From a virus: a stretch of DNA of 64,000 bases. This document shows, one piece after another, positions 1-64,000 of the stretch. Location: IMG/VR virus record IMGVR_UViG_3300047200_000500, positions 105,622 through 169,621 of that record; one strand, 5' to 3'. Numbering within the stretch: position 1 is the first letter of the stretch; every line of letters begins with the position of its first letter. The notes beneath the pieces are model-generated. The model saw only the letters and a program-made list of their open reading frames with translations. It did not search any database and was not told the DNA's origin. The position numbers were made by a program, and so were the translations under genes.

Positions 1-1
1 G

Positions 2-835
2 GATTTGCAGCCAAGCTACCCAATGCGTTCTGTTGGGAAGCCAAAAATGGCTGGGCCTGAGACATGTGAAAAATGCGGAATGGTGATGTATTATGGCAAA
101 GAAGATCATAAATGCAGTGGATTTTCATCTCTTGCTGTGGTTGAAAAACCAAAAACTTATTTTGAAGAATTAGAAGAAGAAGCTGGCAGATATGGTGGAA
201 AGTATGTTGGTGTATTATATCCGAAATTTATGCTTAGTGCTTATTATTATGTTCATAATGATAAATGGTCATTTTCAAAAGGTGGTAATCCAGAGACATT
301 TATAGATCACCATCTTGGTGAATGGGTTTCTAAAATTCCTCATAAAGATGTGTATCTGCAAATATTGTCTAATTCTGTTAAAGCAGATGAGAATTTATTT
401 AAGTTGTTATGCCTTAGACTTAACTATGCTCTTTATATTGGTAAGGAGTCTGTTTCAACTGAAATAAAGATTCATAAAAATAAAGTTGGTCATTTATTAT
501 TTAATGAATCTACTAAAGTGGTTGATGGTGAAATTGTTTATGATGGAAAATTAGAAACTTCTAATCTTAAAGACGAAGAAATAGAAGAATGGGCAAAAAA
601 ATTCTATTCAGCTGAAGAAACTATATCGCAATCTAAATCTGGTTTACCAGAGCATATACTATACTATATCAATAATATGTTGCTTGAATATGGATATAAA
701 TTAAATCCAGATGGTGAAGCCGTTTATCAAGAATTAAATAAATTAAATAGAGTTTTTATTGAAGAAGGATTAGTAGCTAGAGTTGCGTTCTTGACCATAA
801 TATCATCAATAAAAGAAACAAAGAGGATATCATGA
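2..835 (+). CDS. Unknown protein with a small zinc-finger-like N-terminus (5' end probably outside window)
   Basis: The frame is open to the left edge of the window. The first usable starts inside are a TTG at 5 and an ATG at 23, so the true start may lie upstream. Near the N-terminus there is a CxxC followed about 15 residues later by HxC (CEKCG ... HKCSG), which could hold one zinc ion. The rest is a mixed alpha/beta protein of about 270 aa with an acidic segment (EELEEEAGRYGG) and no motif I recognise. It ends in an ATGA overlap with the next gene, implying translational coupling. Function unknown. Confidence 0.6.
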   Translation, partial: DLQPSYPMRSVGKPKMAGPETCEKCGMVMYYGKEDHKCSGFSSLAVVEKPKTYFEELEEEAGRYGGKYVGVLYPKFMLSAYYYVHNDKWSFSKGGNPETFIDHHLGEWVSKIPHKDVYLQILSNSVKADENLFKLLCLRLNYALYIGKESVSTEIKIHKNKVGHLLFNESTKVVDGEIVYDGKLETSNLKDEEIEEWAKKFYSAEETISQSKSGLPEHILYYINNMLLEYGYKLNPDGEAVYQELNKLNRVFIEEGLVARVAFLTIISSIKETKRIS

Positions 836-1311
836 ATATCACAAATGGTATGAATGACGCCATGGAGAAACTGGGCATGAAAATAGGTGACGCTATTAAA
901 ATTACCGCACCATTCAAGGGGTCGAAAAAAGACTTCATTGGAAAATTTGGATTCATAGAGGAAGATGCTGGACTCATACAAGGTGTGAAGCATTATATAG
1001 TGATATTATTGGAAAATGATGGTATTCCATTTGGTAATGGTCCAGTTCCTATTTCATCTATCGAATTAACGGATGATCCAATTGCTTTAAATGCTTATAA
1101 GATTTTTAATGAAAATATTAAAAAAATAATGGAAAATACTAAATCACAGGCTATTGATATTGACAAGGGTTTAGAAGAATTATCAAAGAAGCATAATTTA
1201 TCAATTGCCAAACTTAGAGAGATATATACCGATGTATTTGAACTCACCAAGGGAATAATTTATGAGAATCAAGATCAAGGAAAACAAGAAAAGCAAGAAG
1301 ATAAGAGATGA
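832..1311 (+). CDS. Unknown 159-aa protein
   Basis: The start overlaps the upstream stop (ATGA), the usual sign of coupled translation. The N-terminal half is predicted beta-rich (KIGDAIKITAPF, then VKHYIVILLEND), like a small SH3/KOW-type barrel. The C-terminal half is helical, ending in a charged Lys/Glu/Gln tail. No catalytic motif is visible. The charged tail is encoded in DNA shared with the start of the next gene. Likely a small phage accessory protein; function unknown. Confidence 0.6.
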   Translation: MNITNGMNDAMEKLGMKIGDAIKITAPFKGSKKDFIGKFGFIEEDAGLIQGVKHYIVILLENDGIPFGNGPVPISSIELTDDPIALNAYKIFNENIKKIMENTKSQAIDIDKGLEELSKKHNLSIAKLREIYTDVFELTKGIIYENQDQGKQEKQEDKR

Positions 1312-1543
1312 TGCAATTAATGCAAAAAGGTTTATAAGACTTGATGTTGGTGGTCGTGATATATATGAATCAGTCTATAAATTTATTGAAGACAATATTA
1401 TTGCAAAGGGTGGTGCCATGGGCAAAGATACCAAGCGGTTAACTGCCAAAGCAATCATTGACTTTGCTAATATTCAATTAAACGGAGTGCGTAAGCGTTC
1501 TAAACCACGGCTCGATGCCATTATAAATCATTGTTCTGAATGA
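1262..1543 (+). CDS. Small basic unknown protein (93 aa)
   Basis: It begins 50 bases inside the preceding gene in another frame. The start at 1262 is supported by an AAGGGA purine run about 8 bases upstream, and no other ATG occurs before the middle of the gene. The N-terminus is strongly basic (Lys/Arg in alternate positions) and the rest helical, so it could bind nucleic acid. No family recognised. It ends in an ATGA overlap with the next gene. Confidence 0.5.
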   Translation: MRIKIKENKKSKKIRDDAINAKRFIRLDVGGRDIYESVYKFIEDNIIAKGGAMGKDTKRLTAKAIIDFANIQLNGVRKRSKPRLDAIINHCSE

Positions 1544-1824
1544 AAATCGCCCATATAGATCTATACTTTCATCTCCCAGATGATCACGATGATAATGATT
1601 TAATAGTTTTATTAGAACAAATCATAGAATATAAACTAATTAATCAAAATAAAACAGAAAAATCACCAGTTGTAGATGAACTTAAAAACACTAAATCAAT
1701 TAGTAAATACGGATACGATGTAATGATGTACAATAAGTTTATGAAATCAGTTAAGGAAAAAGGCTATAAGTTGTGCGGAGATGTTAGATTTATTAACGCT
1801 ATGTCTGATAAGATAAACCTTTAG
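1540..1824 (+). CDS. Small unknown protein (94 aa)
   Basis: Coupled to the preceding gene by an ATGA overlap. The N-terminus has a beta-strand followed by an acidic HLPDDHDDNDL stretch; the C-terminal half is helical and lysine-rich. No motif recognised. It belongs to the same string of small coupled genes at the left of the window. Confidence 0.5.
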   Translation: MKIAHIDLYFHLPDDHDDNDLIVLLEQIIEYKLINQNKTEKSPVVDELKNTKSISKYGYDVMMYNKFMKSVKEKGYKLCGDVRFINAMSDKINL

Positions 1825-1833
1825 GAGAATAAC

Positions 1834-2049
1834 ATGCATGGTCACGTCCACATTTTTGAATTACCAGATAATTCAAAACTCGCTTGCTATAATATTCAAT
1901 TTATGAATAAAGATGAGCTTGGAATAATTAAACTAGCTCTTGATAAGGTAATGCCTAAAGACAGAAATGAAGTTTATAATAATGTTGTCGCTACTGTTAA
2001 TAATATAATTATTGATGGTGTAAAAGCCACATCACCTAAAATTCCTTAA
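1834..2049 (+). CDS. Small unknown protein (71 aa)
   Basis: The start is supported by TTAGGAG six bases upstream of ATG. The short protein begins with a His-rich MHGHVHIF strand and continues as mixed alpha/beta. No family recognised. It is the last gene of the leftmost coupled group; a small stem-loop and the cold-shock gene follow. Confidence 0.5.
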   Translation: MHGHVHIFELPDNSKLACYNIQFMNKDELGIIKLALDKVMPKDRNEVYNNVVATVNNIIIDGVKATSPKIP

Positions 2050-2090
2050 AGAATATATTAACTAAACAAAATTCCCTGTTAAAAAATAAT

Positions 2091-2108
2091 ATCAGCAATT
2101 CTGCTGAT
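2091..2108 (+). terminator. Small stem-loop, possible weak terminator or leader hairpin
   Basis: ATCAGCA (2091-2097) pairs perfectly with TGCTGAT (2102-2108) around an ATTC loop. It is followed by GTTTATAAC, not a solid T-run. It lies between the small-gene string and the cold-shock gene, so it could be a weak terminator or part of the csp leader. Confidence 0.4.
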
Positions 2109-2145
2109 GTTTATAACAATGAGACTATAACCCCAGGAGGTAAAA

Positions 2146-2595
2146 ATGTCTCTTCAAAGTGGCGATGTGCTTCGTGGTTCTGTTAAACGCTTCAATTCCA
2201 AGCGTGGATTTGGCTTTGTCCAAATCACTGGTGAATCGACCAGTGAAGAGGATGATGTTTTTGTTCACCAGTCTGATATTGACATGGAGGGGTTCAGATC
2301 CCTTAATGTTGGTGAGGATGTGGAATTCACTCTTGAGATTACTGCCGAGAATATGCTTAAGGCAAAATCGGTGAAGCTCATTAGTGTTCGTGTTCCATCT
2401 GCCCCTTCCTCCCATCATACTTCTTATCAGTCACCTCGTGGTGCTGGTGGGCCTCTTGTTGATGCTGGACAGCGTGCTTTGGTTCGCACAGAACGTTTGG
2501 AACGTCAGATGAAGAAGCTGATTGAGATTCTGACGCGTGACAATGATGGTGTAGTCCTGGAATCCCAGGATGTCCAGGAAATCTATACCGCCTAA
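2146..2595 (+). CDS. Cold-shock-domain protein with a helical C-terminal extension
   Basis: Residues ~5-75 form a cold-shock domain, a small OB-fold that binds single-stranded RNA or DNA. The RNP1-like KRGFGFV and RNP2-like DVFVH motifs are both present. At 149 aa it is about twice the length of a bacterial Csp. The extra C-terminal part has a Ser/Pro/Gly linker and a helix (ERLERQMKKLIEIL) that may oligomerise. A strong AGGAGG site precedes the ATG and an excellent terminator follows, so it is a separate transcription unit. Codons are C/G-ending far more often than in neighbours. It likely acts as an RNA chaperone or anti-structure factor during infection. Confidence 0.85.
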   Translation: MSLQSGDVLRGSVKRFNSKRGFGFVQITGESTSEEDDVFVHQSDIDMEGFRSLNVGEDVEFTLEITAENMLKAKSVKLISVRVPSAPSSHHTSYQSPRGAGGPLVDAGQRALVRTERLERQMKKLIEILTRDNDGVVLESQDVQEIYTA

Positions 2596-2613
2596 ATCCC
2601 CTCGCGTGTGATC

Positions 2614-2652
2614 GTTCAGCCGTGGCATAAAACCCACGGCTGAACTGTTTTT
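2614..2652 (+). terminator. Rho-independent terminator after the cold-shock gene
   Basis: GTTCAGCCGTGG (2614-2625) pairs perfectly with CCACGGCTGAAC (2634-2645), leaving an 8-base loop, and is followed by TGTTTTT. A 12-bp GC-containing stem with a T-run is a textbook intrinsic terminator. Confidence 0.88.
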
Positions 2653-2703
2653 ATATATTAAATAATTTACAAAGTCTGTTAAAAAATATTGAAGGAAATC
2701 AAA

Positions 2704-3228
2704 ATGCTCAAGCCTCTCATCTTTTCCCTTATCCTTATCTCTGCTTGCTTTGCGGCGGAAGATAAAGCTCTGCTTCCCGCATCTGCTGCGACAGCCATGA
2801 AGACATATGAGGCCGAACTGGCAAAGGCCAAGGCCGAGTATGACAAGCGGGAGGAAACAGCCAGGAAGGCGTTACTCCCAGCTTTGGCGAAGGCCAAGGA
2901 TGCAGAAATGAAGGCCAATAACCTGGAAGGGGCATTGGCAATCAAGAAGAAGATTGAAGAGTTTTCCGATCAACCAACAAATAGTGTTGTTATAATTTCA
3001 GCATCTTATGGATTTACAAAGGACAATACCGTAAATGCACTAAAATATATAATTGAAAAGACTGAGAATGGCACCAAGCCATATATTGATCATGATAATG
3101 CATGGAAGATAATTGGTAATCCAGCCCCTCGCGATCCTAAAGGGTTTTTCATTAAGTACAAGATTAACGGTAAAATAATTGAAAAGAGATTTGGTGAAAA
3201 TGATACTATAGAGTTCAAGGCTGAATGA
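2704..3228 (+). CDS. Secreted lipoprotein: coiled coil plus DUF3395-like domain
   Basis: The start at 2704 is chosen over an in-frame TTG at 2689 because GAAGGA lies 7 bases upstream of the ATG. Residues 1-18 form a signal peptide ending in a lipobox (LISAC), so the protein should be exported and lipid-anchored. Residues ~25-90 form an Ala/Lys/Glu coiled coil of the AKAKAEY...NNLEGALAIKKKIEEF style. Residues ~95-174 resemble DUF3395-type domains (ISASYGF, DPKGFFIKY). From memory this architecture is common in secreted proteins of Planctomycetota and Verrucomicrobiota. The coiled-coil DNA is GC-rich and the C-terminal DNA AT-rich. It may be a host-derived envelope or superinfection protein. 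Confidence 0.6.
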   Translation: MLKPLIFSLILISACFAAEDKALLPASAATAMKTYEAELAKAKAEYDKREETARKALLPALAKAKDAEMKANNLEGALAIKKKIEEFSDQPTNSVVIISASYGFTKDNTVNALKYIIEKTENGTKPYIDHDNAWKIIGNPAPRDPKGFFIKYKINGKIIEKRFGENDTIEFKAE

Positions 3229-3943
3229 AATGATCAAAATCAGCCTGCATTAATTTTTTATTATAAGTATAATGAATTAATATACCGTTTTTACGTGGTA
3301 TTTTATTATGAGGAAATCCTATTTTCCCAAGATCCCATTCTTTACACGGAATCAACTGTTTTCTAATTAAAAAATTAAATGCAGCTTGATCGAGAAAATG
3401 TTTAATTTTTTTATTACAATGTTTTTTAACTTTTAAAATATTTTTCCATACATTAAATAATTGATATATTAACCCACTGTTTATACAAAATGATCCTGAA
3501 TTTATGCCATTTTTATTTTTAAAAATCATTTTTTCATCATCGTTAAAATAAATCATATTGCCATCACTGTTCCATTGTTCTTCGGTATACAATAAGCAGT
3601 CACATGCTTTAAATAATTCTTGTATTGGTTTTACACAAATAATGTCGGCATCTAGATACATTATTTGTTTGTATTTCTTAAAATTTATGAAATTATCCGC
3701 GTGCATTCTGAGCAATATTGGTTTTATATCAGTATTTGTTATTATTGTTTCTGATTTTAATTTTAAATGTTCTTTATCTATTAAACAAATAATGTCATCT
3801 TTATACTTTCCGTTTTTTCTTAAAGAATCAATTAACATATTTGCTTGAATTTGATATTCCGATCCAAATGCTACAATATAAATTAAATTTTTTATACCTG
3901 TTTGTTTGTCTATACTATCCAAATATTTTGATGTAAATGTCAT
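3215..3943 (-). CDS. GT8-like (glycogenin-type) glycosyltransferase
   Basis: The order of elements matches GT-A retaining glycosyltransferases of family 8: an N-terminal Rossmann-like strand, a KQIMYLDADI segment carrying the DxD metal/nucleotide-sugar site, NSGSFCINSGL, and a FLDQAAFN segment typical of GT8. Length (242 aa) fits a compact phage enzyme. It starts in a TAATG overlap with the stop of the next upstream gene, its close relative (3943-4653), so the two are translated together. Its 3' end overlaps the convergent lipoprotein gene by 14 bases. The acceptor is unknown; virion or host surface glycans are possible. Confidence 0.72.
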   Translation of the reverse strand: MTFTSKYLDSIDKQTGIKNLIYIVAFGSEYQIQANMLIDSLRKNGKYKDDIICLIDKEHLKLKSETIITNTDIKPILLRMHADNFINFKKYKQIMYLDADIICVKPIQELFKACDCLLYTEEQWNSDGNMIYFNDDEKMIFKNKNGINSGSFCINSGLIYQLFNVWKNILKVKKHCNKKIKHFLDQAAFNFLIRKQLIPCKEWDLGKIGFPHNKIPRKNGILIHYTYNKKLMQADFDHFIQP

Positions 3944-4653
3944 TATTTGATCATATTTTTCATTCTGTTTAATTTTTCTTGAGGGCTACCCATCAAAAAG
4001 TGAAAAACGGCCCCATTCGGTTTGTTATTAAATAACCATTTTTCTGAACTTACCAAATCAATTTTAAACTCATGATAATCATGTTTGATCATCATGAGTT
4101 TATTAAATGCGGCTTGATCGATTCCTGGAGTTTCCATTTTATTATCTATAATATTTCTCCATTCTTCAAAAAAATTAATTTTAGTAATGAATAATCCAGC
4201 ATTTATTGTGTATCTATCTTTATATCTATTGAATTCTTCATCAGTCATGCATGAGGTATGCAACCACCTTAATCTTGAATAACATTGGCCTATTTTCTTT
4301 CTTTGTATTGTTACACCAATGTCTTTATTTTTAATATCCCACAATTCATTAAATCTAGATAGCGGTATGGCATCGGCATCAATATACATGATTTTATCAT
4401 AATTTTTTATGTTGATATATTTATCTATGCACATTCTACCTATGATTGGATTTCCAACATATTTATAAATTTTTACATCATGTATTGATACATCACAATC
4501 AGTTAATAATATTATATCTCCAGAATGAAATTTTTTTAATTGTTCAATATTTATTTTTACTAAATCAAGATACCTACCATTCGCGCAATAATACACTAAT
4601 CTTTTTTCAATTTTGTTGTTAATATTTGATAAATATTTTGTTGTAAAATTCAT
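3943..4653 (-). CDS. GT8-like glycosyltransferase, paralogue of the downstream gene
   Basis: Similar in length and motif order to the adjacent 3215-3943 protein: both start MxFTxKYL, carry a YxDAD DxD site (KIMYIDADAIP here), then a NAGLF/NSG-type motif and GIDQAAFNKL. This suggests a tandem duplication followed by divergence. The predicted product is a cytoplasmic GT-A fold enzyme using a nucleotide sugar. Upstream, a short AT-rich gap (4654-4709) separates it from another minus-strand gene. Confidence 0.7.
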   Translation of the reverse strand: MNFTTKYLSNINNKIEKRLVYYCANGRYLDLVKINIEQLKKFHSGDIILLTDCDVSIHDVKIYKYVGNPIIGRMCIDKYINIKNYDKIMYIDADAIPLSRFNELWDIKNKDIGVTIQRKKIGQCYSRLRWLHTSCMTDEEFNRYKDRYTINAGLFITKINFFEEWRNIIDNKMETPGIDQAAFNKLMMIKHDYHEFKIDLVSSEKWLFNNKPNGAVFHFLMGSPQEKLNRMKNMIK

Positions 4654-4709
4654 ATAAACTTGGCTTATGAAAATTATGTTTTATCAATTACCAATTAACA
4701 AGCAACTTA

Positions 4710-5411
4710 TTATGCTGATACTAATCTTCCACTGATCGCTTTTTGGTTATTAAATGCTCTTTTAAAACCAAAACGTTTAGCTTTATAATTGCTTTGATCA
4801 TCTGAATTAAGCTTTTCCCATTTTTCTTTTTCATCTATTAGAGAAAATGCTAATTGTTTGAAATCTGTATTCATGATTATTGATGACAATTTTATAGCTG
4901 CATTGTGAATATCATCATAATTGTACGAATCATGTTCAATGTGAATCAATTCAAAACAGTTGGCATCATCTATATAATCAACTGAAAAATCAATGCCATA
5001 TTTTGATTTTATTGCTAATAACTTTTTTAATTCTGGACGTTTCTTACACAAATTTTCAATTTGTTTTCTTGCTTCTCCTTCATATGAATATCGATGTGAA
5101 ATTAAGCTATGATCAAGGACGATAGAACATTTATGAGTTTGATATACCCAATTATCACAAACACTGGTGTGATTTAAACAGTGACCAAGTTGGATATTAA
5201 AGTGATTATGAATACTCCGTTCTAAAACTGTAAGTTCGTAGCCGTCACGATCAAAATAATTTAAATGTTCGAACAATAAAAGGTCTTCTGGAATTGGATC
5301 TTTGAATGAGATATTCTCTCTGAAGTCTGATTTGTGGAATTTGAAAATGTCTTGGCCAAGCATATTTTTTAAATACTCACCACAATTATAGTTCGCGTAA
5401 ATATAAATCAT
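4710..5411 (-). CDS. Unknown 233-aa protein
   Basis: Starts MIYIYANYNCGEYL and contains several His/Asp/Tyr-rich segments (HNHFNIQLGHCLNHTS, IEHDSYNYDDIHNAA) but no motif I can assign. It is first in a minus-strand trio with two GT8-like enzymes, so a role in glycan transfer is possible by context only. Its ATG overlaps the ATG of the divergent plus-strand gene within the palindrome CATG (5409-5412), leaving no intergenic promoter space. Confidence 0.5.
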   Translation of the reverse strand: MIYIYANYNCGEYLKNMLGQDIFKFHKSDFRENISFKDPIPEDLLLFEHLNYFDRDGYELTVLERSIHNHFNIQLGHCLNHTSVCDNWVYQTHKCSIVLDHSLISHRYSYEGEARKQIENLCKKRPELKKLLAIKSKYGIDFSVDYIDDANCFELIHIEHDSYNYDDIHNAAIKLSSIIMNTDFKQLAFSLIDEKEKWEKLNSDDQSNYKAKRFGFKRAFNNQKAISGRLVSA

Positions 5412-6027
5412 GCAATTTAATGAATTAAAAGTCTTACTTGAACAAAAATCTACTACGGCAATTAACCAATTGCTAAAGTTTAAATTTAGTAATTTATTAG
5501 ATGTAGAAGATATTAAAAAAAGAGTGGTAAAAGAATTTTGTTTAAAAAATGGATATAAGTTGTGCGTTCTTAAAGAAGATATTATTGAAGCTGTAATGTC
5601 TAGTAAATCAGATGAAATAACGAATTATTTTGAAAGTAAAGGCTTCACAGTTGTTAAAGAAGAGAAATCTAAAGTTATTACTGAGGAGAAATCTAAAGTT
5701 ATTACTGAGGAAATGAATCCTGATTATAAGTCAGAAATGGCTAAATGGGACGTTAATGATCCTCGTAGAAGACTTGGCCCTGCTCTTGAATCAGAGTTTG
5801 CCAAAGCTGCTGTTATAAATGATACTTTAAATTTTGAAGAACCAGATCAAAATGACCAGAGATTTCCTTGGTTTAAGAAAATACCCCTTAATCATTATGA
5901 TTTAGCTTGCCCATATTGTAATGCTGTAATGCGTGAAAAAGAATATAGTTTTAAGTATGATGGAGAAAATAAATGCTGGACCCATAATTGTAAACCAGAT
6001 GCAAACATATTAATGCCGCCAAGGTAA
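5410..6027 (+). CDS. Unknown protein with zinc-ribbon-like C-terminus and an internal 8-aa duplication
   Basis: The N-terminal ~80 residues are helical. Residues ~84-100 contain an exact tandem duplication of an 8-residue Glu/Lys-rich unit, encoded by a 24-bp DNA repeat. The C-terminal part has CPYC followed by WTHNC, which may form a zinc site. There is no Shine-Dalgarno, because the start codon overlaps the start of the divergent minus-strand gene. Function unknown; position before other likely virion genes suggests a structural or packaging accessory role. Confidence 0.5.
   Translation: MQFNELKVLLEQKSTTAINQLLKFKFSNLLDVEDIKKRVVKEFCLKNGYKLCVLKEDIIEAVMSSKSDEITNYFESKGFTVVKEEKSKVITEEKSKVITEEMNPDYKSEMAKWDVNDPRRRLGPALESEFAKAAVINDTLNFEEPDQNDQRFPWFKKIPLNHYDLACPYCNAVMREKEYSFKYDGENKCWTHNCKPDANILMPPR
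5662..5709 (+). repeat. 24-bp exact tandem duplication (2 copies) inside a gene
   Basis: Units 5662-5685 and 5686-5709 are identical and add 8 in-frame residues (EKSKVITE). The duplication preserves the frame and looks recent, since no substitutions are visible. Confidence 0.9.
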
Positions 6028-6053
6028 TTGTTATAAAATTGTAGAGGTGATTT

Positions 6054-6434
6054 ATGATGATTTGCATAGATAAAGAAAATGAAACAGGCACTAAGATACT
6101 TGTTGATAATAATAGCTACAGAGTGACTGTATGCGATCAGAGTAACAAGTATAGTAATGACTATGAAACGGCAATTTCTAATAAGTCGTTATTTGCCATG
6201 ATTAATGGTAAAATTAGACAGATGACTGTAACTGCAGAAACCATCAGATGGTTGATTGCCCACAGTAAGACTGTTGATGCTATTAGACTTGAAATGAGTG
6301 AAGCAAATAAATGTCCTTTGTCATCGGTTAATGCTTCTGATGGTGTGAAAAAATTACAAGAAGAGTTAAAGGAACATGGTTGGACTAATAAGAAATTGAA
6401 CGAGATATATGAAAAAGCATATTTAATGGGGTAG
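6054..6434 (+). CDS. Unknown 126-aa protein sharing a C-terminal helix motif with the next gene
   Basis: Preceded by AGAGGTG about 8 bases upstream of tandem ATGs at 6054 and 6057. The N-terminal half is beta-rich. The C-terminal ~30 residues (KKLQEELKEHGWTNKKLNEIYEKA) are clearly related to the N-terminus of the following protein (GLEKVLKSSGYSHSKLNDIYDLA), suggesting a shared interaction helix pair or an old duplication. Ends with TAG. Function unknown. Confidence 0.5.
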   Translation: MMICIDKENETGTKILVDNNSYRVTVCDQSNKYSNDYETAISNKSLFAMINGKIRQMTVTAETIRWLIAHSKTVDAIRLEMSEANKCPLSSVNASDGVKKLQEELKEHGWTNKKLNEIYEKAYLMG

Positions 6435-6435
6435 T

Positions 6436-6447
6436 CAAATTTAAAAT
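6436..6447 (+). promoter_or_regulatory. CAAATTTAWWAT box directly abutting a start codon
   Basis: CAAATTTAAAAT ends immediately before the ATG at 6448, where no Shine-Dalgarno is present. Near-identical boxes precede starts at 20911, 32411 and 53817. It may be a late promoter of a leaderless transcript or a non-SD initiation element. Confidence 0.4.
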
Positions 6448-7344
6448 ATGCGTTCAAAATTAGTATTATTATTTGAAGCATCATTTGAAAATAGAGATGC
6501 TATAATTGGTCTTGAAAAGGTATTAAAAAGTAGTGGATATTCACATTCAAAACTTAATGATATTTATGATCTAGCTGTTAGTAAAAACAAGGAATTAAAC
6601 AAAGAAGAACATGGTGGAATGCGTCCATCATTTGGACAAACTAGTAAGCCAATATCTAAGAAACCAATAGACGAAATTCATAAAGAATTGCTTCAAGCTG
6701 AAGTTAATAAAATTAAAAAGGCTGAAGATTTAACTAATAATGATGAATATGGAATTGGCAGTAATAAAGAAGAAATAACTGATTCTGACATTCCAGGTTC
6801 ACTTCCAACCGTTTCATATAATGATGGGAATACACCAGGAATAGTTAAAGATAAGTCTATCAGAGATGAAGGTGTTATTGATTCACTAAAACTGTTAGCG
6901 ACCAATCTTGGGCCAATGGGCAGAGATAAGGCCATAGTATTAGCTGCTAGATTCGATATTGACAGTGAATTGATTGAGGCAGCTGGTCTTGGTACTTTAC
7001 CCCCTAATTATACCGATGAGGATGTTTGGAACATATTAAAATTATCAGCTAATGGAAAGAAAAAATTTATTGATGGTGTATGGCAGCCTTTTTATATTGA
7101 AGCACTTGAAGATGTGAAAGAATTACCTGGGGATGTTAGAGATCACATTGTTGAACTCCTGACATCACAAGAGCCTAGAGATATTACTTATCCAAGTGTG
7201 AATAAAGATTCATTAGTTGATGATCCCGCAAGAAATCAAGGGGTTAGAAAAGTATATGAGGCTAAATTGGTCGAGGATTTAGTAATAGAGTCAGAAAATG
7301 GCATAAGAATCATATCAACTGGCGCTAGAATAGTAGTAGGATAA
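6448..7344 (+). CDS. Unknown 298-aa, probably virion-associated protein
   Basis: No Shine-Dalgarno; the start is preceded by the CAAATTTAAAAT box. The first ~35 residues repeat the GYSHSKLNDIYDLA motif seen at the C-terminus of the previous gene. A low-complexity, charged linker (residues ~45-130) separates this from a folded C-terminal region (DEDVWNILKLSANGKKKFIDGVW and DPARNQGVRKVYEAKLVEDLVI). I recognise no family. The start signal is shared with structural genes, hence the tentative virion assignment. Confidence 0.45.
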   Translation: MRSKLVLLFEASFENRDAIIGLEKVLKSSGYSHSKLNDIYDLAVSKNKELNKEEHGGMRPSFGQTSKPISKKPIDEIHKELLQAEVNKIKKAEDLTNNDEYGIGSNKEEITDSDIPGSLPTVSYNDGNTPGIVKDKSIRDEGVIDSLKLLATNLGPMGRDKAIVLAARFDIDSELIEAAGLGTLPPNYTDEDVWNILKLSANGKKKFIDGVWQPFYIEALEDVKELPGDVRDHIVELLTSQEPRDITYPSVNKDSLVDDPARNQGVRKVYEAKLVEDLVIESENGIRIISTGARIVVG

Positions 7345-7345
7345 T

Positions 7346-7702
7346 ATGAAACTATCTACAATAAATGAATCAACAGATATAACTGGTAAATTAGACCCGT
7401 TAATATCCAAGTATGACGAATTGAGAATTAAAGCTACTGATGAAATGGCAGATCTTCATTATGAATTAATTGTTGATAATCTTAGAGGCATTAATACTAT
7501 TGAGGGATTAAAAAAGTTTTTAAAAACGATACACAATAGTTTGAATAATGAATTGAATGAACTTAATAAAATTAGATCAATGATTAAACCAAAAGATACT
7601 TTCGAATTTAGTGCGTTTGAAAGTAGGATGAACTCTTATAATAGAGCTATCACCACATATGAAGATATTATTAATTTTGGAAAGAGTGTTAAATTTTGGT
7701 GA
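7346..7702 (+). CDS. Unknown helical 118-aa protein
   Basis: Begins one base after the previous stop, with an AGGATAAT purine run next to the ATG. Almost entirely helical with heptad-like Leu/Ile spacing, so probably a coiled coil. The N-terminal MKLSTINES resembles the start of the 40253 gene (MKLSNISKL), which may be a short shared signal. Convergent and directly abutting the minus-strand membrane-protein gene. Confidence 0.5.
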   Translation: MKLSTINESTDITGKLDPLISKYDELRIKATDEMADLHYELIVDNLRGINTIEGLKKFLKTIHNSLNNELNELNKIRSMIKPKDTFEFSAFESRMNSYNRAITTYEDIINFGKSVKFW

Positions 7703-8302
7703 TCAAAATGGCAATTTTGTAGGTGCTTCAATTTTTGGTTGACTAGCACGCCATCCAATTGCTTCTACTTCCTTAACACGTTCCTCTTCCTCTTCATTTT
7801 CTTTTTTGATCATTTGTATTCTGTAATGGTTTATATACATTGTCTCAAGAATATCGTTACGTGCTACCCAAATTGAGAATGCTAATGTGCAAAGTGTAAT
7901 AAAAGAAAACAGACATAAAATGAACACATTATCAGGAAGAAAAGCTCCAGAATTAGCAATGTTTTCGCTAATTGGATTGTGAAAACTATAAAATGTGTCT
8001 TTACAACCCTTAGCGTAATTTATGAAATTAAGCAGCATAATTAAGAAAAATACCCAGAATACACCATATGATGCATAACACAGAAATGCTAATGGCCCAA
8101 TAAATCCAAATATTCCGCTCTTGCCATATGGAGCCATAACATCAAACCATGGACGCCTATATTCCTTGGGTAATTTAGCCCATATATGGCACTTTATTGG
8201 TATTATAATTAATAGATGAGTTAATACCCCACATACAAATCCGGCAATCGCAATTGCACCAAGTTGGCCCCATCCACTCTTCTTTTTGTCATCTTCGCTC
8301 AT
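7703..8302 (-). CDS. Multi-pass membrane protein (199 aa)
   Basis: Hydrophobic segments at about residues 14-36, 63-78, 78-94 and 126-146 indicate three to four membrane spans. A charged, Glu-rich C-terminal tail (KKENEEEEERVKEVEA) is probably cytoplasmic. A GAGAGGG run precedes the ATG. It is alone on the minus strand between virion genes. It could be a holin-like, superinfection-exclusion or membrane-remodelling protein, but no family is recognised. Confidence 0.6.
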   Translation of the reverse strand: MSEDDKKKSGWGQLGAIAIAGFVCGVLTHLLIIIPIKCHIWAKLPKEYRRPWFDVMAPYGKSGIFGFIGPLAFLCYASYGVFWVFFLIMLLNFINYAKGCKDTFYSFHNPISENIANSGAFLPDNVFILCLFSFITLCTLAFSIWVARNDILETMYINHYRIQMIKKENEEEEERVKEVEAIGWRASQPKIEAPTKLPF

Positions 8303-8347
8303 AAAATTCCCTCTCTATAATTTTATAACAAATAAATAGTTTGGGTT

Positions 8348-8360
8348 AAATATAATACAG
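8348..8360 (+). promoter_or_regulatory. AAATATAATA-N3-ATG box upstream of the tape measure gene
   Basis: AAATATAATA (8348-8357) is followed by CAG and the ATG at 8361, with no Shine-Dalgarno. The same box and spacing precede the next gene (11959-11971). It resembles a TATAAT -10 or a T4-type late promoter, placed so that transcripts would be leaderless or nearly so. Confidence 0.5.
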
Positions 8361-11300
8361 ATGTCCTCACTATTACTACAAATAAATCTTGACTTACAAG
8401 CTAATAGTGCTATTAATATACTTAATACCATTGAATCATCTGTTGATAAAATAGTCGGCAAGCTTCAACAATTTAGTCAATTTTTTAATTCCAATCCGAT
8501 TAATGTAATTCAACCAAAACAAATTGGCATTGCTAATGATTTGTTAAATGCTGTTAAAGAGATTGATAAAAGTGGATCATTTATTAATTCTAAGAATATA
8601 GAAGAAATGGCCGCTAGAAAGCAGATATTGGATAATGTAATAAAACAATCTGTTGAATTACAAAAAACTGTTGAAAATATGAAGTTATTAAACAAGGGAT
8701 TAGAAAAACAAAGAGATTTTAATAAGCAGCTTGATAAATTTTATATTGAAGCTAATAAATTTCAAATAGATTACAATGATACATTAAAAGATATATTAAG
8801 TGGGAAAATCAATGAATTAAAATTGGCCAAATCTCAGCAAAAAGAATTTAATAATTTTGTTAAGTCACTTAGTTTGGCTGTTAAGTATGAAGGTGATTAT
8901 TTAAAGAAACTTGGTATGACAGTTGATGAAGCTAGAAAATTACACGAAGCGATAACTGATGTTAATGTTGAAACAATTAAACAAATTTCTATTTGGGATC
9001 GTGTAGTAAGTGCATTTATGGGTTTTTTAAATTTATTACCAACAGCTGGAATATTAATAGCAACATTGAAAGATCCTTTATCAGTCATTAAAGATTCACT
9101 GAGTGAAATGCATGATTTATGGAAGACTAATAATAAAGTTTCTAATAATTTTTTAATAAATGCCAGTGAAGGATCTAAGGATCTTAGTAAAACTTTGTTT
9201 AAGACAATGCAAGACATTAGTACTGCTGGTGGTGGAATGAGAAAAGATTTTGCGGAATTAGGTATTGATCTTGGCAAGAATATTATAACCTTAGATCAAA
9301 CTAAAGAAGCCGTTAATGCTGTTCTTGCTTCTAGTAGTAAGGGCATTATTGAAAATAATAAGCAACTTGGAATTTATTCATCATTGGTTGCTCAGACTTC
9401 TAGGGCTACGGGCGTTTCGGCTTCTGCTATAGCTGATCTTACTTTGAAATATAGTATGTTATCTAAAGAAATTGGTGGCGTTAAAGACCCAAATGTTAGA
9501 ATGAGACAATCAGCTGTTCTTACTGATGTTTTAGTTAATGTTACTGGAAAATATCAATTTAGTGTTGATGAGACAAGTCATGTTGTTTCATTACTTAATA
9601 GAAATATGATGTTTTTAAATAAAAATTATAAAGTAAGTGCTGAATTAGCTAAATTAGGAATAACACCAGCTAGTTCTTATGCTGTTACTCTGTCAGCTTT
9701 AGGTGATGCTGCCAAGAAAATGGGCCATGATTCTAAGACAGCAATGGATGCTTTTTCATCTGCAATAGAAGACCCATTAAATAACGTTCTTTTACTAGGT
9801 AGTGCAATTAATAGTACTGACCCAGGAAAACAAATGTTGGAAATGGGCAAAAATGCTGCAAAATGGTCAGCAATGATTGAAAAGAACCCGTTGTTACGTG
9901 GTCAAGCTAGACAAATGTTTGGAAAGAGTTATGAAGAGTTAAAAGCAATGGCAGATGCTAATACTAAATTAACTGAAACTTCAAAATTGAACGCTGATGG
10001 AACTGTTGATTTAATTGCTTTAAATAAAGAAATGGCCGATTCCAGCAAAGCTGCAGAGGCTAAGACCACTGCACAAAATAATGCTAATAATAAACTGACT
10101 GAGGCTCTTGATAAATTAAGGATAATGTTCGGTAATATAGCCAATGGTATGCAACCTTTTATTGATGCTCTTACATGGCTTGTCAGTTTGCCTTTTGCTC
10201 CATATATTATTGCAGGAGTGGGAGCACTTACTGCTTTAGGTGGCGCAGCAATTATTGCTCAGAAATCATTTTCATTCTTCAAAGATGGGATAATGTCAGT
10301 TGTTGATAATGTTAAAGGGATGGTTGGATGGCTTAAAGGGGGAAGTTCTAGTATTGGGAAATTAGGTGAATCGATGAAAACTGCTGGTGAAAGCAGTAAA
10401 TCGTTAACTGCTGCTTCAAAAGGTGGAGGTGGGCTTAAAGAATTTGCTGGTGGTATTAAAGATTTTATTAATACACTTGGCGAAATTAAAATTGGTAATG
10501 CTTTAAAGGCCGCAGCGGCTATAGCAATAATTGGTGCTGGATTAGCTATTGGTGTCTATGCGTTAAATAAAGCTTCTGAGGGGATGACTCCAGCACAAGC
10601 TGCAGGGTTGTTAGTCACAGTTGGTGGGATAACTGCTGTTACATATATCTTATCAAAAATGGGCAATATTGGACCAAATGCTTTAATAGGAGCAGCACTT
10701 GTTGGGGGAGTTGGTCTTGCACTTGCTCTTAGTGTAGCAGCTTTAAACATTGCTTCACAGGGAATAACACTTGAACAAATAGGGATGTTGGGAATAATGG
10801 TTGGTGGATTACTCGTTACAATGGGCATTTTAGCTCTCATGACTTCTCTTGCTGCACCAGCTTTACTTGGCGCTATAGCTGTAGGGGCAGTTGGCCTTGC
10901 TCTTGCCTTAGGTGTTGGATCATTGGGTCTGGCTTCTCAATTGTTAGATCGTAATAAGATGGAACTTCTTGGGATAATGACTGCTGGGTTGATGGTATCA
11001 ATGTTAGCATTTGCAGGAATTTCATTTATTGCCGCCCCAGCAGTAGTTGGAGCTATAGCTGTTAGTGCGGTTGGTGTGGCTCTTGCTGTTGGTATAGCTG
11101 CCTTAGGTTTAGCTTCTAAATTAATTGATCCAGATATAGGTGATAAATTTAAAAATTTAGCATCAGGAATAGCTCATTTAGCGCTGACCTCTGTAACTGG
11201 ACCATTGGCATTAATTGGTGCAATAGCAATAGCTGCAGCAGCGCCATTATTGGCCCTTTCATTGGTGACCCTTGGAGCCGCTACCTCATTGTTCGGGGAA

Positions 11301-11945
11301 AGTGTTGTAAATGCTATAGTTTCGCTCTCTGCGGCAGTTGCTAGCATACCAGCTGGATCTGGCCCCGCATTAATCAGCATGGCTGCTGGTCTTACAGCAT
11401 TTGCCGCTTCTCTAGCTGGTGGTGCCATATTCTCATTCTTTAGTGGTGGGATGGTCAATAATGCTAAAGAAATGGGTACAGCAATGCAGACATTACTTGG
11501 TCCAATAACACAGCTTGGAAGTGTTGGTGATCAAGTTGCTAAATCGTTTGTTTCAATAGCTGATGGATTAAAAGTGTTTGTAAATGCTATAAATGATAGT
11601 TCTGGTTGGTTCTCTTCGTTTGAGAGTAAAGCTGAAAAAGTTGCTGCTGCAATGCGTAAGATATCTGAACCAATGAAAGATATGCGTGGTGTTTCAATTG
11701 GCAGTGAAGTTCCTGCTGAAGAAATTAAAAAGAGTCTTGCATTAACTATCGAGTCATCGAATAAATCAAATCAAGAGATGGTTAATGAATTAAAGGAGAT
11801 TAAGAAATTACTTTCTGACAAATCAGATGATAGTGTTGGTGATAAAATGGATCAATCGGTTGATATTCTTAAGAAAATTCTTAATGAAATGGTGTTTAGT
11901 AGTGGATTTGGCGCTACATCAGCCAATGCTGATTATAACGCTTAA
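8361..11945 (+). CDS. Tail tape measure protein
   Basis: At 1194 aa it is among the longest genes in the window and lies just before baseplate genes, the expected place. The N-terminal ~250 residues are coiled-coil-like. The middle carries a segment typical of tape measures (EMADSSKAAEAKTTAQN...EALDKLRIMFGNI). Residues ~610-1020 hold a long run of Ala/Gly/Ile/Leu-rich hydrophobic segments that could insert in the host membrane during DNA injection. The tail returns to charged coiled coil. In the virion it sets tail length and exits with the DNA. The gene uses the AAATATAATA-N3-ATG start arrangement. Confidence 0.85.
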   Translation: MSSLLLQINLDLQANSAINILNTIESSVDKIVGKLQQFSQFFNSNPINVIQPKQIGIANDLLNAVKEIDKSGSFINSKNIEEMAARKQILDNVIKQSVELQKTVENMKLLNKGLEKQRDFNKQLDKFYIEANKFQIDYNDTLKDILSGKINELKLAKSQQKEFNNFVKSLSLAVKYEGDYLKKLGMTVDEARKLHEAITDVNVETIKQISIWDRVVSAFMGFLNLLPTAGILIATLKDPLSVIKDSLSEMHDLWKTNNKVSNNFLINASEGSKDLSKTLFKTMQDISTAGGGMRKDFAELGIDLGKNIITLDQTKEAVNAVLASSSKGIIENNKQLGIYSSLVAQTSRATGVSASAIADLTLKYSMLSKEIGGVKDPNVRMRQSAVLTDVLVNVTGKYQFSVDETSHVVSLLNRNMMFLNKNYKVSAELAKLGITPASSYAVTLSALGDAAKKMGHDSKTAMDAFSSAIEDPLNNVLLLGSAINSTDPGKQMLEMGKNAAKWSAMIEKNPLLRGQARQMFGKSYEELKAMADANTKLTETSKLNADGTVDLIALNKEMADSSKAAEAKTTAQNNANNKLTEALDKLRIMFGNIANGMQPFIDALTWLVSLPFAPYIIAGVGALTALGGAAIIAQKSFSFFKDGIMSVVDNVKGMVGWLKGGSSSIGKLGESMKTAGESSKSLTAASKGGGGLKEFAGGIKDFINTLGEIKIGNALKAAAAIAIIGAGLAIGVYALNKASEGMTPAQAAGLLVTVGGITAVTYILSKMGNIGPNALIGAALVGGVGLALALSVAALNIASQGITLEQIGMLGIMVGGLLVTMGILALMTSLAAPALLGAIAVGAVGLALALGVGSLGLASQLLDRNKMELLGIMTAGLMVSMLAFAGISFIAAPAVVGAIAVSAVGVALAVGIAALGLASKLIDPDIGDKFKNLASGIAHLALTSVTGPLALIGAIAIAAAAPLLALSLVTLGAATSLFGESVVNAIVSLSAAVASIPAGSGPALISMAAGLTAFAASLAGGAIFSFFSGGMVNNAKEMGTAMQTLLGPITQLGSVGDQVAKSFVSIADGLKVFVNAINDSSGWFSSFESKAEKVAAAMRKISEPMKDMRGVSIGSEVPAEEIKKSLALTIESSNKSNQEMVNELKEIKKLLSDKSDDSVGDKMDQSVDILKKILNEMVFSSGFGATSANADYNA

Positions 11946-11958
11946 TATTAGGTTAGGT

Positions 11959-11971
11959 AAATATAATACAT
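11959..11971 (+). promoter_or_regulatory. AAATATAATA-N3-ATG box, second copy
   Basis: AAATATAATA (11959-11968), then CAT and ATG at 11972. Same sequence and same distance to the start as at the tape measure gene. It lies in the only gap between the two genes. Confidence 0.5.
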
Positions 11972-12541
11972 ATGGCATTTATTCTAGCTGATGCTGATGT
12001 GGATGCTCTCAAGCAGGTTAATATCAAGGGTAATCCGTCTGGGTTTACCCTTAATAGTGATAATCTTCAATTTCCACCAATTATTACTAAAGATACTAAA
12101 AATGCGAATTGGCATACTACTGATGCAATGTCGTATGAACCAATAGCTTTCTTTAAATCTGCCAATCCGAGAGACTTAGGATTAGAATTTCAATGGATAA
12201 TAGGTGGAAAATGGGATCCAGATAAAGTTCATAAAACTATAGATGATGTGAAAAAGTATTTTTATACTTGTTATTTAGGTAGTTCATTCCAACAATACCC
12301 GATAGTAGAAATAACAAAATTATATAATATAATAACTCAAAGAACTACTTGGAGATTAAATAGTGTCAATGTTGTTTACAGTCCTGAATTGGTTAATGTT
12401 AATGGAAAATGGTATCCACTTAATGTAAAACTTTCTATGGACTTATTATCTATTACTAAACTTAAGGGTGATCAAGGTGGTGATACCCCAATGCAAGAAC
12501 TTAATACGCTTGAAGATAGTCCAAAGCCTGGTTGGTATTAA
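11972..12541 (+). CDS. Baseplate/tail adaptor protein (XkdP N-domain-like)
   Basis: A 189-aa beta-rich protein placed between the tape measure and a gp53/LysM-like gene. The pattern 'PPIITKD..NWHTTDAMSYEPIAFF ... VEITKL ... LNSVNVVYSPELVN...YPLNVKLSMDL' resembles the N-terminal half of the hub-adaptor proteins that carry a LysM domain in other contractile tails. Here the LysM-like half would be the separate next gene. The assignment rests on gene order and fold impression, not a firm motif. No Shine-Dalgarno. Confidence 0.55.
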   Translation: MAFILADADVDALKQVNIKGNPSGFTLNSDNLQFPPIITKDTKNANWHTTDAMSYEPIAFFKSANPRDLGLEFQWIIGGKWDPDKVHKTIDDVKKYFYTCYLGSSFQQYPIVEITKLYNIITQRTTWRLNSVNVVYSPELVNVNGKWYPLNVKLSMDLLSITKLKGDQGGDTPMQELNTLEDSPKPGWY

Positions 12542-12543
12542 AT

Positions 12544-12849
12544 ATGGCATTAAGTTACAGTAGATTCAGAAATACTTCATTAGTGAAGACCCAAAATGGT
12601 GCGGAAACTTATGGGTTAATGGAGGGATTTGATGTTTTGAAGAATTTAACTGGTGATCAATATCAAAACTGGATAACTGAAAATAAGTATGAAGGAAGGC
12701 CAGATTTAATAGCTTTGTTTTTTTATAATCTTTCATATTATGATTGGGTGATCATTATGGCTAATAGGCCAAAAAACCCTTTAAACTGGCCGAAAACTGG
12801 TGATGTAATAAAGATACCCAATCTTAGTTTAATTAGGACATTATTCTAA
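12544..12849 (+). CDS. gp53/LysM-like baseplate wedge or hub protein
   Basis: The ATG at 12544 is used; the frame also opens at a TTG (12532) inside the preceding gene, which is unlikely. The 101-aa product has RPDLIALFFYNLSYYDWVII followed by NWPKTGDVIKIP, matching the sense of LysM-like folds in T4 gp53-type baseplate proteins (start with a residence/position helix and end with GxxIxIP). Role: joining tail tube or hub to baseplate. Its stop overlaps the ATG of the next gene. Confidence 0.6.
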   Translation: MALSYSRFRNTSLVKTQNGAETYGLMEGFDVLKNLTGDQYQNWITENKYEGRPDLIALFFYNLSYYDWVIIMANRPKNPLNWPKTGDVIKIPNLSLIRTLF

Positions 12850-13346
12850 TGCCTGGATTTAAAATAGGCAACCAAGGTGATGGACCTAATGCTACTGCGG
12901 AAGTATTTCGCACACATAGATTTATATTAAATAGTTTTCTTGGCAAACCAGGTAATAAACCACCATTTGATATGTTAAAAGATGTTGATTTACCAGATCG
13001 TATAATAGAAGAAATACAAATTAAGACTCCTGGCGCTACTTATAAATTCGGAAAACAACTTGGATATACTGATTTAAAGTTAGTGTTCTATATTCCAAAA
13101 GATTTATTGTCAAAACTTGAAGAAATGTTCGATGATGTCGGAAATAATAAAACAGGAATACAAGATTTTAATACATACATGGATGAAGTTGTGTTAACAA
13201 TGCAACTTAAGGAACAAGATTTTAAATTTACATTTAAAAATGCTTGGATTGGTAATATTTCTTATGGCCAATTATCATATGGGTCATCAGAATTAAAATT
13301 AGTAACAATAACTGTAAAATTTTCATGGTATAATACTCAGGTTTAA
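12849..13346 (+). CDS. Tail-tube-like baseplate protein (gp19/gp54-type fold)
   Basis: The C-terminal half, with KFTFKNAWIGNISYGQLSYG and LVTITVKFSWY, follows the conserved ending of tail-tube and tube-initiator proteins, where a beta-strand pair closes the tube ring (sense: 'naWi..is...l.y.s.el.t.tvtf.y'). At 165 aa it suits a tube subunit or tube initiator. Being next to the hub gene favours an initiator or baseplate-proximal ring over the main tube. It overlaps the upstream stop by one base. Confidence 0.65.
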   Translation: MPGFKIGNQGDGPNATAEVFRTHRFILNSFLGKPGNKPPFDMLKDVDLPDRIIEEIQIKTPGATYKFGKQLGYTDLKLVFYIPKDLLSKLEEMFDDVGNNKTGIQDFNTYMDEVVLTMQLKEQDFKFTFKNAWIGNISYGQLSYGSSELKLVTITVKFSWYNTQV

Positions 13347-13350
13347 AATT

Positions 13351-14589
13351 ATGGAACATGCCGGAGCAGATGTTGAAGTTATAATATCGATAGAAGACGG
13401 GCCTAATCTTAGTCATTTTGTTAATAAGTTTCAATGGAAATCATTAATTAATGGTGGATATTCTGTTTATGCCTTATTCAATGATCCTCATCTTGCGGCG
13501 TTTCAAAGCATTGCTAATGAGAAATATTTAAGAGATGCTAGAAAAAAACCAACTAAGATAAAATGGAAATTGAAATGGAGAATAACTGGGAAAGAAACTG
13601 ATGAACGTATAGCTTATATTACTGATCTTGACGCCATTACTCCAGAAGGCGGTCAATCGTCTGGTTTCTTTCAATTTATTGCTATTGATCCTCCAACATG
13701 GTATTTGAATTGGGGAGATGCTGAAGGAAAAGCATATAAAGGTAAAGTATCTGATGTGATAAAAAAGATTATTCAAGATTATGCTCCAGGAATATCAGCA
13801 GATGTTGGTGAAACTTCTGATAATAAAGAAAATTATTGGTATATGATGAGGCAAGATCCTAAATCGTTTTTGATGTCATTAATTGATTGGTCATCATCAA
13901 TAACCAATCAGAAAACTCAATGGATTGTCGCGAGTGTTGATGAAAAAATAGTTGTCAAAGAACAAGCAGAACTTCCTAGTGGAAGTTTTGGAGATTATGT
14001 TGTTAACTCAAATGCTCCAGGTGCTGGAAATGTAATTTCTTGGCAATTGTTAGAAAACAATTATTTATCAAACTTGCAAACTGTTCTAGGGACTGCTGGG
14101 ATATCGGCTGTGTCTGGCTTGTATTGTGATAAGAAGAACACTATTACAAAGAGTAAGATTAAAATTAATGATGCAAATACCAGCAATAAACTTAATATAG
14201 ATTTAAAACAAGATCAAAGCTTTACTAAACCAACTGATGAGGATCGTGGCTGGACACAAATAATGGCTGTACCAGAATGTAGTGGCGGAGAGTTGGGAAT
14301 AAAATATCAAGATTATATTGATGGTAGAGCAAGAGTAATGTTTTTGAATATGCTAGAAGGATTAAATAGGATAAAGTTAAAAGTAGTTGGGAATAATAAA
14401 GTACATGATAGTAGCAATCTTGGTGGATATACTGTTAATTTAACATGGGTTGATGTAAACAGTACCCCATATGGTGGCAATGGAAAATGGTTATGTTATG
14501 GATTCCAACATACAGTATTTGCTGGCATGTGGACTACCGACTTATATTTAAACAGGCTGGATCAAGATAGTGCTTCTCAAAAGCGCTAA
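13351..14589 (+). CDS. Baseplate hub protein (gp27/gpD-type)
   Basis: A 412-aa protein immediately after the tube-like gene. The N-terminal domain (ADVEVIISIEDGPNL ... TDLDAI) and the long mid-region with KVSDVIKKIIQDYAPG and FLMSLIDWSS fit the hub domains that form the trimeric platform for the spike. The C-terminus (GKWLCYGFQHTVFAGMWTTDLYLNRLD) has the 'y...g..H....g.w.T.l.L.r' pattern common to phage late control D/gp27 hubs. No spike gene (gp5/gpV) follows in this window, which is unusual and suggests it is elsewhere. Confidence 0.7.
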   Translation: MEHAGADVEVIISIEDGPNLSHFVNKFQWKSLINGGYSVYALFNDPHLAAFQSIANEKYLRDARKKPTKIKWKLKWRITGKETDERIAYITDLDAITPEGGQSSGFFQFIAIDPPTWYLNWGDAEGKAYKGKVSDVIKKIIQDYAPGISADVGETSDNKENYWYMMRQDPKSFLMSLIDWSSSITNQKTQWIVASVDEKIVVKEQAELPSGSFGDYVVNSNAPGAGNVISWQLLENNYLSNLQTVLGTAGISAVSGLYCDKKNTITKSKIKINDANTSNKLNIDLKQDQSFTKPTDEDRGWTQIMAVPECSGGELGIKYQDYIDGRARVMFLNMLEGLNRIKLKVVGNNKVHDSSNLGGYTVNLTWVDVNSTPYGGNGKWLCYGFQHTVFAGMWTTDLYLNRLDQDSASQKR

Positions 14590-14655
14590 ATAAAAATTGC
14601 TAAAAGCAAATAATTTCGGGCAAAAATATTTCAGACCTACACAAGGAACAATCCC

Positions 14656-15084
14656 ATGGCCGACCAACCCGCCAACACAGCAATTTCAGTCTTCCGTACA
14701 GTCCGTACGCGGACTGATGTTAACCGTAACGCCTCCATCAAGCAGATGGCTCAGCGTCTTGGTACCAGAGTGGTAATCGCCCCTGGTGAGGAAATCGACG
14801 CCTACTACGCACTGGCCGATACAGCCGCTGCTTCCGCTGCAGCTGGCGTCCCAGGTCCCAACCCCGGTTGGAGATATGGTATGCCAGTCGTTCTTGAGAC
14901 CCGCACACGCGCCACTGTGAATGATGTTTATGCAGGTGTGGCTTCTCTGGCCTTCCCTGTCAAGATCGTCGGTAACGGCAATGATCTCTTCATTGAGAAG
15001 GCCGCTGGCCATCTGACTGATGACCTGCACACTCAAGTTCGCGCTGTTGCTCCCCTGCCTCGGGGCCTCTTCCGCGCTATCTGA
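14656..15084 (+). CDS. GC-rich, probably highly expressed unknown protein (142 aa)
   Basis: Preceded by CAAGGAAC and followed by a very strong hairpin, so it behaves as its own expression unit. Codons are strongly C/G-ending, unlike the AT-rich genes on both sides but like the cold-shock gene. The protein is Ala-rich in the middle (DTAAASAAAGVPGPNPGW) with beta-rich flanks and no cysteine. Such codon bias with a dedicated terminator is typical of abundant virion proteins (tube, decoration or major structural). I cannot assign a family. Horizontal gain from a high-GC source is the alternative. Confidence 0.6.
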   Translation: MADQPANTAISVFRTVRTRTDVNRNASIKQMAQRLGTRVVIAPGEEIDAYYALADTAAASAAAGVPGPNPGWRYGMPVVLETRTRATVNDVYAGVASLAFPVKIVGNGNDLFIEKAAGHLTDDLHTQVRAVAPLPRGLFRAI

Positions 15085-15101
15085 ACTTGGCTTTAGTGCC
15101 G

Positions 15102-15138
15102 AATTTGACCACCTGTGCGATCCACAGGTGGTCAAATT
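15102..15138 (+). terminator. Strong 16-bp hairpin, probable terminator
   Basis: The arms 15102-15117 and 15123-15138 are perfectly complementary (core GACCACCTGTG / CACAGGTGGTC) around a 5-base loop. The T-run after it is poor (GTATCTGGG), so it may terminate weakly or protect the 3' end of the upstream transcript. Confidence 0.7.
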
Positions 15139-15175
15139 GTATCTGGGAAATAAAATATAACAAAGGAACAAACAA

Positions 15176-15685
15176 ATGACTGCTCTCTCCACTGGTCCAT
15201 TAAGCGTAAGCCAAGTCACTAATCAACATATGTTTATTCCGTTTGTGGCTGTAATGCAAGTTAATTTCCCATCTGGATATGGTAATCGTTGGGAACGTTA
15301 TGATGAGCTTGTTAAAATTGCCAATGTGGCAGAGAATGAAATAAATGCATTTATTAAAGCTAATGGATATGCAACTGATTCTTCAAATCCTGTTAAATTT
15401 ACAATCCCATATGGTGACAATGTTGCGAAAATGACCCTCAATGGAAATATTTTACGTACCCCAAGAAGTAGTATTCCTAAGAGTTCAACACTTGCTGTAA
15501 CCGTTTTGAATGCTGGAAAGGGAGTAGTTGGATATGGATGTACAAATGCCGCCAATAAAATACCTGACCCTTATTTTGATGCTTTTGCTGATCAATTAAT
15601 CAGTTCGTTAGAATCAATCATTACAAATGCAACTGTTTTAAGCGTGGAAGTTGCTGGCATCAGATATGGAGAACGCGGCTTATAA
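15176..15685 (+). CDS. Unknown 169-aa protein, possibly structural
   Basis: Start supported by AAAGGAAC upstream, with an AAATATAA box at 15153-15160. The protein is mixed alpha/beta with no cysteine-rich or catalytic motif except a CTNAANK segment. It follows the GC-rich abundant gene and its hairpin. Position among tail genes suggests a virion component; no family recognised. Confidence 0.5.
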   Translation: MTALSTGPLSVSQVTNQHMFIPFVAVMQVNFPSGYGNRWERYDELVKIANVAENEINAFIKANGYATDSSNPVKFTIPYGDNVAKMTLNGNILRTPRSSIPKSSTLAVTVLNAGKGVVGYGCTNAANKIPDPYFDAFADQLISSLESIITNATVLSVEVAGIRYGERGL

Positions 15686-15693
15686 TTTGAAAT

Positions 15694-15707
15694 AGTATTT
15701 TAGTATA
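15694..15707 (+). promoter_or_regulatory. AGTATTTTA-N5-ATG box upstream of adenosine deaminase
   Basis: AGTATTTTA (15694-15702) followed by 5 bases and ATG (15708). The identical 9-mer with identical spacing precedes starts at 37974 and 57184. No Shine-Dalgarno is present. Confidence 0.45.
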
Positions 15708-16658
15708 ATGATACTTTGCGAATTTCACCGCCATTTTGGTGGGTCAATTTCTATAGAAACAGTTAGTAAAATATCTGGTATTCCTTTAAATGAAGTAAGA
15801 AGGTCAATGGTTTTTGACCCTCAGAATGATAACTTGGGTTATAAGTCATTTTTTAAGAAATTTAACATATTGGACAATATTAGTTGGAATTATGAAAACA
15901 TTTCATTGACTGTTCAGGATGTGGTATGGAAGCTAAAGCAGGAAGGCATTCAATATGCAGAAATTAAATTTTCAGTTAATAAATATTTAAAACACATTAA
16001 TACTCCACTTGAAGATTTTATATTGTGGTTTGCCAATGAATTTGAAACTTTCTCATCAAGTGTAGGGATAACTGTTGATTTAATATTATCATTAAAACAT
16101 GATATGGACAAGAATTTGCAAATAAAAATAGGTAATGTTATTAAAAATGATACAGTAGCTGAATGCATTGCTGGAATTGACATAGTTGGAGATGAACATT
16201 ATTTTAATGTTGAATTCTACAGACCAATATATGAAAACTGGCATGCCGCAAAGCGTGTGTGTATGGCTCATGTTGGTGAAATTAATAGGCCACAAAATGT
16301 TATCGATGCCATAAATATTTTAAAATTAGACAGGGTATGTCATGGCATAGCTGTAGCTGATAATAAAGAATTGGCTAAAATGACTAGCGATAAATTGATA
16401 TCATTTGATGTTTGTTTAACTAGTAATCTATGCACAGGGGTTGCTACAATAGGTAATCATCCAGTAAAAAGGATGATTGAGAATGGGTTTATTGTTAATA
16501 TTGGTACGGATGATCCGGTTATTGTTGATACTAACATAAATGCAGAATACGATTTTTTAAAGAAAGAGACAGGGTTATCAAATAAAGATATTAATAAAAT
16601 TAAAAATAGTGCCTACAATTTTTCTGCACAAGAAATAATTAAAAGAAAATCTTTATGA
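15708..16658 (+). CDS. Adenosine deaminase family metal-dependent hydrolase
   Basis: Deaminates adenosine or deoxyadenosine (or a related purine nucleoside) to inosine, using zinc in a TIM barrel. All family signatures are visible in order: metal-binding HxH (H7, H9 in FHRHFGGS), GIDIVGDE, catalytic AHVGE (H188, E191), RVCHG (H212), DVCLTSNL, and GTDDP (D268, D269). At 316 aa it is full length. It sits among virion and unknown genes and ends in an ATGA overlap with the next gene. Possible roles are purine salvage or removal of an adenosine-based defence signal; neither is shown by sequence. AMP deaminase or adenine deaminase are less likely given the motif set. Confidence 0.88.
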   Translation: MILCEFHRHFGGSISIETVSKISGIPLNEVRRSMVFDPQNDNLGYKSFFKKFNILDNISWNYENISLTVQDVVWKLKQEGIQYAEIKFSVNKYLKHINTPLEDFILWFANEFETFSSSVGITVDLILSLKHDMDKNLQIKIGNVIKNDTVAECIAGIDIVGDEHYFNVEFYRPIYENWHAAKRVCMAHVGEINRPQNVIDAINILKLDRVCHGIAVADNKELAKMTSDKLISFDVCLTSNLCTGVATIGNHPVKRMIENGFIVNIGTDDPVIVDTNINAEYDFLKKETGLSNKDINKIKNSAYNFSAQEIIKRKSL

Positions 16659-16852
16659 CTTCTGGTGATTTTTTAACAGAGATGGCCGAAGAACCAGAAA
16701 TTAATAAAGCTGGATTAGATCCAGGTTTTGTAGCAATGTTGCAGCGTATGCACGAATATTCTCCAAAAGTACATGAGATGGTTAGGAAATTAAGGCGTGA
16801 AATTTATGTTTCTATAATGCAAGATAAAATTAATGGTAAAATATATATTTAA
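16655..16852 (+). CDS. Small unknown protein (65 aa)
   Basis: Coupled to the deaminase gene by an ATGA overlap and to the next gene by TAATG. The start MTSGDFLTEMAEE resembles that of the 23178 protein (MEATDFLTELFAK), suggesting a short shared N-terminal signal. The rest is a charged helix. No function assigned. Confidence 0.45.
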   Translation: MTSGDFLTEMAEEPEINKAGLDPGFVAMLQRMHEYSPKVHEMVRKLRREIYVSIMQDKINGKIYI

Positions 16853-18279
16853 TGACAATTCATTATACAACAGAAGAGTTTATACAAAAAGCCCAAAAAA
16901 TCCATGGTGATAAATATAATTATTCGTTGGTTGATTATAAAAAATACAATATCAAGATAAAAATAATTTGTCAAATTCATGGAGTGTTTGAACAAAATCC
17001 AGCTTGTCATATTCAAGGTCAAGGATGTCCGATTTGTCATGGATGTAAAAAAAGTAATAATGAACAATTTATACAAAAAGCAAATAAAGTTCATAATAAT
17101 AGGTATGATTATTCAAAAGTTAATTATGTAAGATCTAACTATAAAATTAAAATCATTTGTCCTGTTCATGGTGAATTTGAACAAATTGCTGCAAATCATT
17201 TACGTTATGGATGTCATTTGTGTTATAAATCATATAATTCTAATATAAAGGAATTTATTGATAAAATAGAAAAAATTCACGGTGATAAATATGATTATTC
17301 AAAAGCTGATTATAAAAATTCATTTACTAAAATTAAAATTATTTGTCCTGTTCATGGTGAATTTGAACAAACACCAAACAGACATCTATCTGGTCAGTGT
17401 GGTTGTCCTAAATGTCCGTCAGTGATTTCTTATGCCCAACAAGAACTTATTGATTTTATAAAGGAAGACAAGACTATAAATGATCGTGAAGTTATTAAAC
17501 CAAATGAATTAGATATTTTTATTCCAAGTAAAAATATTGCTATTGAATATCATGGTATTTATTGGCATAGTTATAATAAGTTGGAGTCTAATATAGAAAA
17601 ATATAAACACCACAACAAAGCATCAATTTGTTTTGATAAAGGTATTCAATTAATACAAATTTTTGAAAATGAATGGCTAAATAAGAAAAACATTGTAAAG
17701 TCTATCATTAATGCTAAATTAGGAATTAATAATAAAATATTTGCGCGTAAATGTGAGATTAAAGAATTATCATCCAAGGAATTTAATGAATTTTGTAATA
17801 AAAGCCATATTCAAGGAAAATTAAATTCAGTTATAAAGTTAGGATTGATACATTATGATAGATTAGTTTGTGTCATTGGTTTTAATAGGCATTCGAGGTA
17901 TGATTATGAATGTACTAGATTTTGTAATGAATTAAACGTTAATGTTGTTGGTGGCGCATCAAAGTTATTTAAATATTTTTTAAATAAATGGAAACCTAAT
18001 TCTATTTTATCGTTTGCTGATAGACGATATAGTAATGGTAGATTATATAAAACATTAGGATTTGAATTAATTGGGGTTACTGATCCAGGGTATTTTTATT
18101 TTAAAAATGGTGGTGATATGATATTGTACTCTCGTCAACAGTTTCAGAAACATAAACTTAAAAATAAATTAGATAATTTTAATTCTGATTTATCAGAGGC
18201 TCAAAATATGTTTAATAATAAATATAGAAGACTATGGGACGCAGGGCATTGGAAATTTGTATGGTCAAATATTAAATAG
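16852..18279 (+). CDS. Putative homing endonuclease: three DUF723-like zinc repeats plus EDxHD/Vsr-like nuclease
   Basis: Residues ~6-190 contain three imperfect copies of a ~60-aa unit with pattern 'F..KA..iHgdkYdYs.vdY....KikIiC..HGeFeQ...H....gCp.C', i.e. DUF723-like treble-clef zinc fingers that probably read DNA. Residues ~195-290 look like an EDxHD/Vsr-type nuclease fold (NELDIFIPSKNIAIEYHGIYWHS, then IQIFENEW). The C-terminal ~180 residues are a further conserved module (FARKCEIKELSSKEFNEFCNKSHIQG). Such proteins are known as free-standing mobile nucleases in large phages. It is AT-rich and inserted between coupled genes, fitting an invader. Confidence 0.72.
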   Translation: MTIHYTTEEFIQKAQKIHGDKYNYSLVDYKKYNIKIKIICQIHGVFEQNPACHIQGQGCPICHGCKKSNNEQFIQKANKVHNNRYDYSKVNYVRSNYKIKIICPVHGEFEQIAANHLRYGCHLCYKSYNSNIKEFIDKIEKIHGDKYDYSKADYKNSFTKIKIICPVHGEFEQTPNRHLSGQCGCPKCPSVISYAQQELIDFIKEDKTINDREVIKPNELDIFIPSKNIAIEYHGIYWHSYNKLESNIEKYKHHNKASICFDKGIQLIQIFENEWLNKKNIVKSIINAKLGINNKIFARKCEIKELSSKEFNEFCNKSHIQGKLNSVIKLGLIHYDRLVCVIGFNRHSRYDYECTRFCNELNVNVVGGASKLFKYFLNKWKPNSILSFADRRYSNGRLYKTLGFELIGVTDPGYFYFKNGGDMILYSRQQFQKHKLKNKLDNFNSDLSEAQNMFNNKYRRLWDAGHWKFVWSNIK

Positions 18280-18281
18280 GT

Positions 18282-19010
18282 ATGAAAATATCATCTCTAC
18301 ATGTTTTGTGTGAGGGTTACTCAAGAACATATAAGTTTGGATATGATAATTTTAACATTGATCCAAGACCAAATGTTGTAGCTTTAGGTAGGTGGGTAAA
18401 CCATAAAGGCACTAAGCTTCTTTGTGGAATCAATTTAAATTATCTTTCTGATGATCAAGTATTGGAGCTTCAGAAAAATCTTCAAACAATTCTTGGAGAT
18501 AGAAACCTTAGGCGCAGGGTTAGAAAATTACGTGGATTAATGCCTCAAATATTTGATCGCGCTTATAGAACTTACAATCAAGATCATGTTAAAATTGTTG
18601 CCCCAGGAACTCTTAAATTCTTTAAAGAGCCAAAACCTCAACCTATTAAAGAACCAGTCACTAAGGCTATTGAACCAATAAAAGCTAAAAAAGAATTAAA
18701 GAAGCCAGATGATGTCTCTAAAGATATAAATAAGATCGATAAAGATGAAAGAGGTATTGATTTTGATAAGGAAGAACCAGAACAAGATGATAAAGATATT
18801 CTAAGCAAAGAAAAAAAGGTTGCTTCAAAGGATATTAAACTTCAAAAAGGTGAACCTATTAAACTTGTTGATCCTAGGAAAAAAATTAAAGAACCTATTG
18901 AACCTGATAAAGATGCTAATTTTGGTAATTCAAAACCAGAAATTGTTGAGCCAGAAGATTTAGATTTTGAAGATGGTGAAGAGGATACAGATGAAGGAAT
19001 TCCTAAGTAA
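18282..19010 (+). CDS. Unknown protein with acidic disordered tail (virion-associated?)
   Basis: Residues ~1-110 are a compact basic domain (GRWVNHKGTKLLCGINLNYLSDDQVLELQ ... RNLRRRVRKLRGLMPQIFDRAYRTY). Residues ~115-242 are low complexity, rich in Lys/Glu/Asp/Pro and ending very acidic. The basic domain with an acidic tail suggests a nucleic-acid-binding or head-associated protein. The sequence TAAATAGG sits just before the ATG and again before the next gene's GTG. No family recognised. Confidence 0.5.
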   Translation: MKISSLHVLCEGYSRTYKFGYDNFNIDPRPNVVALGRWVNHKGTKLLCGINLNYLSDDQVLELQKNLQTILGDRNLRRRVRKLRGLMPQIFDRAYRTYNQDHVKIVAPGTLKFFKEPKPQPIKEPVTKAIEPIKAKKELKKPDDVSKDINKIDKDERGIDFDKEEPEQDDKDILSKEKKVASKDIKLQKGEPIKLVDPRKKIKEPIEPDKDANFGNSKPEIVEPEDLDFEDGEEDTDEGIPK

Positions 19011-19017
19011 ATAGGAT

Positions 19018-19707
19018 GTGGTTTACGAAAAAGGCAAGATTCCAGATTGTAGTAATGTAGAAGAGTTAAAGTCTTTTTTTAAAGATCATGAAGATTACAC
19101 CACTCTTGAAATAGCTTTAAGATATAAAATCGCTCCAGGAAGTTTAAGATGTTGGAGAGTTAAAGCTGGCCTTAAATCAAAAACAGCCCATTCTGAATTT
19201 TTGAAGTCACATAAACTGCAAAAAAAACTTATCATTGAACATGTACATGATCCATTAATATGGGATAATAAAGAATGGTTTGAAAATGCTTATTCTAAAT
19301 ATGGAATAATAACAATTTCTAAAATAATAGGTAAAACTATTAGGACTGTTCAAAAAAGATTAGCAAAGTATGAAATTAAGACAAAACTCTGGAAAGATTC
19401 TATAAAAAGTAAAAATCCATATAATAATGAAGCCTGGATAGTTGAACAATATTTTACTAATAAAATTGGTGTTGCTAAAATGGCTAAAATAGCTGGTGTT
19501 AGCATATATACCATGTATGATTGGTTAGTAAGTAAAGGAATTTACCCAAGATCAATAAGCAGGGCTGGTGCTATATATAGATGGCGTATGTTAAAAATTA
19601 AAAAGAAACTAAGATTAGAAAAGTACAATAAAGTATATGGAACAAGCTTTCAGAGTTTTAAAGAAGTTGCTGATGCAAGATCCAAGGATAAAGAAGGTAA
19701 AGTCTGA
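19018..19707 (+). CDS. Helix-turn-helix DNA-binding protein
   Basis: GTG start at 19018 (TAAATAGG lies 2 bases upstream); an overlapping ATG at 19016 is in another frame and soon stops. The 229-aa protein contains repeated HTH-like units: LEIALRYKIAPGSLRCWRVKAGL, TISKIIGKTIRTVQKRLAKYEI and VAKMAKIAGVSIYTMYDWLVSKGI. Several consecutive HTHs with a basic C-terminus suit a small terminase subunit or a DNA-site reader related to homing nucleases; sequence alone does not decide. The next gene starts inside its 3' end. Confidence 0.55.
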   Translation: MVYEKGKIPDCSNVEELKSFFKDHEDYTTLEIALRYKIAPGSLRCWRVKAGLKSKTAHSEFLKSHKLQKKLIIEHVHDPLIWDNKEWFENAYSKYGIITISKIIGKTIRTVQKRLAKYEIKTKLWKDSIKSKNPYNNEAWIVEQYFTNKIGVAKMAKIAGVSIYTMYDWLVSKGIYPRSISRAGAIYRWRMLKIKKKLRLEKYNKVYGTSFQSFKEVADARSKDKEGKV

Positions 19708-20845
19708 TTACAATGGTTTCATAGTCTATTGGAATAATCATATTAAAGAAAAAATCCAGATAGCTAGGAGATATTACGGTAAAAAAATAAGATCAAAGAA
19801 AAAGCATTTTTTATTAGTTGTTCCAGAAGTTTGGTGGTGGGATAAATTATCAAATGATAAAATAGTAGCGAGGCATTTTAAATATAACATAAACGAATTA
19901 GAACTTAATAATAGTGATGAATATTTCAATTTATCTAAATGGTCATATCAAGATTTTGAAACATTAAAATTTTATGATAAATTAATGTTCATGCATGGTT
20001 TGCTAGATTTTATAGTCGAACACGGATGGAAACCATTTAAATATCCAGATGAAGTACTAAGAGAGAATTATCAAAATATTTTAAATGAAGGAACTAACAG
20101 TCATAGAAGAAGAAATGGTTACAGATTGGCGAAGTATTTTTTTAAAAATAAGGATCGTCCAGGTGATTTAATTCTTGAACATTTTATGCCAAATGGTCAC
20201 TATAATTTAAGTAATAATAAATTTATTTATAATTTTAAACATAAAAATACCATCTGCAGATGGTATAAAGCAATAAGAAGAATAATACGTAAAAATAAAT
20301 GGTTTAAAAAAGAAGAAATTAATAAAACAATAGATTTTGACTATAAAACATTAATAAAAGCAATAAAGGTTTCTGATAGGCGTCAAAAATTCTTTAAATC
20401 TTTTAAGTTCAGGCCAATAGCTTTATATAGAGTAATAATAAAAGATCTTGGATTATCTGGTAAAACATTTTTTGATTTTGAGCCTAGATATGGAGAAAAA
20501 TTTTTAGCGGCGGTAGTAGAAGAATGTCCATATTATTTTAGACCAACCTGCCCGTTTGATACTTATTATAAAGATGTTGCCAAATTTATAGAATATGATG
20601 ATATAAGTGAAGAAGATAAATCAATAAGATATGATTTTTCAATAATTGATTTTGATTTTAAATTTAATAAATCAGTTTTTGATTATTATATGAAAAATTA
20701 TTTCAATAAAATTGATGTTAACGTAATATTTGTTAGTAATCCTTATGTTGAAGAAATTATGAAAAAATATCCACCAACAAAAAAGATTCCAATGAGGATA
20801 TGTCATTTTGAACCTTTAAATGGATATTTTTTCATATATAATTAA
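19637..20845 (+). CDS. Unknown 402-aa protein, possibly methyltransferase-like
   Basis: Two in-frame ATGs, 19637 and 19673, both lie within the end of the preceding gene; neither has a good Shine-Dalgarno. The N-terminal half is Lys/Arg/Trp/Tyr-rich. The C-terminal ~130 residues have a Rossmann-like run (FFDFEPRYGEKFLAAVVEE, then DFSIIDFDF, then VNVIFVSNPYVEEIM and GYFFIYN) reminiscent of nucleic-acid methyltransferases, but motif I lacks the clear glycine triad and no DPPY/NPPY is seen. It could be a degenerate methyltransferase or an unrelated fold. Confidence 0.45.
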   Translation: MEQAFRVLKKLLMQDPRIKKVKSDYNGFIVYWNNHIKEKIQIARRYYGKKIRSKKKHFLLVVPEVWWWDKLSNDKIVARHFKYNINELELNNSDEYFNLSKWSYQDFETLKFYDKLMFMHGLLDFIVEHGWKPFKYPDEVLRENYQNILNEGTNSHRRRNGYRLAKYFFKNKDRPGDLILEHFMPNGHYNLSNNKFIYNFKHKNTICRWYKAIRRIIRKNKWFKKEEINKTIDFDYKTLIKAIKVSDRRQKFFKSFKFRPIALYRVIIKDLGLSGKTFFDFEPRYGEKFLAAVVEECPYYFRPTCPFDTYYKDVAKFIEYDDISEEDKSIRYDFSIIDFDFKFNKSVFDYYMKNYFNKIDVNVIFVSNPYVEEIMKKYPPTKKIPMRICHFEPLNGYFFIYN

Positions 20846-20898
20846 CCAAATATGACTTTCCGTGAATGGATTGCCTATTACACGTCATGATTTGTGTT

Positions 20899-20910
20899 CA
20901 AATTTAATAT
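20899..20910 (+). promoter_or_regulatory. CAAATTTAWWAT-type box abutting a start codon
   Basis: CAAATTTAATAT ends immediately before the ATG at 20911; same class as 6436, 32399 and 53802. The 53 bases before it (20846-20898) hold no gene apart from a possible 12-codon ORF from 20853. Confidence 0.4.
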
Positions 20911-21150
20911 ATGAGCTTCAATGACATAACCATAATTAGAACTTTACCAATAGTTGGTAAATTTGTTAAAGTAGCTGATGATAACAATAATCTTCCTAAA
21001 GTACATCCATCTGAAGTACCCTATCCTGTTTTAGAGGCTAGTCCGACTTCAAAAATGGAATTCATTGAATTTCCAGCTGTTACTGCTGATAGTCAGACGA
21101 ATGTTGATTATCAAAAGGTTGTTAAAGATATTGCATTAGCTAAACTGTAA
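20911..21150 (+). CDS. Small unknown protein (79 aa)
   Basis: A short, Pro/Val-rich protein (PLPKVHPSEVPYPVLEASP-like stretch) with no recognised motif. Its start carries the CAAATTTAATAT box that other probable virion genes have. A LAGLIDADG nuclease gene follows after a 41-base gap. Function unknown. Confidence 0.45.
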   Translation: MSFNDITIIRTLPIVGKFVKVADDNNNLPKVHPSEVPYPVLEASPTSKMEFIEFPAVTADSQTNVDYQKVVKDIALAKL

Positions 21151-21191
21151 ATTAATTACTGGAGTAACTGGTTTGTGATCAAAAATATTAT

Positions 21192-22112
21192 ATGATTGAT
21201 TGGAACATAGTAAAAAAATTACATGTTGAATACAATAATAAACAAATAGCTGAAAAATTAAATATTTCAATTGGATCAGTACAAAGAATAATGAGAAATA
21301 TTAATGAAGGTAAAGTAAGAAATAAGATTAATAATCCTGAACCAATATTTAAAAGATTGCATTTATCGGAAAATGAATATATTAAATTATTAAATAAATT
21401 ATATTGGTCAGATAATCTCTCTCAAAGGAAAATAGCCGCTGTTTTTAATGTTCACCAAAGGACCATTGAGATTAGTTTTAAAAAATATAATATTAGAACT
21501 AGATCTTTGTCAGAAGCATCAAAATGGGAACAAAAGTCTTGTAATTTAACACCCGATCAAATAGAAATTATTGATGGGTTAATGCTTGGTGATGGCCATT
21601 TAGATAAATCAAATGTTTCAGCTAGAATTCAATATGTCTGTAAGTTTAAAAAAATCTTAATTGATATTACTAAAGAATTCAGTCAATTACATTTTAGTGA
21701 GCCATGGGGTACTAAAATTTCTAATGAATCATGGAGAACTAAAAATAAATGCTGGTTTATAAAATCATCATTTTATAATGATTTGTTAGTTCATAGAAAT
21801 AGATGGTATAAAGATATTAAAATAATACCAAATGATGTCATGTTAACTGCAAAATCATTTTATTGGTGGTTCATTGGTGATGGATATATTAAAAATAAAT
21901 GTGTAGAGCTTTGTACTGATAATTTTAAACATGTCCATCTTGAAAAATTGCAATTAAAATTAAATAATTTAGGCTATAAATCGTCAATTACTACTAGAAA
22001 AAGATTAAAGTTTAATCGTGATTCTAGTAGTAGATTTATTAATAATATTGAAAATAATAATAATATTGCACAAGAATATCAATATAAATTTAACAAATTT
22101 CACGAGGTGTAA
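21192..22112 (+). CDS. LAGLIDADG homing endonuclease with N-terminal HTH
   Basis: Two LAGLIDADG-type motifs are visible: IDGLMLGDGHLD (about residue 128) and FYWWFIGDGYIKN (about residue 220); each supplies an acidic metal ligand. The N-terminal ~110 residues contain two HTH-like units (NKQIAEKLNISIGSVQRIM and SQRKIAAVFNVHQRTIEIS) that probably help find the target. Length 306 aa fits a free-standing monomeric enzyme. It sits between a small gene and gmd with no surrounding intron visible, so it is likely an intergenic mobile element. Confidence 0.82.
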   Translation: MIDWNIVKKLHVEYNNKQIAEKLNISIGSVQRIMRNINEGKVRNKINNPEPIFKRLHLSENEYIKLLNKLYWSDNLSQRKIAAVFNVHQRTIEISFKKYNIRTRSLSEASKWEQKSCNLTPDQIEIIDGLMLGDGHLDKSNVSARIQYVCKFKKILIDITKEFSQLHFSEPWGTKISNESWRTKNKCWFIKSSFYNDLLVHRNRWYKDIKIIPNDVMLTAKSFYWWFIGDGYIKNKCVELCTDNFKHVHLEKLQLKLNNLGYKSSITTRKRLKFNRDSSSRFINNIENNNNIAQEYQYKFNKFHEV

Positions 22113-22118
22113 TATAAC

Positions 22119-23174
22119 ATGAAAAAAATTTCCTTAATAAGTGGCTGTACAGGACAAGATGGCTCATATTTAATTGATCATTTATTAAGTTTAGGATATG
22201 TTGTGCATGGTATTATTAGAAGATCATCTTCTTTTAATACGAGTAAAATAGATCATATAATAAATTCAAAAGCACATGGCTCAACATTTTTTATGCATCA
22301 TGGTGATTTAACTGATTCTAATAATATCAATAAATTGGTTTCTGAAATAAAACCAAATGAATTTTATAATTTAGGAGCTATGAGCCATGTTAAAGTTTCA
22401 TTTGAGGTTCCAGAATACACTGCAAATGTTGATGCGCTAGGACCAATGCGTGTTGTTGAAGCTGTTAGAATGTTTTCACCAGAAACTAAGGTTTACAATG
22501 CGGCTACAAGTGAAATGTTTGGTGGTCAAATTGATGAAATGCCAAAAAATGGATTTGATGAAGAATGCAAATTTCATCCTAGATCGCCATATGGTGTTGC
22601 CAAATTGTATGGACATTGGATATGCAGGAACTATAAAGAGGCATACAATTTGTTTGTTTGTAATGGTATATTATTTAATCATTCTTCACCTCGTAGAGGG
22701 GAAACTTTTTTAACTAGAAAAGTTACTTTATGGTGCAGTAATAATTTCCATAATTTAAAAAATAATCTTGAAGTTAGGCCATTAGAAATAGGCAATTTAA
22801 ATGCAATGCGTGATGAAGGTCATGCAAAAGATTACGTAAAAGCAATGCACATGATGTTACAATGTGATAAACCAAATGATTATGTTGTTTCTATGGGTGA
22901 AACTCATTCAGTTAGGGAATGGATTGAAAAATGTTTTAAATATATGGGTCTTAATTTAAGATGGGAAGGAAATGGTATAAAAGAAATAGGGTTAGTCAAT
23001 GATAAAATCGCGGTTGTTGTTAATCCAAAATATTTTAGACCGTCAGAAGTTGATATTCTACTTGGTAATTCTAGTAAAATAAGATCTGAACTTAAATGGA
23101 AACCAACATTTTCATTTGATGATTTGGTAAATGATATGATGGAACATGATATAAGTAATTATAATAAAATTTAA
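22119..23174 (+). CDS. gmd: GDP-mannose 4,6-dehydratase
   Basis: Converts GDP-D-mannose to GDP-4-keto-6-deoxy-D-mannose with bound NADP, the branch point to GDP-fucose, rhamnose, perosamine and colitose. It is a full-length (351 aa) short-chain dehydrogenase: cofactor loop SGCTGQDGSYL (residues 8-18), the RRSSSFNT segment typical of Gmd, the NLGAMSHVKVSFE region, AATSEMFGG, and the catalytic Y158xxxK162 in SPYGVAKLYG followed by FNHSSPRRGETF. GAGGTG precedes the ATG. No GDP-fucose synthase is in the window, but a DegT-type aminotransferase is (38577-39659), favouring perosamine. Confidence 0.93.
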   Translation: MKKISLISGCTGQDGSYLIDHLLSLGYVVHGIIRRSSSFNTSKIDHIINSKAHGSTFFMHHGDLTDSNNINKLVSEIKPNEFYNLGAMSHVKVSFEVPEYTANVDALGPMRVVEAVRMFSPETKVYNAATSEMFGGQIDEMPKNGFDEECKFHPRSPYGVAKLYGHWICRNYKEAYNLFVCNGILFNHSSPRRGETFLTRKVTLWCSNNFHNLKNNLEVRPLEIGNLNAMRDEGHAKDYVKAMHMMLQCDKPNDYVVSMGETHSVREWIEKCFKYMGLNLRWEGNGIKEIGLVNDKIAVVVNPKYFRPSEVDILLGNSSKIRSELKWKPTFSFDDLVNDMMEHDISNYNKI

Positions 23175-23177
23175 TTT

Positions 23178-23417
23178 ATGGAGGCAACAGATTTTTTAAC
23201 AGAATTATTTGCCAAACGCGGAATACCTAGCGTTGGTGGTTTAAGCTACCAATTTATTAACAGTTCAGATATTAATAATATAACAATGTCTTTTCATGCT
23301 ATAGATCCGTTAACATGTAGGTCAGAACATTTTTATGATACTAGGAACAACATATTGTTCAGAAAAAAGTTGTTATCAAAAAATCATGCAGTGTGGGAAC
23401 AAATATTTTTGGTTTAA
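23178..23417 (+). CDS. Small unknown protein (79 aa)
   Basis: Starts 3 bases after gmd. The N-terminus (MEATDFLTELFAK) resembles that of the 16655 protein. No other motif. Lies just upstream of a large fibre gene; unknown function. Confidence 0.4.
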   Translation: MEATDFLTELFAKRGIPSVGGLSYQFINSSDINNITMSFHAIDPLTCRSEHFYDTRNNILFRKKLLSKNHAVWEQIFLV

Positions 23418-23419
23418 CT

Positions 23420-23435
23420 CAAATATATCAAGAGG
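23420..23435 (+). promoter_or_regulatory. CAAATATATCA box plus AGAGG ribosome site before a fibre gene
   Basis: CAAATATATCA (23420-23430) is followed directly by AGAGG and the ATG at 23445. The same 10-mer AAATATATCA recurs at 50448-50457 before another tail-region gene. Here a recognisable Shine-Dalgarno is present too. Confidence 0.4.
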
Positions 23436-23444
23436 TAATAAAGA

Positions 23445-26138
23445 ATGACCATACAAATAGGCGTACCCAATAAGAGTGATCTTGTTGATCGCGAATATAT
23501 CGAGATACCTGGTGCTGATGGTAATACTCACGCTTTCCAATATGATAAGGAAACAAATACTTTATTTCAAAAAGAATCTCAAATAATAATTCCATCATTC
23601 CATGGTTTAACTCACGTCTCAGAAGACCCAATACCAGAGGCTACTCCTTGGCTTCGTGGTTTATTATCTGCTACTGATAAAGCAAAACTTGATGCACTGA
23701 CCCAGACTAGACTTGGTGTTCTTGGATTCATGGGTGCTGGTATGCCAGATGATGGTGGTTGGATGCAGGGCGATATTATACTTGCTGCAGGCAGTGAATT
23801 CATAAGTCTTGAGAGAGTTGGCAATATAATTCGTTTCACAGTTGATACCCCTGTACCACTTTCTTGTGGCTGTGAAGAATGTGCCCAGATATATTGGATT
23901 CAAGATGAATCTGATCTCAGATCAGTAAGACCGCCAAGTTGTAATGGTATAATGCCAGGTGTTAATTCATATGGTGAATTGAAGATTTATGCGTACCCGG
24001 CAAATCAATTGTTTAATGCCAATAATCCAAATGCCTATTTTAACCAAAAGAACACTTATCCAACCCTTCAATTTGTTCGGTATGCCAATGGCAATATTCA
24101 AAATTTAGCGCAGCTTAATCTTGTACTTCGTCGCAGAGGTGATGGTACAACTAATGTTGGATGGTCAATGACACCTGGACCAGCTGAGGTACCAGAATGT
24201 GTTTGGTATATGGGATCTGATTCTGGCGGTCGCCAGATAACATTTGAATTATCCCCATCTAGTGATCCTGGATTACTCGGTGCATTGTTATATAATGGCC
24301 ATAGTATCACTAAGCAAATGGCCATAGTTACAGGATATACAAAGACTATTTTGTCAACCAACCAATATAATGTTAAATTGTGGTCAGTTCCAAATACTAA
24401 GCCAATTGGTAATGACTTTGTTGCCACTAATATATGGCAATATAATTCTGGTACAACTGGACAAACATTAGTAACTGACGCTACGATCCAGCTTCTTGAA
24501 ATTGGTGAATTGGTTGATTTGTGGCAGTTTGAAATTTCGAGAGTTAATAATGTGCGCAAATATTTATATTACTTTAAACAACGCCCAAGATTAAGTCCTG
24601 CTAATCTTTGGTCATTTTCAAATGCTATTAAATTTGGTGAATTGTATGAACAAAGAGATGACATTAACGAAAAGACACATACTGGAACTGGTACAGAATT
24701 AACAGCACACATTGATCATGTTAGTGATATACGTGTTTATGAGAGAACTCAATGGGGTATAACTGGATTTGAAGATCCGTTATATTTAGCTAATGATGGG
24801 TTCATTGATTTCCATAAATCATACGAGCCAAGTGGAGCAATCGTCAATGGCAGATATCAAGCTGTCATAGATTATAGCATACCTGGTCTTAAAATTGAAA
24901 AAATCATTAATGACACTCGTGGTGACATAAATCACGATGGTAAAATAGATGACGCTGATCTTGCTTTATTAATGGCGTCAATGAACACTGTTTCAACTGA
25001 CCCAAATTACAACCCAGATGCTGATTTTAATAAAGATGATGCCGTGGATGTTCGTGATCTTGGAATATTTGGAACCAACTATAATATTTATGCTAAAGAA
25101 TACAGTGATCAACCAATATTTATTTGGCATCGTGGTAATCATAAAAATATTTTAATGAAGGCCAAGATTGGCAGACCAACAACAAGTGGTTTCCCGCCCA
25201 TAGATATATTATTTGGAGCACCAATTGATAATGTTGATGATGTTTATATTAATGTAGTTAAGCGCGGTACATTTAGCACTGGTGTTTTTGCTAATTTACC
25301 ATATATAATAATTAATAGTCAGGAATTTAGATCTGTTCCGCAATCTGGAACACTAAGAGTATTAACAGGTGTGTACAGAGACATATTGTGGAAATATAGT
25401 CATAAAATATTTGATGGTAGTCAATTAATATTAATAGGTGTTGATACTATGTTCCCTTATGATGAAGATTATCTCACTGGAACTAATGTTAGTGTTGGGA
25501 CATCGCCAACAGTAGAAACGTCAACAAATGCTGTGATTTGTCAATTATTACATGCAGATTATTCAACATCTGCCATGAGACTTGAATTCAGTGTCAATTC
25601 AACTATTGGATCACAGTCTGTACAATTGCAAATTAGTGCTGGTCTTCTCAGCATGAAGACACCATATAATCTTGATAGACTTGCCCTTGATGGTAAACCA
25701 TACCATTATGATGATTTTGTACGTGGATACGCCCCTGGTCAATTTGCAGTAAGTCAGATCTATACTCAAATCGGATTCATAAGTGATGGGATAGGTGCCA
25801 ACACTAGTTCAGACGTTGAAGGGTTTAAAGTTTATGATGGTGGCCTGTTACCGGCAACTGTTAATGGCATGACTGAAAAATGGAATGATTTAGTAATAAT
25901 GGTTCGTGATAATCAACTTTGGATTTGGTGGAATGGATTGCTGATGTCACCAGATAAAGATCTGTCTAGTAAATTGCCAACTCCTGTTGCAGTTAGTACT
26001 CCTTACTGGCCGGTCAATCCGTTACAGATTGGTAAAGTTGGATTCAGATTGTGGCCTGGGGCATCGTTAAGAGATATTGAAGTGAGAGATCAATTATCGC
26101 ACTTCAACGAGTTCACCTATGGTCAACTGAGCATGTGA
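23445..26138 (+). CDS. Large tail fibre/baseplate protein containing a dockerin-like segment
   Basis: 897 aa. Near the N-terminus, EATPWLRGLLSATDKAKLDAL matches a short motif shared with two other fibre proteins here (33357 and 35217), typical of phage fibre attachment regions. Residues ~490-547 hold two Ca-binding loops of dockerin type: DINHDGKIDDAD and DFNKDDAVDVRD. The remainder is beta-rich, with a C-terminal LamG/jelly-roll feel (WNDLVIMVRDNQLWIWWNG). Dockerins normally bind cohesins or act as secretion tags in bacteria; in a phage fibre it may stabilise a junction or bind a host surface cohesin. The gene begins after an AAATATATCA box and an AGAGG site. Confidence 0.68.
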   Translation: MTIQIGVPNKSDLVDREYIEIPGADGNTHAFQYDKETNTLFQKESQIIIPSFHGLTHVSEDPIPEATPWLRGLLSATDKAKLDALTQTRLGVLGFMGAGMPDDGGWMQGDIILAAGSEFISLERVGNIIRFTVDTPVPLSCGCEECAQIYWIQDESDLRSVRPPSCNGIMPGVNSYGELKIYAYPANQLFNANNPNAYFNQKNTYPTLQFVRYANGNIQNLAQLNLVLRRRGDGTTNVGWSMTPGPAEVPECVWYMGSDSGGRQITFELSPSSDPGLLGALLYNGHSITKQMAIVTGYTKTILSTNQYNVKLWSVPNTKPIGNDFVATNIWQYNSGTTGQTLVTDATIQLLEIGELVDLWQFEISRVNNVRKYLYYFKQRPRLSPANLWSFSNAIKFGELYEQRDDINEKTHTGTGTELTAHIDHVSDIRVYERTQWGITGFEDPLYLANDGFIDFHKSYEPSGAIVNGRYQAVIDYSIPGLKIEKIINDTRGDINHDGKIDDADLALLMASMNTVSTDPNYNPDADFNKDDAVDVRDLGIFGTNYNIYAKEYSDQPIFIWHRGNHKNILMKAKIGRPTTSGFPPIDILFGAPIDNVDDVYINVVKRGTFSTGVFANLPYIIINSQEFRSVPQSGTLRVLTGVYRDILWKYSHKIFDGSQLILIGVDTMFPYDEDYLTGTNVSVGTSPTVETSTNAVICQLLHADYSTSAMRLEFSVNSTIGSQSVQLQISAGLLSMKTPYNLDRLALDGKPYHYDDFVRGYAPGQFAVSQIYTQIGFISDGIGANTSSDVEGFKVYDGGLLPATVNGMTEKWNDLVIMVRDNQLWIWWNGLLMSPDKDLSSKLPTPVAVSTPYWPVNPLQIGKVGFRLWPGASLRDIEVRDQLSHFNEFTYGQLSM

Positions 26139-26139
26139 A

Positions 26140-26195
26140 ATTTTGCTGTAATCGTTACTCGTACCTAGAAATATGAGTGACGATTACAGCAAAAT
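26140..26195 (+). promoter_or_regulatory. 21-bp inverted repeat enclosing a start codon
   Basis: Arm 26140-26160 pairs with 26175-26195 (20 Watson-Crick pairs and one G-U; cores GCTGTAATCG and CGATTACAGC) around a 14-base loop. The right arm is the beginning of the next coding region, whose ATG (26173-26175) sits at the loop edge. The RNA hairpin could terminate the fibre transcript or control translation of the glycan cassette. Confidence 0.65.
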
Positions 26196-27399
26196 AGGAA
26201 TTAATGTTGACAATTATAAGGGTGGTCTATCATTTGAAGATTATCATTCAATTCCACCAATGTTTTTCACTAAACATCTTCAAGAAGTGCCATTCATAAA
26301 CAGGTATAATGGTGGGTCAGCTTTTCTTATTGCTAGTGGTCCCAGTTTTAATGATTTAGATAAAACATTATTATATGAACCTGGAATATTAACAATGGGA
26401 TTAAATAATAGCCCATCTGTGTTTAGGCCAAATTTATGGACGTGTGTTGATGATCCAGCCAGTTTTTTACAATCAGTGTGGATGGACCCAAGAATTGAAA
26501 AAATAGTTCCAATATCTCACATTCACAAAAAATTATCTGATAGTACTGGTGATAAAATTACTGAAATAAAAATTGAGGTTGGTGATTGTCCAAATGTGTT
26601 TTATTATAGAAGAAATGAAGTTGTTAATACATCAAATTATTTGTTTGAAGATAAAATAAATTGGGGAAATCATTCCAAAGTTGGTGGTGGTAGATCAGTA
26701 TTTTTAGCTGCAACTAGAATTCTTTATCTTTTAGGAATTAGAAATCTGTTTTTATTGGGTGTTGATTTTTATATGGATAAGTCTAAAGAATCTAAAGATG
26801 GAACAGGAGGAAATTATAGTTTTCCACAACCAAGATCTGTTGGAAGTATTAATGGCAATAATTCAACTTATGCTAGTATGATGAAATGGTTTGGTAAAAT
26901 GAGAAAAATTTTTGATGAAGTTGGATTTAAGGTTTATAATTGTAATCCTAAAAGCAGATTAAATGTGTTTCCTATGATAGAATTTACTGAGGCTATCGAC
27001 CTATCCTTGAAAAATTTTCCAAGAGTAAAATCTGAAAAAACACTTGGGATGTATACCAGAAAGGCTGATGTTGAAAAAGAAGCAAAAGTTATTGAGGCCA
27101 AGAAAATAGCGTCTCAATACAATGAAGATGATAAAACAAAAATTAAAACATTGTTAGATGCAAGAAGGAAAGATTTAACAGATGCAAAAACTAGAACAAA
27201 AGAGGCATTAAGAAAAGTTCATCCAGAGATAATTACAGATGAAGATGTGTTAAAATTTACAAAATCATGGTCTTCAAATAAACCAACTGATCCAAAATAT
27301 ATGGAGTCTTATAATTTTAAAATGGAAGAAGAAAGAGTTAGAAAAATTTTTAAAGATGTAGAAATAGAAAAGAATAAAGTATGGGGAATAGTTAAATGA
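26173..27399 (+). CDS. DUF115/MAF-like protein (possible glycosyltransferase)
   Basis: The N-terminal region has AFLIASGPSFNDLDKTL (G56-P57-S58), the signature loop of DUF115/MAF-flag10-like proteins and related sialyltransferase-like enzymes, followed by ILTMGLNNS and FLLGVDFYM. Such proteins modify flagellins or surface glycans in bacteria. The last ~120 residues are a charged coiled coil (KEAKVIEAKKIASQYNEDDKTKIKTLLDA) that may anchor it to another protein. It leads a four-gene coupled cassette with a NeuD-like acetyltransferase and two GT9-like enzymes. Its first codons lie in an RNA hairpin. Confidence 0.65.
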   Translation: MSDDYSKIGINVDNYKGGLSFEDYHSIPPMFFTKHLQEVPFINRYNGGSAFLIASGPSFNDLDKTLLYEPGILTMGLNNSPSVFRPNLWTCVDDPASFLQSVWMDPRIEKIVPISHIHKKLSDSTGDKITEIKIEVGDCPNVFYYRRNEVVNTSNYLFEDKINWGNHSKVGGGRSVFLAATRILYLLGIRNLFLLGVDFYMDKSKESKDGTGGNYSFPQPRSVGSINGNNSTYASMMKWFGKMRKIFDEVGFKVYNCNPKSRLNVFPMIEFTEAIDLSLKNFPRVKSEKTLGMYTRKADVEKEAKVIEAKKIASQYNEDDKTKIKTLLDARRKDLTDAKTRTKEALRKVHPEIITDEDVLKFTKSWSSNKPTDPKYMESYNFKMEEERVRKIFKDVEIEKNKVWGIVK

Positions 27400-28058
27400 C
27401 TTGTGTAATTATTGGGGGAGGATCGTTTGCTTGTGAATTATTGTGTTATTTGAAATTAATGATTAAAAATCATAATTCTTTTCATGTAATATCAGAAAAT
27501 CATCTTGATGTTGATGTTGATGATCGCAACTATCAAAAACATGATAATGTCAATAAATTTATAGAAAATATGCAGTTTAATTCTGCGTTTATTGAAGTTT
27601 ATTTAGGGTCTGGAAAACCAAATATTAAAAAAAGAATGCTTGATGAAATTTCAAAACATTTTGGTCCAAATATGCAATTGGGGCCACCTATTGCAATGGA
27701 TAATTCAACTATTTTATCAAAAGAAATCGGTCTTGGTACAATTATAGCATCAAATGCTGTTATAGCTCCAATGTCAAAAATTGGATCAAATGTTTTAGTT
27801 AATTATGGGGCCAGTATTGGCCACCACTGTTATATAAAAGATTTTGTTTGTATCGGACCAAATGTATCAATTGGTGGTGCATGTACAATTAAAGAAGGCG
27901 CTTATATTGGATCCGGAGCATGTGTAAGAGAAAAAATTGTAATAGGTGAAAATTCAATTGTTGGCATGGGTGCAGTAGTAACATCTAATGTTCCAGACAA
28001 TACAACAGTTATTGGTATTCCGGCAAAACCAACTGTCATTAAAGGAGGATGGAGATGA
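27396..28058 (+). CDS. NeuD/PerB-type sugar O- or N-acetyltransferase (left-handed beta helix)
   Basis: A Rossmann-like N-terminus (CVIIGGGSFACELLCYL) is followed by hexapeptide repeats from about residue 95 (IGLGTIIASNAVIAPMSKIGSNVLVNYGAS). The catalytic-type histidine is in IGHHCYIKDF, and the C-terminus has GMGAVVTSNVPDNTTVIGIPAKP, typical of NeuD/PglD/PerB family enzymes. They move an acetyl group from acetyl-CoA to a nucleotide sugar or sugar. With a DegT aminotransferase and Gmd in the same genome segment, N-acetylation of GDP-perosamine is a plausible reaction. Coupled by ATGA to the upstream gene. Confidence 0.82.
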   Translation: MTCVIIGGGSFACELLCYLKLMIKNHNSFHVISENHLDVDVDDRNYQKHDNVNKFIENMQFNSAFIEVYLGSGKPNIKKRMLDEISKHFGPNMQLGPPIAMDNSTILSKEIGLGTIIASNAVIAPMSKIGSNVLVNYGASIGHHCYIKDFVCIGPNVSIGGACTIKEGAYIGSGACVREKIVIGENSIVGMGAVVTSNVPDNTTVIGIPAKPTVIKGGWR

Positions 28059-28951
28059 ATTTAGAATTAGTCGAAAAATCAAAAAATATAATTAATAAGG
28101 TCATAGATCATTACAAATGGCCAGCCAATAAAACAATATTGATTGAAGGACTTAGAAATTTTGGTGATTGTCTACATGTTAGTATGGTTGTTAATCATTA
28201 TAGAAAAATCTATCCAGAACATCATATAATCTGGGCTGTTAGCGAAAGATATTTTGAACAATTCGAATCTTTTACGGCATATGTCCCATGTGTAATTTTT
28301 CCACTTCCTCATGGTCTTGAGCCAGAAGATAGACAAGAATTAAAAAAATGGTCAGTTGGACTAGGATTATTTAAAACTGTTTTTCCATGTGTTGCTGTAA
28401 GCGGGTGGACACAAAGTGGCAGTATCGTTGATAATGTATTATTCAACGCTGGGATTAAAGAACTGAAAGTTCCAAGAAATCCAGTGTTTCCACATGAAAT
28501 TGCTGATTATCAATGGCATGATCAGTTTATCACAAATAATAAACTTCTTAATAGACCATATATAGCACTTGAATATAATAGCTACACATTGTCTAAACCT
28601 CCCCATAATGCAACTTGGTCAACTGATACATATAATGAAATGTTATCAAAATTTAGTGTTCCAGTTATTTATATGGGATCAAATTCAGACCCAAAATTGA
28701 GTTATGGGTTTGACGCACGTGGATGCACATGGAAACAAGCTAAAGTTATAATTCAAAGAGCCAGATTAATGGTCGGATGTGGAAGTGGATTATCTGTACT
28801 GTCAGCATGTAGCGATATAAAGACCCCATTATTAGAAATCAATATTGGCGACACCCTAACCATGAGAAATTGCTATGGCAGACAAAACGCGCAGTCAATA
28901 CATACGCAAGGATACGAGCAGGCCGCTAAAAAAATCAATGAATATTTCTGA
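28055..28951 (+). CDS. GT9-like (heptosyltransferase-type) glycosyltransferase
   Basis: The start at 28055 is chosen over ATG 28049 because AAAGGAGG ends 6 bases before it. A GT-B fold is indicated by ILIEGLRNFGDCLHVSMVVNHYRKIYPEHHIIW at the N-terminus and by a C-terminal KQAKVIIQRARLMVGCGSGLSVLSAC segment, the nucleotide-sugar site of ADP-heptose-type transferases. About 298 aa. It is followed by a paralogue of the same length and motif order. The substrate sugar is unknown. Confidence 0.68.
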   Translation: MNLELVEKSKNIINKVIDHYKWPANKTILIEGLRNFGDCLHVSMVVNHYRKIYPEHHIIWAVSERYFEQFESFTAYVPCVIFPLPHGLEPEDRQELKKWSVGLGLFKTVFPCVAVSGWTQSGSIVDNVLFNAGIKELKVPRNPVFPHEIADYQWHDQFITNNKLLNRPYIALEYNSYTLSKPPHNATWSTDTYNEMLSKFSVPVIYMGSNSDPKLSYGFDARGCTWKQAKVIIQRARLMVGCGSGLSVLSACSDIKTPLLEINIGDTLTMRNCYGRQNAQSIHTQGYEQAAKKINEYF

Positions 28952-28973
28952 AAAAGTAAAAGAAGAAATTAAA

Positions 28974-29891
28974 ATGAACTTGTTAATAGACTCATATAAC
29001 ATAATCAATAAAGCAGTTGAATTTTTACGTAAATCAAATGGTTCACCAAAAGTTTTAATGAAGATTTATGGAAATCTTGGGGATAGCACTAATGCAACTG
29101 CTATCGCAAAGCATTATAAATTAAAGTATCCAAATTGTGTGATCGCATTTGTTACCAAAAATCTTTATTTAAATGCTTATGAATTAAATAAAGATTTTGA
29201 TGCGATATTTGGACTTCCTATTGGTTTGAATCCACAGGAAAGAATAAAAAATGGTGAATATATAACAAATAATTTTAATGATGTAGATTTTAGATTGTGT
29301 CCTGCTGTTTTTCCATTTGGTGAAGTGTGGAACACTCATGCTTGGTCACTACCTGCAATATCTCATCAATTTTTTTCCAATGCTAAAATCATTGTTAGTG
29401 AAATGCTTGGAGATAGGAAATTAAACATACCGGTTTCTGATGAAGATCTTAAATTTGCAAATGAATTTATAAAAAATAAAAGATGTATAGGTATCGAATA
29501 TGTCAGTTATTCTCACACGCCATTTTGGAAATATACTGATTTTATAAATTTTGTGAAACTGATGAAAAATAATGGTATTGAATCAATAACATTTGCTGGA
29601 ACTAATGAAGGTTTAATACCTGGAACAATGGATGGTCGTGGAATGTCTTGGAGAAGGACTGTTGCAACACTGTCTAAATGTAAATATATGATTGGAATAG
29701 GATCGGGCATAACAATGTTGGCAACTGCTGCTAGACCGACCCCGGCAATCATTGAACTTGGCGTATCAAGTTCTATTTCCATGACATCATGTGGATATGG
29801 TACAAGCCATAATCTTAGTTGTGGCCCAGACGATGCAGCCGCATATATAATGAATGCTGAAAGAAATGAGCAACTTAAAGGAAAAACATGA
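28974..29891 (+). CDS. GT9-like glycosyltransferase, tandem paralogue
   Basis: The frame is open from 28875 within the preceding gene, but ATG 28974 is preferred: it gives an MNL start aligned to the paralogue upstream, and a purine-rich AGAAGAAAT run precedes it. Motifs run in parallel: KIYGNLGDSTNATAIAKHYK at the N-terminus and CKYMIGIGSGITMLATAARP near the C-terminus. It ends in an ATGA overlap with the next gene. Probable GT-B transferase adding a sugar in the same pathway as its neighbour. Confidence 0.66.
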   Translation: MNLLIDSYNIINKAVEFLRKSNGSPKVLMKIYGNLGDSTNATAIAKHYKLKYPNCVIAFVTKNLYLNAYELNKDFDAIFGLPIGLNPQERIKNGEYITNNFNDVDFRLCPAVFPFGEVWNTHAWSLPAISHQFFSNAKIIVSEMLGDRKLNIPVSDEDLKFANEFIKNKRCIGIEYVSYSHTPFWKYTDFINFVKLMKNNGIESITFAGTNEGLIPGTMDGRGMSWRRTVATLSKCKYMIGIGSGITMLATAARPTPAIIELGVSSSISMTSCGYGTSHNLSCGPDDAAAYIMNAERNEQLKGKT

Positions 29892-30370
29892 ATTTAATCT
29901 ATGCTCAGGAGGCTGAAACTCTCTTATGTCAACAATATCTTGAAAATGATGGAGAAGAGTTTCCAAGATTGCCATATGCAAAGCTTGGTGAATATTTAGA
30001 TACAGGTGACATAAAGAAGATTTGGATATTTCCAGATATTTCCAAATCATTTAAAAATGTCAAAATAAATGACAATAAAATGATAATGCCATATAAATAT
30101 TATGTGACTAGTGGTGAAGCTGTAAAGAAAACAGAAGTTTTAATAAGTGATATCAAAGAAATCATTAGTCATTCGTTAAAACCAAACATTTTAGATGAAA
30201 TTACAACATTGTTGATAGATTTGGATGAGTTTTATAACATGCTGTTATCAACAAGAGGCCCAGCGAAATATCTTGAATTAACCAAATGTGAAGATGGTAT
30301 ATATAATGGAAATATTTGCGCAAGAAAAAATCCGAAAAAGAAGAAAGAGGAAGAATTAATAGATGAATAA
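29888..30370 (+). CDS. Unknown 160-aa protein
   Basis: Coupled to the glycosyltransferase by ATGA. Mixed alpha/beta with a Lys-rich, charged C-terminus (KNPKKKKEEELIDE). No motif recognised. It shares the operon with sugar enzymes and a small helical gene, then a large virion gene, so it may link glycan and tail functions by position only. Confidence 0.5.
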   Translation: MNLIYAQEAETLLCQQYLENDGEEFPRLPYAKLGEYLDTGDIKKIWIFPDISKSFKNVKINDNKMIMPYKYYVTSGEAVKKTEVLISDIKEIISHSLKPNILDEITTLLIDLDEFYNMLLSTRGPAKYLELTKCEDGIYNGNICARKNPKKKKEEELIDE

Positions 30371-30581
30371 CACATCATTACAATTAACCAATGCGACTTC
30401 TCAATATGTTCTTAAATTATTGGAAGGTGTTCAAATGAAAGATAGAAGCATTGTTTGGAATCAAGTATATAGAGATGTTAGGAGAGCTAGTGATATATGG
30501 TCTAAGATTGATAAAGAAAATAAACTTTTTCTTGAAATGAATAAAAATAAATCAAAACCTACTTCTACTAATAAAATATAA
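30363..30581 (+). CDS. Small unknown protein (72 aa)
   Basis: Overlaps the previous gene by 8 bases. Short, helical and Lys/Asn-rich at the C-terminus. No recognised family. An AAATATAAC box overlaps its stop and may serve the next gene. Confidence 0.45.
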   Translation: MNNTSLQLTNATSQYVLKLLEGVQMKDRSIVWNQVYRDVRRASDIWSKIDKENKLFLEMNKNKSKPTSTNKI

Positions 30582-30605
30582 CTAAGCATATATCAGGACA
30601 CCCAC

Positions 30606-32327
30606 ATGCCAACCATTAATCCAAGTTTAATCCCAACTGTAAATCCAGGATCATTATTTAATATCTTGACTACTAATAATAGTCTGGCAGTTCGTTGGCT
30701 TACTGCTGCCGATCCTCATTATTTTGATGTTTACAATAGACCAATGGCTGACATTTTAGTCAGACAATTGATTATAGCTAAGACAGTTGATCAAGTAGGT
30801 CTTAGACTTAGCCATCAGGGACTTTTTCCATTTCTTGTTAACCCTACTGTTAATGTCGGAACTTCTAAACTTTCTCTTCCAGTGTCATGGATATGGGATA
30901 GTCACGTTTCTTTAAGAGACACATATCGCTCAGTAAGACTTGCTAAAATTATTAGAATCAATGGTGTAAGTGGTGGGACAGGAAGTGGTGGGACAGGAAG
31001 CACAACAGGAACATTTAGATTGGTATTTACTGGGATACCATTTGGTGGATCTTCAGAAATTGGTTTATTCTATGTTGATTACATAATTGATAGCACATTA
31101 TCGTTCCAAATAGTTTATGTTTCACCGTGCACTTCTACTGAATTTAATCCATCAATCTCACCAACTGAATATCAAACAATTGCTGGTTATATCATATTTA
31201 GAACTCTTGATACAGAATTGGAAGCTGCATTTATTGATGCATTAGCTCCATCTATCACTTCTGGCGGATTTGTTGCATATGATATGTCAGATACAGAAAT
31301 TGGTGGTTCTGGCGTTGATGGCGATTATACATTCCCAGCAGTGATTCATGGAACTGGGTTGTTAGTTGTTAGTGCATATAACTTAGTGCCACCAATGGGC
31401 ATTGATTATGAATCAATTTTAAATTCATTGGGATATCCATGGAGAATTGGTGCTAACCTTAGTTCAGTAGATGGTACTTCAAATGGAGTCATCACAATAC
31501 CATCTGGAATGTTTGATCAATTCACTTTATCTGCCCCAGTAGGCGATCGTGATTCTCAAGTCTTGGAAGATAATTTCCCGGTGCTTTGCACTAGGGTTAG
31601 AAGGCTTGACCCAGCTTCTAATAATCTTGAGTTTGTATTTTCGACATATAACACTATTATCGGTAGCAATAATAAAGAATTGATTGAATTTGCTACTCTT
31701 ACATTAAATCGCAGCAATACACCAGGTACATTAATAGAAATAGTTCCGTTTAAAAATTTGAGAAACAATACTGATCCCGATTCTGCCACATTTGCTCAAA
31801 ATTTTGGATCTGGATATGTAATACTCAGTAGCATATGGGCTACAAGTAATGTAGTTGCACAATTTTTTGATTCATTCTTATCTATTATAAATGACCCTGC
31901 TGATAGATTGTTTAATGCTAATCTTGGCGAATTTGCACTGCACCGTGCACCAATGCAGGTTCCTACACTTGGCGAATCGTCTGCTTTAGCTGGATCGACA
32001 TCAAGAAGACAAAACCCAATTCACCCATCTGATAATAACAGATATATTTGTGAATCTGATCAAGGTATAGGCGATGCAGTTGATTTAATCGCAAATGGGT
32101 TCACAGAAAATTCCGATATAGATAATTTTGGATATACTGGATCTCTTTGTCGTAGAAGTATAGTGTTAAGAGTTAATTCAGCAAATGATGCTAATTTTGA
32201 TTATGATAAAGATATCCTGCCAAGATTGAGAAAATTGCTTGGAAGAGATCCAATACATGCAGATGAATGGTTTGATGGTGTAGTTTGGAAAAGATTCGAC
32301 AGCCTTAGCGGCACTTGGATAGGTTAA
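30606..32327 (+). CDS. Large virion structural protein (573 aa)
   Basis: Beta-rich with Ser/Thr/Gly/Asn-rich strands, no cytoplasmic enzyme motif. Residues ~120-135 carry a GGTGSGGTGS flexible linker encoded by two 15-bp repeats, dividing an N-terminal domain (LAVRWLTAADPHYFDVYNRPMADILVRQ) from a large C-terminal one. AGGAC precedes the ATG and an AAATATAAC box lies further up. Position between glycan genes and fibre genes suggests a tail or baseplate-peripheral component. No family recognised. Confidence 0.6.
   Translation: MPTINPSLIPTVNPGSLFNILTTNNSLAVRWLTAADPHYFDVYNRPMADILVRQLIIAKTVDQVGLRLSHQGLFPFLVNPTVNVGTSKLSLPVSWIWDSHVSLRDTYRSVRLAKIIRINGVSGGTGSGGTGSTTGTFRLVFTGIPFGGSSEIGLFYVDYIIDSTLSFQIVYVSPCTSTEFNPSISPTEYQTIAGYIIFRTLDTELEAAFIDALAPSITSGGFVAYDMSDTEIGGSGVDGDYTFPAVIHGTGLLVVSAYNLVPPMGIDYESILNSLGYPWRIGANLSSVDGTSNGVITIPSGMFDQFTLSAPVGDRDSQVLEDNFPVLCTRVRRLDPASNNLEFVFSTYNTIIGSNNKELIEFATLTLNRSNTPGTLIEIVPFKNLRNNTDPDSATFAQNFGSGYVILSSIWATSNVVAQFFDSFLSIINDPADRLFNANLGEFALHRAPMQVPTLGESSALAGSTSRRQNPIHPSDNNRYICESDQGIGDAVDLIANGFTENSDIDNFGYTGSLCRRSIVLRVNSANDANFDYDKDILPRLRKLLGRDPIHADEWFDGVVWKRFDSLSGTWIG
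30972..31001 (+). repeat. 15-bp tandem repeat encoding a Gly-rich linker
   Basis: Two copies (30972-30986 and 30987-31001) differing at the last base only. They encode GGTGSGGTGS and may have expanded the linker. Confidence 0.85.
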
Positions 32328-32351
32328 TAAATTTATTCAATAAAAATTAAA

Positions 32352-32371
32352 CCAACCCCAAATGGGGTTGG
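32352..32371 (+). terminator. Hairpin after virion gene, possibly bidirectional
   Basis: CCAACCCC (32352-32359) pairs with GGGGTTGG (32364-32371) around AAAT. The T-run follows better in the minus direction (TTTAATTTTTA) than in the plus. No minus gene is close, so it more likely marks the end of the upstream plus-strand transcript. Confidence 0.55.
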
Positions 32372-32398
32372 CATATAATCGTTAGTTTGGTTGTATAT

Positions 32399-32410
32399 CA
32401 AATTTATAAT
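32399..32410 (+). promoter_or_regulatory. CAAATTTAWWAT box abutting a start codon
   Basis: CAAATTTATAAT ends immediately before the ATG at 32411. Same class as 6436, 20899 and 53802. It favours this ATG over the upstream TTG at 32387. Confidence 0.45.
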
Positions 32411-33319
32411 ATGGCTGAACCAAGTTTAACAAATTCTGATTACACACAATTAATAAAAGCCTGGGGCGAATTACGCGACAGTGCTATATGGGCAGCTGTT
32501 ATTGTAGGAATAACAGTGGCAGCTTGTTTTATTGTTTATTACGTGATACAATATAAAAAAGCTAAATCAGCCCAAGATGCAAAAAACGATAGAGCGCATA
32601 GAATAACGTCATCTAATGATAAAGTAAGTGATTCGTTACAAACAATTAGTAATTCAATGGTCGAATTATCGGCAAGCATGAATAATCATAAAAAATCAGA
32701 AGAAGAAATTATATGGCCAGTAATAGAAGGTCTTAGATCTGATGTGAAAGAATTAGCAAACAGAGTCTCTGGCACATTAGATATTAATGATAGTCTAGGC
32801 ATAATAAGAATAGTATTCTTTAAAGCTGTATATTTTGAAATTCGTGATTATTTTAATGAATTGTTATATACTAAAGAGTCTGATTTTAAAACTAGAGAAC
32901 AGTACATTGCTGATAAAGCTAGAACTAATGTTGGTGAAGTATTGACCAAATATAAAAACATTTTATCTAATTTTAAATTATCAGTTAATTACAATTTATT
33001 TTTTAGAGTCGATTCAACTGAATATAAAGAAAGATATATATTAGTTGATATAATATGGTCTGAAACCAGAGACTATTTCACATCTCAGTTAAAAGCTGAA
33101 CAAAAAGTAGAAGAATGTTCATTAAAATTATTTAACACTATTAAAGATTACATTAATACTATTATCTCTGAAATGAATGAAAACGTGCATGATAAAAGAA
33201 AATCTGAAAGTTTTGAAAAACAACCGGCTGCAATTACTCCTGCTCCTAGAGCAGCTATTAGAATGGATTCTAAAATATTTGCTACACCACTTCCATCTAA
33301 GATTGATAAACCAATATAA
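32411..33319 (+). CDS. Single-pass membrane protein with large C-terminal helical domain
   Basis: The start at 32411 is chosen because the box CAAATTTATAAT abuts it; the frame extends to a TTG at 32387. One hydrophobic segment lies at residues ~26-47 (AVIVGITVAACFIVYYVI). The remaining ~250 residues are helical and coiled-coil-like (DKVSDSLQTISNSMVELSAS) with a Pro-rich tail. An N-terminal anchor with a big soluble domain recalls T4-type holins in layout, but lysis function is not supported by any motif. Other options are a virion-membrane or injection protein. Confidence 0.5.
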   Translation: MAEPSLTNSDYTQLIKAWGELRDSAIWAAVIVGITVAACFIVYYVIQYKKAKSAQDAKNDRAHRITSSNDKVSDSLQTISNSMVELSASMNNHKKSEEEIIWPVIEGLRSDVKELANRVSGTLDINDSLGIIRIVFFKAVYFEIRDYFNELLYTKESDFKTREQYIADKARTNVGEVLTKYKNILSNFKLSVNYNLFFRVDSTEYKERYILVDIIWSETRDYFTSQLKAEQKVEECSLKLFNTIKDYINTIISEMNENVHDKRKSESFEKQPAAITPAPRAAIRMDSKIFATPLPSKIDKPI

Positions 33320-33340
33320 TTTTTTATTTAATAATAATTT

Positions 33341-33356
33341 CAAATATATATAGAAT
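33341..33356 (+). promoter_or_regulatory. CAAATATATA box before a fibre gene
   Basis: CAAATATATATAGAAT runs to the ATG at 33357; TAGAATATGAGC is also found at the 50476 start. No Shine-Dalgarno. Confidence 0.4.
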
Positions 33357-35216
33357 ATGAGCACCATTGAGTTACCGATTGTCCCATTTGATGGGATGAA
33401 GTTTATTGATTCATGGAGACGTGAATGGGAATATAATCTTGATACAGTATCATGGATTTTCAGAGGATATGTACCAAATATACCAGTTGCTGATGAAAAT
33501 ACTATAGGGTTGCTTAGTTCTAATCTTAAATCTTTACTTGACTCTATACCAGAAAAAGCTGGCGGATTTGGAATATTAACAAAATATTCATTTGGTAAAG
33601 TATCTGGAAATGGTTTTAATGGTTTAATGACAGGTGATATAGTTTTAAAGTCTAATACTTTAGATATAAAATGTAGGGATCAAAATGGTAAACTGATAAC
33701 TAAAACATGTGCTTCTCCTGTTAGTTCTCCAGAAATAAATAAAATCCCTTCAATAGACATAAATTTTGGGGAAGATTTTCTAAATTCAATATGCATAGAA
33801 ATACCTGGAAGTAAAGGACCCAAAGGAATTCAAGGTCAGCCTGGATTAGATGGAGAAGATGGCTTTGGGGATGGACCGCAAGGACTTAAAGGCAATCCAG
33901 GTAAAGACGCAACTGGAATATCAGAAGTAGATTCGGTAACAATCGAAATAGACGAATCTTTTTATGATACCGCTGTAGTAAATGTGGAACTTGACCAGCA
34001 AAATTCAATATTATCAATAACTAAAGCTAAATTAGCTGTACCAGATGATAATACACCAGCTGATCAATTTGTTGTGATGCCAATAATTAGAAGTTTAGAA
34101 TGGACCAATGGACTAAATTATAATATTGTACAACCAAGTAATGAAAATTTAAGTCTTGAAGCTAATGTTAGTGTTCTTGCTTATCCAAAAGATTTTGACC
34201 CAAACATAGCTAATTCTAATTCAGAAATTTCTAGAAAATCATTATCAAGTTTTGTTGATCAGATAATAAACAATTATCAAACAATATATAATGGATACAT
34301 TACAGAATATGATAAAGAAATAAAAGATTATTTTTTTGCTAAAGATGACGAAGCTAGGAAAGCACTTGATTCATTAGTTTCCGAATTAGCAAGTAAACAA
34401 TTTGGTGAAACCTTCGAATATTGCATGGGATTGGCCGATAATGGTATATGTGGACAAAAACCTAGAAGAGATTTAGGAGAATATTTAATAAAATTTGCAA
34501 TAGTTCAAATAACACCATTTGTTCAAGAAATTTTAAATGCCCTTTATGCAATTGCACAATGTGCTTGTTCAGCCGCTGCAGCAGCTTCTGTGAAACCAAC
34601 CTTACTTGAATCAAGTACTTTGAATGATATATCAAGTAATATTATTGCCAATATTGCCAGTAACAATAATGTCAATATACAAGAATTAAAAATCGGATCT
34701 CCAATGGGTCAGTCTGATTTATGCAATTTTATACCTCAAATATTAGAAGCGTGCGGCCAATTATCTAATGAAACATGTCAAGCTTCTAGTAGCAAATTAT
34801 TGGCTAAAATAGATCTTAAGCCTGGAGATGTGTTTAACATTAAGAATGATGGAGAGAAAAACATCCTATCGAGAGGAGTGTATTTGATCCAATATATAAA
34901 TGGAGCAATTATTGATGAATCACAAAAAGACAATGGATTCGTTGTTGGTTCTGGGATTATTGATAGTGGGTTGGTTTTGAATATTGAAAGTAAATCTACT
35001 ATTACAAGAATACCGATGCCGATGTCTTCACAAATATCGAATCCGCTTGATAAGAGCAATGTAATTAATTCTTATCTTACGGGTCCATTAACAGAAATGG
35101 TTATCGGAGTACTAGCTGAAACTGGCGATAAGGTATGGGTAGAATTCGTAACTAAAAATATGAGTAGTTCAAGTGGGTCACTTAGTTTATATGTCAAATA
35201 TTGTGCAAGGTGCTAA
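33357..35216 (+). CDS. Collagen-like tail fibre protein
   Basis: Residues ~151-186 are Gly-X-Y repeats (GSKGPKGIQGQPGLDGEDG, then GPQGLKGNPGKDATG), which fold as collagen triple helices and imply a trimeric fibre. The N-terminus contains PVADENTIGLLSSNLKSLL, a motif shared with fibre genes 23445 and 35217 and likely used for docking. The middle has coiled-coil stretches and a Cys/Ala-rich segment (CACSAAAAASV). Ends directly before the next collagen-like gene, with no gap. Confidence 0.78.
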   Translation: MSTIELPIVPFDGMKFIDSWRREWEYNLDTVSWIFRGYVPNIPVADENTIGLLSSNLKSLLDSIPEKAGGFGILTKYSFGKVSGNGFNGLMTGDIVLKSNTLDIKCRDQNGKLITKTCASPVSSPEINKIPSIDINFGEDFLNSICIEIPGSKGPKGIQGQPGLDGEDGFGDGPQGLKGNPGKDATGISEVDSVTIEIDESFYDTAVVNVELDQQNSILSITKAKLAVPDDNTPADQFVVMPIIRSLEWTNGLNYNIVQPSNENLSLEANVSVLAYPKDFDPNIANSNSEISRKSLSSFVDQIINNYQTIYNGYITEYDKEIKDYFFAKDDEARKALDSLVSELASKQFGETFEYCMGLADNGICGQKPRRDLGEYLIKFAIVQITPFVQEILNALYAIAQCACSAAAAASVKPTLLESSTLNDISSNIIANIASNNNVNIQELKIGSPMGQSDLCNFIPQILEACGQLSNETCQASSSKLLAKIDLKPGDVFNIKNDGEKNILSRGVYLIQYINGAIIDESQKDNGFVVGSGIIDSGLVLNIESKSTITRIPMPMSSQISNPLDKSNVINSYLTGPLTEMVIGVLAETGDKVWVEFVTKNMSSSSGSLSLYVKYCARC

Positions 35217-37958
35217 ATGAATAATATAGTATTTCCACCTAATCCATCTGATGGAGATGTCTTTGAATATACTGATGGCGTATATTTTCAATATAGTAGC
35301 ACCACTAAGACATGGAAAAAAGTTGTTGGATTATCAAATGTGCCGATGGCAAGTGTTAATAATGATGGATTAATGTCAAAAGATGACTTTATTAAGCTGC
35401 AATCATTAATTATTCCACCTCCTCAAGTCAGTTTAACTGCTGATTCATGCAATACTACTTTTAAAGAGGGAATGGTTAAAATAGAAAGTTCTAATAATGA
35501 TTTAAATATTGTTAGTAATCTTGATGTTTTTAATAAAACTGAAAAAGAAAAAGTCGATTTTATAATTCATGAAAATACCTTTGGTATTGATTTTTCGATA
35601 AACATCAACAGATTAATTGAAGAACTTGAATCACGTAATAAGATCACATATAGATCAACCCAGGGTGATCAAGGTGACCAGGGTGAAAGGGGAAACCCTG
35701 GACGCGATAGGATAGAAACTGGCCCACGTGGGCAAAAAGGTGATGATGGCAAAAATGCCCCATTTCCTGGCACATTAGTTCAAGATTTTACAACAATAGA
35801 TCAAACTAAAATTAAAAAAGTAGTTGTTGATATTAAAAATGACCCAAATAATCCAAAAAACATAATAGTTGTTTTTGGTAATGTTGGTAATTTATCAGCT
35901 TGCCCAAATAGAGTTAATTGGAAAAACAAAAAAACTCCATGGATTGTTGCATTAAAAGAAAATGTCGGGCCTTGTTTCTTGCCAGCAGGTTGCAGAGGCG
36001 TTTGCTCAACTGAACTTTATTATGTTGACACAACAACAATTCAAGAACAGATACAAGAAAGGTTTATAGAATTATTACTTGCTGCTAAAACAGAAAGAGA
36101 GACTTTGGCCAAAAATTGGCTAAATTCAATGATTCAAATGTTTAATTCGCAAAAGCAAGCAGTTTGTTGCGCTATTGAAGCAATTGATAGCAAGAGTAAG
36201 AATCAGGACATAAGAAACATTTGGTCAACTGGTAGATATGCGGCAGCGCAATCAATGTATGCGTTTACTATTACAAGCGATGGTGCCCCAAAATATCCAA
36301 GAGCAGACCCACAGAATACACCAAATGATTTCTTACCTGGATCAAGCGGTAGTAATCAACAAGGTGGTGCCATTTTAAATGGTACTGATCCAAATACATT
36401 TAAATGCCAGGAATGTTTCCTTATTGTTGATTTATTAAGTTATAATGTCGGACAGTCGAGACCAATTAATATAGACTTACCAGCTGGTGATTATATTTCA
36501 ACTATAATTCAATGCTGCCCACAATTTGATAGATCTGGATATTCAGGAAGATATAGTGTTAAATTTAGTGATGTTGATAGTAGTGGAAATATTACCAGTT
36601 TATACACATCTAATGATTATGGATATTTAGATATGGCGGCAGCAAGTGCTGCTTATATTGGTGATAATTTATCATTTAAACATCAGGGTGGTGTAGCAAG
36701 CTTCTATTTGAATCCACCACCGCCAAATGGTAGTGCTGTTAGTCTTAATGGTGGAGTTAGATTGTGCGTACAATTAGCTAAATGTTTTGAAAACCCGAGT
36801 AATGTCACAAGCGGATCTAATGTCACTATTTCTGATTTGCTTTCTTCTTATGTGAGAGCTTCACATGCTGAATTTTATGAACGTGGTTGGAGAATAGGAA
36901 ATGCATGCGCTGCTCATACTTCTGTTTTTGGAACTCAATTCATAGTTGTATACAGGAGCTTGGGTACTGATACTAGTTGTGGAGGTGGTGAGTATTCAAC
37001 AACACCATTTATTAAATATTTCCAGGATAACTTGGATGAGCATGTTGCTATTGCTTGGCCAACAATAGACGGTGATGGATTCTTTGGATTGCCGAGAGAC
37101 GATGGAAGATTAAGAATAAAATTAGTATATGATAAAGATTTATCAGATATAATAGTAAATAATATTAATAATGATGTTATATTTAAGAAAATAGGAGATC
37201 CTAAATCAGTTATTAAGAAAGTTGTTGTACCAATACTTGACCAAACTAATCTTACATCTGGTGGTCCAGATCCGTCAGTGTCTCCAGATTATGAATTAGT
37301 TAAAGCTCCTGGAATAATGTGGTCATTTAATACTTCTATAAATGCCAAGATGATTGATAGTGGTGCGATACTCCCACAAAATAAATACCCAGTTACTAGT
37401 TTATATCCCGATTCAGATATAGAAATTGCTTCTGGATCATTATCATCCCGTGGTATCGAAATAAGAGCTTTAAGTGGAACATTGCCAACCAGAATGAGAG
37501 CGATATCATTCTGGTTTAATGCTGTAAATGCCCAATCGAGTTTCTCAATAACTATTGGTTCTGTATTAAGTGGAATATTTAAATATGCTCTTCTTGTTAA
37601 AGTTTACGATTATGTTGGCTTAAATGTTAGACAAGTTGAAATTTTATCATATACTAATCAGGACAATGCTGTTGAAGGTTCAACCGATTATGCTAAAATA
37701 ACCATTCCAAATAATGCCTGGGTTCATATAGTTGCAAACAGAGTAAGCGATCAATATGTTGAAATTTATGTAAATGGGGTTAAAAATGGGATTATAGGAC
37801 CACTTAATGATGAAAGTTCTTGGGTAAATCAATCAACAGTGTCAGATGTAATAAATTCAACAGCTGGATCTTTATTGGATCAGGTTAGATTATATAATGA
37901 CACAATGACAGTAGACATGATTTCAGCTTTGTATCGTATTGGCAGGAACGCTAATTGA
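35217..37958 (+). CDS. Collagen-like tail fibre with C-terminal LamG-like domain
   Basis: 913 aa. An N-terminal PSDGDVFEYTDGVYFQYSS segment and PMASVNNDGLMSKDDFIKL form the docking region. Residues ~147-182 are Gly-X-Y repeats (GDQGDQGERGNPGRDR, GPRGQKGDDGKNAPF). Residues ~698-912 resemble a LamG/concanavalin-type jelly roll (GIMWSFN, AISFWFNAVN, WVHIVANRVSDQYVEIYVNG, LDQVRLYN), which often binds carbohydrates and so is the likely receptor tip. Start codon abuts the previous stop (TAAATG). A receptor-binding fibre is the best reading. Confidence 0.78.
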   Translation: MNNIVFPPNPSDGDVFEYTDGVYFQYSSTTKTWKKVVGLSNVPMASVNNDGLMSKDDFIKLQSLIIPPPQVSLTADSCNTTFKEGMVKIESSNNDLNIVSNLDVFNKTEKEKVDFIIHENTFGIDFSININRLIEELESRNKITYRSTQGDQGDQGERGNPGRDRIETGPRGQKGDDGKNAPFPGTLVQDFTTIDQTKIKKVVVDIKNDPNNPKNIIVVFGNVGNLSACPNRVNWKNKKTPWIVALKENVGPCFLPAGCRGVCSTELYYVDTTTIQEQIQERFIELLLAAKTERETLAKNWLNSMIQMFNSQKQAVCCAIEAIDSKSKNQDIRNIWSTGRYAAAQSMYAFTITSDGAPKYPRADPQNTPNDFLPGSSGSNQQGGAILNGTDPNTFKCQECFLIVDLLSYNVGQSRPINIDLPAGDYISTIIQCCPQFDRSGYSGRYSVKFSDVDSSGNITSLYTSNDYGYLDMAAASAAYIGDNLSFKHQGGVASFYLNPPPPNGSAVSLNGGVRLCVQLAKCFENPSNVTSGSNVTISDLLSSYVRASHAEFYERGWRIGNACAAHTSVFGTQFIVVYRSLGTDTSCGGGEYSTTPFIKYFQDNLDEHVAIAWPTIDGDGFFGLPRDDGRLRIKLVYDKDLSDIIVNNINNDVIFKKIGDPKSVIKKVVVPILDQTNLTSGGPDPSVSPDYELVKAPGIMWSFNTSINAKMIDSGAILPQNKYPVTSLYPDSDIEIASGSLSSRGIEIRALSGTLPTRMRAISFWFNAVNAQSSFSITIGSVLSGIFKYALLVKVYDYVGLNVRQVEILSYTNQDNAVEGSTDYAKITIPNNAWVHIVANRVSDQYVEIYVNGVKNGIIGPLNDESSWVNQSTVSDVINSTAGSLLDQVRLYNDTMTVDMISALYRIGRNAN

Positions 37959-37959
37959 T

Positions 37960-37973
37960 AGTATTTTAATTTT
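37960..37973 (+). promoter_or_regulatory. AGTATTTTA-N5-ATG box
   Basis: AGTATTTTA (37960-37968) with 5 bases to ATG 37974; same as at 15708 and 57184. Confidence 0.45.
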
Positions 37974-38585
37974 ATGAAAATAGATGTAACTAGGTTTTGT
38001 GGTCTTTCTAGAAGAGATGATTTTCAAAATTGGCTGAAATCTATTTCTAATGAATATTATAATGAATTAATTTATTTTCTTAGACTTGGAAAATCATGTG
38101 GTAGCAATAAAGAAAAAATGGAAGAAATATATAGTAAATTGGTCAAGGATAAAAAATCAAATTTGATGATCGATTTTTTAATTAAAAATTATCCACATAT
38201 GATAATTTATGATAAGAATGATGCCACAAGTAAAATTGTAGAAGTTCCCCAAAATGATAAACAAATGGTTTTAAGTAATGATAAACAAATGGTTTTAAGT
38301 AATGATGAATTAAATCATCATAAAGTATTCCAAAAATATAAACCTGGGTTATTATTAATACCACATCAAATGATTTTTATTGATGATAATGGGCGTTCTT
38401 TAGAAAACAGAATTATAGAGTTCACAAGAACTAAAATCCAAACTGATTATGTGATTTTACAAGGCCCAAAATTTTACCATGGTTACATAGAATATTTTGA
38501 AAAAGAATTTGCATCAGAGGCTTTTAAATTACCAAGCCACAATAGACCAATATTTATTTATAAGAAAAATAATAATTTAAGATAA
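37974..38585 (+). CDS. Unknown 203-aa protein with an 8-aa duplication
   Basis: Has an exact tandem duplication of an 8-residue unit (NDKQMVLS) at ~residues 94-109, encoded by a 24-bp repeat, much like the one in 5410-6027. No family recognised. It is flanked by a collagen-like fibre gene and the convergent DegT gene, whose 3' end overlaps it by 9 bases. The C-terminal region (GPKFYHGYIEYF) is conserved-looking but unassigned. Confidence 0.5.
   Translation: MKIDVTRFCGLSRRDDFQNWLKSISNEYYNELIYFLRLGKSCGSNKEKMEEIYSKLVKDKKSNLMIDFLIKNYPHMIIYDKNDATSKIVEVPQNDKQMVLSNDKQMVLSNDELNHHKVFQKYKPGLLLIPHQMIFIDDNGRSLENRIIEFTRTKIQTDYVILQGPKFYHGYIEYFEKEFASEAFKLPSHNRPIFIYKKNNNLR
38253..38300 (+). repeat. 24-bp exact tandem duplication (2 copies) inside a gene
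   Basis: Units 38253-38276 and 38277-38300 are identical and add 8 in-frame residues. A partial third copy (AATGAT) follows. It is the second exact 24-bp duplication in the window. Confidence 0.9.
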
Positions 38586-39659
38586 TGCTTTGGATATTCT
38601 TGTAACCTCGTCAATATCAAGACCTGGACCGCCTGGCAGTGTAATGCCTTGTCTCCATAATTTTACTGCTATTGGAAAATCATTTTCATTGTATTCGTGA
38701 TGCTCCCAAGGCGGCATTAGAGGAATTGGCGGAAATATTGGTCTTGAATCATATCCCAATGAATTTAATATTTTAGAAGCAGTATTGTAATAATCATAGT
38801 CAGATTCGTCTAATATTGAGAACATCCACCATGAATTATGACCACCATTCGGTGATTTTTGAAATTTAAATTTATCACCAAGTAATGAAATATAAGTATC
38901 TGCGATTGATGTTAATTTTTTAGATGTTTCATCTATCCTGTTAATCTGTGAATTTGCTAATGCCGCTTGCATCCCCGTTATTCTATAATTATACCCTATA
39001 TCACAATGCCAGAATCTTTTTCCTGGTTGTTGCGCTTGACCCCTGAGCAATTTACATTTATCAGCTATTTTATCATCATTTGTTAATATCATACCTCCTT
39101 CAGCACTAGAAATTAATTTATTTCCATACATACTAAATACTGATACTTCACCAAAACTACCGATGTTTTTTGAATCTACTTTAGCAGTTAAAGCTTCACA
39201 TCCATCTTCAATTATTTTGAACCCATATTTATTGGACATCTCTATTAAACGAACCATATCGACTGGGTTACCATAATTGTGAACAGCCACGACGGCATCA
39301 ATTTTCATCATTTTACATTTATTATCTAAAATGTCCAAGTTCATATTCCATGAATTGATATCGGCATCAATAAAAATTGGAATTGATCTAACATATTCAA
39401 CAGAAAATGCTACTGCTGCAAAACAGCATGCTGGAATGGCTATTTTTTTATTTTCAAGATTGGTACTTAATAATGCAAGATGAAGTGCTGTAGTTCCATT
39501 AGAACAACTAATAGCATGTTTTCTATCAGTGAGTTTTTTAAAATTATTTTCAAGCTTCTCAACTTCTGGACTGGCTTGTGTAATGAATTGAGATTTGACT
39601 ATATCATAAACAGCCTTTGCGTCATCATCAGTAAAAATTTGATTATAGACTGGAATCAT
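38577..39659 (-). CDS. DegT/DnrJ/EryC1-type sugar aminotransferase (GDP-perosamine synthase-like)
   Basis: A full-length (360 aa) PLP enzyme that moves an amino group to the keto carbon of a nucleotide sugar. The PLP-binding lysine is K181 in SMYGNKLISSAEGGM; other family marks are SCSNGTTALHLAL, AVHNYGNPVD, KIIEDGCEALTAK (E151-D152) and GYNYRITGMQAAL. Paired with Gmd, the likely reaction is GDP-4-keto-6-deoxy-mannose to GDP-perosamine. An ArnB/WecE-type substrate cannot be excluded by eye. Its ATG overlaps the ATG of the divergent gene within CATG (39657-39660). Confidence 0.85.
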   Translation of the reverse strand: MIPVYNQIFTDDDAKAVYDIVKSQFITQASPEVEKLENNFKKLTDRKHAISCSNGTTALHLALLSTNLENKKIAIPACCFAAVAFSVEYVRSIPIFIDADINSWNMNLDILDNKCKMMKIDAVVAVHNYGNPVDMVRLIEMSNKYGFKIIEDGCEALTAKVDSKNIGSFGEVSVFSMYGNKLISSAEGGMILTNDDKIADKCKLLRGQAQQPGKRFWHCDIGYNYRITGMQAALANSQINRIDETSKKLTSIADTYISLLGDKFKFQKSPNGGHNSWWMFSILDESDYDYYNTASKILNSLGYDSRPIFPPIPLMPPWEHHEYNENDFPIAVKLWRQGITLPGGPGLDIDEVTRISKALS

Positions 39660-40323
39660 GTTTAAATCCCTTGAGTGTGAGATAAATTTGTCACCGTTTA
39701 TTTATCTGTATGACATTAATACGCTTAGACAATTTGAATGTACATATGCTCATCATTTATTAATAAATACTAACTTAAATAATTGTGAAAAGGCGTTTTT
39801 CTTAAGAAATAATAGAAAACCAAATAAATATGATGTAGACCATGTTGAATATTTAAAATCTGCTTTTAAACCGGTTGATCCAGATACATATTGGAATACT
39901 TATGTTTTTCAAGCTATCTATGATGATTTTGGTGATTTAGAAGTTAGTTCCGATATAATATCTAAATATTATAAAGAAATTTTAAAATTTGAAATAAATT
40001 ATGATAATTTACATGAGATTGGTAGATCAATAAGATATAAATTTGGTAAAGTATTGTCAGATAAAGGGTATAATATGATAAATGTGTGGCAATTAATGCA
40101 AGTTTCTGCAGTAATTAATACCAACAATATAACAAAAAATCCAAATAATATAAAGTTCATATTTAATAAAATATATAAGAGAAAACCACTAGACCAAGAG
40201 GTGCAGATAATACTGTGCCTTGATCTAGATTCAGGAATCCAAGGAGTAAGAAATGAAATTGTCAAATATTTCAAAGTTGCATACGAAGCTACTTTCAGAA
40301 GAAGAAGAATTAAAAAATATTGA
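39658..40323 (+). CDS. Unknown 221-aa protein
   Basis: Starts in the CATG shared with the divergent DegT gene, so it has no upstream room for a dedicated promoter or ribosome site. Helix-rich with many Asn/Tyr/Lys; contains IRYKFGKVLSDKGYNMINVW and RKPLDQEVQIIL segments. No family recognised. Ends inside the next gene (71-base overlap). Confidence 0.5.
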   Translation: MFKSLECEINLSPFIYLYDINTLRQFECTYAHHLLINTNLNNCEKAFFLRNNRKPNKYDVDHVEYLKSAFKPVDPDTYWNTYVFQAIYDDFGDLEVSSDIISKYYKEILKFEINYDNLHEIGRSIRYKFGKVLSDKGYNMINVWQLMQVSAVINTNNITKNPNNIKFIFNKIYKRKPLDQEVQIILCLDLDSGIQGVRNEIVKYFKVAYEATFRRRRIKKY

Positions 40324-40633
40324 TAAAGAGGCACTTGCCGAATTAGAGGGTAAGCCGCTGGAAACTGACCAACCAGTTGCTCCACCCGCTGATGAAAATA
40401 TGCCAAACGAATTGGAAGATTTAGATTATAGCCCAAAATCTAATCAAATTAATAAGCCAAATTCTTCTGGATTTACATTGCGAAATGTAACTGATCAACT
40501 AGATGGCATAGTAAAAAATTGGTTTAATTTTGCTGTAGAAATGAACCCTGATGCAAAAGAAAAATTTTTAGCATTAGGTGAAAGAATATCAGAAATATCA
40601 GATATTGTTAAGAAGGAATTTAATAATGTCTGA
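40253..40633 (+). CDS. Unknown 126-aa protein with MKLS start
   Basis: The start at 40253 is supported by AAGGAGTAAGAA directly upstream, an excellent Shine-Dalgarno, despite the 71-base overlap with the previous gene. The middle is an acidic, Pro-rich linker; the C-terminal half is helical (DGIVKNWFNFAVEMNPDAKEK). The MKLSNIS start resembles MKLSTINE of 7346. No family recognised. Confidence 0.5.
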   Translation: MKLSNISKLHTKLLSEEEELKNIDKEALAELEGKPLETDQPVAPPADENMPNELEDLDYSPKSNQINKPNSSGFTLRNVTDQLDGIVKNWFNFAVEMNPDAKEKFLALGERISEISDIVKKEFNNV

Positions 40634-41273
40634 TTTTGACCCATTTAAACCTCTGAATTCTGAAGATTTTAAGCCTTCTGATCTCCCAACTGGAAATAAA
40701 GAAGACAAAATCAATCCAAAAGACGTTGGAGTTGATAATAGTGTTGATTTAAAAGATGACGAAGATGGAGAAGATGCAGATACTTCACTAGATGATTTTG
40801 AATCAGAACTAAATGATCAGTTTTCTCCTGATGTCCCAAGCGGTGATGAATCATTAAGTTTACCGGAACCTACTAGTATACAGACTCCAATTGCACCTGA
40901 AAAACAAATTAAATGGACTGTTATTCCTACTGATAATAACGAATTAAAATCACAACATGTTAATGGCTTTACGTTAAGAGCTAGACCATTGAGTGCAAAG
41001 AAAGATGAAAAGATTAAATATATAACTCAATTATACAAAGGAAACAAAATTTTAGAAAAAGGTGTTATTTGGATTGACTCCACTAAAGATCCAATAACAT
41101 TTTTGCAAAATGTAGCCGATAGGATCCTTAATAGGATGGGCTTAACATCCAATGAAATAGAAGAACCTAAAAGTGAATTTACGAATGAAGAACCTATAGA
41201 ATCAGATTTACCAAAGGAAGAAGAAAAAGGCGATCTTGGTAATGAAATGGATCAAGTGCTGGGGTCAATTTAA
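40626..41273 (+). CDS. Acidic unknown protein (215 aa)
   Basis: The ATG at 40626 follows AAGGAA and is preferred; the frame also opens upstream at 40578. The N-terminal ~100 residues are disordered and strongly acidic (LKDDEDGEDADTSLDDFESEL); residues ~105-180 form a small folded domain (HVNGFTLRARPLSAKKDEKIKY); the C-terminus is acidic again. It could be a scaffold or DNA-mimic type protein; not shown. It overlaps the previous gene by 8 bases. Confidence 0.5.
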   Translation: MSDFDPFKPLNSEDFKPSDLPTGNKEDKINPKDVGVDNSVDLKDDEDGEDADTSLDDFESELNDQFSPDVPSGDESLSLPEPTSIQTPIAPEKQIKWTVIPTDNNELKSQHVNGFTLRARPLSAKKDEKIKYITQLYKGNKILEKGVIWIDSTKDPITFLQNVADRILNRMGLTSNEIEEPKSEFTNEEPIESDLPKEEEKGDLGNEMDQVLGSI

Positions 41274-42506
41274 ATCAGATTCTATCTCTAATAAATCTCC
41301 CCAATATTCCTGATTTTTGAAATTTTTACAATTTTGTGACCCGACAATGGCCCAAATAACGGAATAATCTCTTTTATCTGGTATTGTATCTTGCCCGTCG
41401 CTAAGAATTATGTTGACATTTGCGACTAGATTATTATGTTCAATATAATCAAGCACACAACTAAAATCAGTACCTCCACGACCAGTTACAGCTACAGTTC
41501 TCCAGTCTCCTTTTTTATATTCTCTAACTTTATGAACTGCACTATCAAATTCGATTAATGTAATTTTAAATTTCTGGGAAATTGATTCTATTTCACCAAA
41601 TACTACTTCTAATATTTTAGTGTACATTGATCCACTAGTGTCAATCATGATAGTTAATTTATTGCCACCATGAGAAGATGTCCCTTTTATTCCAAATTGT
41701 TGATTTTTTCTGTTTAATCTAGCAAAAGTTTTTCTTTTTTGTCCTATTGACCTACCTATTAAATTTCTTAATAAATGAGCGTAATGAATTTTTGATGATT
41801 GAATTTGTTTTATAAATTCTTCTAAGTGTCCAGGTGGATTACCAGCAGCCTTGCTAGTTGAATTAACTATTTCTTTTACTGTTTGTCTAATTTCATCTTT
41901 TGATGCATCACTTTCTGACCACACTTCATGATTATCATGTAGTTCTACGTGTAATATTTTACCGTTTTTTAATATTAATATCCACCCCTTTAATCCATTA
42001 TCGTTATTTATTTCTTGGATTCTTGAGTTATCTATAATCCATTTTGCAACTTCTTCACTTGAATGATCTTTTTCAAAAAAATCTAAATCTATACCGGACC
42101 ATAATTCATTATCTTTATCACACATGTTGCTACCAGGCATAAACATTCCACATTCTGGAAGATGATCTATACTTTTATTAGATTTATGACCATTAATTAA
42201 CCAATCTTGAGCTATGTTATTGATTACATGATGTTCGTCGGTTGGGCCAATTGACCTACTTGGGTGCAGCCTGACCACATGCTCTATTTCATGGATTATT
42301 ACAGCTATCATTTCATCTATTGTTAAGCTATTGCAAAATTCTGTGTTATAATAACAGTTTACTCTTCCACCTTTTTTAAAAGCTACTCCAACTGTTTTTA
42401 TATCTGTTCGCTCTATCCAATCTATTCTTGTACAAAATGTGCCATACCATGGATGTAAAATTTGTATCTTACATCTTGCATCCATTAATTTGTCTATTTT
42501 ATCCAT
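41265..42506 (-). CDS. VWA domain protein with N-terminal zincin (DUF2201-like)
   Basis: Residues ~65-80 contain IIHEIEHVVRLH, an HExxH zinc-peptidase motif (H72, E73, H76) in the DUF2201/VWA-like metallopeptidase style. Residues ~283-400 are a von Willebrand A domain with an intact MIDAS: DTSGS (D289, S291, S293), GRGGTDF (T346) and ILSDG (D370). Such proteins pair with MoxR-type AAA ATPases as chaperone or remodelling systems; the partner is the next gene, whose stop overlaps this start (ATGA-like). In the phage it might remodel or cut a host or virion complex. Target unknown. Confidence 0.78.
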   Translation of the reverse strand: MDKIDKLMDARCKIQILHPWYGTFCTRIDWIERTDIKTVGVAFKKGGRVNCYYNTEFCNSLTIDEMIAVIIHEIEHVVRLHPSRSIGPTDEHHVINNIAQDWLINGHKSNKSIDHLPECGMFMPGSNMCDKDNELWSGIDLDFFEKDHSSEEVAKWIIDNSRIQEINNDNGLKGWILILKNGKILHVELHDNHEVWSESDASKDEIRQTVKEIVNSTSKAAGNPPGHLEEFIKQIQSSKIHYAHLLRNLIGRSIGQKRKTFARLNRKNQQFGIKGTSSHGGNKLTIMIDTSGSMYTKILEVVFGEIESISQKFKITLIEFDSAVHKVREYKKGDWRTVAVTGRGGTDFSCVLDYIEHNNLVANVNIILSDGQDTIPDKRDYSVIWAIVGSQNCKNFKNQEYWGDLLEIESDLN

Positions 42507-43867
42507 TATTTATTAAGCTTTATTTCAGATCCCCAAGCAGTAATTTGAATCTCTCTTGATAATACCGGATCTTTGGTCAGTGCATTATACCAAGTGCGAA
42601 TTTTTTGTTGTTTACTGAGTATTCTCTGGATTGATGGATTAATTAATGCTGCACCCTTTAGACTACTTTCAAGTTCGTTATTTGTTAAACCTCTACAGAA
42701 CCCAACAGCAAGATCTTTATAATTATTGTTATTGACCATCCATTTACAAAAAGACAAGACATTGTTTATTTGTTTTTCTTGTGGATCTTTTATGGATGTG
42801 GCAATATTGACCACACCAAGCATCAATCCTTGCATCTCTGGACGCTTCATTGTGTGAAGAATTTGGATTATTTTTGTACTTGCACCATTTTCGATAATGT
42901 CTCTTGGATAGAGTTCTGCTGCCCAATTCTTATAAGCATTTGTCACTGCTATTCCTATTAATCCTTGTAATAATTCAGTTCTGATTCTGTCCTTTTGTTC
43001 ATCATCCTTGAATATATCAGTATTGTTTTTTATTGAATTTTCAATTTTTGATACGAATTCCCACGATCTAGGATTTGGTTCAATTATTAATTGTTCAGAA
43101 CCATCTTCTGTTTGAATTAAATGTTCATTACTACCAGCGCAAAATTGAGTTATTTTATCAGTTATTCCGTCATCAATATCTGTAGATTTCATCCACTTCA
43201 TCCAATCAGTAATATATTCTTCATTTACCTGTATATTAACATGACACCAACGTGATGTAAAAGCGGCATCTGATACAAATGTGTTTGTCCTATATCTTGA
43301 TCCAGACGGATTACCAGCACCAATTATTAGGATTTTAGATGGTAGTTCATAGCCACCTGTTTTGCGATCTAATATTAATTCAAATAAAGCCTGTAAAACA
43401 TCATCTTCGCCTCTATTAACTTCATCTAAAAATAAAATCCCTTGATGATATTTAACTTCACCTTTAAACGGCCAATGTTCATCTGTTGTTTCTTTACCAT
43501 GGACTTCACAACATTTTAAATAATATGGAGATTTGTCTGGGATTATATCAGAATTTTTGCCCCATGTATTACCCTTTTCATCTATGAAATTTCCATGTGG
43601 AAGATCAACTGGTGGAAGATATATGAATTTATCACCATCTGCTTTAGGAAGACCTCTTAATTCAGAGGCTTCCATTTGAGCAGCACGCATATCTTTGCAA
43701 AAGAATGGCACTGAACAATTGCCTTTATCATCACAAAAATGAAATCTATTTTTACAAAATTTTTTGACGCCATTGCTTTTACCAACACCTCTTGGACCCC
43801 AAATAAACAATGGAATATTGGCAACATGGCAAATAGAAATAGCTGTATCTAATTCTGAATATATCAT
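42506..43867 (-). CDS. MoxR-family AAA+ ATPase
   Basis: 453 aa with Walker A GPRGVGKS (residues 24-31), Walker B GILFLDEVNR (D148, E149), a GNPSGSR segment near sensor 1 and an arginine-rich Arg-finger region (FTSRW). Both Walker motifs look intact, so it should hydrolyse ATP. MoxR ATPases act with VWA proteins to insert cofactors or remodel complexes; the VWA-zincin protein is encoded directly after it. An unusual Cys/His insertion follows Walker A (FCDDKGNCSVPFFC). Confidence 0.82.
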   Translation of the reverse strand: MIYSELDTAISICHVANIPLFIWGPRGVGKSNGVKKFCKNRFHFCDDKGNCSVPFFCKDMRAAQMEASELRGLPKADGDKFIYLPPVDLPHGNFIDEKGNTWGKNSDIIPDKSPYYLKCCEVHGKETTDEHWPFKGEVKYHQGILFLDEVNRGEDDVLQALFELILDRKTGGYELPSKILIIGAGNPSGSRYRTNTFVSDAAFTSRWCHVNIQVNEEYITDWMKWMKSTDIDDGITDKITQFCAGSNEHLIQTEDGSEQLIIEPNPRSWEFVSKIENSIKNNTDIFKDDEQKDRIRTELLQGLIGIAVTNAYKNWAAELYPRDIIENGASTKIIQILHTMKRPEMQGLMLGVVNIATSIKDPQEKQINNVLSFCKWMVNNNNYKDLAVGFCRGLTNNELESSLKGAALINPSIQRILSKQQKIRTWYNALTKDPVLSREIQITAWGSEIKLNK

Positions 43868-44319
43868 TTTGCACCTTTGCTCATTTTATGATAACCCTTT
43901 TTTTCTAATTTGGATATTAAAGAATCTTTATTTTTTATATTGTAATCTTTTATACCAACATTACTAAACTTGTCATCATATGTGTTTATTGATTTATAAG
44001 TATTATTATCTAAATCTATGATGGTGTAAGACTTCATTATTATTGTATCATTAAATTTAGATTGTTTGATCCAGACTTCCCCATTGGTTAGACCATGCCA
44101 TGGATTGAATTTTTTATCATCATATTCAACAATTTGTTTATCATTATTACTATTTGCTGACCTAATTCTGTCATGATAAAGCTTAATCATTTCACCATTT
44201 GGTTTTTTTAATCTTACAGTTTTACCGTTATCGCATAGTTCTATGACAGTGCATATTTCATCACTTATTAGATTTTTATGCGTTAAGTATCTAACTTCAT
44301 CTTTTTCATGCAATTCCAT
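43864..44319 (-). CDS. Unknown 151-aa protein upstream of MoxR
   Basis: First gene of the minus-strand trio; its stop overlaps the MoxR start. It is beta-rich at the N-terminus (ICTVIELCDNGKTVRLKKPNGE), like a small SH3/KOW fold, and Lys-rich at the C-terminus. A short AT-rich divergent region (44320-44392) with an AAGGAA site lies upstream. Probably part of the MoxR-VWA system by context; no motif found. Confidence 0.5.
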   Translation of the reverse strand: MELHEKDEVRYLTHKNLISDEICTVIELCDNGKTVRLKKPNGEMIKLYHDRIRSANSNNDKQIVEYDDKKFNPWHGLTNGEVWIKQSKFNDTIIMKSYTIIDLDNNTYKSINTYDDKFSNVGIKDYNIKNKDSLISKLEKKGYHKMSKGAK

Positions 44320-44392
44320 ATTTGTATTCCTTAAATTTTTATATAAGACTTAATTTTTTTGTAAAGATTGTTATGAAACATTGAGATAAAAA
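44320..44392. promoter_or_regulatory. Divergent intergenic region
   Basis: 73 AT-rich bases between the minus-strand MoxR operon and the ligase gene, containing runs such as TTATATAA and a T-run. It is one of the few spaces in the window where divergent promoters could fit. No clear consensus -35/-10 pair identified. Confidence 0.4.
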
Positions 44393-45007
44393 ATGTTACC
44401 ATTTATAGCTCCAGATAAGCCCATAAGGACAAGTGATGATTTTCTTATTGATTTAGATGTTGAAGAATGGTCCTGTGAAATGAAACTTGATGGTTACAGA
44501 ATGGAAATTAGCAAACATGATGGAATAATAATTGCTCGTAGTCGCCATAATGAAATTTTAAAAATTGATGGTTCTTTCATTGATTATTTCAACAGTCTTT
44601 TAAGTGAAGGAAGTGCCATTGACACTGAATGGATTAATCATGATAGAATAAAAGCAATTAATACTGTGATGAAATTCAATCTTCCTTTAGTTGAGTGTAT
44701 AGGCATACATGATGTGACTTGGCTAAACGGTAAGTATCTTGGTAATATTTCATTAAAAGAACGACGTAATTGTGATATTTACAAAAAATTACAGACAGCT
44801 TCCATGAATAATATAATAGATAATTTTAAAGTATTTAAAATTCCAATGTTGTCTGATGATAATACAATGATTGATTTTTATAACATGCAAAAAAGTATTA
44901 AAATTAGCGAAGGGATTGTTATTAAAAAATGGAATTCAAAATTGGTTGGAAATAGATCACAATCTGCTAAAAATCCAAGCTGGTACAAGATAAAGTACCG
45001 CAACTGA
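44393..45007 (+). CDS. Minimal ATP-dependent ligase-like nucleotidyltransferase
   Basis: 204 aa containing the adenylation-domain motifs: motif I EMKLDGYR (K31-D33-G34; K31 would carry AMP), the SRHNE region (motif Ia/III-like), IDTEWI, motif IV SEGIVIKKW and motif V SWYKIKYR. No C-terminal OB fold is present, so it is shorter than standard DNA ligases (about 300 aa or more). It may be a trimmed DNA ligase, an RNA ligase or an adenylyltransferase domain working with a partner. The next gene (sigma factor) starts 17 bases downstream. Confidence 0.7.
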   Translation: MLPFIAPDKPIRTSDDFLIDLDVEEWSCEMKLDGYRMEISKHDGIIIARSRHNEILKIDGSFIDYFNSLLSEGSAIDTEWINHDRIKAINTVMKFNLPLVECIGIHDVTWLNGKYLGNISLKERRNCDIYKKLQTASMNNIIDNFKVFKIPMLSDDNTMIDFYNMQKSIKISEGIVIKKWNSKLVGNRSQSAKNPSWYKIKYRN

Positions 45008-45024
45008 TCGAGGAACCAAGAACT

Positions 45025-45840
45025 ATGAGCCATTCTGTTAAACCAGTTTTATGTGCGTCTATTAGACCACATCTTAATTATCCTGACGAAGTTTTATTCG
45101 CAGAACTTAAGGGAACTGTAAAGTCAATTTGGAACACAGTGAGGGGTGGAAGCCCAAAATATGATTATGATGATGCCCTATCTGATGCTTGGATAGGGTA
45201 TACCAAAGCTAAAGAACATGATAATCTTCCTCCTTCTATTGCTGGCGAAATAATGGAATGTCCCATATGCGGGCACAAAATGCATATGCCGGTGACAATG
45301 GATGAGGATAAAAATGCAGATCCATCTAGAGATAGGTCATTTAATTTACAATGCGAATCGTGTAATCATGAATGGGTAAAAGAAATTAAGAAAACACAAT
45401 TTACCACTTGTGTCTATCATTATATTCGTGGAGAAATACAACGTGGTGCTCGTGAGAGTCGTCGTTGCGGGATTCAGAAAATAAAAAAGCAAGATATGAA
45501 TGGTCACAAAGTGGATCCATCAATCATAAGTATAGATGTCTTCTCACAGACTTCAGATAATGTCTGTGATGCCTTAAGTGTTGGTCAAAGTGTTCATGTT
45601 ACTGGAATTGGTATTGAAGTAAAGAAAAATGTTCATAGGGCAGTAAGTAAACTGCCACCCCGTCAATGTGAAGTAATATCAAGGATGTTTGGATTAGAAT
45701 ACAATAATGAGATATTAGAACCAATGTCTCAGGCCCAAGTGGCTGATCATATAGGGATATCAAGGCAACGTATTTGCGCAATTATTAAAGGTTCATTAGC
45801 CAGGCTACACAAAGAATTGGAGAAATCTTATGAAGCTTGA
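45025..45840 (+). CDS. Sigma-70-family factor with zinc-ribbon insertion
   Basis: Directs RNA polymerase to phage promoters. Region 2-like sequence is split: DYDDALSDAWIGYTKAK (residues ~47-63), then a zinc ribbon with CPIC (C79, C82) and CESC (C110, C113), then region 2 continues with TCVYHYIRGEIQRGARES (~128-145). Region 4 at ~203-265 contains KLPPRQCEVISRMFGL and the HTH MSQAQVADHIGISRQRICAIIKG. The zinc-ribbon insertion is unusual. It may serve late transcription and read the AT-rich boxes before virion genes; that link is inference. Confidence 0.8.
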   Translation: MSHSVKPVLCASIRPHLNYPDEVLFAELKGTVKSIWNTVRGGSPKYDYDDALSDAWIGYTKAKEHDNLPPSIAGEIMECPICGHKMHMPVTMDEDKNADPSRDRSFNLQCESCNHEWVKEIKKTQFTTCVYHYIRGEIQRGARESRRCGIQKIKKQDMNGHKVDPSIISIDVFSQTSDNVCDALSVGQSVHVTGIGIEVKKNVHRAVSKLPPRQCEVISRMFGLEYNNEILEPMSQAQVADHIGISRQRICAIIKGSLARLHKELEKSYEA

Positions 45841-46096
45841 TAAATTTGTTTTTGATAAAGCATATGATATTGTCATCATAACATACAGTGACAATACAAA
45901 AGCATCAATTGCTTTTTTTCTTGACAAACATGAAACTTTACATTGGTATGAATACAAGGGTGTTTGTGTCGAAAAAGTAATTAAAGAAATATTTGAACCA
46001 AAATTTAAATTTAAAGCATTAAGTAGGCACGACAATTCATCTTCATTTAAAAATGCACAAAGGGTTTCTCAAAAATTTATCAAGAATAAAACTTGA
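45830..46096 (+). CDS. Small unknown protein (88 aa)
   Basis: Overlaps the end of the sigma gene by 11 bases. Mixed alpha/beta with a KFKALSRHDNSSSF segment; no recognised family. It may be coexpressed with the sigma factor. Confidence 0.45.
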   Translation: MKLDKFVFDKAYDIVIITYSDNTKASIAFFLDKHETLHWYEYKGVCVEKVIKEIFEPKFKFKALSRHDNSSSFKNAQRVSQKFIKNKT

Positions 46097-46544
46097 TCAA
46101 TTAGGCGTATTAAAAGATTGTACTGCCGTTTTAGGTAAAAGTGAATACGGATCTATATATAAATTGTTTAATGGTGAATCAGATAATTGGTGGTGGAGAT
46201 CTATTAGTAAGAAAGAATTAACTCCTGATTATTATGCGATAGTTTTATTTATTAGCCATATTGATTATGGTCGGCGTATGTCGATTAAAACTTATTTAAA
46301 TTTTGTTCAAAATAGCGTCAATAATTCTAAGACACCGGTATCTTCAACTATATGCGGAATAATGATTGGTAATATTGTATTTGTAAAGGATGTCTATAAT
46401 AACCAAACTTATAAATTTAATTTTGACATTAATACAGAAGATAATGTAACAATTAAATCAATTGGATCTAGCTTTGATAATGTATATTTTAGAGGAATTT
46501 TTAATTTAAAAAATTGTCCGTTTTATTGCCCAATTTCGTGTTAG
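46053..46544 (+). CDS. Unknown 163-aa protein
   Basis: Overlaps the previous gene by 44 bases. The protein contains GESDNWWWRSISKKEL and later beta strands; ends with a Cys-rich PFYCPISC tail. No recognised family and no clear Shine-Dalgarno, so confidence is modest. Confidence 0.42.
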   Translation: MHKGFLKNLSRIKLDQLGVLKDCTAVLGKSEYGSIYKLFNGESDNWWWRSISKKELTPDYYAIVLFISHIDYGRRMSIKTYLNFVQNSVNNSKTPVSSTICGIMIGNIVFVKDVYNNQTYKFNFDINTEDNVTIKSIGSSFDNVYFRGIFNLKNCPFYCPISC

Positions 46545-46549
46545 TTCGA

Positions 46550-46567
46550 CAAATATATAAAGTAACA
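46550..46567 (+). promoter_or_regulatory. CAAATATATAA box before the gpI-like giant gene
   Basis: CAAATATATAA (46550-46560) followed by AGTAACA and the ATG at 46568. Same sequence class as 33341; supports this ATG as the true start. Confidence 0.4.
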
Positions 46568-49500
46568 ATGGCTACATCAAATAATCCCTATTTTAGGTTG
46601 TTTCCCTTAAATAACGCTCGCACTGGCTTTAAGCCATATGCGATGCCAGTTTTATATATAGAACGTTATAGATTAACTGAAGATGGAATGGCTATAAGTG
46701 ATTCAGAAACTCAAAAAATAAGATATTATGTAGTTAATGCCCCTGATGTCGCTAAGGTTGCTGGACCATTTAATACTAATTTAAGAGTTCCAAATATTTC
46801 ATTGTATGAAATAGATTTAACTGTACAGCAATTGAATGATAAAATATTAAAAATAAATGGTTATCAATTCTACCGTAAAACTATTGACAGTAAAGGTGTT
46901 GTAACATATACTCCAATTGACTTTTCTGAAGCTGAAACTGGAGACTATTTTGATTATAGGTTGGAATCCAATAATGTAGGTGATAAAGTAGAATATTTTA
47001 AAGATGCGTATTACTATGATCTTTCAGGTGTAGAAATTACGGTTGATGGTCTTCCAAAACCAAATAGATATTTCTTCATTTGGGAAGCCACTTTCTTTAG
47101 AAGAATTTCTACTTTAAATGGCAATTTGAAATGTGTTGGTACTGATCTGGGGATGTCAAATGAAATATTAGAAGTTAATCATCCTGGTGAAGTACATCAC
47201 GCAATGTGGAGAGGTACTCCATCGCTTTATTTTAATTATGAAGGATATAAAGAATCAACTGACCCTACATTGGAATTTTATAGACCATTCGCTGACTTAT
47301 TACAAGACATATTTGATGAACAAGCACTTTTGGATGGTATCAATCGTATAGATACTGTTCCCATTGCTTTTATACCTTATTTGGCTTATCTTATAGGGTG
47401 GGATTTACCAAATTATCCAGGTGTGACAGATAATCTTAGAAGAAAAATTCTTAAGCGTGCTGTTCATTTACAAAAATTGAAAGGATCAAAGAGAGCAATA
47501 AGTGAATTATTTGAAATGTTTGGTTTTACTGTTAATATTATCAATTTATGGGCTGATAAACAAGGTGATAAACTTCTTAGTGCTGGTAATGGTTTGGAAA
47601 CCTTATTGACTGTACAGGTTGATCAACTTCTTTCAAATTATAATGCTATAGGGTTTGGTATTGATTATCCAATACCATTAACTTTTTTACCAAATAAAAA
47701 TGTACAAATAGTCTTATATGCTTACCAAGTTAAGCAGGGTACCAATGACTATCAAAAATTGGTTGATTTTTCAAATAAGCTTTCATCAAATCTTGAGTTC
47801 TATAATGACGATACAATAAGATATGATGTCAACAATACTATAACAACTAAATCTATAAATGAATTAAATGCATCATTCACTAATGATGGTTTAATTGGAT
47901 CCACTAAAGTATTGATTGGTGGAATGAGTTATCAGATTTATGGCAGAAAAATATTGAATTCATCTAATATTTCTTTTGATAAAAATGAAAATACAATAAT
48001 TTTAAACTTTGACCATGAGTTAAGTGTTGATGGTGGTCAATTATTTGTATTTCCTATTTATGAAAGAACAAAATTAATAATTCCAAATGAATTATTAAAC
48101 ACCAAGTCTAGTAGATTCGATGCTGAGATAGCAAATAAGGATAATAGTCCAATAGATTATAATTTATTGATCTACATGTTGTCGTTTATTTTTAAACTTA
48201 AATCATTTCATTCTTTATTAAGAAAACTGATTTATACAATTGATATTTATGAAGTTTATAACTTAATTGATTTCTGTGTTTCTGAAAATGATTTATTAAA
48301 GCCAGGAACTAGTTCTGGTGATTTACAAGTTCCACCAGCTATAATACCTACTGGTGAGACATGTGATGATTCTAATCGCAATTTTAAAGATTCTGACATT
48401 AATTTAAAAAATATAATTGTGCAGGGTTTAGAGGCAGAATTTCAAGGCTGGAAAAATCAAAGAACTACAGATAGCGATGGTAAAATAATAGGTGATAATT
48501 GTGAATTAAATAAAGAAGGGCAAGATAAAGTACTGGTTGATAATACTACTGATTTTGATCAAAAACCAGACAATAGACCAACTTATTGCATTAATCTTCC
48601 ATCAAAACCAGATTTTTGTTATAAAGGAAGAGTGACAGCCGACGAAGTAACTGTTACCATAGCAGAATTAAAAGAGATTTATCAGAATGTTCCATGCGGA
48701 CCGAAACTTGGATATGGATTCTATTGGGAAGAGAAATCTCGTGTAAACTTTGATCATCAAAATGTTGGTTTTTTAAATTCAAGGTTGAAATTTGTTGATA
48801 ATAAAGATGTAACATTACATTATAGTGCATATCCATATTATGATAAAGATGTTCAAAAATCTCAAAATACTTTAGCTTTAAGCCCATCGTCATTAAATAT
48901 TGAGAAAGAACATCTCGGATTTCCTTCTCACAGATTTTTATCAATGGGATATCTTGCCAATGATTATGATTATACATCTTTAAATATATCATATGGATAT
49001 GATCTTGTTCGCAAACGACCATGGGACGAAGAATTTCAATGTGGATATTATTTAAACACGCTTAATGCCACTCTATCAACAATAAGCGGAAAATCTGTTA
49101 GAATATTCTATAATGGAAGTTCATTTGATATAGAAGAAATGTATACTGGATCAATGATCAAAAATGGATTCATGACTTATAATGATGCTGAATCATATAT
49201 TAATTCAAATAATATGTTCGTTGAACAAGATTTAACATGGTCTAATAGTGATTTGATTTATATTGGAAATGGAATTGAATCAGAAATTGATTCTCTAAGT
49301 GATCATACAATAACAACTGGTGATGACAGATTAATAACTCATAATGTGTATCAACATACTGAAACAAATCCATATGTCGTAGATGATTTCACAATAAATT
49401 CTTCATCAGTTATATCAACAAGTAATGATTATGGCCCAATATTTAGAAGTGTATGTAAAAGTTCTAATGAAGATTTTTCTGGTGGCTATCCGTCAATTAG

Positions 49501-50449
49501 CAACACCACTACAATTAGTGGAAATTACAGGTTTGATACAACTGATCCAAGTGGTTTACTTGATAGACCATTAATAGCTTCTGGAGTTGGTTTACCTCTA
49601 AATCCATTAAAAACCAGTGCAAGATTTTTTGAAAATTCAATGATATTTGTTAGTAATAATGATTCTAATTATCAATATGTTGTACCATATAGACTTGATT
49701 GTAGTTGCATGATAAACGTTTGTGATCAGACTAATATGACTGGTGATTATACAGAATGCAAACCAGAATCTTTGTATGATCAAAATGGCAATCTTGATGT
49801 ATCTCCTGATAAAATCGAATTTGATTTTACAGCTTTATTAATTGAGAAAATATCATTATGTTCACGTTTGTCAAATCATGAAATTAAAAATTTATTCTGT
49901 ATTAAGGATGATTGTTCATTACCAGAAACAGGATCATTCAGATATAAAGATGATTATCAAATAATTTATGAATTGTCCTGGATAACAATGAACGACATAT
50001 TAGATTTAATATTTGTAACTAAAGATCCTAGAACTCCTGGTGCCAATTCTGATGAATTTATAAAAGATGGTAGAGTTTATGTAAAAGGGATAATCACAAC
50101 CACAAGACAAATAATTAGAAATGGTACAATTATAGAAGCAGAAGGTGTTGAACAGGTTGTAGATTATTTCCAAATTAATGTTAAATGTGGTGATACAGCA
50201 TTTGAAAATCCTTTCTCTTATGGTATAGATTGTGCTATTCATGATGACCTTGAAATTGTTGTGTCTGATGGTCCAAGATGGATGGATCCAGAAGATGTAG
50301 GCCCTGGTGGAGTAACATTCATAGAATCTACTGTTGACCCATGGAAGAGAGGTACTGTATGGGCAGATGTTGATTCTGATACATCTGGGATAACTTACCC
50401 GACGCCAAACCCATTAATGTGGATAGATTTTGTTAGTAACGGATTGTAA
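46568..50449 (+). CDS. Very large gpI-like baseplate wedge / tail fibre adaptor protein
   Basis: The frame opens at 46514 but ATG 46568 is preferred. The 1293-aa product has a P2 gpI-type 'tail protein I' region at ~236-330: DLLQDIFDEQALLDG, IPYLAYLIGWDLPNYPG, LRRKILKRAVHLQKLKGSKR and AISELFEMFGFTV. In myophages this family joins the baseplate wedge to the tail fibres. The remaining ~950 residues are beta-rich with many Cys and Tyr/Asn; the protein is far longer than the ~180 aa of P2 gpI, so it is an expanded, multi-domain wedge component. Confidence 0.75.
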   Translation: MATSNNPYFRLFPLNNARTGFKPYAMPVLYIERYRLTEDGMAISDSETQKIRYYVVNAPDVAKVAGPFNTNLRVPNISLYEIDLTVQQLNDKILKINGYQFYRKTIDSKGVVTYTPIDFSEAETGDYFDYRLESNNVGDKVEYFKDAYYYDLSGVEITVDGLPKPNRYFFIWEATFFRRISTLNGNLKCVGTDLGMSNEILEVNHPGEVHHAMWRGTPSLYFNYEGYKESTDPTLEFYRPFADLLQDIFDEQALLDGINRIDTVPIAFIPYLAYLIGWDLPNYPGVTDNLRRKILKRAVHLQKLKGSKRAISELFEMFGFTVNIINLWADKQGDKLLSAGNGLETLLTVQVDQLLSNYNAIGFGIDYPIPLTFLPNKNVQIVLYAYQVKQGTNDYQKLVDFSNKLSSNLEFYNDDTIRYDVNNTITTKSINELNASFTNDGLIGSTKVLIGGMSYQIYGRKILNSSNISFDKNENTIILNFDHELSVDGGQLFVFPIYERTKLIIPNELLNTKSSRFDAEIANKDNSPIDYNLLIYMLSFIFKLKSFHSLLRKLIYTIDIYEVYNLIDFCVSENDLLKPGTSSGDLQVPPAIIPTGETCDDSNRNFKDSDINLKNIIVQGLEAEFQGWKNQRTTDSDGKIIGDNCELNKEGQDKVLVDNTTDFDQKPDNRPTYCINLPSKPDFCYKGRVTADEVTVTIAELKEIYQNVPCGPKLGYGFYWEEKSRVNFDHQNVGFLNSRLKFVDNKDVTLHYSAYPYYDKDVQKSQNTLALSPSSLNIEKEHLGFPSHRFLSMGYLANDYDYTSLNISYGYDLVRKRPWDEEFQCGYYLNTLNATLSTISGKSVRIFYNGSSFDIEEMYTGSMIKNGFMTYNDAESYINSNNMFVEQDLTWSNSDLIYIGNGIESEIDSLSDHTITTGDDRLITHNVYQHTETNPYVVDDFTINSSSVISTSNDYGPIFRSVCKSSNEDFSGGYPSISNTTTISGNYRFDTTDPSGLLDRPLIASGVGLPLNPLKTSARFFENSMIFVSNNDSNYQYVVPYRLDCSCMINVCDQTNMTGDYTECKPESLYDQNGNLDVSPDKIEFDFTALLIEKISLCSRLSNHEIKNLFCIKDDCSLPETGSFRYKDDYQIIYELSWITMNDILDLIFVTKDPRTPGANSDEFIKDGRVYVKGIITTTRQIIRNGTIIEAEGVEQVVDYFQINVKCGDTAFENPFSYGIDCAIHDDLEIVVSDGPRWMDPEDVGPGGVTFIESTVDPWKRGTVWADVDSDTSGITYPTPNPLMWIDFVSNGL

Positions 50450-50457
50450 ATATATCA
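50447..50457 (+). promoter_or_regulatory. TAAATATATCA box
   Basis: Located 18 bases before the ATG at 50476, overlapping the end of the preceding gene. The same AAATATATCA occurs at 23421-23430. Confidence 0.35.
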
Positions 50458-50475
50458 TTCAAAGATAACTAGAAT

Positions 50476-50904
50476 ATGAGCAAAATCAATACTAAACTTG
50501 GGGTGCTATTAGAAGACGTGAAAATGTCTCACGAGCATAATGATTCCATATCTGCTGTTTGTAATAAAATTAAAACTCTTGAGATACAGACTAAAGAATC
50601 AAGAACTGAATTATCACAATGCATTGATGCCCTTTGTGCCGATTTGGCAAAAGAAATTAGAAGACTTCAAATAGATTTAAATGTCACAATGACTAAAATA
50701 GGATGCAATGTTGGATATAGATCTAAATATATCACATGTGAAGTGGTGCCATTTCAAAATAAATGGAATTTTAGTAGTTCAGATTTTGGAAGAATGTTTA
50801 TGAGAAGATATCCAGATTGTTGTGATCTTGGTGGTTCAATACCGCATTTAGCTAAGTGCCTCGCTGAATTCTTCACTAATCAATATAGATCATTAAACCC
50901 ATGA
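50476..50904 (+). CDS. Unknown coiled-coil protein (142 aa)
   Basis: Start preceded by TAGAATATGAGC as at 33357. The N-terminal half is coiled coil (TKESRTELSQCIDALCADLAKEIRR), the C-terminal half compact with conserved-looking Cys (RRYPDCCDLGG, LAKCLAEFF). It follows the gpI-like gene, so is likely a virion protein. Ends in an ATGA overlap. Confidence 0.5.
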   Translation: MSKINTKLGVLLEDVKMSHEHNDSISAVCNKIKTLEIQTKESRTELSQCIDALCADLAKEIRRLQIDLNVTMTKIGCNVGYRSKYITCEVVPFQNKWNFSSSDFGRMFMRRYPDCCDLGGSIPHLAKCLAEFFTNQYRSLNP

Positions 50905-51146
50905 CTTTAACCACTACTGGTGTTCCAATGGCAGGAATGTATGCTATTAACACTGATGCTAAGTATATTGATCCAAAATCTAGTGTGAAACATAAGAAAA
51001 CTAAGAAAACTACATTTTCTCCATTTATGAACAAATCTGATGCATCAAAACAGCACATTACTGGTATAATGGATAATGCTGGAAAAAAGAAATCCAAAAT
51101 TGAAGAGAAGATAGATAGTAAAATAAGGGATTTATTAAATGACTGA
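50901..51146 (+). CDS. Small basic unknown protein (81 aa)
   Basis: Coupled to neighbours by overlaps on both sides. Lys-rich with KHKKTKKTTF and a helical C-terminus (KKKSKIEEKIDSKIRDLL). No family recognised; possibly a DNA- or protein-binding virion accessory. Confidence 0.45.
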   Translation: MTLTTTGVPMAGMYAINTDAKYIDPKSSVKHKKTKKTTFSPFMNKSDASKQHITGIMDNAGKKKSKIEEKIDSKIRDLLND

Positions 51147-51777
51147 TCTAGATAATAGAATAAGGTTGGACCAGTCAATAGTTGATTTCACTAAGTCTGG
51201 TACGACTGGTGAACTTCATGATGAATATCCAAAACCAAATACTCAGGCCAGATTTGATTTAATGAGGACTTATTTGATTGGATTACTATCTAATCAATCG
51301 TCTGATGAAGATACTGATGGTGAACCGTTTGAAAAGCGTACTGGAACATTATGGTACAAGAAAAAATCTGCTCTTCTTGAATTATTCAATGGCACAGAAT
51401 TTGAAGATTTATCAAAACATATAGGTATTACCATTGATAAAACTAAAATACCTATTGAATCAGTGATACTCAATATCTTAGCCGCTTTGCGTTATGTGGC
51501 ACCAAGAGTGATTTGGTGTGGACGATTTGATCAAAATGTTACAGATATCATCCAAATACCAGCAGCATATCAAGGATATGCTGCAATGCCAAATATGCAT
51601 CCATTAGTGTACATTAATGGTTTATTAATAGATCCACGTGATACAACTATACAAGCTGGATCACCGTTCTATATTAAAATGAACGATAATTTTATTCCAG
51701 AAGTTGGCCAAAAATATACTGTAATACTTGAACAAGTTTCTGACATAACTCAAGAAGACATAATCGGTCAAGGATAA
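51139..51777 (+). CDS. Fibre/baseplate adaptor protein
   Basis: Contains KRTGTLWYKKKSALLELFNGTEFEDL, the 'GtlWynt....l.vyngt.w..l' pattern common in phage tail fibre and baseplate adaptors. The N-terminus is helical and the C-terminus has a beta-sandwich-like part (HPLVYINGLLIDPRDTTIQ). 212 aa. Position between gpI-like and other tail proteins fits. Overlaps the previous gene by 8 bases. Confidence 0.58.
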   Translation: MTDLDNRIRLDQSIVDFTKSGTTGELHDEYPKPNTQARFDLMRTYLIGLLSNQSSDEDTDGEPFEKRTGTLWYKKKSALLELFNGTEFEDLSKHIGITIDKTKIPIESVILNILAALRYVAPRVIWCGRFDQNVTDIIQIPAAYQGYAAMPNMHPLVYINGLLIDPRDTTIQAGSPFYIKMNDNFIPEVGQKYTVILEQVSDITQEDIIGQG

Positions 51778-51780
51778 AGT

Positions 51781-52860
51781 ATGCAAACAGCTAAATTCGA
51801 AGAATTTTACAACGGTATTCGTGATGATAAACACGGATCTATTGGTATAATTGAGTTTATCATTAAAGATAAAAATGGGAACATTTTAGACCATAAAATT
51901 GAAAAGAATATTATTAAAATATTTGCAAAGGAGATGTTAGCTCACAGACTTCCAAGTACTAAAATCTGGAATCCTGATGCCAATGGTGGACTTGGAGCAT
52001 GGGTTGATTCAGGTATTGATATAGATGAAGAATATTCAGCACGTTATGTGATGTTTGGTGCTTCGTTTGATTCAAATGGGACTCCTCTTGGAACTAATGA
52101 TCCACGTTTTTACACAAATGATGAAGTAACTGGTCAATTTATTCCAGTAAAATTAAACCCAAGTGCCGATTATGATGGTGGATTAATAAATGCCATACCA
52201 ATTGCTGAACCAAATAGACCATTAAAGAGAGTTGAAAATATTAGCTTCAGGTCAACATATCAGCCATCTGGTTCTCCATTAATAGATGAAAATGTTAGAG
52301 CTATAAATAATATAGTAAGTCTTGAAACAACTCTTAGACTTGCTGAATATAATGGTTTTGAGGTTAGTGGTGGAGATTTCTTTACTATTACAGAAGTAGC
52401 TTTAGTTGGCGGCAGGTTATTTAATGCTGTCCCAAGTTGTGACTGTGATCCAATTAATTTATTTCTTCAAGGTTTACCAGGATCGACCAGTTTAGAAGTT
52501 GCAGTTAATGCAGTTGCAAATGGTACCAATGTAATAACTATTGATACAGCAGAACAAACTGCTGCAGTTGGCTTGTTTAAACTTGGCGATCAGGTTAAGT
52601 TAGTTAATCAAGGTGGCACTCAGACAAATCACAATGTATTGAACCAAGTTAATTCAAACTATTTAGTAACAAGTTTTTCTGGTGGCCGTGACATACAATT
52701 AGACAGAGTTCCAACTGATTCTAATGGTTCGCCCATCATAGGTAACATTGGTGTTTTCAGAAATACTATGAAAATATTCAGTCACAGAATATTATCATAT
52801 CCCATTCGCAAAAGCGACGTGTTTGAAATCATCGTACGGTGGTCGTTAATTTTCAGTTGA
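51781..52860 (+). CDS. Virion tail protein (359 aa)
   Basis: AAGGATAAAG precedes the ATG. The N-terminus GSIGIIEFIIKDKNGNILDHKIEKNIIKIFAKEMLAH and the C-terminus KIFSHRILSYPIRKSDVFEIIVRWSLIFS correspond to a widespread phage tail-associated protein shape in which the final strands end in 'vrW...Fs'. Middle segment (NVRAINNIVSLETTLRL) is beta-rich. No enzymatic motif. Probably a baseplate-peripheral or fibre-base protein. Confidence 0.58.
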   Translation: MQTAKFEEFYNGIRDDKHGSIGIIEFIIKDKNGNILDHKIEKNIIKIFAKEMLAHRLPSTKIWNPDANGGLGAWVDSGIDIDEEYSARYVMFGASFDSNGTPLGTNDPRFYTNDEVTGQFIPVKLNPSADYDGGLINAIPIAEPNRPLKRVENISFRSTYQPSGSPLIDENVRAINNIVSLETTLRLAEYNGFEVSGGDFFTITEVALVGGRLFNAVPSCDCDPINLFLQGLPGSTSLEVAVNAVANGTNVITIDTAEQTAAVGLFKLGDQVKLVNQGGTQTNHNVLNQVNSNYLVTSFSGGRDIQLDRVPTDSNGSPIIGNIGVFRNTMKIFSHRILSYPIRKSDVFEIIVRWSLIFS

Positions 52861-52864
52861 TTTA

Positions 52865-53797
52865 ATGCCAACAGGCATAAAAATAAATTGGCCAATATAT
52901 GATCAATTATTAATTGATAACGTTTCAAAATATAATATTTTAGAATTTACTAGAAAATTCTTACCACATATTTCTCCAACAGCTGTTGCTAAAAGGATTA
53001 AAAAATTAAATTTAAAACCGTTAAAATTTGAATTTAATGATGAAATAAGAGAAAGAGTAAAAAATGGAGTAACTAGTAATTATTTTGATGAAAAAACTGA
53101 TAAATTGTTACTTGATAATATCAAGTCAATGTCAATTAAAGAATTATCAAGATTGACTGGATACGATAAAACAGCAATATGGCGTAGACTTAAAGAAATT
53201 AATTATATTCATGATAAAAATGATGTTTATAATAAACACAGTATCGCAGTTAAATTAGCATTATCAAATCCAGAAGTTAAAAGAAAATTATCAGTTGCTT
53301 CTAAGGGTAAAGTATTAAGCGAAGAAACTAAATTAAAAATAAGTCAATATATGACTGGTAGTGGTAATCATCAATATGGTAAACCAAGAACTAAAGAAGA
53401 AAATGAAAAAGTATCTTTAAAAATACATGAATTAATGTCACTTGGTAAAATTAATAATAAATGTTATATTAATGGTTGGCATCAATCTAGTAAATCTGGT
53501 AATGTCCACTATAGATCATCTTATGAATTGGCTTATTATAAAAAACTTGATGCCGACGATAATGTAATTAATTATAAGGTTGAGCCACTATTAATTAAAT
53601 ATTTTTACAAAAATTGTCTAAAATATTATAAACCAGATCTATTAGTTAATAGAAACAGTGGTCCAACACTGGAAGAAATTAAACCATTAATATTTGTTCA
53701 TTGTAAAAGAAATCAAGCAAAATTTAAATATGCCAGTGATTATGCGACAAGGTGCAACCTAGAATTTAAAGTCATAACTGAAAAAGACATATTTTAA
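52865..53797 (+). CDS. Putative homing endonuclease: HTH, NUMOD3, PD-(D/E)XK-like nuclease
   Basis: The N-terminal ~120 residues hold two HTH-like units (SPTAVAKRIKKLNL and SIKELSRLTGYDKTAIWRRLKE). Residues ~130-195 match NUMOD3-type DNA-binding repeats (KGKVLSEETKLKISQYMTG, GKPRTKEENEKVS). The C-terminal ~100 residues resemble a PD-(D/E)XK nuclease (YRSSYELAYYKKLD, then YYKPDLLV...LEEIKP). The combination with NUMOD3 marks a free-standing mobile nuclease. It lies between two tail genes with no intron seen. Confidence 0.7.
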   Translation: MPTGIKINWPIYDQLLIDNVSKYNILEFTRKFLPHISPTAVAKRIKKLNLKPLKFEFNDEIRERVKNGVTSNYFDEKTDKLLLDNIKSMSIKELSRLTGYDKTAIWRRLKEINYIHDKNDVYNKHSIAVKLALSNPEVKRKLSVASKGKVLSEETKLKISQYMTGSGNHQYGKPRTKEENEKVSLKIHELMSLGKINNKCYINGWHQSSKSGNVHYRSSYELAYYKKLDADDNVINYKVEPLLIKYFYKNCLKYYKPDLLVNRNSGPTLEEIKPLIFVHCKRNQAKFKYASDYATRCNLEFKVITEKDIF

Positions 53798-53801
53798 ATA
53801 T

Positions 53802-53816
53802 CAAATTTATATTAGC
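53802..53816 (+). promoter_or_regulatory. CAAATTTATATTA box before the Ser-rich adhesin
   Basis: CAAATTTATATTA (53802-53814) followed by GC and the ATG at 53817, where TGAGC follows as at 20911, 33357 and 50476. Same box class as 6436, 20899 and 32399. Confidence 0.4.
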
Positions 53817-55697
53817 ATGAGCAAAACGTTATTTAAATTTTATAGTGATGAATATAGGAGGTTAATACCTGTTGACCCTGATGATTATTCACCTACATCA
53901 TCATTGACTTTCTCATGTTGGTTTAAGGCCAAGAATAGTAATCGTCACCAACACATTTGTGGTCATAAAAATCTTGGATTTTCTTTTAGTTTAACACCTA
54001 TTAATAGTTATTCATATATAACCGCTAAAGTTGGAATAAGTACAATTACTTATTCTAAACCAATACAAAACAATGTATGGTATTTTGTGGCGTTAGTATG
54101 GGGAGATGATGACAAAAGTTTTAAATTTTACTTGTTTGAAGATATAGCCCACCGACGTGGCGGCACTATTAATACTGGCCCAACACGATATAATAATGAT
54201 GTTACTCAATTGATCGGTGAAATTGATGTAAACAATGTTGTTTATGGGAGTGAAATAGATAAGCATATATGGATTTATAAAAATTATGTTGGAGTATCTT
54301 CATTCCAGATGACGGTTGCTGATATTGGATTGTGGAATGAAAAACTAAGTCATTCAGAAATAAATGAACTTGTTATATGCAATAGTATTGATCCAGGGTT
54401 GACATTATTATTTGATAAAGTTAATGATGCTGGTACTATTTATGGAAGTAAACTACCAAAATCAATACTTCAATTAATAAGATTAGCCAAGGATGATGAT
54501 CCTTGCATTATAATTGGTAACTCTTCTCAATCTTCTGAAAGTAGTTCATTTTCTAGTAAATCTTCTGACTCATCACCATTTGAATCATCTAGTTCAAGTA
54601 GTAAATCATCGTCATCGTCATCAAGCTCATCATCTGATTCGTCATCAAGCTCATCATCCAATTCGTCATCAAGCTCATCATCAAGCTCATCATCAAGCTC
54701 ATCATCAAGCTCATCGCCATTTGAATCATCCAGTTCAAGTAGTAAATCATCAGATTCGTCATCAGATTCATCATCTAGTTCATCATCAGATACACAAAGA
54801 GGATTATTTGCAGGTGGAACAAATGGTAGTAGTGTTCTAAATACAATAAGTTACATAACATTTTCATCAACTAGTAATGCTACTAATTTTGGTGATCTAA
54901 CTGTTGCAAGGTATTATTTAGGAGCTTGTTCTAGTAATACTAGAGGGATATTTTGTGGTGGTGTCGTTTTTGCATATGGCAATATTATTGATTATGTCAC
55001 TATTGCTACAACTGGTGATGCTATAGATTTTGGTGATTTGAGTACGACCAGGAGTAGGTTTGGATCATGTTCCAATTCTACAAGAGGACTATTTGGTGGT
55101 GGGTATGATTCCACTTATTCAAATGTCATTGATTATATTACTATTGCTACAACTGGTAATACTTTAGATTTTGGTGATCTAACTTATAAAAGAGACAGAT
55201 CAGCGGCTTGCTCTAGTTCAACAAGAGGAGTGTTTATTAGTGGATATGGTTTCAGTAGTATCCATCCAATAAATCCTGGAGTTAGTGAAACTATTGATTA
55301 TGTCGCAATAGCATCAATAGGAGATGCTACTAATTTTGGCAATTTGGTGACTTTAAGAATTGATGCAGCTGCGTGTTCAAATTCAATAAGAGGAATAATT
55401 GGTGGTGGAAATGAAGGATCGCCAATATACGCTAGCAATGTTATAGAATATATTACAATAGCTTCAACTGGTGATACGACAGATTTTGGAGACTTAACGG
55501 TTGAAAGAGATAGACTTGTTGCTTGTTCAAGTGCACTTAAAGGGGTTTTTGCTGGTGGTCAGAGCAATGTCAATGTTGTTAATGTTATTGATTATGTTAC
55601 TATTGCTTCAACTGGCAATGCCACTGATTTTGGTGATTTAATGACTATAACGTATATTTTTGCAGCGTGTTCAAATTCTCATGGTGGTGTAATATAA
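53817..55697 (+). CDS. Tail adhesin: LamG-like head, poly-Ser linker, Kelch-like repeats
   Basis: 626 aa. Residues ~20-210 look LamG-like (SLTFSCWFKAKNSN, VWYFVALVWGDDD, ADIGLWNEKLSHSEINEL). Residues ~236-324 are almost pure Ser with repeated PFESSSSSSKSS units. Residues ~326-626 comprise about six ~45-aa repeats with the pattern 'RG.f.GG......iidYitIaTtGna.dFGdLt..r....aCs', likely a beta-propeller. It should be a surface-exposed receptor binder. The frame of the Ser tract could vary by slippage. Its stop overlaps the convergent minus-strand gene. Confidence 0.7.
   Translation: MSKTLFKFYSDEYRRLIPVDPDDYSPTSSLTFSCWFKAKNSNRHQHICGHKNLGFSFSLTPINSYSYITAKVGISTITYSKPIQNNVWYFVALVWGDDDKSFKFYLFEDIAHRRGGTINTGPTRYNNDVTQLIGEIDVNNVVYGSEIDKHIWIYKNYVGVSSFQMTVADIGLWNEKLSHSEINELVICNSIDPGLTLLFDKVNDAGTIYGSKLPKSILQLIRLAKDDDPCIIIGNSSQSSESSSFSSKSSDSSPFESSSSSSKSSSSSSSSSSDSSSSSSSNSSSSSSSSSSSSSSSSSSPFESSSSSSKSSDSSSDSSSSSSSDTQRGLFAGGTNGSSVLNTISYITFSSTSNATNFGDLTVARYYLGACSSNTRGIFCGGVVFAYGNIIDYVTIATTGDAIDFGDLSTTRSRFGSCSNSTRGLFGGGYDSTYSNVIDYITIATTGNTLDFGDLTYKRDRSAACSSSTRGVFISGYGFSSIHPINPGVSETIDYVAIASIGDATNFGNLVTLRIDAAACSNSIRGIIGGGNEGSPIYASNVIEYITIASTGDTTDFGDLTVERDRLVACSSALKGVFAGGQSNVNVVNVIDYVTIASTGNATDFGDLMTITYIFAACSNSHGGVI
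54520..54790 (+). repeat. Ser-coding low-complexity repeat (TCATCAAGC-type)
   Basis: A ~270-bp tract of TCATCAAGC/TCATCATC-type units coding for serine, with a duplicated block of about 30 residues (PFESSSSSSKSS) at both ends. The same unit recurs in the 60275 gene. Confidence 0.9.
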
Positions 55698-56084
55698 TAT
55701 CACTAATGCTGTTAATATTAATATTATCAATAAAATTGGCTTATAATTAAATCTTTTGGGAATTGGAACTATTTCGTTTAGTACTCTCGCTTCATCAATA
55801 TATTTATCAATATTTGAAGATCTTGATGCGATATTTCTTATTGCTTTTAATCGCAATATTTTATTATCTATTGTGTTACATGGTTTTATTTTTATTGGAA
55901 AAATACCGTTACTAATTAATATTCTAACTAAAGAATCTTCAGAATCTGCTTCTACTGACCCATCTTCAATGGGAATTGATTCTAAAATTTCTTTTATTTG
56001 ATCTTTAGTTAATTTTTTTGAATCTACAAGAAAATTAGGTGGCAATTCAGACAGCTTGCACCCAACATATAGCCATCTAATCAT
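55671..56084 (-). CDS. Small protein with C-terminal membrane anchor (137 aa)
   Basis: A hydrophobic stretch PILLIILILTALVILYY at ~117-134 ends the protein, so it is probably tail-anchored with the soluble part facing the cytoplasm. The N-terminus starts MIRWLYVGCKLSELPP and contains KLTKDQIKEILESIP. It runs convergent to the adhesin gene with a 27-base overlap. No family recognised. Confidence 0.55.
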   Translation of the reverse strand: MIRWLYVGCKLSELPPNFLVDSKKLTKDQIKEILESIPIEDGSVEADSEDSLVRILISNGIFPIKIKPCNTIDNKILRLKAIRNIASRSSNIDKYIDEARVLNEIVPIPKRFNYKPILLIILILTALVILYYTTMRI

Positions 56085-56118
56085 TATCTATTTACCATTA
56101 AATTAGATGCAATGGTAC

Positions 56119-56532
56119 TCAAGATTTCCATATGTTATTTTGCATAACTGCTTTATCTGGAATCTTTTCATCAATTTTTAAACCCGAATCTCTTAATTCT
56201 TTAGCTGTATGACCTTCAAAGAAACTTGAAGGAAGTTCGTAATGAAACTCTAATGTATTTCTTACTTTGGTGCATTTAAAATATTTAATATCGAAACCAA
56301 TTAAATGCTCTTGGTTTATTTTTTCAATCTGTTCCCATAAACGATTACGAATCGACATCATAAGCGATTCGGTCATTAATTCGCCCTCAAACTGTTTTAA
56401 ATCTTTTGACATCTTCATAATATACGAGTGAAGCCTCTTAATGTCAACTTTATCTAGATTCGTTTTCTTACCGTCATCATGTTCTTCTTGATTGTCCATT
56501 TTGTTAAATTTCTCATTTACCTGAGGACCCAA
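56119..56532 (-). CDS. Unknown 137-aa protein downstream of dUTPase
   Basis: Two starts are possible: ATG at 56532 (overlapping the dUTPase end) or the in-frame ATG at 56499. The N-terminus is acidic/basic mixed (EEHDDGKKTNLD), the rest helical then beta (FDIKYFKCTKVRNTLEFHYELP). Same transcript as dut. No family recognised. Confidence 0.5.
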   Translation of the reverse strand: MGPQVNEKFNKMDNQEEHDDGKKTNLDKVDIKRLHSYIMKMSKDLKQFEGELMTESLMMSIRNRLWEQIEKINQEHLIGFDIKYFKCTKVRNTLEFHYELPSSFFEGHTAKELRDSGLKIDEKIPDKAVMQNNIWKS

Positions 56533-57139
56533 ACCCCATATTACTACGCTTTGACGGTCTTAATTCATTTGCATATTCAATGTCAAATCCAGCGTTTGGT
56601 AAGATTACCATTTGGGCTAATCTATTTCCATGTCTCACAACAACTTGACAACTGTTCTGATTTGCAACTTGTATTAGTACTGGGCCTCTGTAATCATCTA
56701 TAGTGCCTTCTATTACTCTTAAACGGTAATTCTTTTCACAACTGCTACGGTGTATAATTCTTCCATGGTATCCAACCGGAAATTCGAATACCATGCCAGT
56801 ATGAAGAATTCCTCGTTCATGTGGCCATATGATTTGTTCACCATTTTTAAGGTTTTCTTTTGATAACACTATTGGGAGATCGAATCCAGCATCTCCTGGA
56901 TATGCATATTTCGGAATACCAATCTCTTTATGTAATTCTTCGGCCAATTCACCATATTCATCTTTTGAATATGTGAATTTTATTTTGTTGTTTTTATAAT
57001 ATTTTGCTTTTTTAAGATCATTCATTTTTTCATTTATTAATAGTTGATCTGTTAAGTTAGGTATTTCTTCTGATAATTTCATGAATTCATCATAATCTGT
57101 TAATGAAAGTAATTTTTCGATTTTAAGCTGTATTGTCAT
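56513..57139 (-). CDS. dut: dUTPase with N-terminal extension
   Basis: Hydrolyses dUTP to dUMP and pyrophosphate, keeping uracil out of DNA and feeding dTMP synthesis. The five trimeric-dUTPase motifs are present: I PGDAGFDL (81-88), II GRIIHRSSCEKN (~126-137), III GTIDDYRG (145-152), IV GNRLAQMVILP (171-181) and V RSNMGFGSSGK (198-208). About 75 extra residues precede the catalytic core, rich in Lys/Glu helices, which is unusual for a phage dUTPase. It is divergent from a small plus-strand gene over a 44-base gap. Confidence 0.92.
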   Translation of the reverse strand: MTIQLKIEKLLSLTDYDEFMKLSEEIPNLTDQLLINEKMNDLKKAKYYKNNKIKFTYSKDEYGELAEELHKEIGIPKYAYPGDAGFDLPIVLSKENLKNGEQIIWPHERGILHTGMVFEFPVGYHGRIIHRSSCEKNYRLRVIEGTIDDYRGPVLIQVANQNSCQVVVRHGNRLAQMVILPNAGFDIEYANELRPSKRSNMGFGSSGK

Positions 57140-57169
57140 GAATTCTCAAATACATTATTATTATTAATA

Positions 57170-57183
57170 AGTATTTTAAAAAT
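57170..57183 (+). promoter_or_regulatory. AGTATTTTA-N5-ATG box
   Basis: AGTATTTTA (57170-57178) with 5 bases to ATG 57184; third copy of the 15694 and 37960 boxes. Confidence 0.45.
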
Positions 57184-57372
57184 ATGAAAATCACTAAAAT
57201 AACGCGAGAAGTGTGGCATTCAGAGGAAGAATTAAATAATAGAAAATTAACCACTACATTTAGTATTGACATTGAGCCACATGAGCTTCCAGAATTGGAA
57301 AAGAACTTTATTGTAGCTGGTTTAGGAGATATAAAACCAATATTAAGAGAATTAATAAAAAACATAAAATAA
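57184..57372 (+). CDS. Small unknown protein (62 aa)
   Basis: A short alpha/beta protein, acidic in the middle (EPHELPELEKNF). The start carries the AGTATTTTA-N5 box and no Shine-Dalgarno. No family recognised; too short for more. Confidence 0.45.
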   Translation: MKITKITREVWHSEEELNNRKLTTTFSIDIEPHELPELEKNFIVAGLGDIKPILRELIKNIK

Positions 57373-57427
57373 TTGTTAGTTTAATTTGAATTTGATTTAA
57401 TAAACGGCCAACCTGACGGAGCATAAG

Positions 57428-57877
57428 ATGAACTTGCTATTCTACGGATTAGTTTCTGAACAATCAGAAAATAAATCTAAATCACTTAAAATGCGTGGTC
57501 ATTTCATTCATCTAAAACCAATTGAAATAGTTAAATCAGAGCCTCAACGATATTTGATAAGTGATGATGAAGTGTTAAGTGAACAAAAATTTATTTCCAA
57601 AAAATTTCAGTCCGAGATTCCAATATTTTTTAAAATTAAGATGCCAAATGATATAGCGTACATTAAGGCATTTTGTGATAAATGCAAGACATGCATATAT
57701 GCTAATGATCATTTATCTGGCTCAATAATAGAATGCAAATGCAAGCATAAATTAAGATTAGGAAATTTTGATATTAATTCTTTTACGGAATTTAAAAAAG
57801 ATGCATTTCTTAGGTCTGACTCATTCTTCAAAAGCAAATTCGCAACTATGATTGACAATTATCAGATGTGCACATAA
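57428..57877 (+). CDS. Unknown protein with zinc-ribbon motif (149 aa)
   Basis: Contains CDKCKTC and ECKCKHKL about 20 residues later, a probable zinc ribbon at ~92-118. GACGGAGC lies upstream of the ATG. The rest is mixed. It overlaps the convergent 57846 gene at the 3' end. No family recognised. Confidence 0.5.
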   Translation: MNLLFYGLVSEQSENKSKSLKMRGHFIHLKPIEIVKSEPQRYLISDDEVLSEQKFISKKFQSEIPIFFKIKMPNDIAYIKAFCDKCKTCIYANDHLSGSIIECKCKHKLRLGNFDINSFTEFKKDAFLRSDSFFKSKFATMIDNYQMCT

Positions 57878-58154
57878 GGATTTCTCTAATTCCTAATTTT
57901 AATGGACATTCACCAAGTCCATGATATTCTCCCAATAAATATATTGCAAATTTCTTGTCATTAACCGATTCTCTGATATCGCGATTTTTATGGGGTCCAA
58001 ACCACATAATATATTCTGGTTTCATTTTGCTTAAATTACCATAAATTATTTTAATTTTTTCATTTATTTGCTGTTCATCTAATCCATCAAAATATAGTAA
58101 GCATTTTTCGCATATATCATTATTGGACTCCATATCGCAATATTTACAGACCAT
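57846..58154 (-). CDS. Small Cys-rich protein with ExoX-C/DUF3820-like motif (102 aa)
   Basis: The N-terminus has CKYC ... CEKC, a possible zinc site. The C-terminal half has MWFGPHKNRDIRES ... YLLGEYHG, which follows the 'm.fGkhkg..l.e....Yl.wl' shape of DUF3820/exodeoxyribonuclease X C-terminal-like modules that bind DNA. It lies after a homing nuclease gene on the same strand. Confidence 0.5.
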   Translation of the reverse strand: MVCKYCDMESNNDICEKCLLYFDGLDEQQINEKIKIIYGNLSKMKPEYIMWFGPHKNRDIRESVNDKKFAIYLLGEYHGLGECPLKLGIREILMCTSDNCQS

Positions 58155-58162
58155 ATTAATAT

Positions 58163-59101
58163 TTACTTATAATATTTTAATTTGTAATTCATTCCAGGGA
58201 TATTAATAGCATAATCATGTATATAGTTTAATATATTATCTATTAATTCTTTATTAATGACTATATAATATTTATTGCATGAAGAATGCAATTGTAATCT
58301 TGGTTTTTTTGTATTAAATTTATCAGATAACCATTCTGATATTAATTCGGTATGTTCAGTTGAAAAACCTTGAGTTGATAATGATCCACCACATTTCCCA
58401 AAATAACCATCATCAAAAAACCAAATTGCTACACTAATGTCATTTAATTTATTCAAAAAATTAAGATTTGGAGATTTAATATTATTAATATATAATTCTC
58501 TATGAATATTATTAATGTATTCATTTACCATTGTGGTAAAATTCATGCACTCTTTTCCATACATTCTTTCATCGTACTCATAAATTTTTGGTTTTGTATT
58601 TATTATAGTTTTTAATTTTCCATATTTCCATTTTAAATATTTATATTGTTTTGGACCATGAACAAACCTCATTCTACAATTATTTGATGATGTTCTTGAA
58701 ATTGTTGCATCTCCAAGGATTGCTCCATTTAAAATTTGTTTTTGTTCTTCTGTTAATTCAATATTTAATTTTCTATTATTAAATTTTAAATTATTCTTAT
58801 GCATCAATGAAATTACTGTACTATATGTTAAATTTAACATATTAGAAATTTCTGTTGGTGATTTTTTATCATTAAACAATGAAATTATTTCTTTTATGTT
58901 ATAGTCATACTTTAATGCGCCGCATTTTATAGAACAATACTTTGCAGTCCTGTAACCCAAAAATTCTTCATTACATCTTTTACATATTTTTATTCTTCTT
59001 CTTCCTTTATTTTTACAATTTGTGCAATATTTAGTAAATGGTAGTGAACTGTCAAATGTTATATCACATACTTTGCATTTAATTTTGAAATTTGTGTTCA
59101 T
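58163..59101 (-). CDS. LAGLIDADG homing endonuclease with zinc fingers and HTH
   Basis: Two LAGLIDADG-type motifs: LNGAILGDATIS (~residue 125) and SVAIWFFDDGYFGK (~225). The N-terminus has two zinc-finger pairs (CKVC...CTNC and CKRC...CSIKC) and an HTH-like unit (SPTEISNMLNLTYSTVISLM). It is the second LAGLIDADG protein in the window but shares little with 21192-22112 beyond the core, so they are independent invaders. It sits divergently to the RarA-like gene over 31 bases. Confidence 0.82.
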   Translation of the reverse strand: MNTNFKIKCKVCDITFDSSLPFTKYCTNCKNKGRRRIKICKRCNEEFLGYRTAKYCSIKCGALKYDYNIKEIISLFNDKKSPTEISNMLNLTYSTVISLMHKNNLKFNNRKLNIELTEEQKQILNGAILGDATISRTSSNNCRMRFVHGPKQYKYLKWKYGKLKTIINTKPKIYEYDERMYGKECMNFTTMVNEYINNIHRELYINNIKSPNLNFLNKLNDISVAIWFFDDGYFGKCGGSLSTQGFSTEHTELISEWLSDKFNTKKPRLQLHSSCNKYYIVINKELIDNILNYIHDYAINIPGMNYKLKYYK

Positions 59102-59132
59102 CGTTTATATTTGATAATGTATATAATATTTC

Positions 59133-60245
59133 ATGACATTGGCTCATATATTAAGACCAAACACTTTATCTGAAATAATCGGACAAAAACATCTACTTAA
59201 TGATAATAGACCAATTAGCGCAATGGCTAAATCTAAAAAATTGGTTAGTTTTATATTATGGGGGCCAACAGGATGTTCAAAAACTACAATAGTTAGAGCG
59301 TTGGCTAATGATGCAGGATATGAATTTAAAGAATTAGACGCAACAGAAGCAAAAGTTGCTGATATTAGAAAAATATTAGAAATTGCAGAAGCAAGATTAA
59401 AATTAGGAACAAAATATTTATTACTGGTACAAGAATTTCACAGGTTCAGCAAAAACGTACAGGACGTTTTGCTTCCAGCAGTAGAAGAAGGAATAATAGT
59501 GTTAGCTGGAACAACTACAGAAAAACCTGCTTTTTCCGTTAATCCTGCTATTTTGAGCAGAGTTCTTGTCTTTGAAACTAAATTAATGGAACGTAATGAA
59601 ATGATCCAATTAATGTTGAAGGTTTTTAAATATTATAAGAATAAAGGTAGAACAATCACGATAGATCAGCAAGCAGTGTTGGATCTGGTTTCAAAATGTA
59701 GTGGAGATCCAAGAAAATTAATGAATGTTTTAGAAACTATAATTGAAACTATGATTGATGGTAATGGATCAATAGAGAAAGAAATGATCGATATGGTAAT
59801 ACCTTGCAAACATTTGTATCTTGATCCTAATGGTAATGAACATTATAATTATGCCTCTGCATGGCAAAATTCAGTGCAAAATTCTGATGTTGACCAAGCA
59901 CTATATTTTTTAGGTAAATGGTTGTTAAGTGGTGAGGATGCTCGTTTTATAGCGCGTAGAATTCTAATTTCTGCTTCAGAAGATGCTGCACATAGTCAAA
60001 TGGCCCAAATTTGTGCTTTAAATGCCCACATAGCTGCTCGTGATATTGGTTACCCAGAATGTAAGATACCAATGGCACTAGCTACAATAGAAATAACCAG
60101 AACTAAGCGTGACAAATTCGCCAATGACGCAATAAATAAAGTTATTCATGATATAGAGAATGGTGTTGATATAATGGTCCCAATAGAATTACGTGCCGGA
60201 AATCACGATGGATATGTAAAATTAATTAATAAAAAATACATATAA
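59133..60245 (+). CDS. RarA/MgsA-like AAA protein with altered Walker motifs
   Basis: Whole-length resemblance to RarA (WRIP1/MgsA) proteins, which act at stalled replication forks: N-terminal RPNTLSEIIGQKHLL, IRKILEIAEAR, FHRFSKNVQDVLLPAVEEG, and the C-terminal SGEDARFIARRILISASEDAA and IGYPECKIPMALATIE segments. Walker A is GPTGCSKT, with Ser49 where glycine is expected, and Walker B is LLLVQEFHR, with Gln100 in place of the catalytic-site Asp. The Arg finger R143 is kept. ATP binding or hydrolysis is therefore doubtful. A clamp-loader-like role is less likely given the RarA-type tail. Confidence 0.78.
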   Translation: MTLAHILRPNTLSEIIGQKHLLNDNRPISAMAKSKKLVSFILWGPTGCSKTTIVRALANDAGYEFKELDATEAKVADIRKILEIAEARLKLGTKYLLLVQEFHRFSKNVQDVLLPAVEEGIIVLAGTTTEKPAFSVNPAILSRVLVFETKLMERNEMIQLMLKVFKYYKNKGRTITIDQQAVLDLVSKCSGDPRKLMNVLETIIETMIDGNGSIEKEMIDMVIPCKHLYLDPNGNEHYNYASAWQNSVQNSDVDQALYFLGKWLLSGEDARFIARRILISASEDAAHSQMAQICALNAHIAARDIGYPECKIPMALATIEITRTKRDKFANDAINKVIHDIENGVDIMVPIELRAGNHDGYVKLINKKYI

Positions 60246-60274
60246 TTTAATTTTTGTAAAATATAGGTTACACC

Positions 60275-63200
60275 ATGTGTAATCTAGTTCAAATTAGCAC
60301 TCCGTATTTTAGAGCGCTTACTTTAAAAGTAATAGGCACAGATGTTGTTGTATCAGATTATCTGATGGTTAACATTGACATATTTTGTGGAATATTGGAT
60401 TTGAAAAAACGAGTAATAGCAATAGCTGATGATGGAGATATTCCAGATAGGTTAAAAAATGAAAATAACTTAAGAAAAGCAGTACATGATAATGGAATTC
60501 CTTTTGTAAAACATTATCTTGTATTATTCGAAATAACTGTTGGATTTATTCTTGATCCCGATGCTATTTGTAATAAATTAAGAATCATTTTTGATGATAC
60601 TAGTTCTTATTCTAGTAGTATATCAAGTTTATCAAGTGAATCTATCTCTTCATTAAGCTCATTAAGTTTATCTAGTTTATCTTCTAGTAGTTTATCAAGT
60701 GAATCTATCTCTTCATTAAGCTCATTAAGTTCATCAAGCTCATTAAGCTCATTAAGCTCATCGTCTAGTAGTTTATCAAGTGAATCTATTTCTTCATTAA
60801 GTTCATCAAGCCTGTCAAGCGAATCTGTCTCTTCATCAAGTTCATTAAGTTCGTCAAGCCTGTCAAGTGAATCTATCTCTTCATCTAGTATATCAAGCGA
60901 ATCTATTTCAAGTGAATCTATTTCTTCATTAAGTTCATTAAGTTCGTCAAGTCTGTCAAGCCTGTCAAGCTCATCAAGCCTGTCAAGCGAATCTAGTTCA
61001 TCTGTTTTATCTTCTGCGATAATAGTTATTAATACAGTTAATGTTAGTCCAGGATCTACAGCATTTAATCAATTTAAATTACCATTATCTCCATCTGGTA
61101 TATATGATTTCATAGTATATTGGGGTGATGGAAATTTTGATATCATAACAGCTTATGATCAAGCTGAAATAACACACACTTATTTTCTCAATTCTTCATC
61201 TTCTTCATCACCATATAAATCGTCTAATTCATCATCTAATTCTAGCCCTAGTTCTGACTCATCAGCAAGTTTGTCTTCAATTTCAAATTTACTTTTTAGT
61301 CTATCGTCACTTTCTAGTGGATCGTTAAGCTCATCAAGCTCATCAAGCTCGTTAAGCTCATCAAGCTCATCAAGCTCATCAAGCTCATCAATAATATTGT
61401 CAAAGTCGTCGTTATCATCATTAAGTCTGTCGTCAAATTCATCTTCAAGCTCATCAACGATATTGTCAAAATCATCTGGTTCATCATTAAGTTTATCATC
61501 TGGTTCATCATTAAGTCTATCATCAAGTTCATCGTCAAATTCATCGTTAAGTTCATCGTTAAGTTCATTGAGTTCTTCAGATCATGTATATACAATTAGA
61601 ATTGAAGGAATTTTGGATGGATGGATTTTTAATGGTACAGGTGATTGTAAAAAATTGCTAAATATTACTCAATATGGTACATCATTACGATTTGGAAATT
61701 TAGGATATGAATTTCAGGGTTGTACCAGTTTAACAGCAGTTACAGCAACAGATACTCCATATATCGACAATAGTTCAATATTAACATCTTTATTTTCTGG
61801 ATGTTCAAATTTAACATCTGTAGACTCAATTTTATCTTGGGATCTATATAAAATATCATCGTTTAGTTATGTGTTTCAAAATGCATTATCCTTTAATCAA
61901 GATATTGGCGCTTTAAATACTAGTTCCTTTACTTATATTAAAGGATTATTGGCTGGGGCTGCATCATTTAATCAGGATATTTCACAATGGGACGTTAGTA
62001 ATGTTACAGATATGTCCGAAGTGTTTTTTAATGCTACCGCGTATAATAATAACAATGACAATGTAATAAACCCAAATACTGGACGTTCCGGACTTAATGG
62101 ATGGGATGTAAGCAATGTAACTGATCTGTCACAAATGTTTTATGGGGCATCCTCATTTAATCGCCCAATTGGTAATTGGTTCGATAGTGGTTTCTCAGCT
62201 ATTAGTATGGATAACATGTTCACCAATACTTTGGCTTTCAACCAGAATATGGATAGCTGGGCTGGTAAAGCGGTCGGGCCAACACTGGTAGGAATATTTG
62301 ATAATGCCACTGTATTCAACAACGGCCTTGCTGCTGGTGTAGCTGGTCTGATGCTGTGGGATCCAAAGACTGTTATTTACGACCAGATGTTCCGATTGGC
62401 AGCAAAGTTTAATGGCGAGGTAAGCCAGTGGGATATGTCAAACGCCACACGTATTTCGGAAATGTTCCGCCTGTGCGGTGTGTGGAACAACGGCGCTAAC
62501 ACCACTATCAACCCGATAACGGGCCGTACAGGCATCGACGGTTGGGATGTGGGTAATGTGACTTCTTTCTCTAGTGCATTCGCCCAGAACCCCGTATTCG
62601 ACAGGCCCCTCACCAATTGGAATGTTAGTAATGGTGTTAATTTCAGTCATATGTTCAACGCATGTGCTGCGTTCAATCAGCCATTGATCTCCTGGGATAT
62701 GAGGAAAGCGTATTACACCAGTGGCATGTTTTGGCTCTGCAATGTCTTTAACCAGCCGATTGGTGCATGGGTGTTCAACGACCTACATGAGTGCGCCAGC
62801 ATGTTCCAGAGTGCTCTCGCATTCAATCAGGACATCGGCTCATGGGACATGAGCAAGGTCAATCTTGCTAGCGGAATGTTTAATGGTGCAACCGCATTCA
62901 ACAACGGTGGAAGTAACAGCATCAAAAACTGGCAGATGGGCCTTGTCACCAATTTGTTTCTCATGTTTGGGTCTGCTACTGCATTCAATCAGCCAATCGG
63001 TGCATGGGACCTCAGCGCAGCAGTCAGTATGGACCAGATGTTCACCAACGCATCGGCGTTCAATCAAAACCTCGACGGTTGGGCCGGGAAGGCGGTCGGG
63101 CCGACGTTGACGACCGTGCAGGCAATGTTCGACGCTGCCTCAAACTTCAACAACGGCCTCGCCTCGGGTGTGGCGGGGTTGATGCTCTGGGATCCGAAGA

Positions 63201-64000
63201 CCGTCAAGTATGGGCAGATGTTCCGGTCCTGCGCGAAGTTCAATGGTGAGTTGAGTCAGTGGGACATGTCGAACGCGACCAGTATTTCCGAAATGTTGCG
63301 GTTATGCACTGTGTTCAACAACGGCGCGAATACAGCCATCAACCCCTATACGGGCCGCACTGGAATCGACGGCTGGGATGTGAGCAAGGTGACAACTTTC
63401 TCCAGCGCCTTCGGTCAGGCGGTGGCCTTCAATCGCCCTATTGGTAACTGGAATGTCGGGAATGGAGTCAACTTCAGCTTCATGTTCCTGCTGGATGCTC
63501 TGTTCAATCAGCCCCTCAACGCCTGGGACATGCGGAAGGCTTACTACACGAATGGGATGTTCCAGGGCTGCACGGCATTCAACCAGCCGCTCGGGGGGTG
63601 GGTATTCAACGATCTTCACGAGTGCTCTACGATGTTCACAAACTGCAATGTGTTCGATCAGGACATCGGCTCATGGGATATGAGCAAGGTGACAGTTTGC
63701 GGTGCCATGTTCTGGAATGCCCTCGCCTTCAACAATGGAGGATCTGATAGCATCAAGAATTGGAACATGGGTGCGGCGAAGGACATGAATAGTATCTTCC
63801 GCAATGCCCGTGCCTTCAACCAACCCATCGGCCTCTGGGATGTGTCGAAGAATACCAACGGCTATTCGATGTTTGCTGATGCGTGGTCTTTCAACCAGCC
63901 GCTAGACACCTGGAATGTGGGCAAGGTGACAACCATGTTGTCCATGTTTCAGCAGGCGAGCGTGTTCAACCAAGATTTGTCTAAGTGGGACACTCGATCG
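60275..64000 (+). CDS. Giant Ser-rich, PKD-like, BspA-repeat surface/fibre protein (3' end outside window)
   Basis: The ATG at 60275 (AAATATAGG upstream) begins a frame open to the right edge, at least 1242 codons. Order: N-terminal domain (1-108), Ser-rich linker (~109-245), a PKD-like segment (~246-307, YDFIVYWGDGNFD), a second Ser-rich linker (~306-436), then many BspA/DUF285 repeats ('FNQ.ig.WDvSnVt.M..MF..a..'). Such repeats occur on bacterial surface proteins that bind host or matrix proteins. In the repeat part the DNA shifts from AT-rich to GC-rich, suggesting capture from elsewhere. A receptor-binding long fibre is the likely role. Confidence 0.8.
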   Translation, partial: MCNLVQISTPYFRALTLKVIGTDVVVSDYLMVNIDIFCGILDLKKRVIAIADDGDIPDRLKNENNLRKAVHDNGIPFVKHYLVLFEITVGFILDPDAICNKLRIIFDDTSSYSSSISSLSSESISSLSSLSLSSLSSSSLSSESISSLSSLSSSSSLSSLSSSSSSLSSESISSLSSSSLSSESVSSSSSLSSSSLSSESISSSSISSESISSESISSLSSLSSSSLSSLSSSSSLSSESSSSVLSSAIIVINTVNVSPGSTAFNQFKLPLSPSGIYDFIVYWGDGNFDIITAYDQAEITHTYFLNSSSSSSPYKSSNSSSNSSPSSDSSASLSSISNLLFSLSSLSSGSLSSSSSSSSLSSSSSSSSSSSSIILSKSSLSSLSLSSNSSSSSSTILSKSSGSSLSLSSGSSLSLSSSSSSNSSLSSSLSSLSSSDHVYTIRIEGILDGWIFNGTGDCKKLLNITQYGTSLRFGNLGYEFQGCTSLTAVTATDTPYIDNSSILTSLFSGCSNLTSVDSILSWDLYKISSFSYVFQNALSFNQDIGALNTSSFTYIKGLLAGAASFNQDISQWDVSNVTDMSEVFFNATAYNNNNDNVINPNTGRSGLNGWDVSNVTDLSQMFYGASSFNRPIGNWFDSGFSAISMDNMFTNTLAFNQNMDSWAGKAVGPTLVGIFDNATVFNNGLAAGVAGLMLWDPKTVIYDQMFRLAAKFNGEVSQWDMSNATRISEMFRLCGVWNNGANTTINPITGRTGIDGWDVGNVTSFSSAFAQNPVFDRPLTNWNVSNGVNFSHMFNACAAFNQPLISWDMRKAYYTSGMFWLCNVFNQPIGAWVFNDLHECASMFQSALAFNQDIGSWDMSKVNLASGMFNGATAFNNGGSNSIKNWQMGLVTNLFLMFGSATAFNQPIGAWDLSAAVSMDQMFTNASAFNQNLDGWAGKAVGPTLTTVQAMFDAASNFNNGLASGVAGLMLWDPKTVKYGQMFRSCAKFNGELSQWDMSNATSISEMLRLCTVFNNGANTAINPYTGRTGIDGWDVSKVTTFSSAFGQAVAFNRPIGNWNVGNGVNFSFMFLLDALFNQPLNAWDMRKAYYTNGMFQGCTAFNQPLGGWVFNDLHECSTMFTNCNVFDQDIGSWDMSKVTVCGAMFWNALAFNNGGSDSIKNWNMGAAKDMNSIFRNARAFNQPIGLWDVSKNTNGYSMFADAWSFNQPLDTWNVGKVTTMLSMFQQASVFNQDLSKWDTRS
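60600..61010 (+). repeat. Ser-coding low-complexity repeat 1
   Basis: Tract of TCATTAAGC/TCATCAAGC/TCTAGT-type units with larger blocks (LSSESISS) repeated several times; codes mainly Ser, Leu and Glu. A candidate for length variation by slippage or recombination. Confidence 0.9.
61190..61580 (+). repeat. Ser-coding low-complexity repeat 2
   Basis: TCATCAAGC units and TCGTTAAG variants, with repeated ILSKSS blocks. Codes Ser/Leu linker between the PKD-like and BspA parts. Confidence 0.9.
62258..64000 (+). repeat. ~822-bp super-repeat within the BspA region
   Basis: A block beginning WAGKAVGPTL at 62258 recurs at 63080 (822 bp, 274 aa later); internal landmarks such as INPxTGRTGIDGWDV are 831 bp apart because of a 3-codon insertion. 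The second copy is GC-richer than the first. Confidence 0.75.

Follow-up and report, generated by a model that had tools for sequence, protein, structure and literature searches.

A phage sigma70-family protein with a zinc-ribbon-like insert at the loop L3 position of region 2

A distant T4-like phage encodes a 271-aa sigma70-family protein whose region 2 appears to be divided by an insert of ~50-60 residues that resembles a C4 zinc ribbon and that lies, judged by alignment, at the equivalent of loop L3. On balance we consider it probable that this protein is an extra sigma70-type initiation factor acting on the host RNA polymerase (RNAP), with the L3 ribbon adding a contact to the -10 element or to RNAP. 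It is a single instance in the searches made, and the architecture looks new. In ECF sigmas L3 is regarded as a short, swappable specificity loop; a folded domain in it, if true, would mean that a sigma can accept a domain insertion in the surface with which it reads the -10 element, and the L3 ribbon would offer a natural way of testing how much promoter specificity can be extended there.

Gene and record

The viral record comprises 169,621 bases, and the window analysed here is the 64,000-base stretch at its bases 105622-169621 (Table 1). The record encodes a T4-like portal and terminase and a contractile sheath, with a terminase that has ~30% identity to the nearest GenBank terminases. The sigma gene is an open frame whose ATG start is preceded by GAGGAA, a plausible ribosome site, and it lies in a plus-strand tandem run that leads from the ligase-domain gene through the sigma gene and small ORFs to the baseplate gene. 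Both the frame and the four cysteines C79/C82 and C110/C113 are as the preliminary description had claimed. The base composition of the insert equals that of the rest of the gene and thus gives no sign of recent ribbon acquisition.

Table 1 Features of the sigma gene, its neighbourhood and the start-adjacent boxes, in window positions
Feature	Position	Strand	Basis or remark
Ligase nucleotidyltransferase-domain protein gene, 17 nt upstream of the sigma gene	44393-45007	+	PF01068 3.4e-9
271-aa sigma70-family protein gene, insert in region 2	45025-45840	+	ORF; PF04545 4.8e-9; phrog_351 1.3e-13
Region 2.1-2.2 half, residues 22-65, predicted RNAP-binding helices, up to KAKEH	45088-45219	+	phrog_351/PF04542 only after excision
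Insert in loop L3 equivalent, residues 66-124, C4 zinc-ribbon-like	45220-45396	+	excision, four-strand model, lookalikes
First putative zinc knuckle, CPIC (C79, C82)	45259-45270	+	sequence
Second putative zinc knuckle, CESC (C110, C113)	45352-45363	+	sequence
Region 2.3-2.4 half, residues 125-145, QFTTCVYHYIRGEIQRGARES, predicted -10 recognition helix	45397-45459	+	excised alignment, hhalign to sigma70 profile
Sigma region 4, residues 207-261 (helix-turn-helix, -35/beta-flap)	45643-45807	+	PF04545 4.8e-9
88-aa ORF overlapping the sigma gene 3' end, same tandem run	45830-46096	+	no family match
Baseplate/tail protein (Tail_P2_I-like), end of the same gene run	46514-50449	+	PF09684 1.9e-8
GTAAATA boxes	5397-5403, 11957-11963, 19007-19013, 50446-50452	+	others in L010-L014
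GTAAATA boxes	56089-56095, 58160-58166	-	others in L010-L014

Two other groups of genes in the window fall outside this run. An adjacent pair at window 41265-43867 (minus strand) encodes a MoxR-type ATPase and a DUF2201/VWA metallopeptidase-like protein, and the PHROG label of the latter, 'HNH endonuclease', is at odds with its Pfam match. The phage also carries sugar-modifying genes, namely a sugar-nucleotide epimerase and a DegT aminotransferase (window 22119-23174 and 38577-39659).

Sigma regions and the insert site

The preliminary description called the signatures of regions 2 and 4 clear. This holds for region 4, for which PF04545 matches with 36 bits against a cut-off of 24.1 and is the best family (PF08281, the ECF-type region 4, reaches E 0.16, below cut-off), but it was too strong for region 2, which a Pfam search of the intact protein does not detect. 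Region 3 (Sigma70_r3) likewise gives no match in the Pfam search, and the best PHROG is phrog_351, a phage sigma family.

Region 2 is recovered when the insert is excised in silico. On a sigma-70 region 2 profile made from natural sigmas, and with excision positions scanned, the score rises from -0.8 bits for the intact protein to 7.1 bits at the best excision (residues 66-114), whereas control excisions of similar length elsewhere in the protein reach at most 2.9 bits and 100 shuffled-flank proteins at most 4.7 bits; as a check on the profile, its parent alignment retrieves solved sigma factors. The phrog_351 match moves from residues 122-268 of the intact protein to 22-215 of the excised one, spanning regions 2-4, with 51.5 versus 56.9 bits (E 1.3e-13 versus 2.9e-15), and it takes the excision for hhalign to align a sigma70 profile across regions 2-4. 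PF04542 gives a full-length match once the insert is removed (E=0.1, 12.9 bits, below the Pfam cut-off), and it scores T4 gp55 alike (0.087). Together with the lower scores of the controls, we read these recovered region 2 matches as good support for the claim that two CxxC pairs split region 2, although none of the scores is strong by itself.

The insert sits between the region 2.2 helix, which ends in KAKEH, and the 2.3/2.4 helix, a position that corresponds by alignment to loop L3. A full-length single-sequence model of the protein is poor (pLDDT 40); with that low confidence it places helices at residues 21-39 and 48-65. The 2.3/2.4 helix reads QFTTCVYHYIRGEIQR and keeps a YIRGEIxR pattern. 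Since region 2 is weak and interrupted and the protein is a single orphan copy, it might be a sigma-like DNA-binding protein that has degenerated or been repurposed and has lost the ability to initiate transcription. We regard this as improbable: the frame is open with a good start, region 4 scores above its cut-off, both halves of region 2 are kept with the insert exactly in the loop, and the -10 recognition helix has retained its pattern.

Fold of the insert

The 271-aa protein contains 10 cysteines, and 0.8% of its shuffles give two CxxC pairs 10-45 residues apart; shuffles with a CPxCG-like first knuckle and a second CxxC pair make up 0.02%. Folded alone, the insert is modelled as four strands around the knuckles, with a mean pLDDT of 65 and about 78 at the cysteine core, and the strand pattern at the knuckles appears in both the full-length model and that of the insert alone. 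Lookalikes of the insert model are the zinc ribbons of ZitP, LysW and NrdR, with weak Z scores of 2.4-3.1 over 35-45 residues, and the solved structures that align best are mainly C4 zinc ribbons, S27e included, at Z about 2-3. Foldseek matches are weak (E at least 0.5), and among viral models Foldseek retrieved no sigma. The insert thus resembles, in its models, a C4 zinc-ribbon-like module with two CxxC knuckles on paired beta hairpins, the fold likeness being weak, and C79, C82, C110 and C113 would be expected to bind zinc. ZitP, LysW, NrdR and S27e share this arrangement of two CxxC knuckles on beta hairpins, but they are stand-alone or terminal domains and none lies within a sigma region 2. 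No convincing second copy of the ribbon was found within the record.

Zinc ribbons often dock on polymerases, as in TFB/TFIIB, and PF05129 (Elf1, an elongation-factor ribbon) has a weak similarity to the insert, with E 0.0024, below cut-off. The ribbon could accordingly be a protein-docking or structural module: bound to RNAP (at the beta lobe or clamp, for example) or to a phage partner, it would stabilise the holoenzyme and hardly affect which promoter sequences are chosen. We hold this to be possible but rather unlikely, given that the L3 location points to DNA and that the sub-threshold Elf1 match may reflect only a generic ribbon.

The cysteines might instead form a redox or metal switch that gates sigma activity. 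Cysteine-gated sigmas do exist: the CorE/CorE2 sigmas of Myxococcus have a metal-sensing C-terminal cysteine-rich domain (CRD) and a CXC linker motif (PMC8999054). The 271-aa sigma, with its 10 cysteines, shares with these CorE-like ECF sigmas an intrinsic cysteine module, but it has neither the C-terminal CRD nor the CXC motif and carries a C4 ribbon inside region 2 instead. Its spacing and fold are like those of a structural C4 ribbon (CPxCG...CxxC) and not of a labile CRD, the location in the protein differs, and there is no known reason why a lytic phage should sense metals. A switch of this kind therefore seems very unlikely.

Loop L3 and the proposed role

In ECF sigmas, the flipped -11 'master' base of the -10 element is received by loop L3, which forms its pocket and acts as a modular specificity determinant (PMC6372665). 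The gp55 of phage Moby carries a short insert in the same loop, so the site tolerates insertion. The 271-aa sigma shares with ECF sigmas the presence of regions 2 and 4 without a detectable region 3, but its region 4 is of the PF04545 type and theirs of the PF08281 type. In the literature searched we did not meet an ECF member with a domain insert in L3, nor, among open-access papers, a sigma whose region 2 contains a zinc ribbon.

As an extra initiation factor, the protein would load on the host RNAP, with region 2.1-2.2 at the beta' clamp helices and region 4 at the beta flap/-35, and would guide the enzyme to some of the phage promoters. Since in ECF sigmas L3 accommodates the flipped -11 base, a ribbon at this position would border the melting -10 element. 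There it would most likely supply new contacts, or substitute for existing ones, with the non-template strand of the -10/discriminator or with RNAP close by, and such contacts may alter promoter choice or open-complex stability. The earlier suggestion that a zinc ribbon here could contact promoter DNA or RNAP is structurally plausible given the loop L3 position. A bolder version, in which the ribbon directly reads promoter DNA as a metal-stabilised module and serves a class of promoters that does not resemble the known -10 elements, in a phage transcription cascade of three sigmas, we put forward as a tentative and rather doubtful possibility.

Homologue searches

The preliminary description had proposed looking for homologues with the same insertion, and none came to light in GenBank phages, IMG/VR or GTDB contigs. 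Searches of GenBank phages by tblastn, with the whole protein (E 0.01 and 10) and with residues 18-155 alone, returned no homologue with the insert. The same was true of IMG/VR scans with the whole protein, with two-sequence alignments, with region 4 alone and with the neighbouring MoxR and baseplate genes, and of GTDB contigs queried with residues 42-152 and TerL, although both scans depend on pattern matches of 7 or 8 residues and so overlook relatives that have diverged. A whole search of 42 TerL-related or sigma-bearing records likewise gave no insert-bearing homologue, and our claim consequently stays at a single instance. The human-gut sequences that match region 4 are sporulation sigmas of the SigE/SigK kind, and they lack the insert.

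The phrog_351 phage sigmas (for example, AUR83089.1 of Vibrio phage 1.031.O, 263 aa) have regions 2 and 4 and a similar size, and their region 4 has, over its best stretch, about 35% identity to that of the 271-aa sigma. They differ in having a short region 2.2-2.3 loop and no zinc ribbon.

Late genes and other sigma-like proteins

The sequence GTAAATA occurs 7-30 bases before the start codon of 17 genes against 1.4 expected, and it is the only enriched start-adjacent box found. The distance from box to start is often 11-16 bases, too near for a usual leader, so that the boxes could be late promoters of the near-leaderless kind or, alternatively, a signal for the start of translation. They precede the genes for a gp55-like protein, the portal and the sheath and are absent before the ribbon-sigma operon, where a scan for sigma70-type promoters scored below shuffles. 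A gapped two-box motif search for ribbon sigma promoters found none.

The gp55-like protein is a late-sigma candidate encoded at G000:84944-87019 (= L014:4944-7019) and interrupted by an intein of 431 aa that contains a LAGLIDADG domain. Its joined exteins and the intein-free sister copy (L017) show likeness to sigma region 2 (hhalign E 1.5e-4), and its N terminus resembles that of gp55 (KPKNHYFDN / KPKYNYVNN; NHYxDN-like). The C-terminal tail, DFFYIDHDQ, is hydrophobic-acidic and akin to the T4 clamp-binding tail LDFLYEAND (PMC2988020). The gene directly follows a UvsW-like helicase gene, and three other T4-like phages, Moby, S-RSM4 and ACG-2014d, also have uvsW near gene 55. Because the whole-length gp55 profile matches weakly (24 columns, E 0.015), 'gp55-like' denotes a candidate orthologue only, and because a search for a gp45 clamp (PF09116) found none, the link to a clamp is drawn from the tail.

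T4 gp55 lacks region 4, and its C terminus binds the sliding clamp (PMC2988020, PMC7892883). Like the 271-aa sigma it is a sigma region 2 homologue of a T4-like phage, but it has no ribbon. The 271-aa sigma has no match to phrog_234 (the gp55 family), with hhalign to a gp55 alignment at E 0.3, and a clamp-binding hydrophobic-acidic tail is absent from it; it ends in KELEKSYEA, and region 4 is present.

The preliminary description had joined the ribbon sigma and the start-adjacent boxes into a distinct late transcription system, in which the 271-aa protein would be the phage late sigma and the boxes its promoters. The boxes are real, and the sigma gene shares its tandem run with the baseplate gene. 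Against this stand the separate gp55-like gene, with its region 2 similarity, N terminus, tail and uvsW synteny; the placement of the boxes before the gp55-like, portal and sheath genes and not at the ribbon-sigma operon; and region 4, which would predict a -35 box where no two-box motif was found. The combined late system is not supported, and we judge it improbable. From the genes that the boxes precede, and from their absence at the ribbon-sigma operon, we infer that they are better assigned to the gp55-like protein. Late genes are probably served by this separate sigma, and the ribbon sigma is probably not the late sigma.

A third sigma-like protein, of 679 aa (G000:80801-82840 = L014:801-2840), has 24% identity to the 271-aa sigma, with region 4 (PF04545 8.4e-7), a weak region 2 near the N terminus and a long C-terminal extension; a copy is present in the sister contig too (L113). 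With three apparent sigma-like factors, one of them intein-split, the phage is a possible system for studying promoter division among a T4-like phage's own sigmas. The intein of the gp55-like gene interrupts region 2 and is missing from the copy on the sister contig (L017, L018); its splicing could gate late transcription. Besides this intein, several homing-endonuclease-like genes (HNH, NUMOD3) occur at window 16852-18279, 19018-19707 and 52865-53797.

Follow-up and report, generated by a model that had tools for sequence, protein, structure and literature searches.

A single open frame at the right end of the window passes from AT-rich into GC-rich DNA without interruption, and the question it raises is how one viral gene came to have two compositions. 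The window, i.e., the whole stretch of 64,000 nucleotides analyzed here, spans positions 105622–169621 of the IMG/VR virus record IMGVR_UViG_3300047200_000500, and its right end is the end of that 169,621-bp record. The frame (60275–64000, + strand) has 1242 codons with zero stops, staying open across the composition change as a preliminary description had claimed, and it runs off the contig end, which cuts the gene at 1242 aa. The G+C counts given in that description are exact on recounting (16 of 60 positions in 61621–61680 and 39 of 60 in 63061–63120). The record as a whole has a GC content of 0.323, and its 152 ORFs have a mean GC3s (synonymous GC3, with Met and Trp codons removed) of 0.19; no tRNA was found in it.

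Architecture and setting of the open frame

The encoded protein displays, in order, an N-terminal domain, a first serine-rich tract, a PKD-like domain split by a second serine-rich tract, and an array of DUF285 repeats, an organization suggesting a surface protein of the phage that is assembled from modules and probably serves as an adhesin of the tail or virion. From this domain make-up, together with tail-like genes in the same region of the contig, we infer that it is located on the virion and binds the host. The N-terminal domain (~107 aa; 60275–60595, +) is without known relatives, sequence searches having returned none, and neither it nor serine-rich tract 1 (140 aa, 70% Ser; 60596–61015, +) is found in the viral PKD–DUF285 relatives discussed below. 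The first half of the PKD-like domain (...WGDG...THTY; 61016–61183, +) and the second half (VYTIRIEG...; 61583–61721, +, the right-hand limit being approximate) flank serine-rich tract 2 (~130 aa; 61184–61582, +), which lies in the HTY–YTI loop. In the AlphaFold2 model the two halves fold together with a pLDDT of ~97 each, the W-G-D-G strand, HTY, and the YTIxI strand coming together in one β-sandwich, while tract 2 is predicted to be disordered (pLDDT 30–43). All 38 aligned relatives (38/38) pass from HTY to the YTIxI-type strand within a few residues and have no tract 2, with the W, G, D, and HTY residues being invariant across the alignment. Pfam gives no PKD match; we use the designation PKD-like on the strength of the motif and of the structure model.

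Both serine-rich tracts contain tandem units of 9–81 nt with TCA, TCT, AGT, and AGC codons, and thus likely originated by repeat expansion. Another such tract (119 aa, 55% Ser; contig 21584–21940, minus strand) is found in a 666-aa ORF, and the phage seems prone to long serine-rich tracts. The split PKD-like domain sits in the AT-rich part of the frame and is independent of the composition junction.

The array itself belongs to the DUF285 family (PF03382), with a Pfam score of 525.8 bits against a cut-off of 25 over 10 stretches; DUF285 matches occur at 8 places in the contig, every one of them within 60275–64000. With a PKD-like domain directly before the DUF285 array and the linker motif FNNTGDRxKILxIxxWG, the protein falls in a viral PKD–DUF285 adhesin family, the same order and linker being seen in an uncultured huge phage (LR756500.1) and in the IMG/VR loci L110, L113, L092, and L078. 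In those proteins the PKD-like domain is contiguous, in contrast to its interruption by the ~130-aa serine tract here. The LR756500.1 version (L020, 7623–8777), from a 27% GC locus of a 462-kb uncultured phage, is a complete 384-aa PKD–DUF285 protein with an intact C-terminal cap (...GGDAEASRTYLIGTKNWTINDAGG) and is useful as a compact reference for the family; the present contig ends before the position of the cap in the frame.

The same ~25-aa FNxxxxxWDxSxVTxMxxMF repeats are present in many copies in phage DUF285/BspA-type LRR proteins, such as those of Vibrio phage pir03, Aeromonas phages D3 and LAh10, and Kosakonia phage Kc263, which are encoded in large-phage genomes, some of them adjoining virion or baseplate genes (PMC7765460). 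These differ from the frame studied here in that they track the GC3 of their genomes, show ≤40% identity, and are without its INPxTGRxG insertion (see below). Bacterial BspA-like surface LRR proteins likely share the same LRR fold class, but there is no significant fold or sequence match to them, and the similarity to DUF285 loci of bacteria does not exceed that to viral loci. With an AlphaFold2 model of one 277-aa repeat copy (copy 1 below; pLDDT 78, pTM 0.82), Foldseek recovers LRR matches only, none significant, the top one being Treponema pallidum TpLRR (6mlx, E 0.076), and a sequence search of the PDB found nothing.

Upstream lies a clamp-loader/RarA-like gene (59133–60245, +), which serves as a synteny anchor. 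A search for syntenic relatives gave a single match, the contig L011, in which the clamp-loader/RarA-like gene is present and the DUF285 gene absent, and hence the locus is variable; no capsid match was found in the part of L011 compared. Also absent from L011 is a second serine-linked surface protein (window 53817–55697), in which we recognize by eye a LamG-like start, a serine tract (54579–54716), and kelch-like GDLT/ACSSxTRG repeats. The absence of both genes is the pattern expected of variable surface genes. ORFs that by eye resemble homing or HNH-type endonucleases are found at window 16852–18279, 21192–22112, 52865–53797, and 58163–59101; the last two separate genes that stand closer together in L011.

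A composition break inside the repeat array

The GC content is low through the N-terminal domain (0.29), serine tract 1 (0.33), the first half of the PKD-like domain (0.29), serine tract 2 (0.34), and 61583–62212 (0.32), which holds the second PKD half and the first DUF285 repeats; it then rises to 0.49 in 62213–63028 and 0.54 in 63029–64000. The preliminary description had contrasted an AT-rich phage part with BspA repeats that grow GC-richer to the right: the rightward rise that it saw stands, whereas over its first ~630 nt the PKD-tail and repeat DNA matches the phage in AT-richness. The break thus falls inside the DUF285 array, away from any phage/BspA junction. At synonymous sites the profile resolves into GC3s levels of 0.15, then 0.52 from 62213 (support interval about 62204–62381), then 0.72 from 63032 (62984–63086).

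Whether this rise is stepped or graded depends on the model chosen, with three levels (BIC 892) improving on one step (902), and a smooth sigmoid (888) fitting as well as the three levels. The rise in GC3s (0.08, 0.21, 0.40, 0.55, 0.84, and 0.69) is nearly monotonic. The second step has a permutation p of 0.0005 for codon order, but a few DUF285 genes besides this one have steps as large. The main step greatly exceeds chance expectation: its log-likelihood gain is 142 as against 10.9 for the runner-up when 129 ORFs of the contig are scanned in the same way, and 141 as against 20 for the next-best gene among 91 DUF285 genes, including this one, from phages, IMG/VR, and bacteria. Moreover, the difference between the GC3s of DUF285 genes and that of their flanks is −0.02 ± 0.064 with a maximum of +0.13 (n = 87), as compared to +0.40 here. 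As the other genes match the GC3s of their genomes, the repeat family is not GC-rich by nature; an apparent intrinsic excess of ~+0.1 seen at first look in GC3 disappeared upon removal of Met and Trp codons and enlargement of the sample.

The two sides of the break are nonetheless kin. AT-rich repeats (61722–62212, +; GC3s ~0.15) are followed by two copies of a 277-aa super-repeat, copy 1 (831 nt; 62192–63022, +) and copy 2 (63023–63853, +; ~70% amino acid identity to copy 1), and by further DUF285 repeats (63854–64000, +), where the contig end cuts the array short of the family's C-terminal cap. An eleven-residue insertion private to this protein occurs in both copies (INPITGRTGID, 62507–62539, +; INPYTGRTGID, 63338–63370, +) and in the AT-rich part in what we call copy 0 (INPNTGRSGLN, 62066–62098, +): INPNTGRSGLNGWDVSNVT of the last AT-rich repeat aligns in register with INPITGRTGIDGWDVGNVT and INPYTGRTGIDGWDVSKVT of the GC-rich copies. 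None of 127 other DUF285 proteins has the INPxTGRxG insertion, and its exact DNA pattern was not found in IMG/VR. The copy-0 stretch is matched best by copy 2 (55% over 71 aa). Sharing of the insertion by all three copies indicates that the repeats on either side of the break, AT-rich and GC-rich, are paralogs within a single adhesin lineage. This does not support the earlier proposal of BspA DNA captured beside a phage part, as the AT-rich repeats already belong to the viral PKD–DUF285 family.

The preliminary description had also suggested that the GC-rich repeats came from a higher-GC genome. Their codons do look foreign toward the right, and import is the best reading, but a search of IMG/VR, GTDB genomes, and phage records returned neither a donor nor a close relative, the best outside identity being ~40%. 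Copies 1 and 2 have in common a motif, FNNGLAxGVAGxLxW, whose other occurrences are mostly in DUF285 genes of viruses; this suggests that the source was a phage and not a bacterium.

Competing explanations for the GC-rich repeats

The explanation that we favor, with about even confidence, is that repeat modules were recently exchanged with a homologous adhesin of a higher-GC phage. Under this proposal, homologous repeats of a higher-GC adhesin of the same lineage would have recently replaced or extended the C-terminal portion of the array, starting at ~62213 and possibly in two events, at 62213 and ~63030. The unmatched step, the private insertion on both sides, the maintained register, the intermediate copy 1, and the foreign-like copy 2 all count in its favor. 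On the other side stand the want of a donor and the setting of the break, which lies in a repetitive gene of an IMG/VR record, 1.8 kb short of where the contig stops, a place where misassembly is plausible; further, ~90 other DUF285 genes are without such a step, so the mechanism would be one that is rarely caught.

A serious though less probable alternative is an assembly chimera, in which the final ~1.8 kb (alternatively, ~1 kb) derive from the homologous adhesin of another, higher-GC phage and were joined via the repeats. That the contig ends in the adhesin gene, that the step is unparalleled among the DUF285 genes and contig ORFs surveyed, and that the codon usage of copy 2 is foreign are all compatible with such a join, which, being homologous, would likewise preserve frame and register; the private insertion, too, fits a chimera of two related phages, and a frame-split capsid gene on the same contig (see below) may signal local consensus errors. 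Against it, the partner would have to carry an insertion seen nowhere else, and the profile is stepped or graded through an intermediate copy 1 with no single sharp switch, although normal within-gene variation could mimic this. Further, when 61580–64000 is compared with the contig, the sole exact repeat of at least 16 nt is one of 22 nt shared by copies 1 and 2 (62826–62847, +, and 63657–63678); none ties the region of the 62213 break to other parts of the contig, and the DNA of its two sides is so dissimilar that a long common k-mer is unlikely there.

An extension of the favored module exchange, in which one import after another makes the array grow, or renews it, at the C-terminal end, with 0.15, 0.52, and 0.72 as a dated record of the GC of its partners, appears rather unlikely; if true, it would provide a composition clock for adhesin renewal.

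Translational selection, or GC-biased gene conversion, might instead have raised the GC3 of the repeats as in the capsid gene, but we regard this as improbable. Structural genes of phages favor host codons (PMC2266997), and the raised GC3s of the capsid gene (~0.7) is consistent with this; two other genes have GC3s of 0.48–0.53. When codon models are compared, a mixture based on the capsid gene is preferred by the capsid gene itself (trivially), by the gene just upstream of it, and by the gene at window 14656. Copy 1 is accommodated equally well by this mixture and by a GC shift. Copy 2, in contrast, is better described by the GC-shifted model by 36 log units (log-likelihood −304.8 vs −340.8): it uses GGG, CGG, GCG, and ACG, codons that are sparse in the capsid gene, whereas the latter keeps GCT, GGT, and CGT. 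Hence, codon usage unlike both the genome and its highly expressed genes, the mark of import, is found in copy 2, with copy 1 being a tie. Also against selection, the first 640 codons of the same gene are without copy 2-type usage, and in DUF285 genes from other genomes GC3 is not raised.

The capsid gene merits note in its own right. Its product is a major capsid protein of the T4 type (PHROG annotation, major head protein), which matches that of a huge phage with E 2e-31, and the gene lies at contig 98009–99419 as two overlapping ORFs in different frames (98009–98836 and 98829–99419; L037:18009–18836 and 18829–19419), which match adjacent halves of one profile (19–218, then 219–405). The split may come from an error in the consensus or from a genuine frameshift, or the capsid may be encoded by two genes. 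In this AT-rich phage, the capsid gene and the gene upstream (contig 97182–99419), along with window 14656–15081, have GC3s of 0.48–0.72 against the genome mean of 0.19, with codons typical of translational selection.

Least probable of all, and very unlikely, is one old capture of GC-rich repeats whose left copies ameliorated further than the right ones, as the preliminary description had proposed: the near-monotonic rise of GC3s and the one-sided synonymous differences between the copies (55 vs 19) would suit it, but 74% of the fourfold sites shared by copies 1 and 2 differ, i.e., they are saturated (d > 1.5, with ~1.5 substitutions per site as a lower bound), and all copies in one genome face the same mutation bias, with position in the gene giving no reason for unequal rates. 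Under that bias, a start at 0.9 GC is expected to fall to ~0.45 after 0.75 substitutions per site (a simple F81-type model with an equilibrium of 0.17, the contrast being large enough that its details should not matter), and copy 2 still has a GC4 of 0.77; this rules out simple amelioration in place for copy 2. Copy 2 thus entered the genome well after its split from copy 1, or is foreign to it.

Proposed module exchange and renewal of the adhesin

We return to module exchange as the favored explanation. Since the repeats keep frame and register, recombination within the array would leave the protein functional while changing its binding surface. The serine-rich linkers might give reach and flexibility, with the PKD-like domain as a spacer, and the putative DUF285 solenoid would be the likely binding face that is renewed by recombination within the array. 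The binding role and surface location, like phage-to-phage recombination, are what we infer.

There is precedent for such exchange. Host-recognition modules have been documented to be exchanged between distant phages, as in Alteromonas phages A5, V22, and P24, whose receptor-binding parts are swapped in a comparable manner (PMC10579305); however, those are whole multi-gene modules, whereas here the break lies within the repeat array of one gene and is without a donor. Regions of unusual GC3 have likewise been proposed as possible traces of phage–phage transfer (PMC2266997).

If the junction is instead a chimera, the locus would be a warning that repeat adhesins at contig ends can mimic exchange. 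The AT-rich half carries a message of its own: to judge from the split PKD-like domain, a folded domain of a phage protein may tolerate a lengthy, disordered run of serines in one of its loops. Should the junction prove real, it would offer a seldom-seen view of modules being exchanged inside one phage adhesin gene, the genomes involved differing greatly in GC and the repeats preserving frame and register, and this gene would be the sole one among ~90 comparable genes to have been caught before amelioration.
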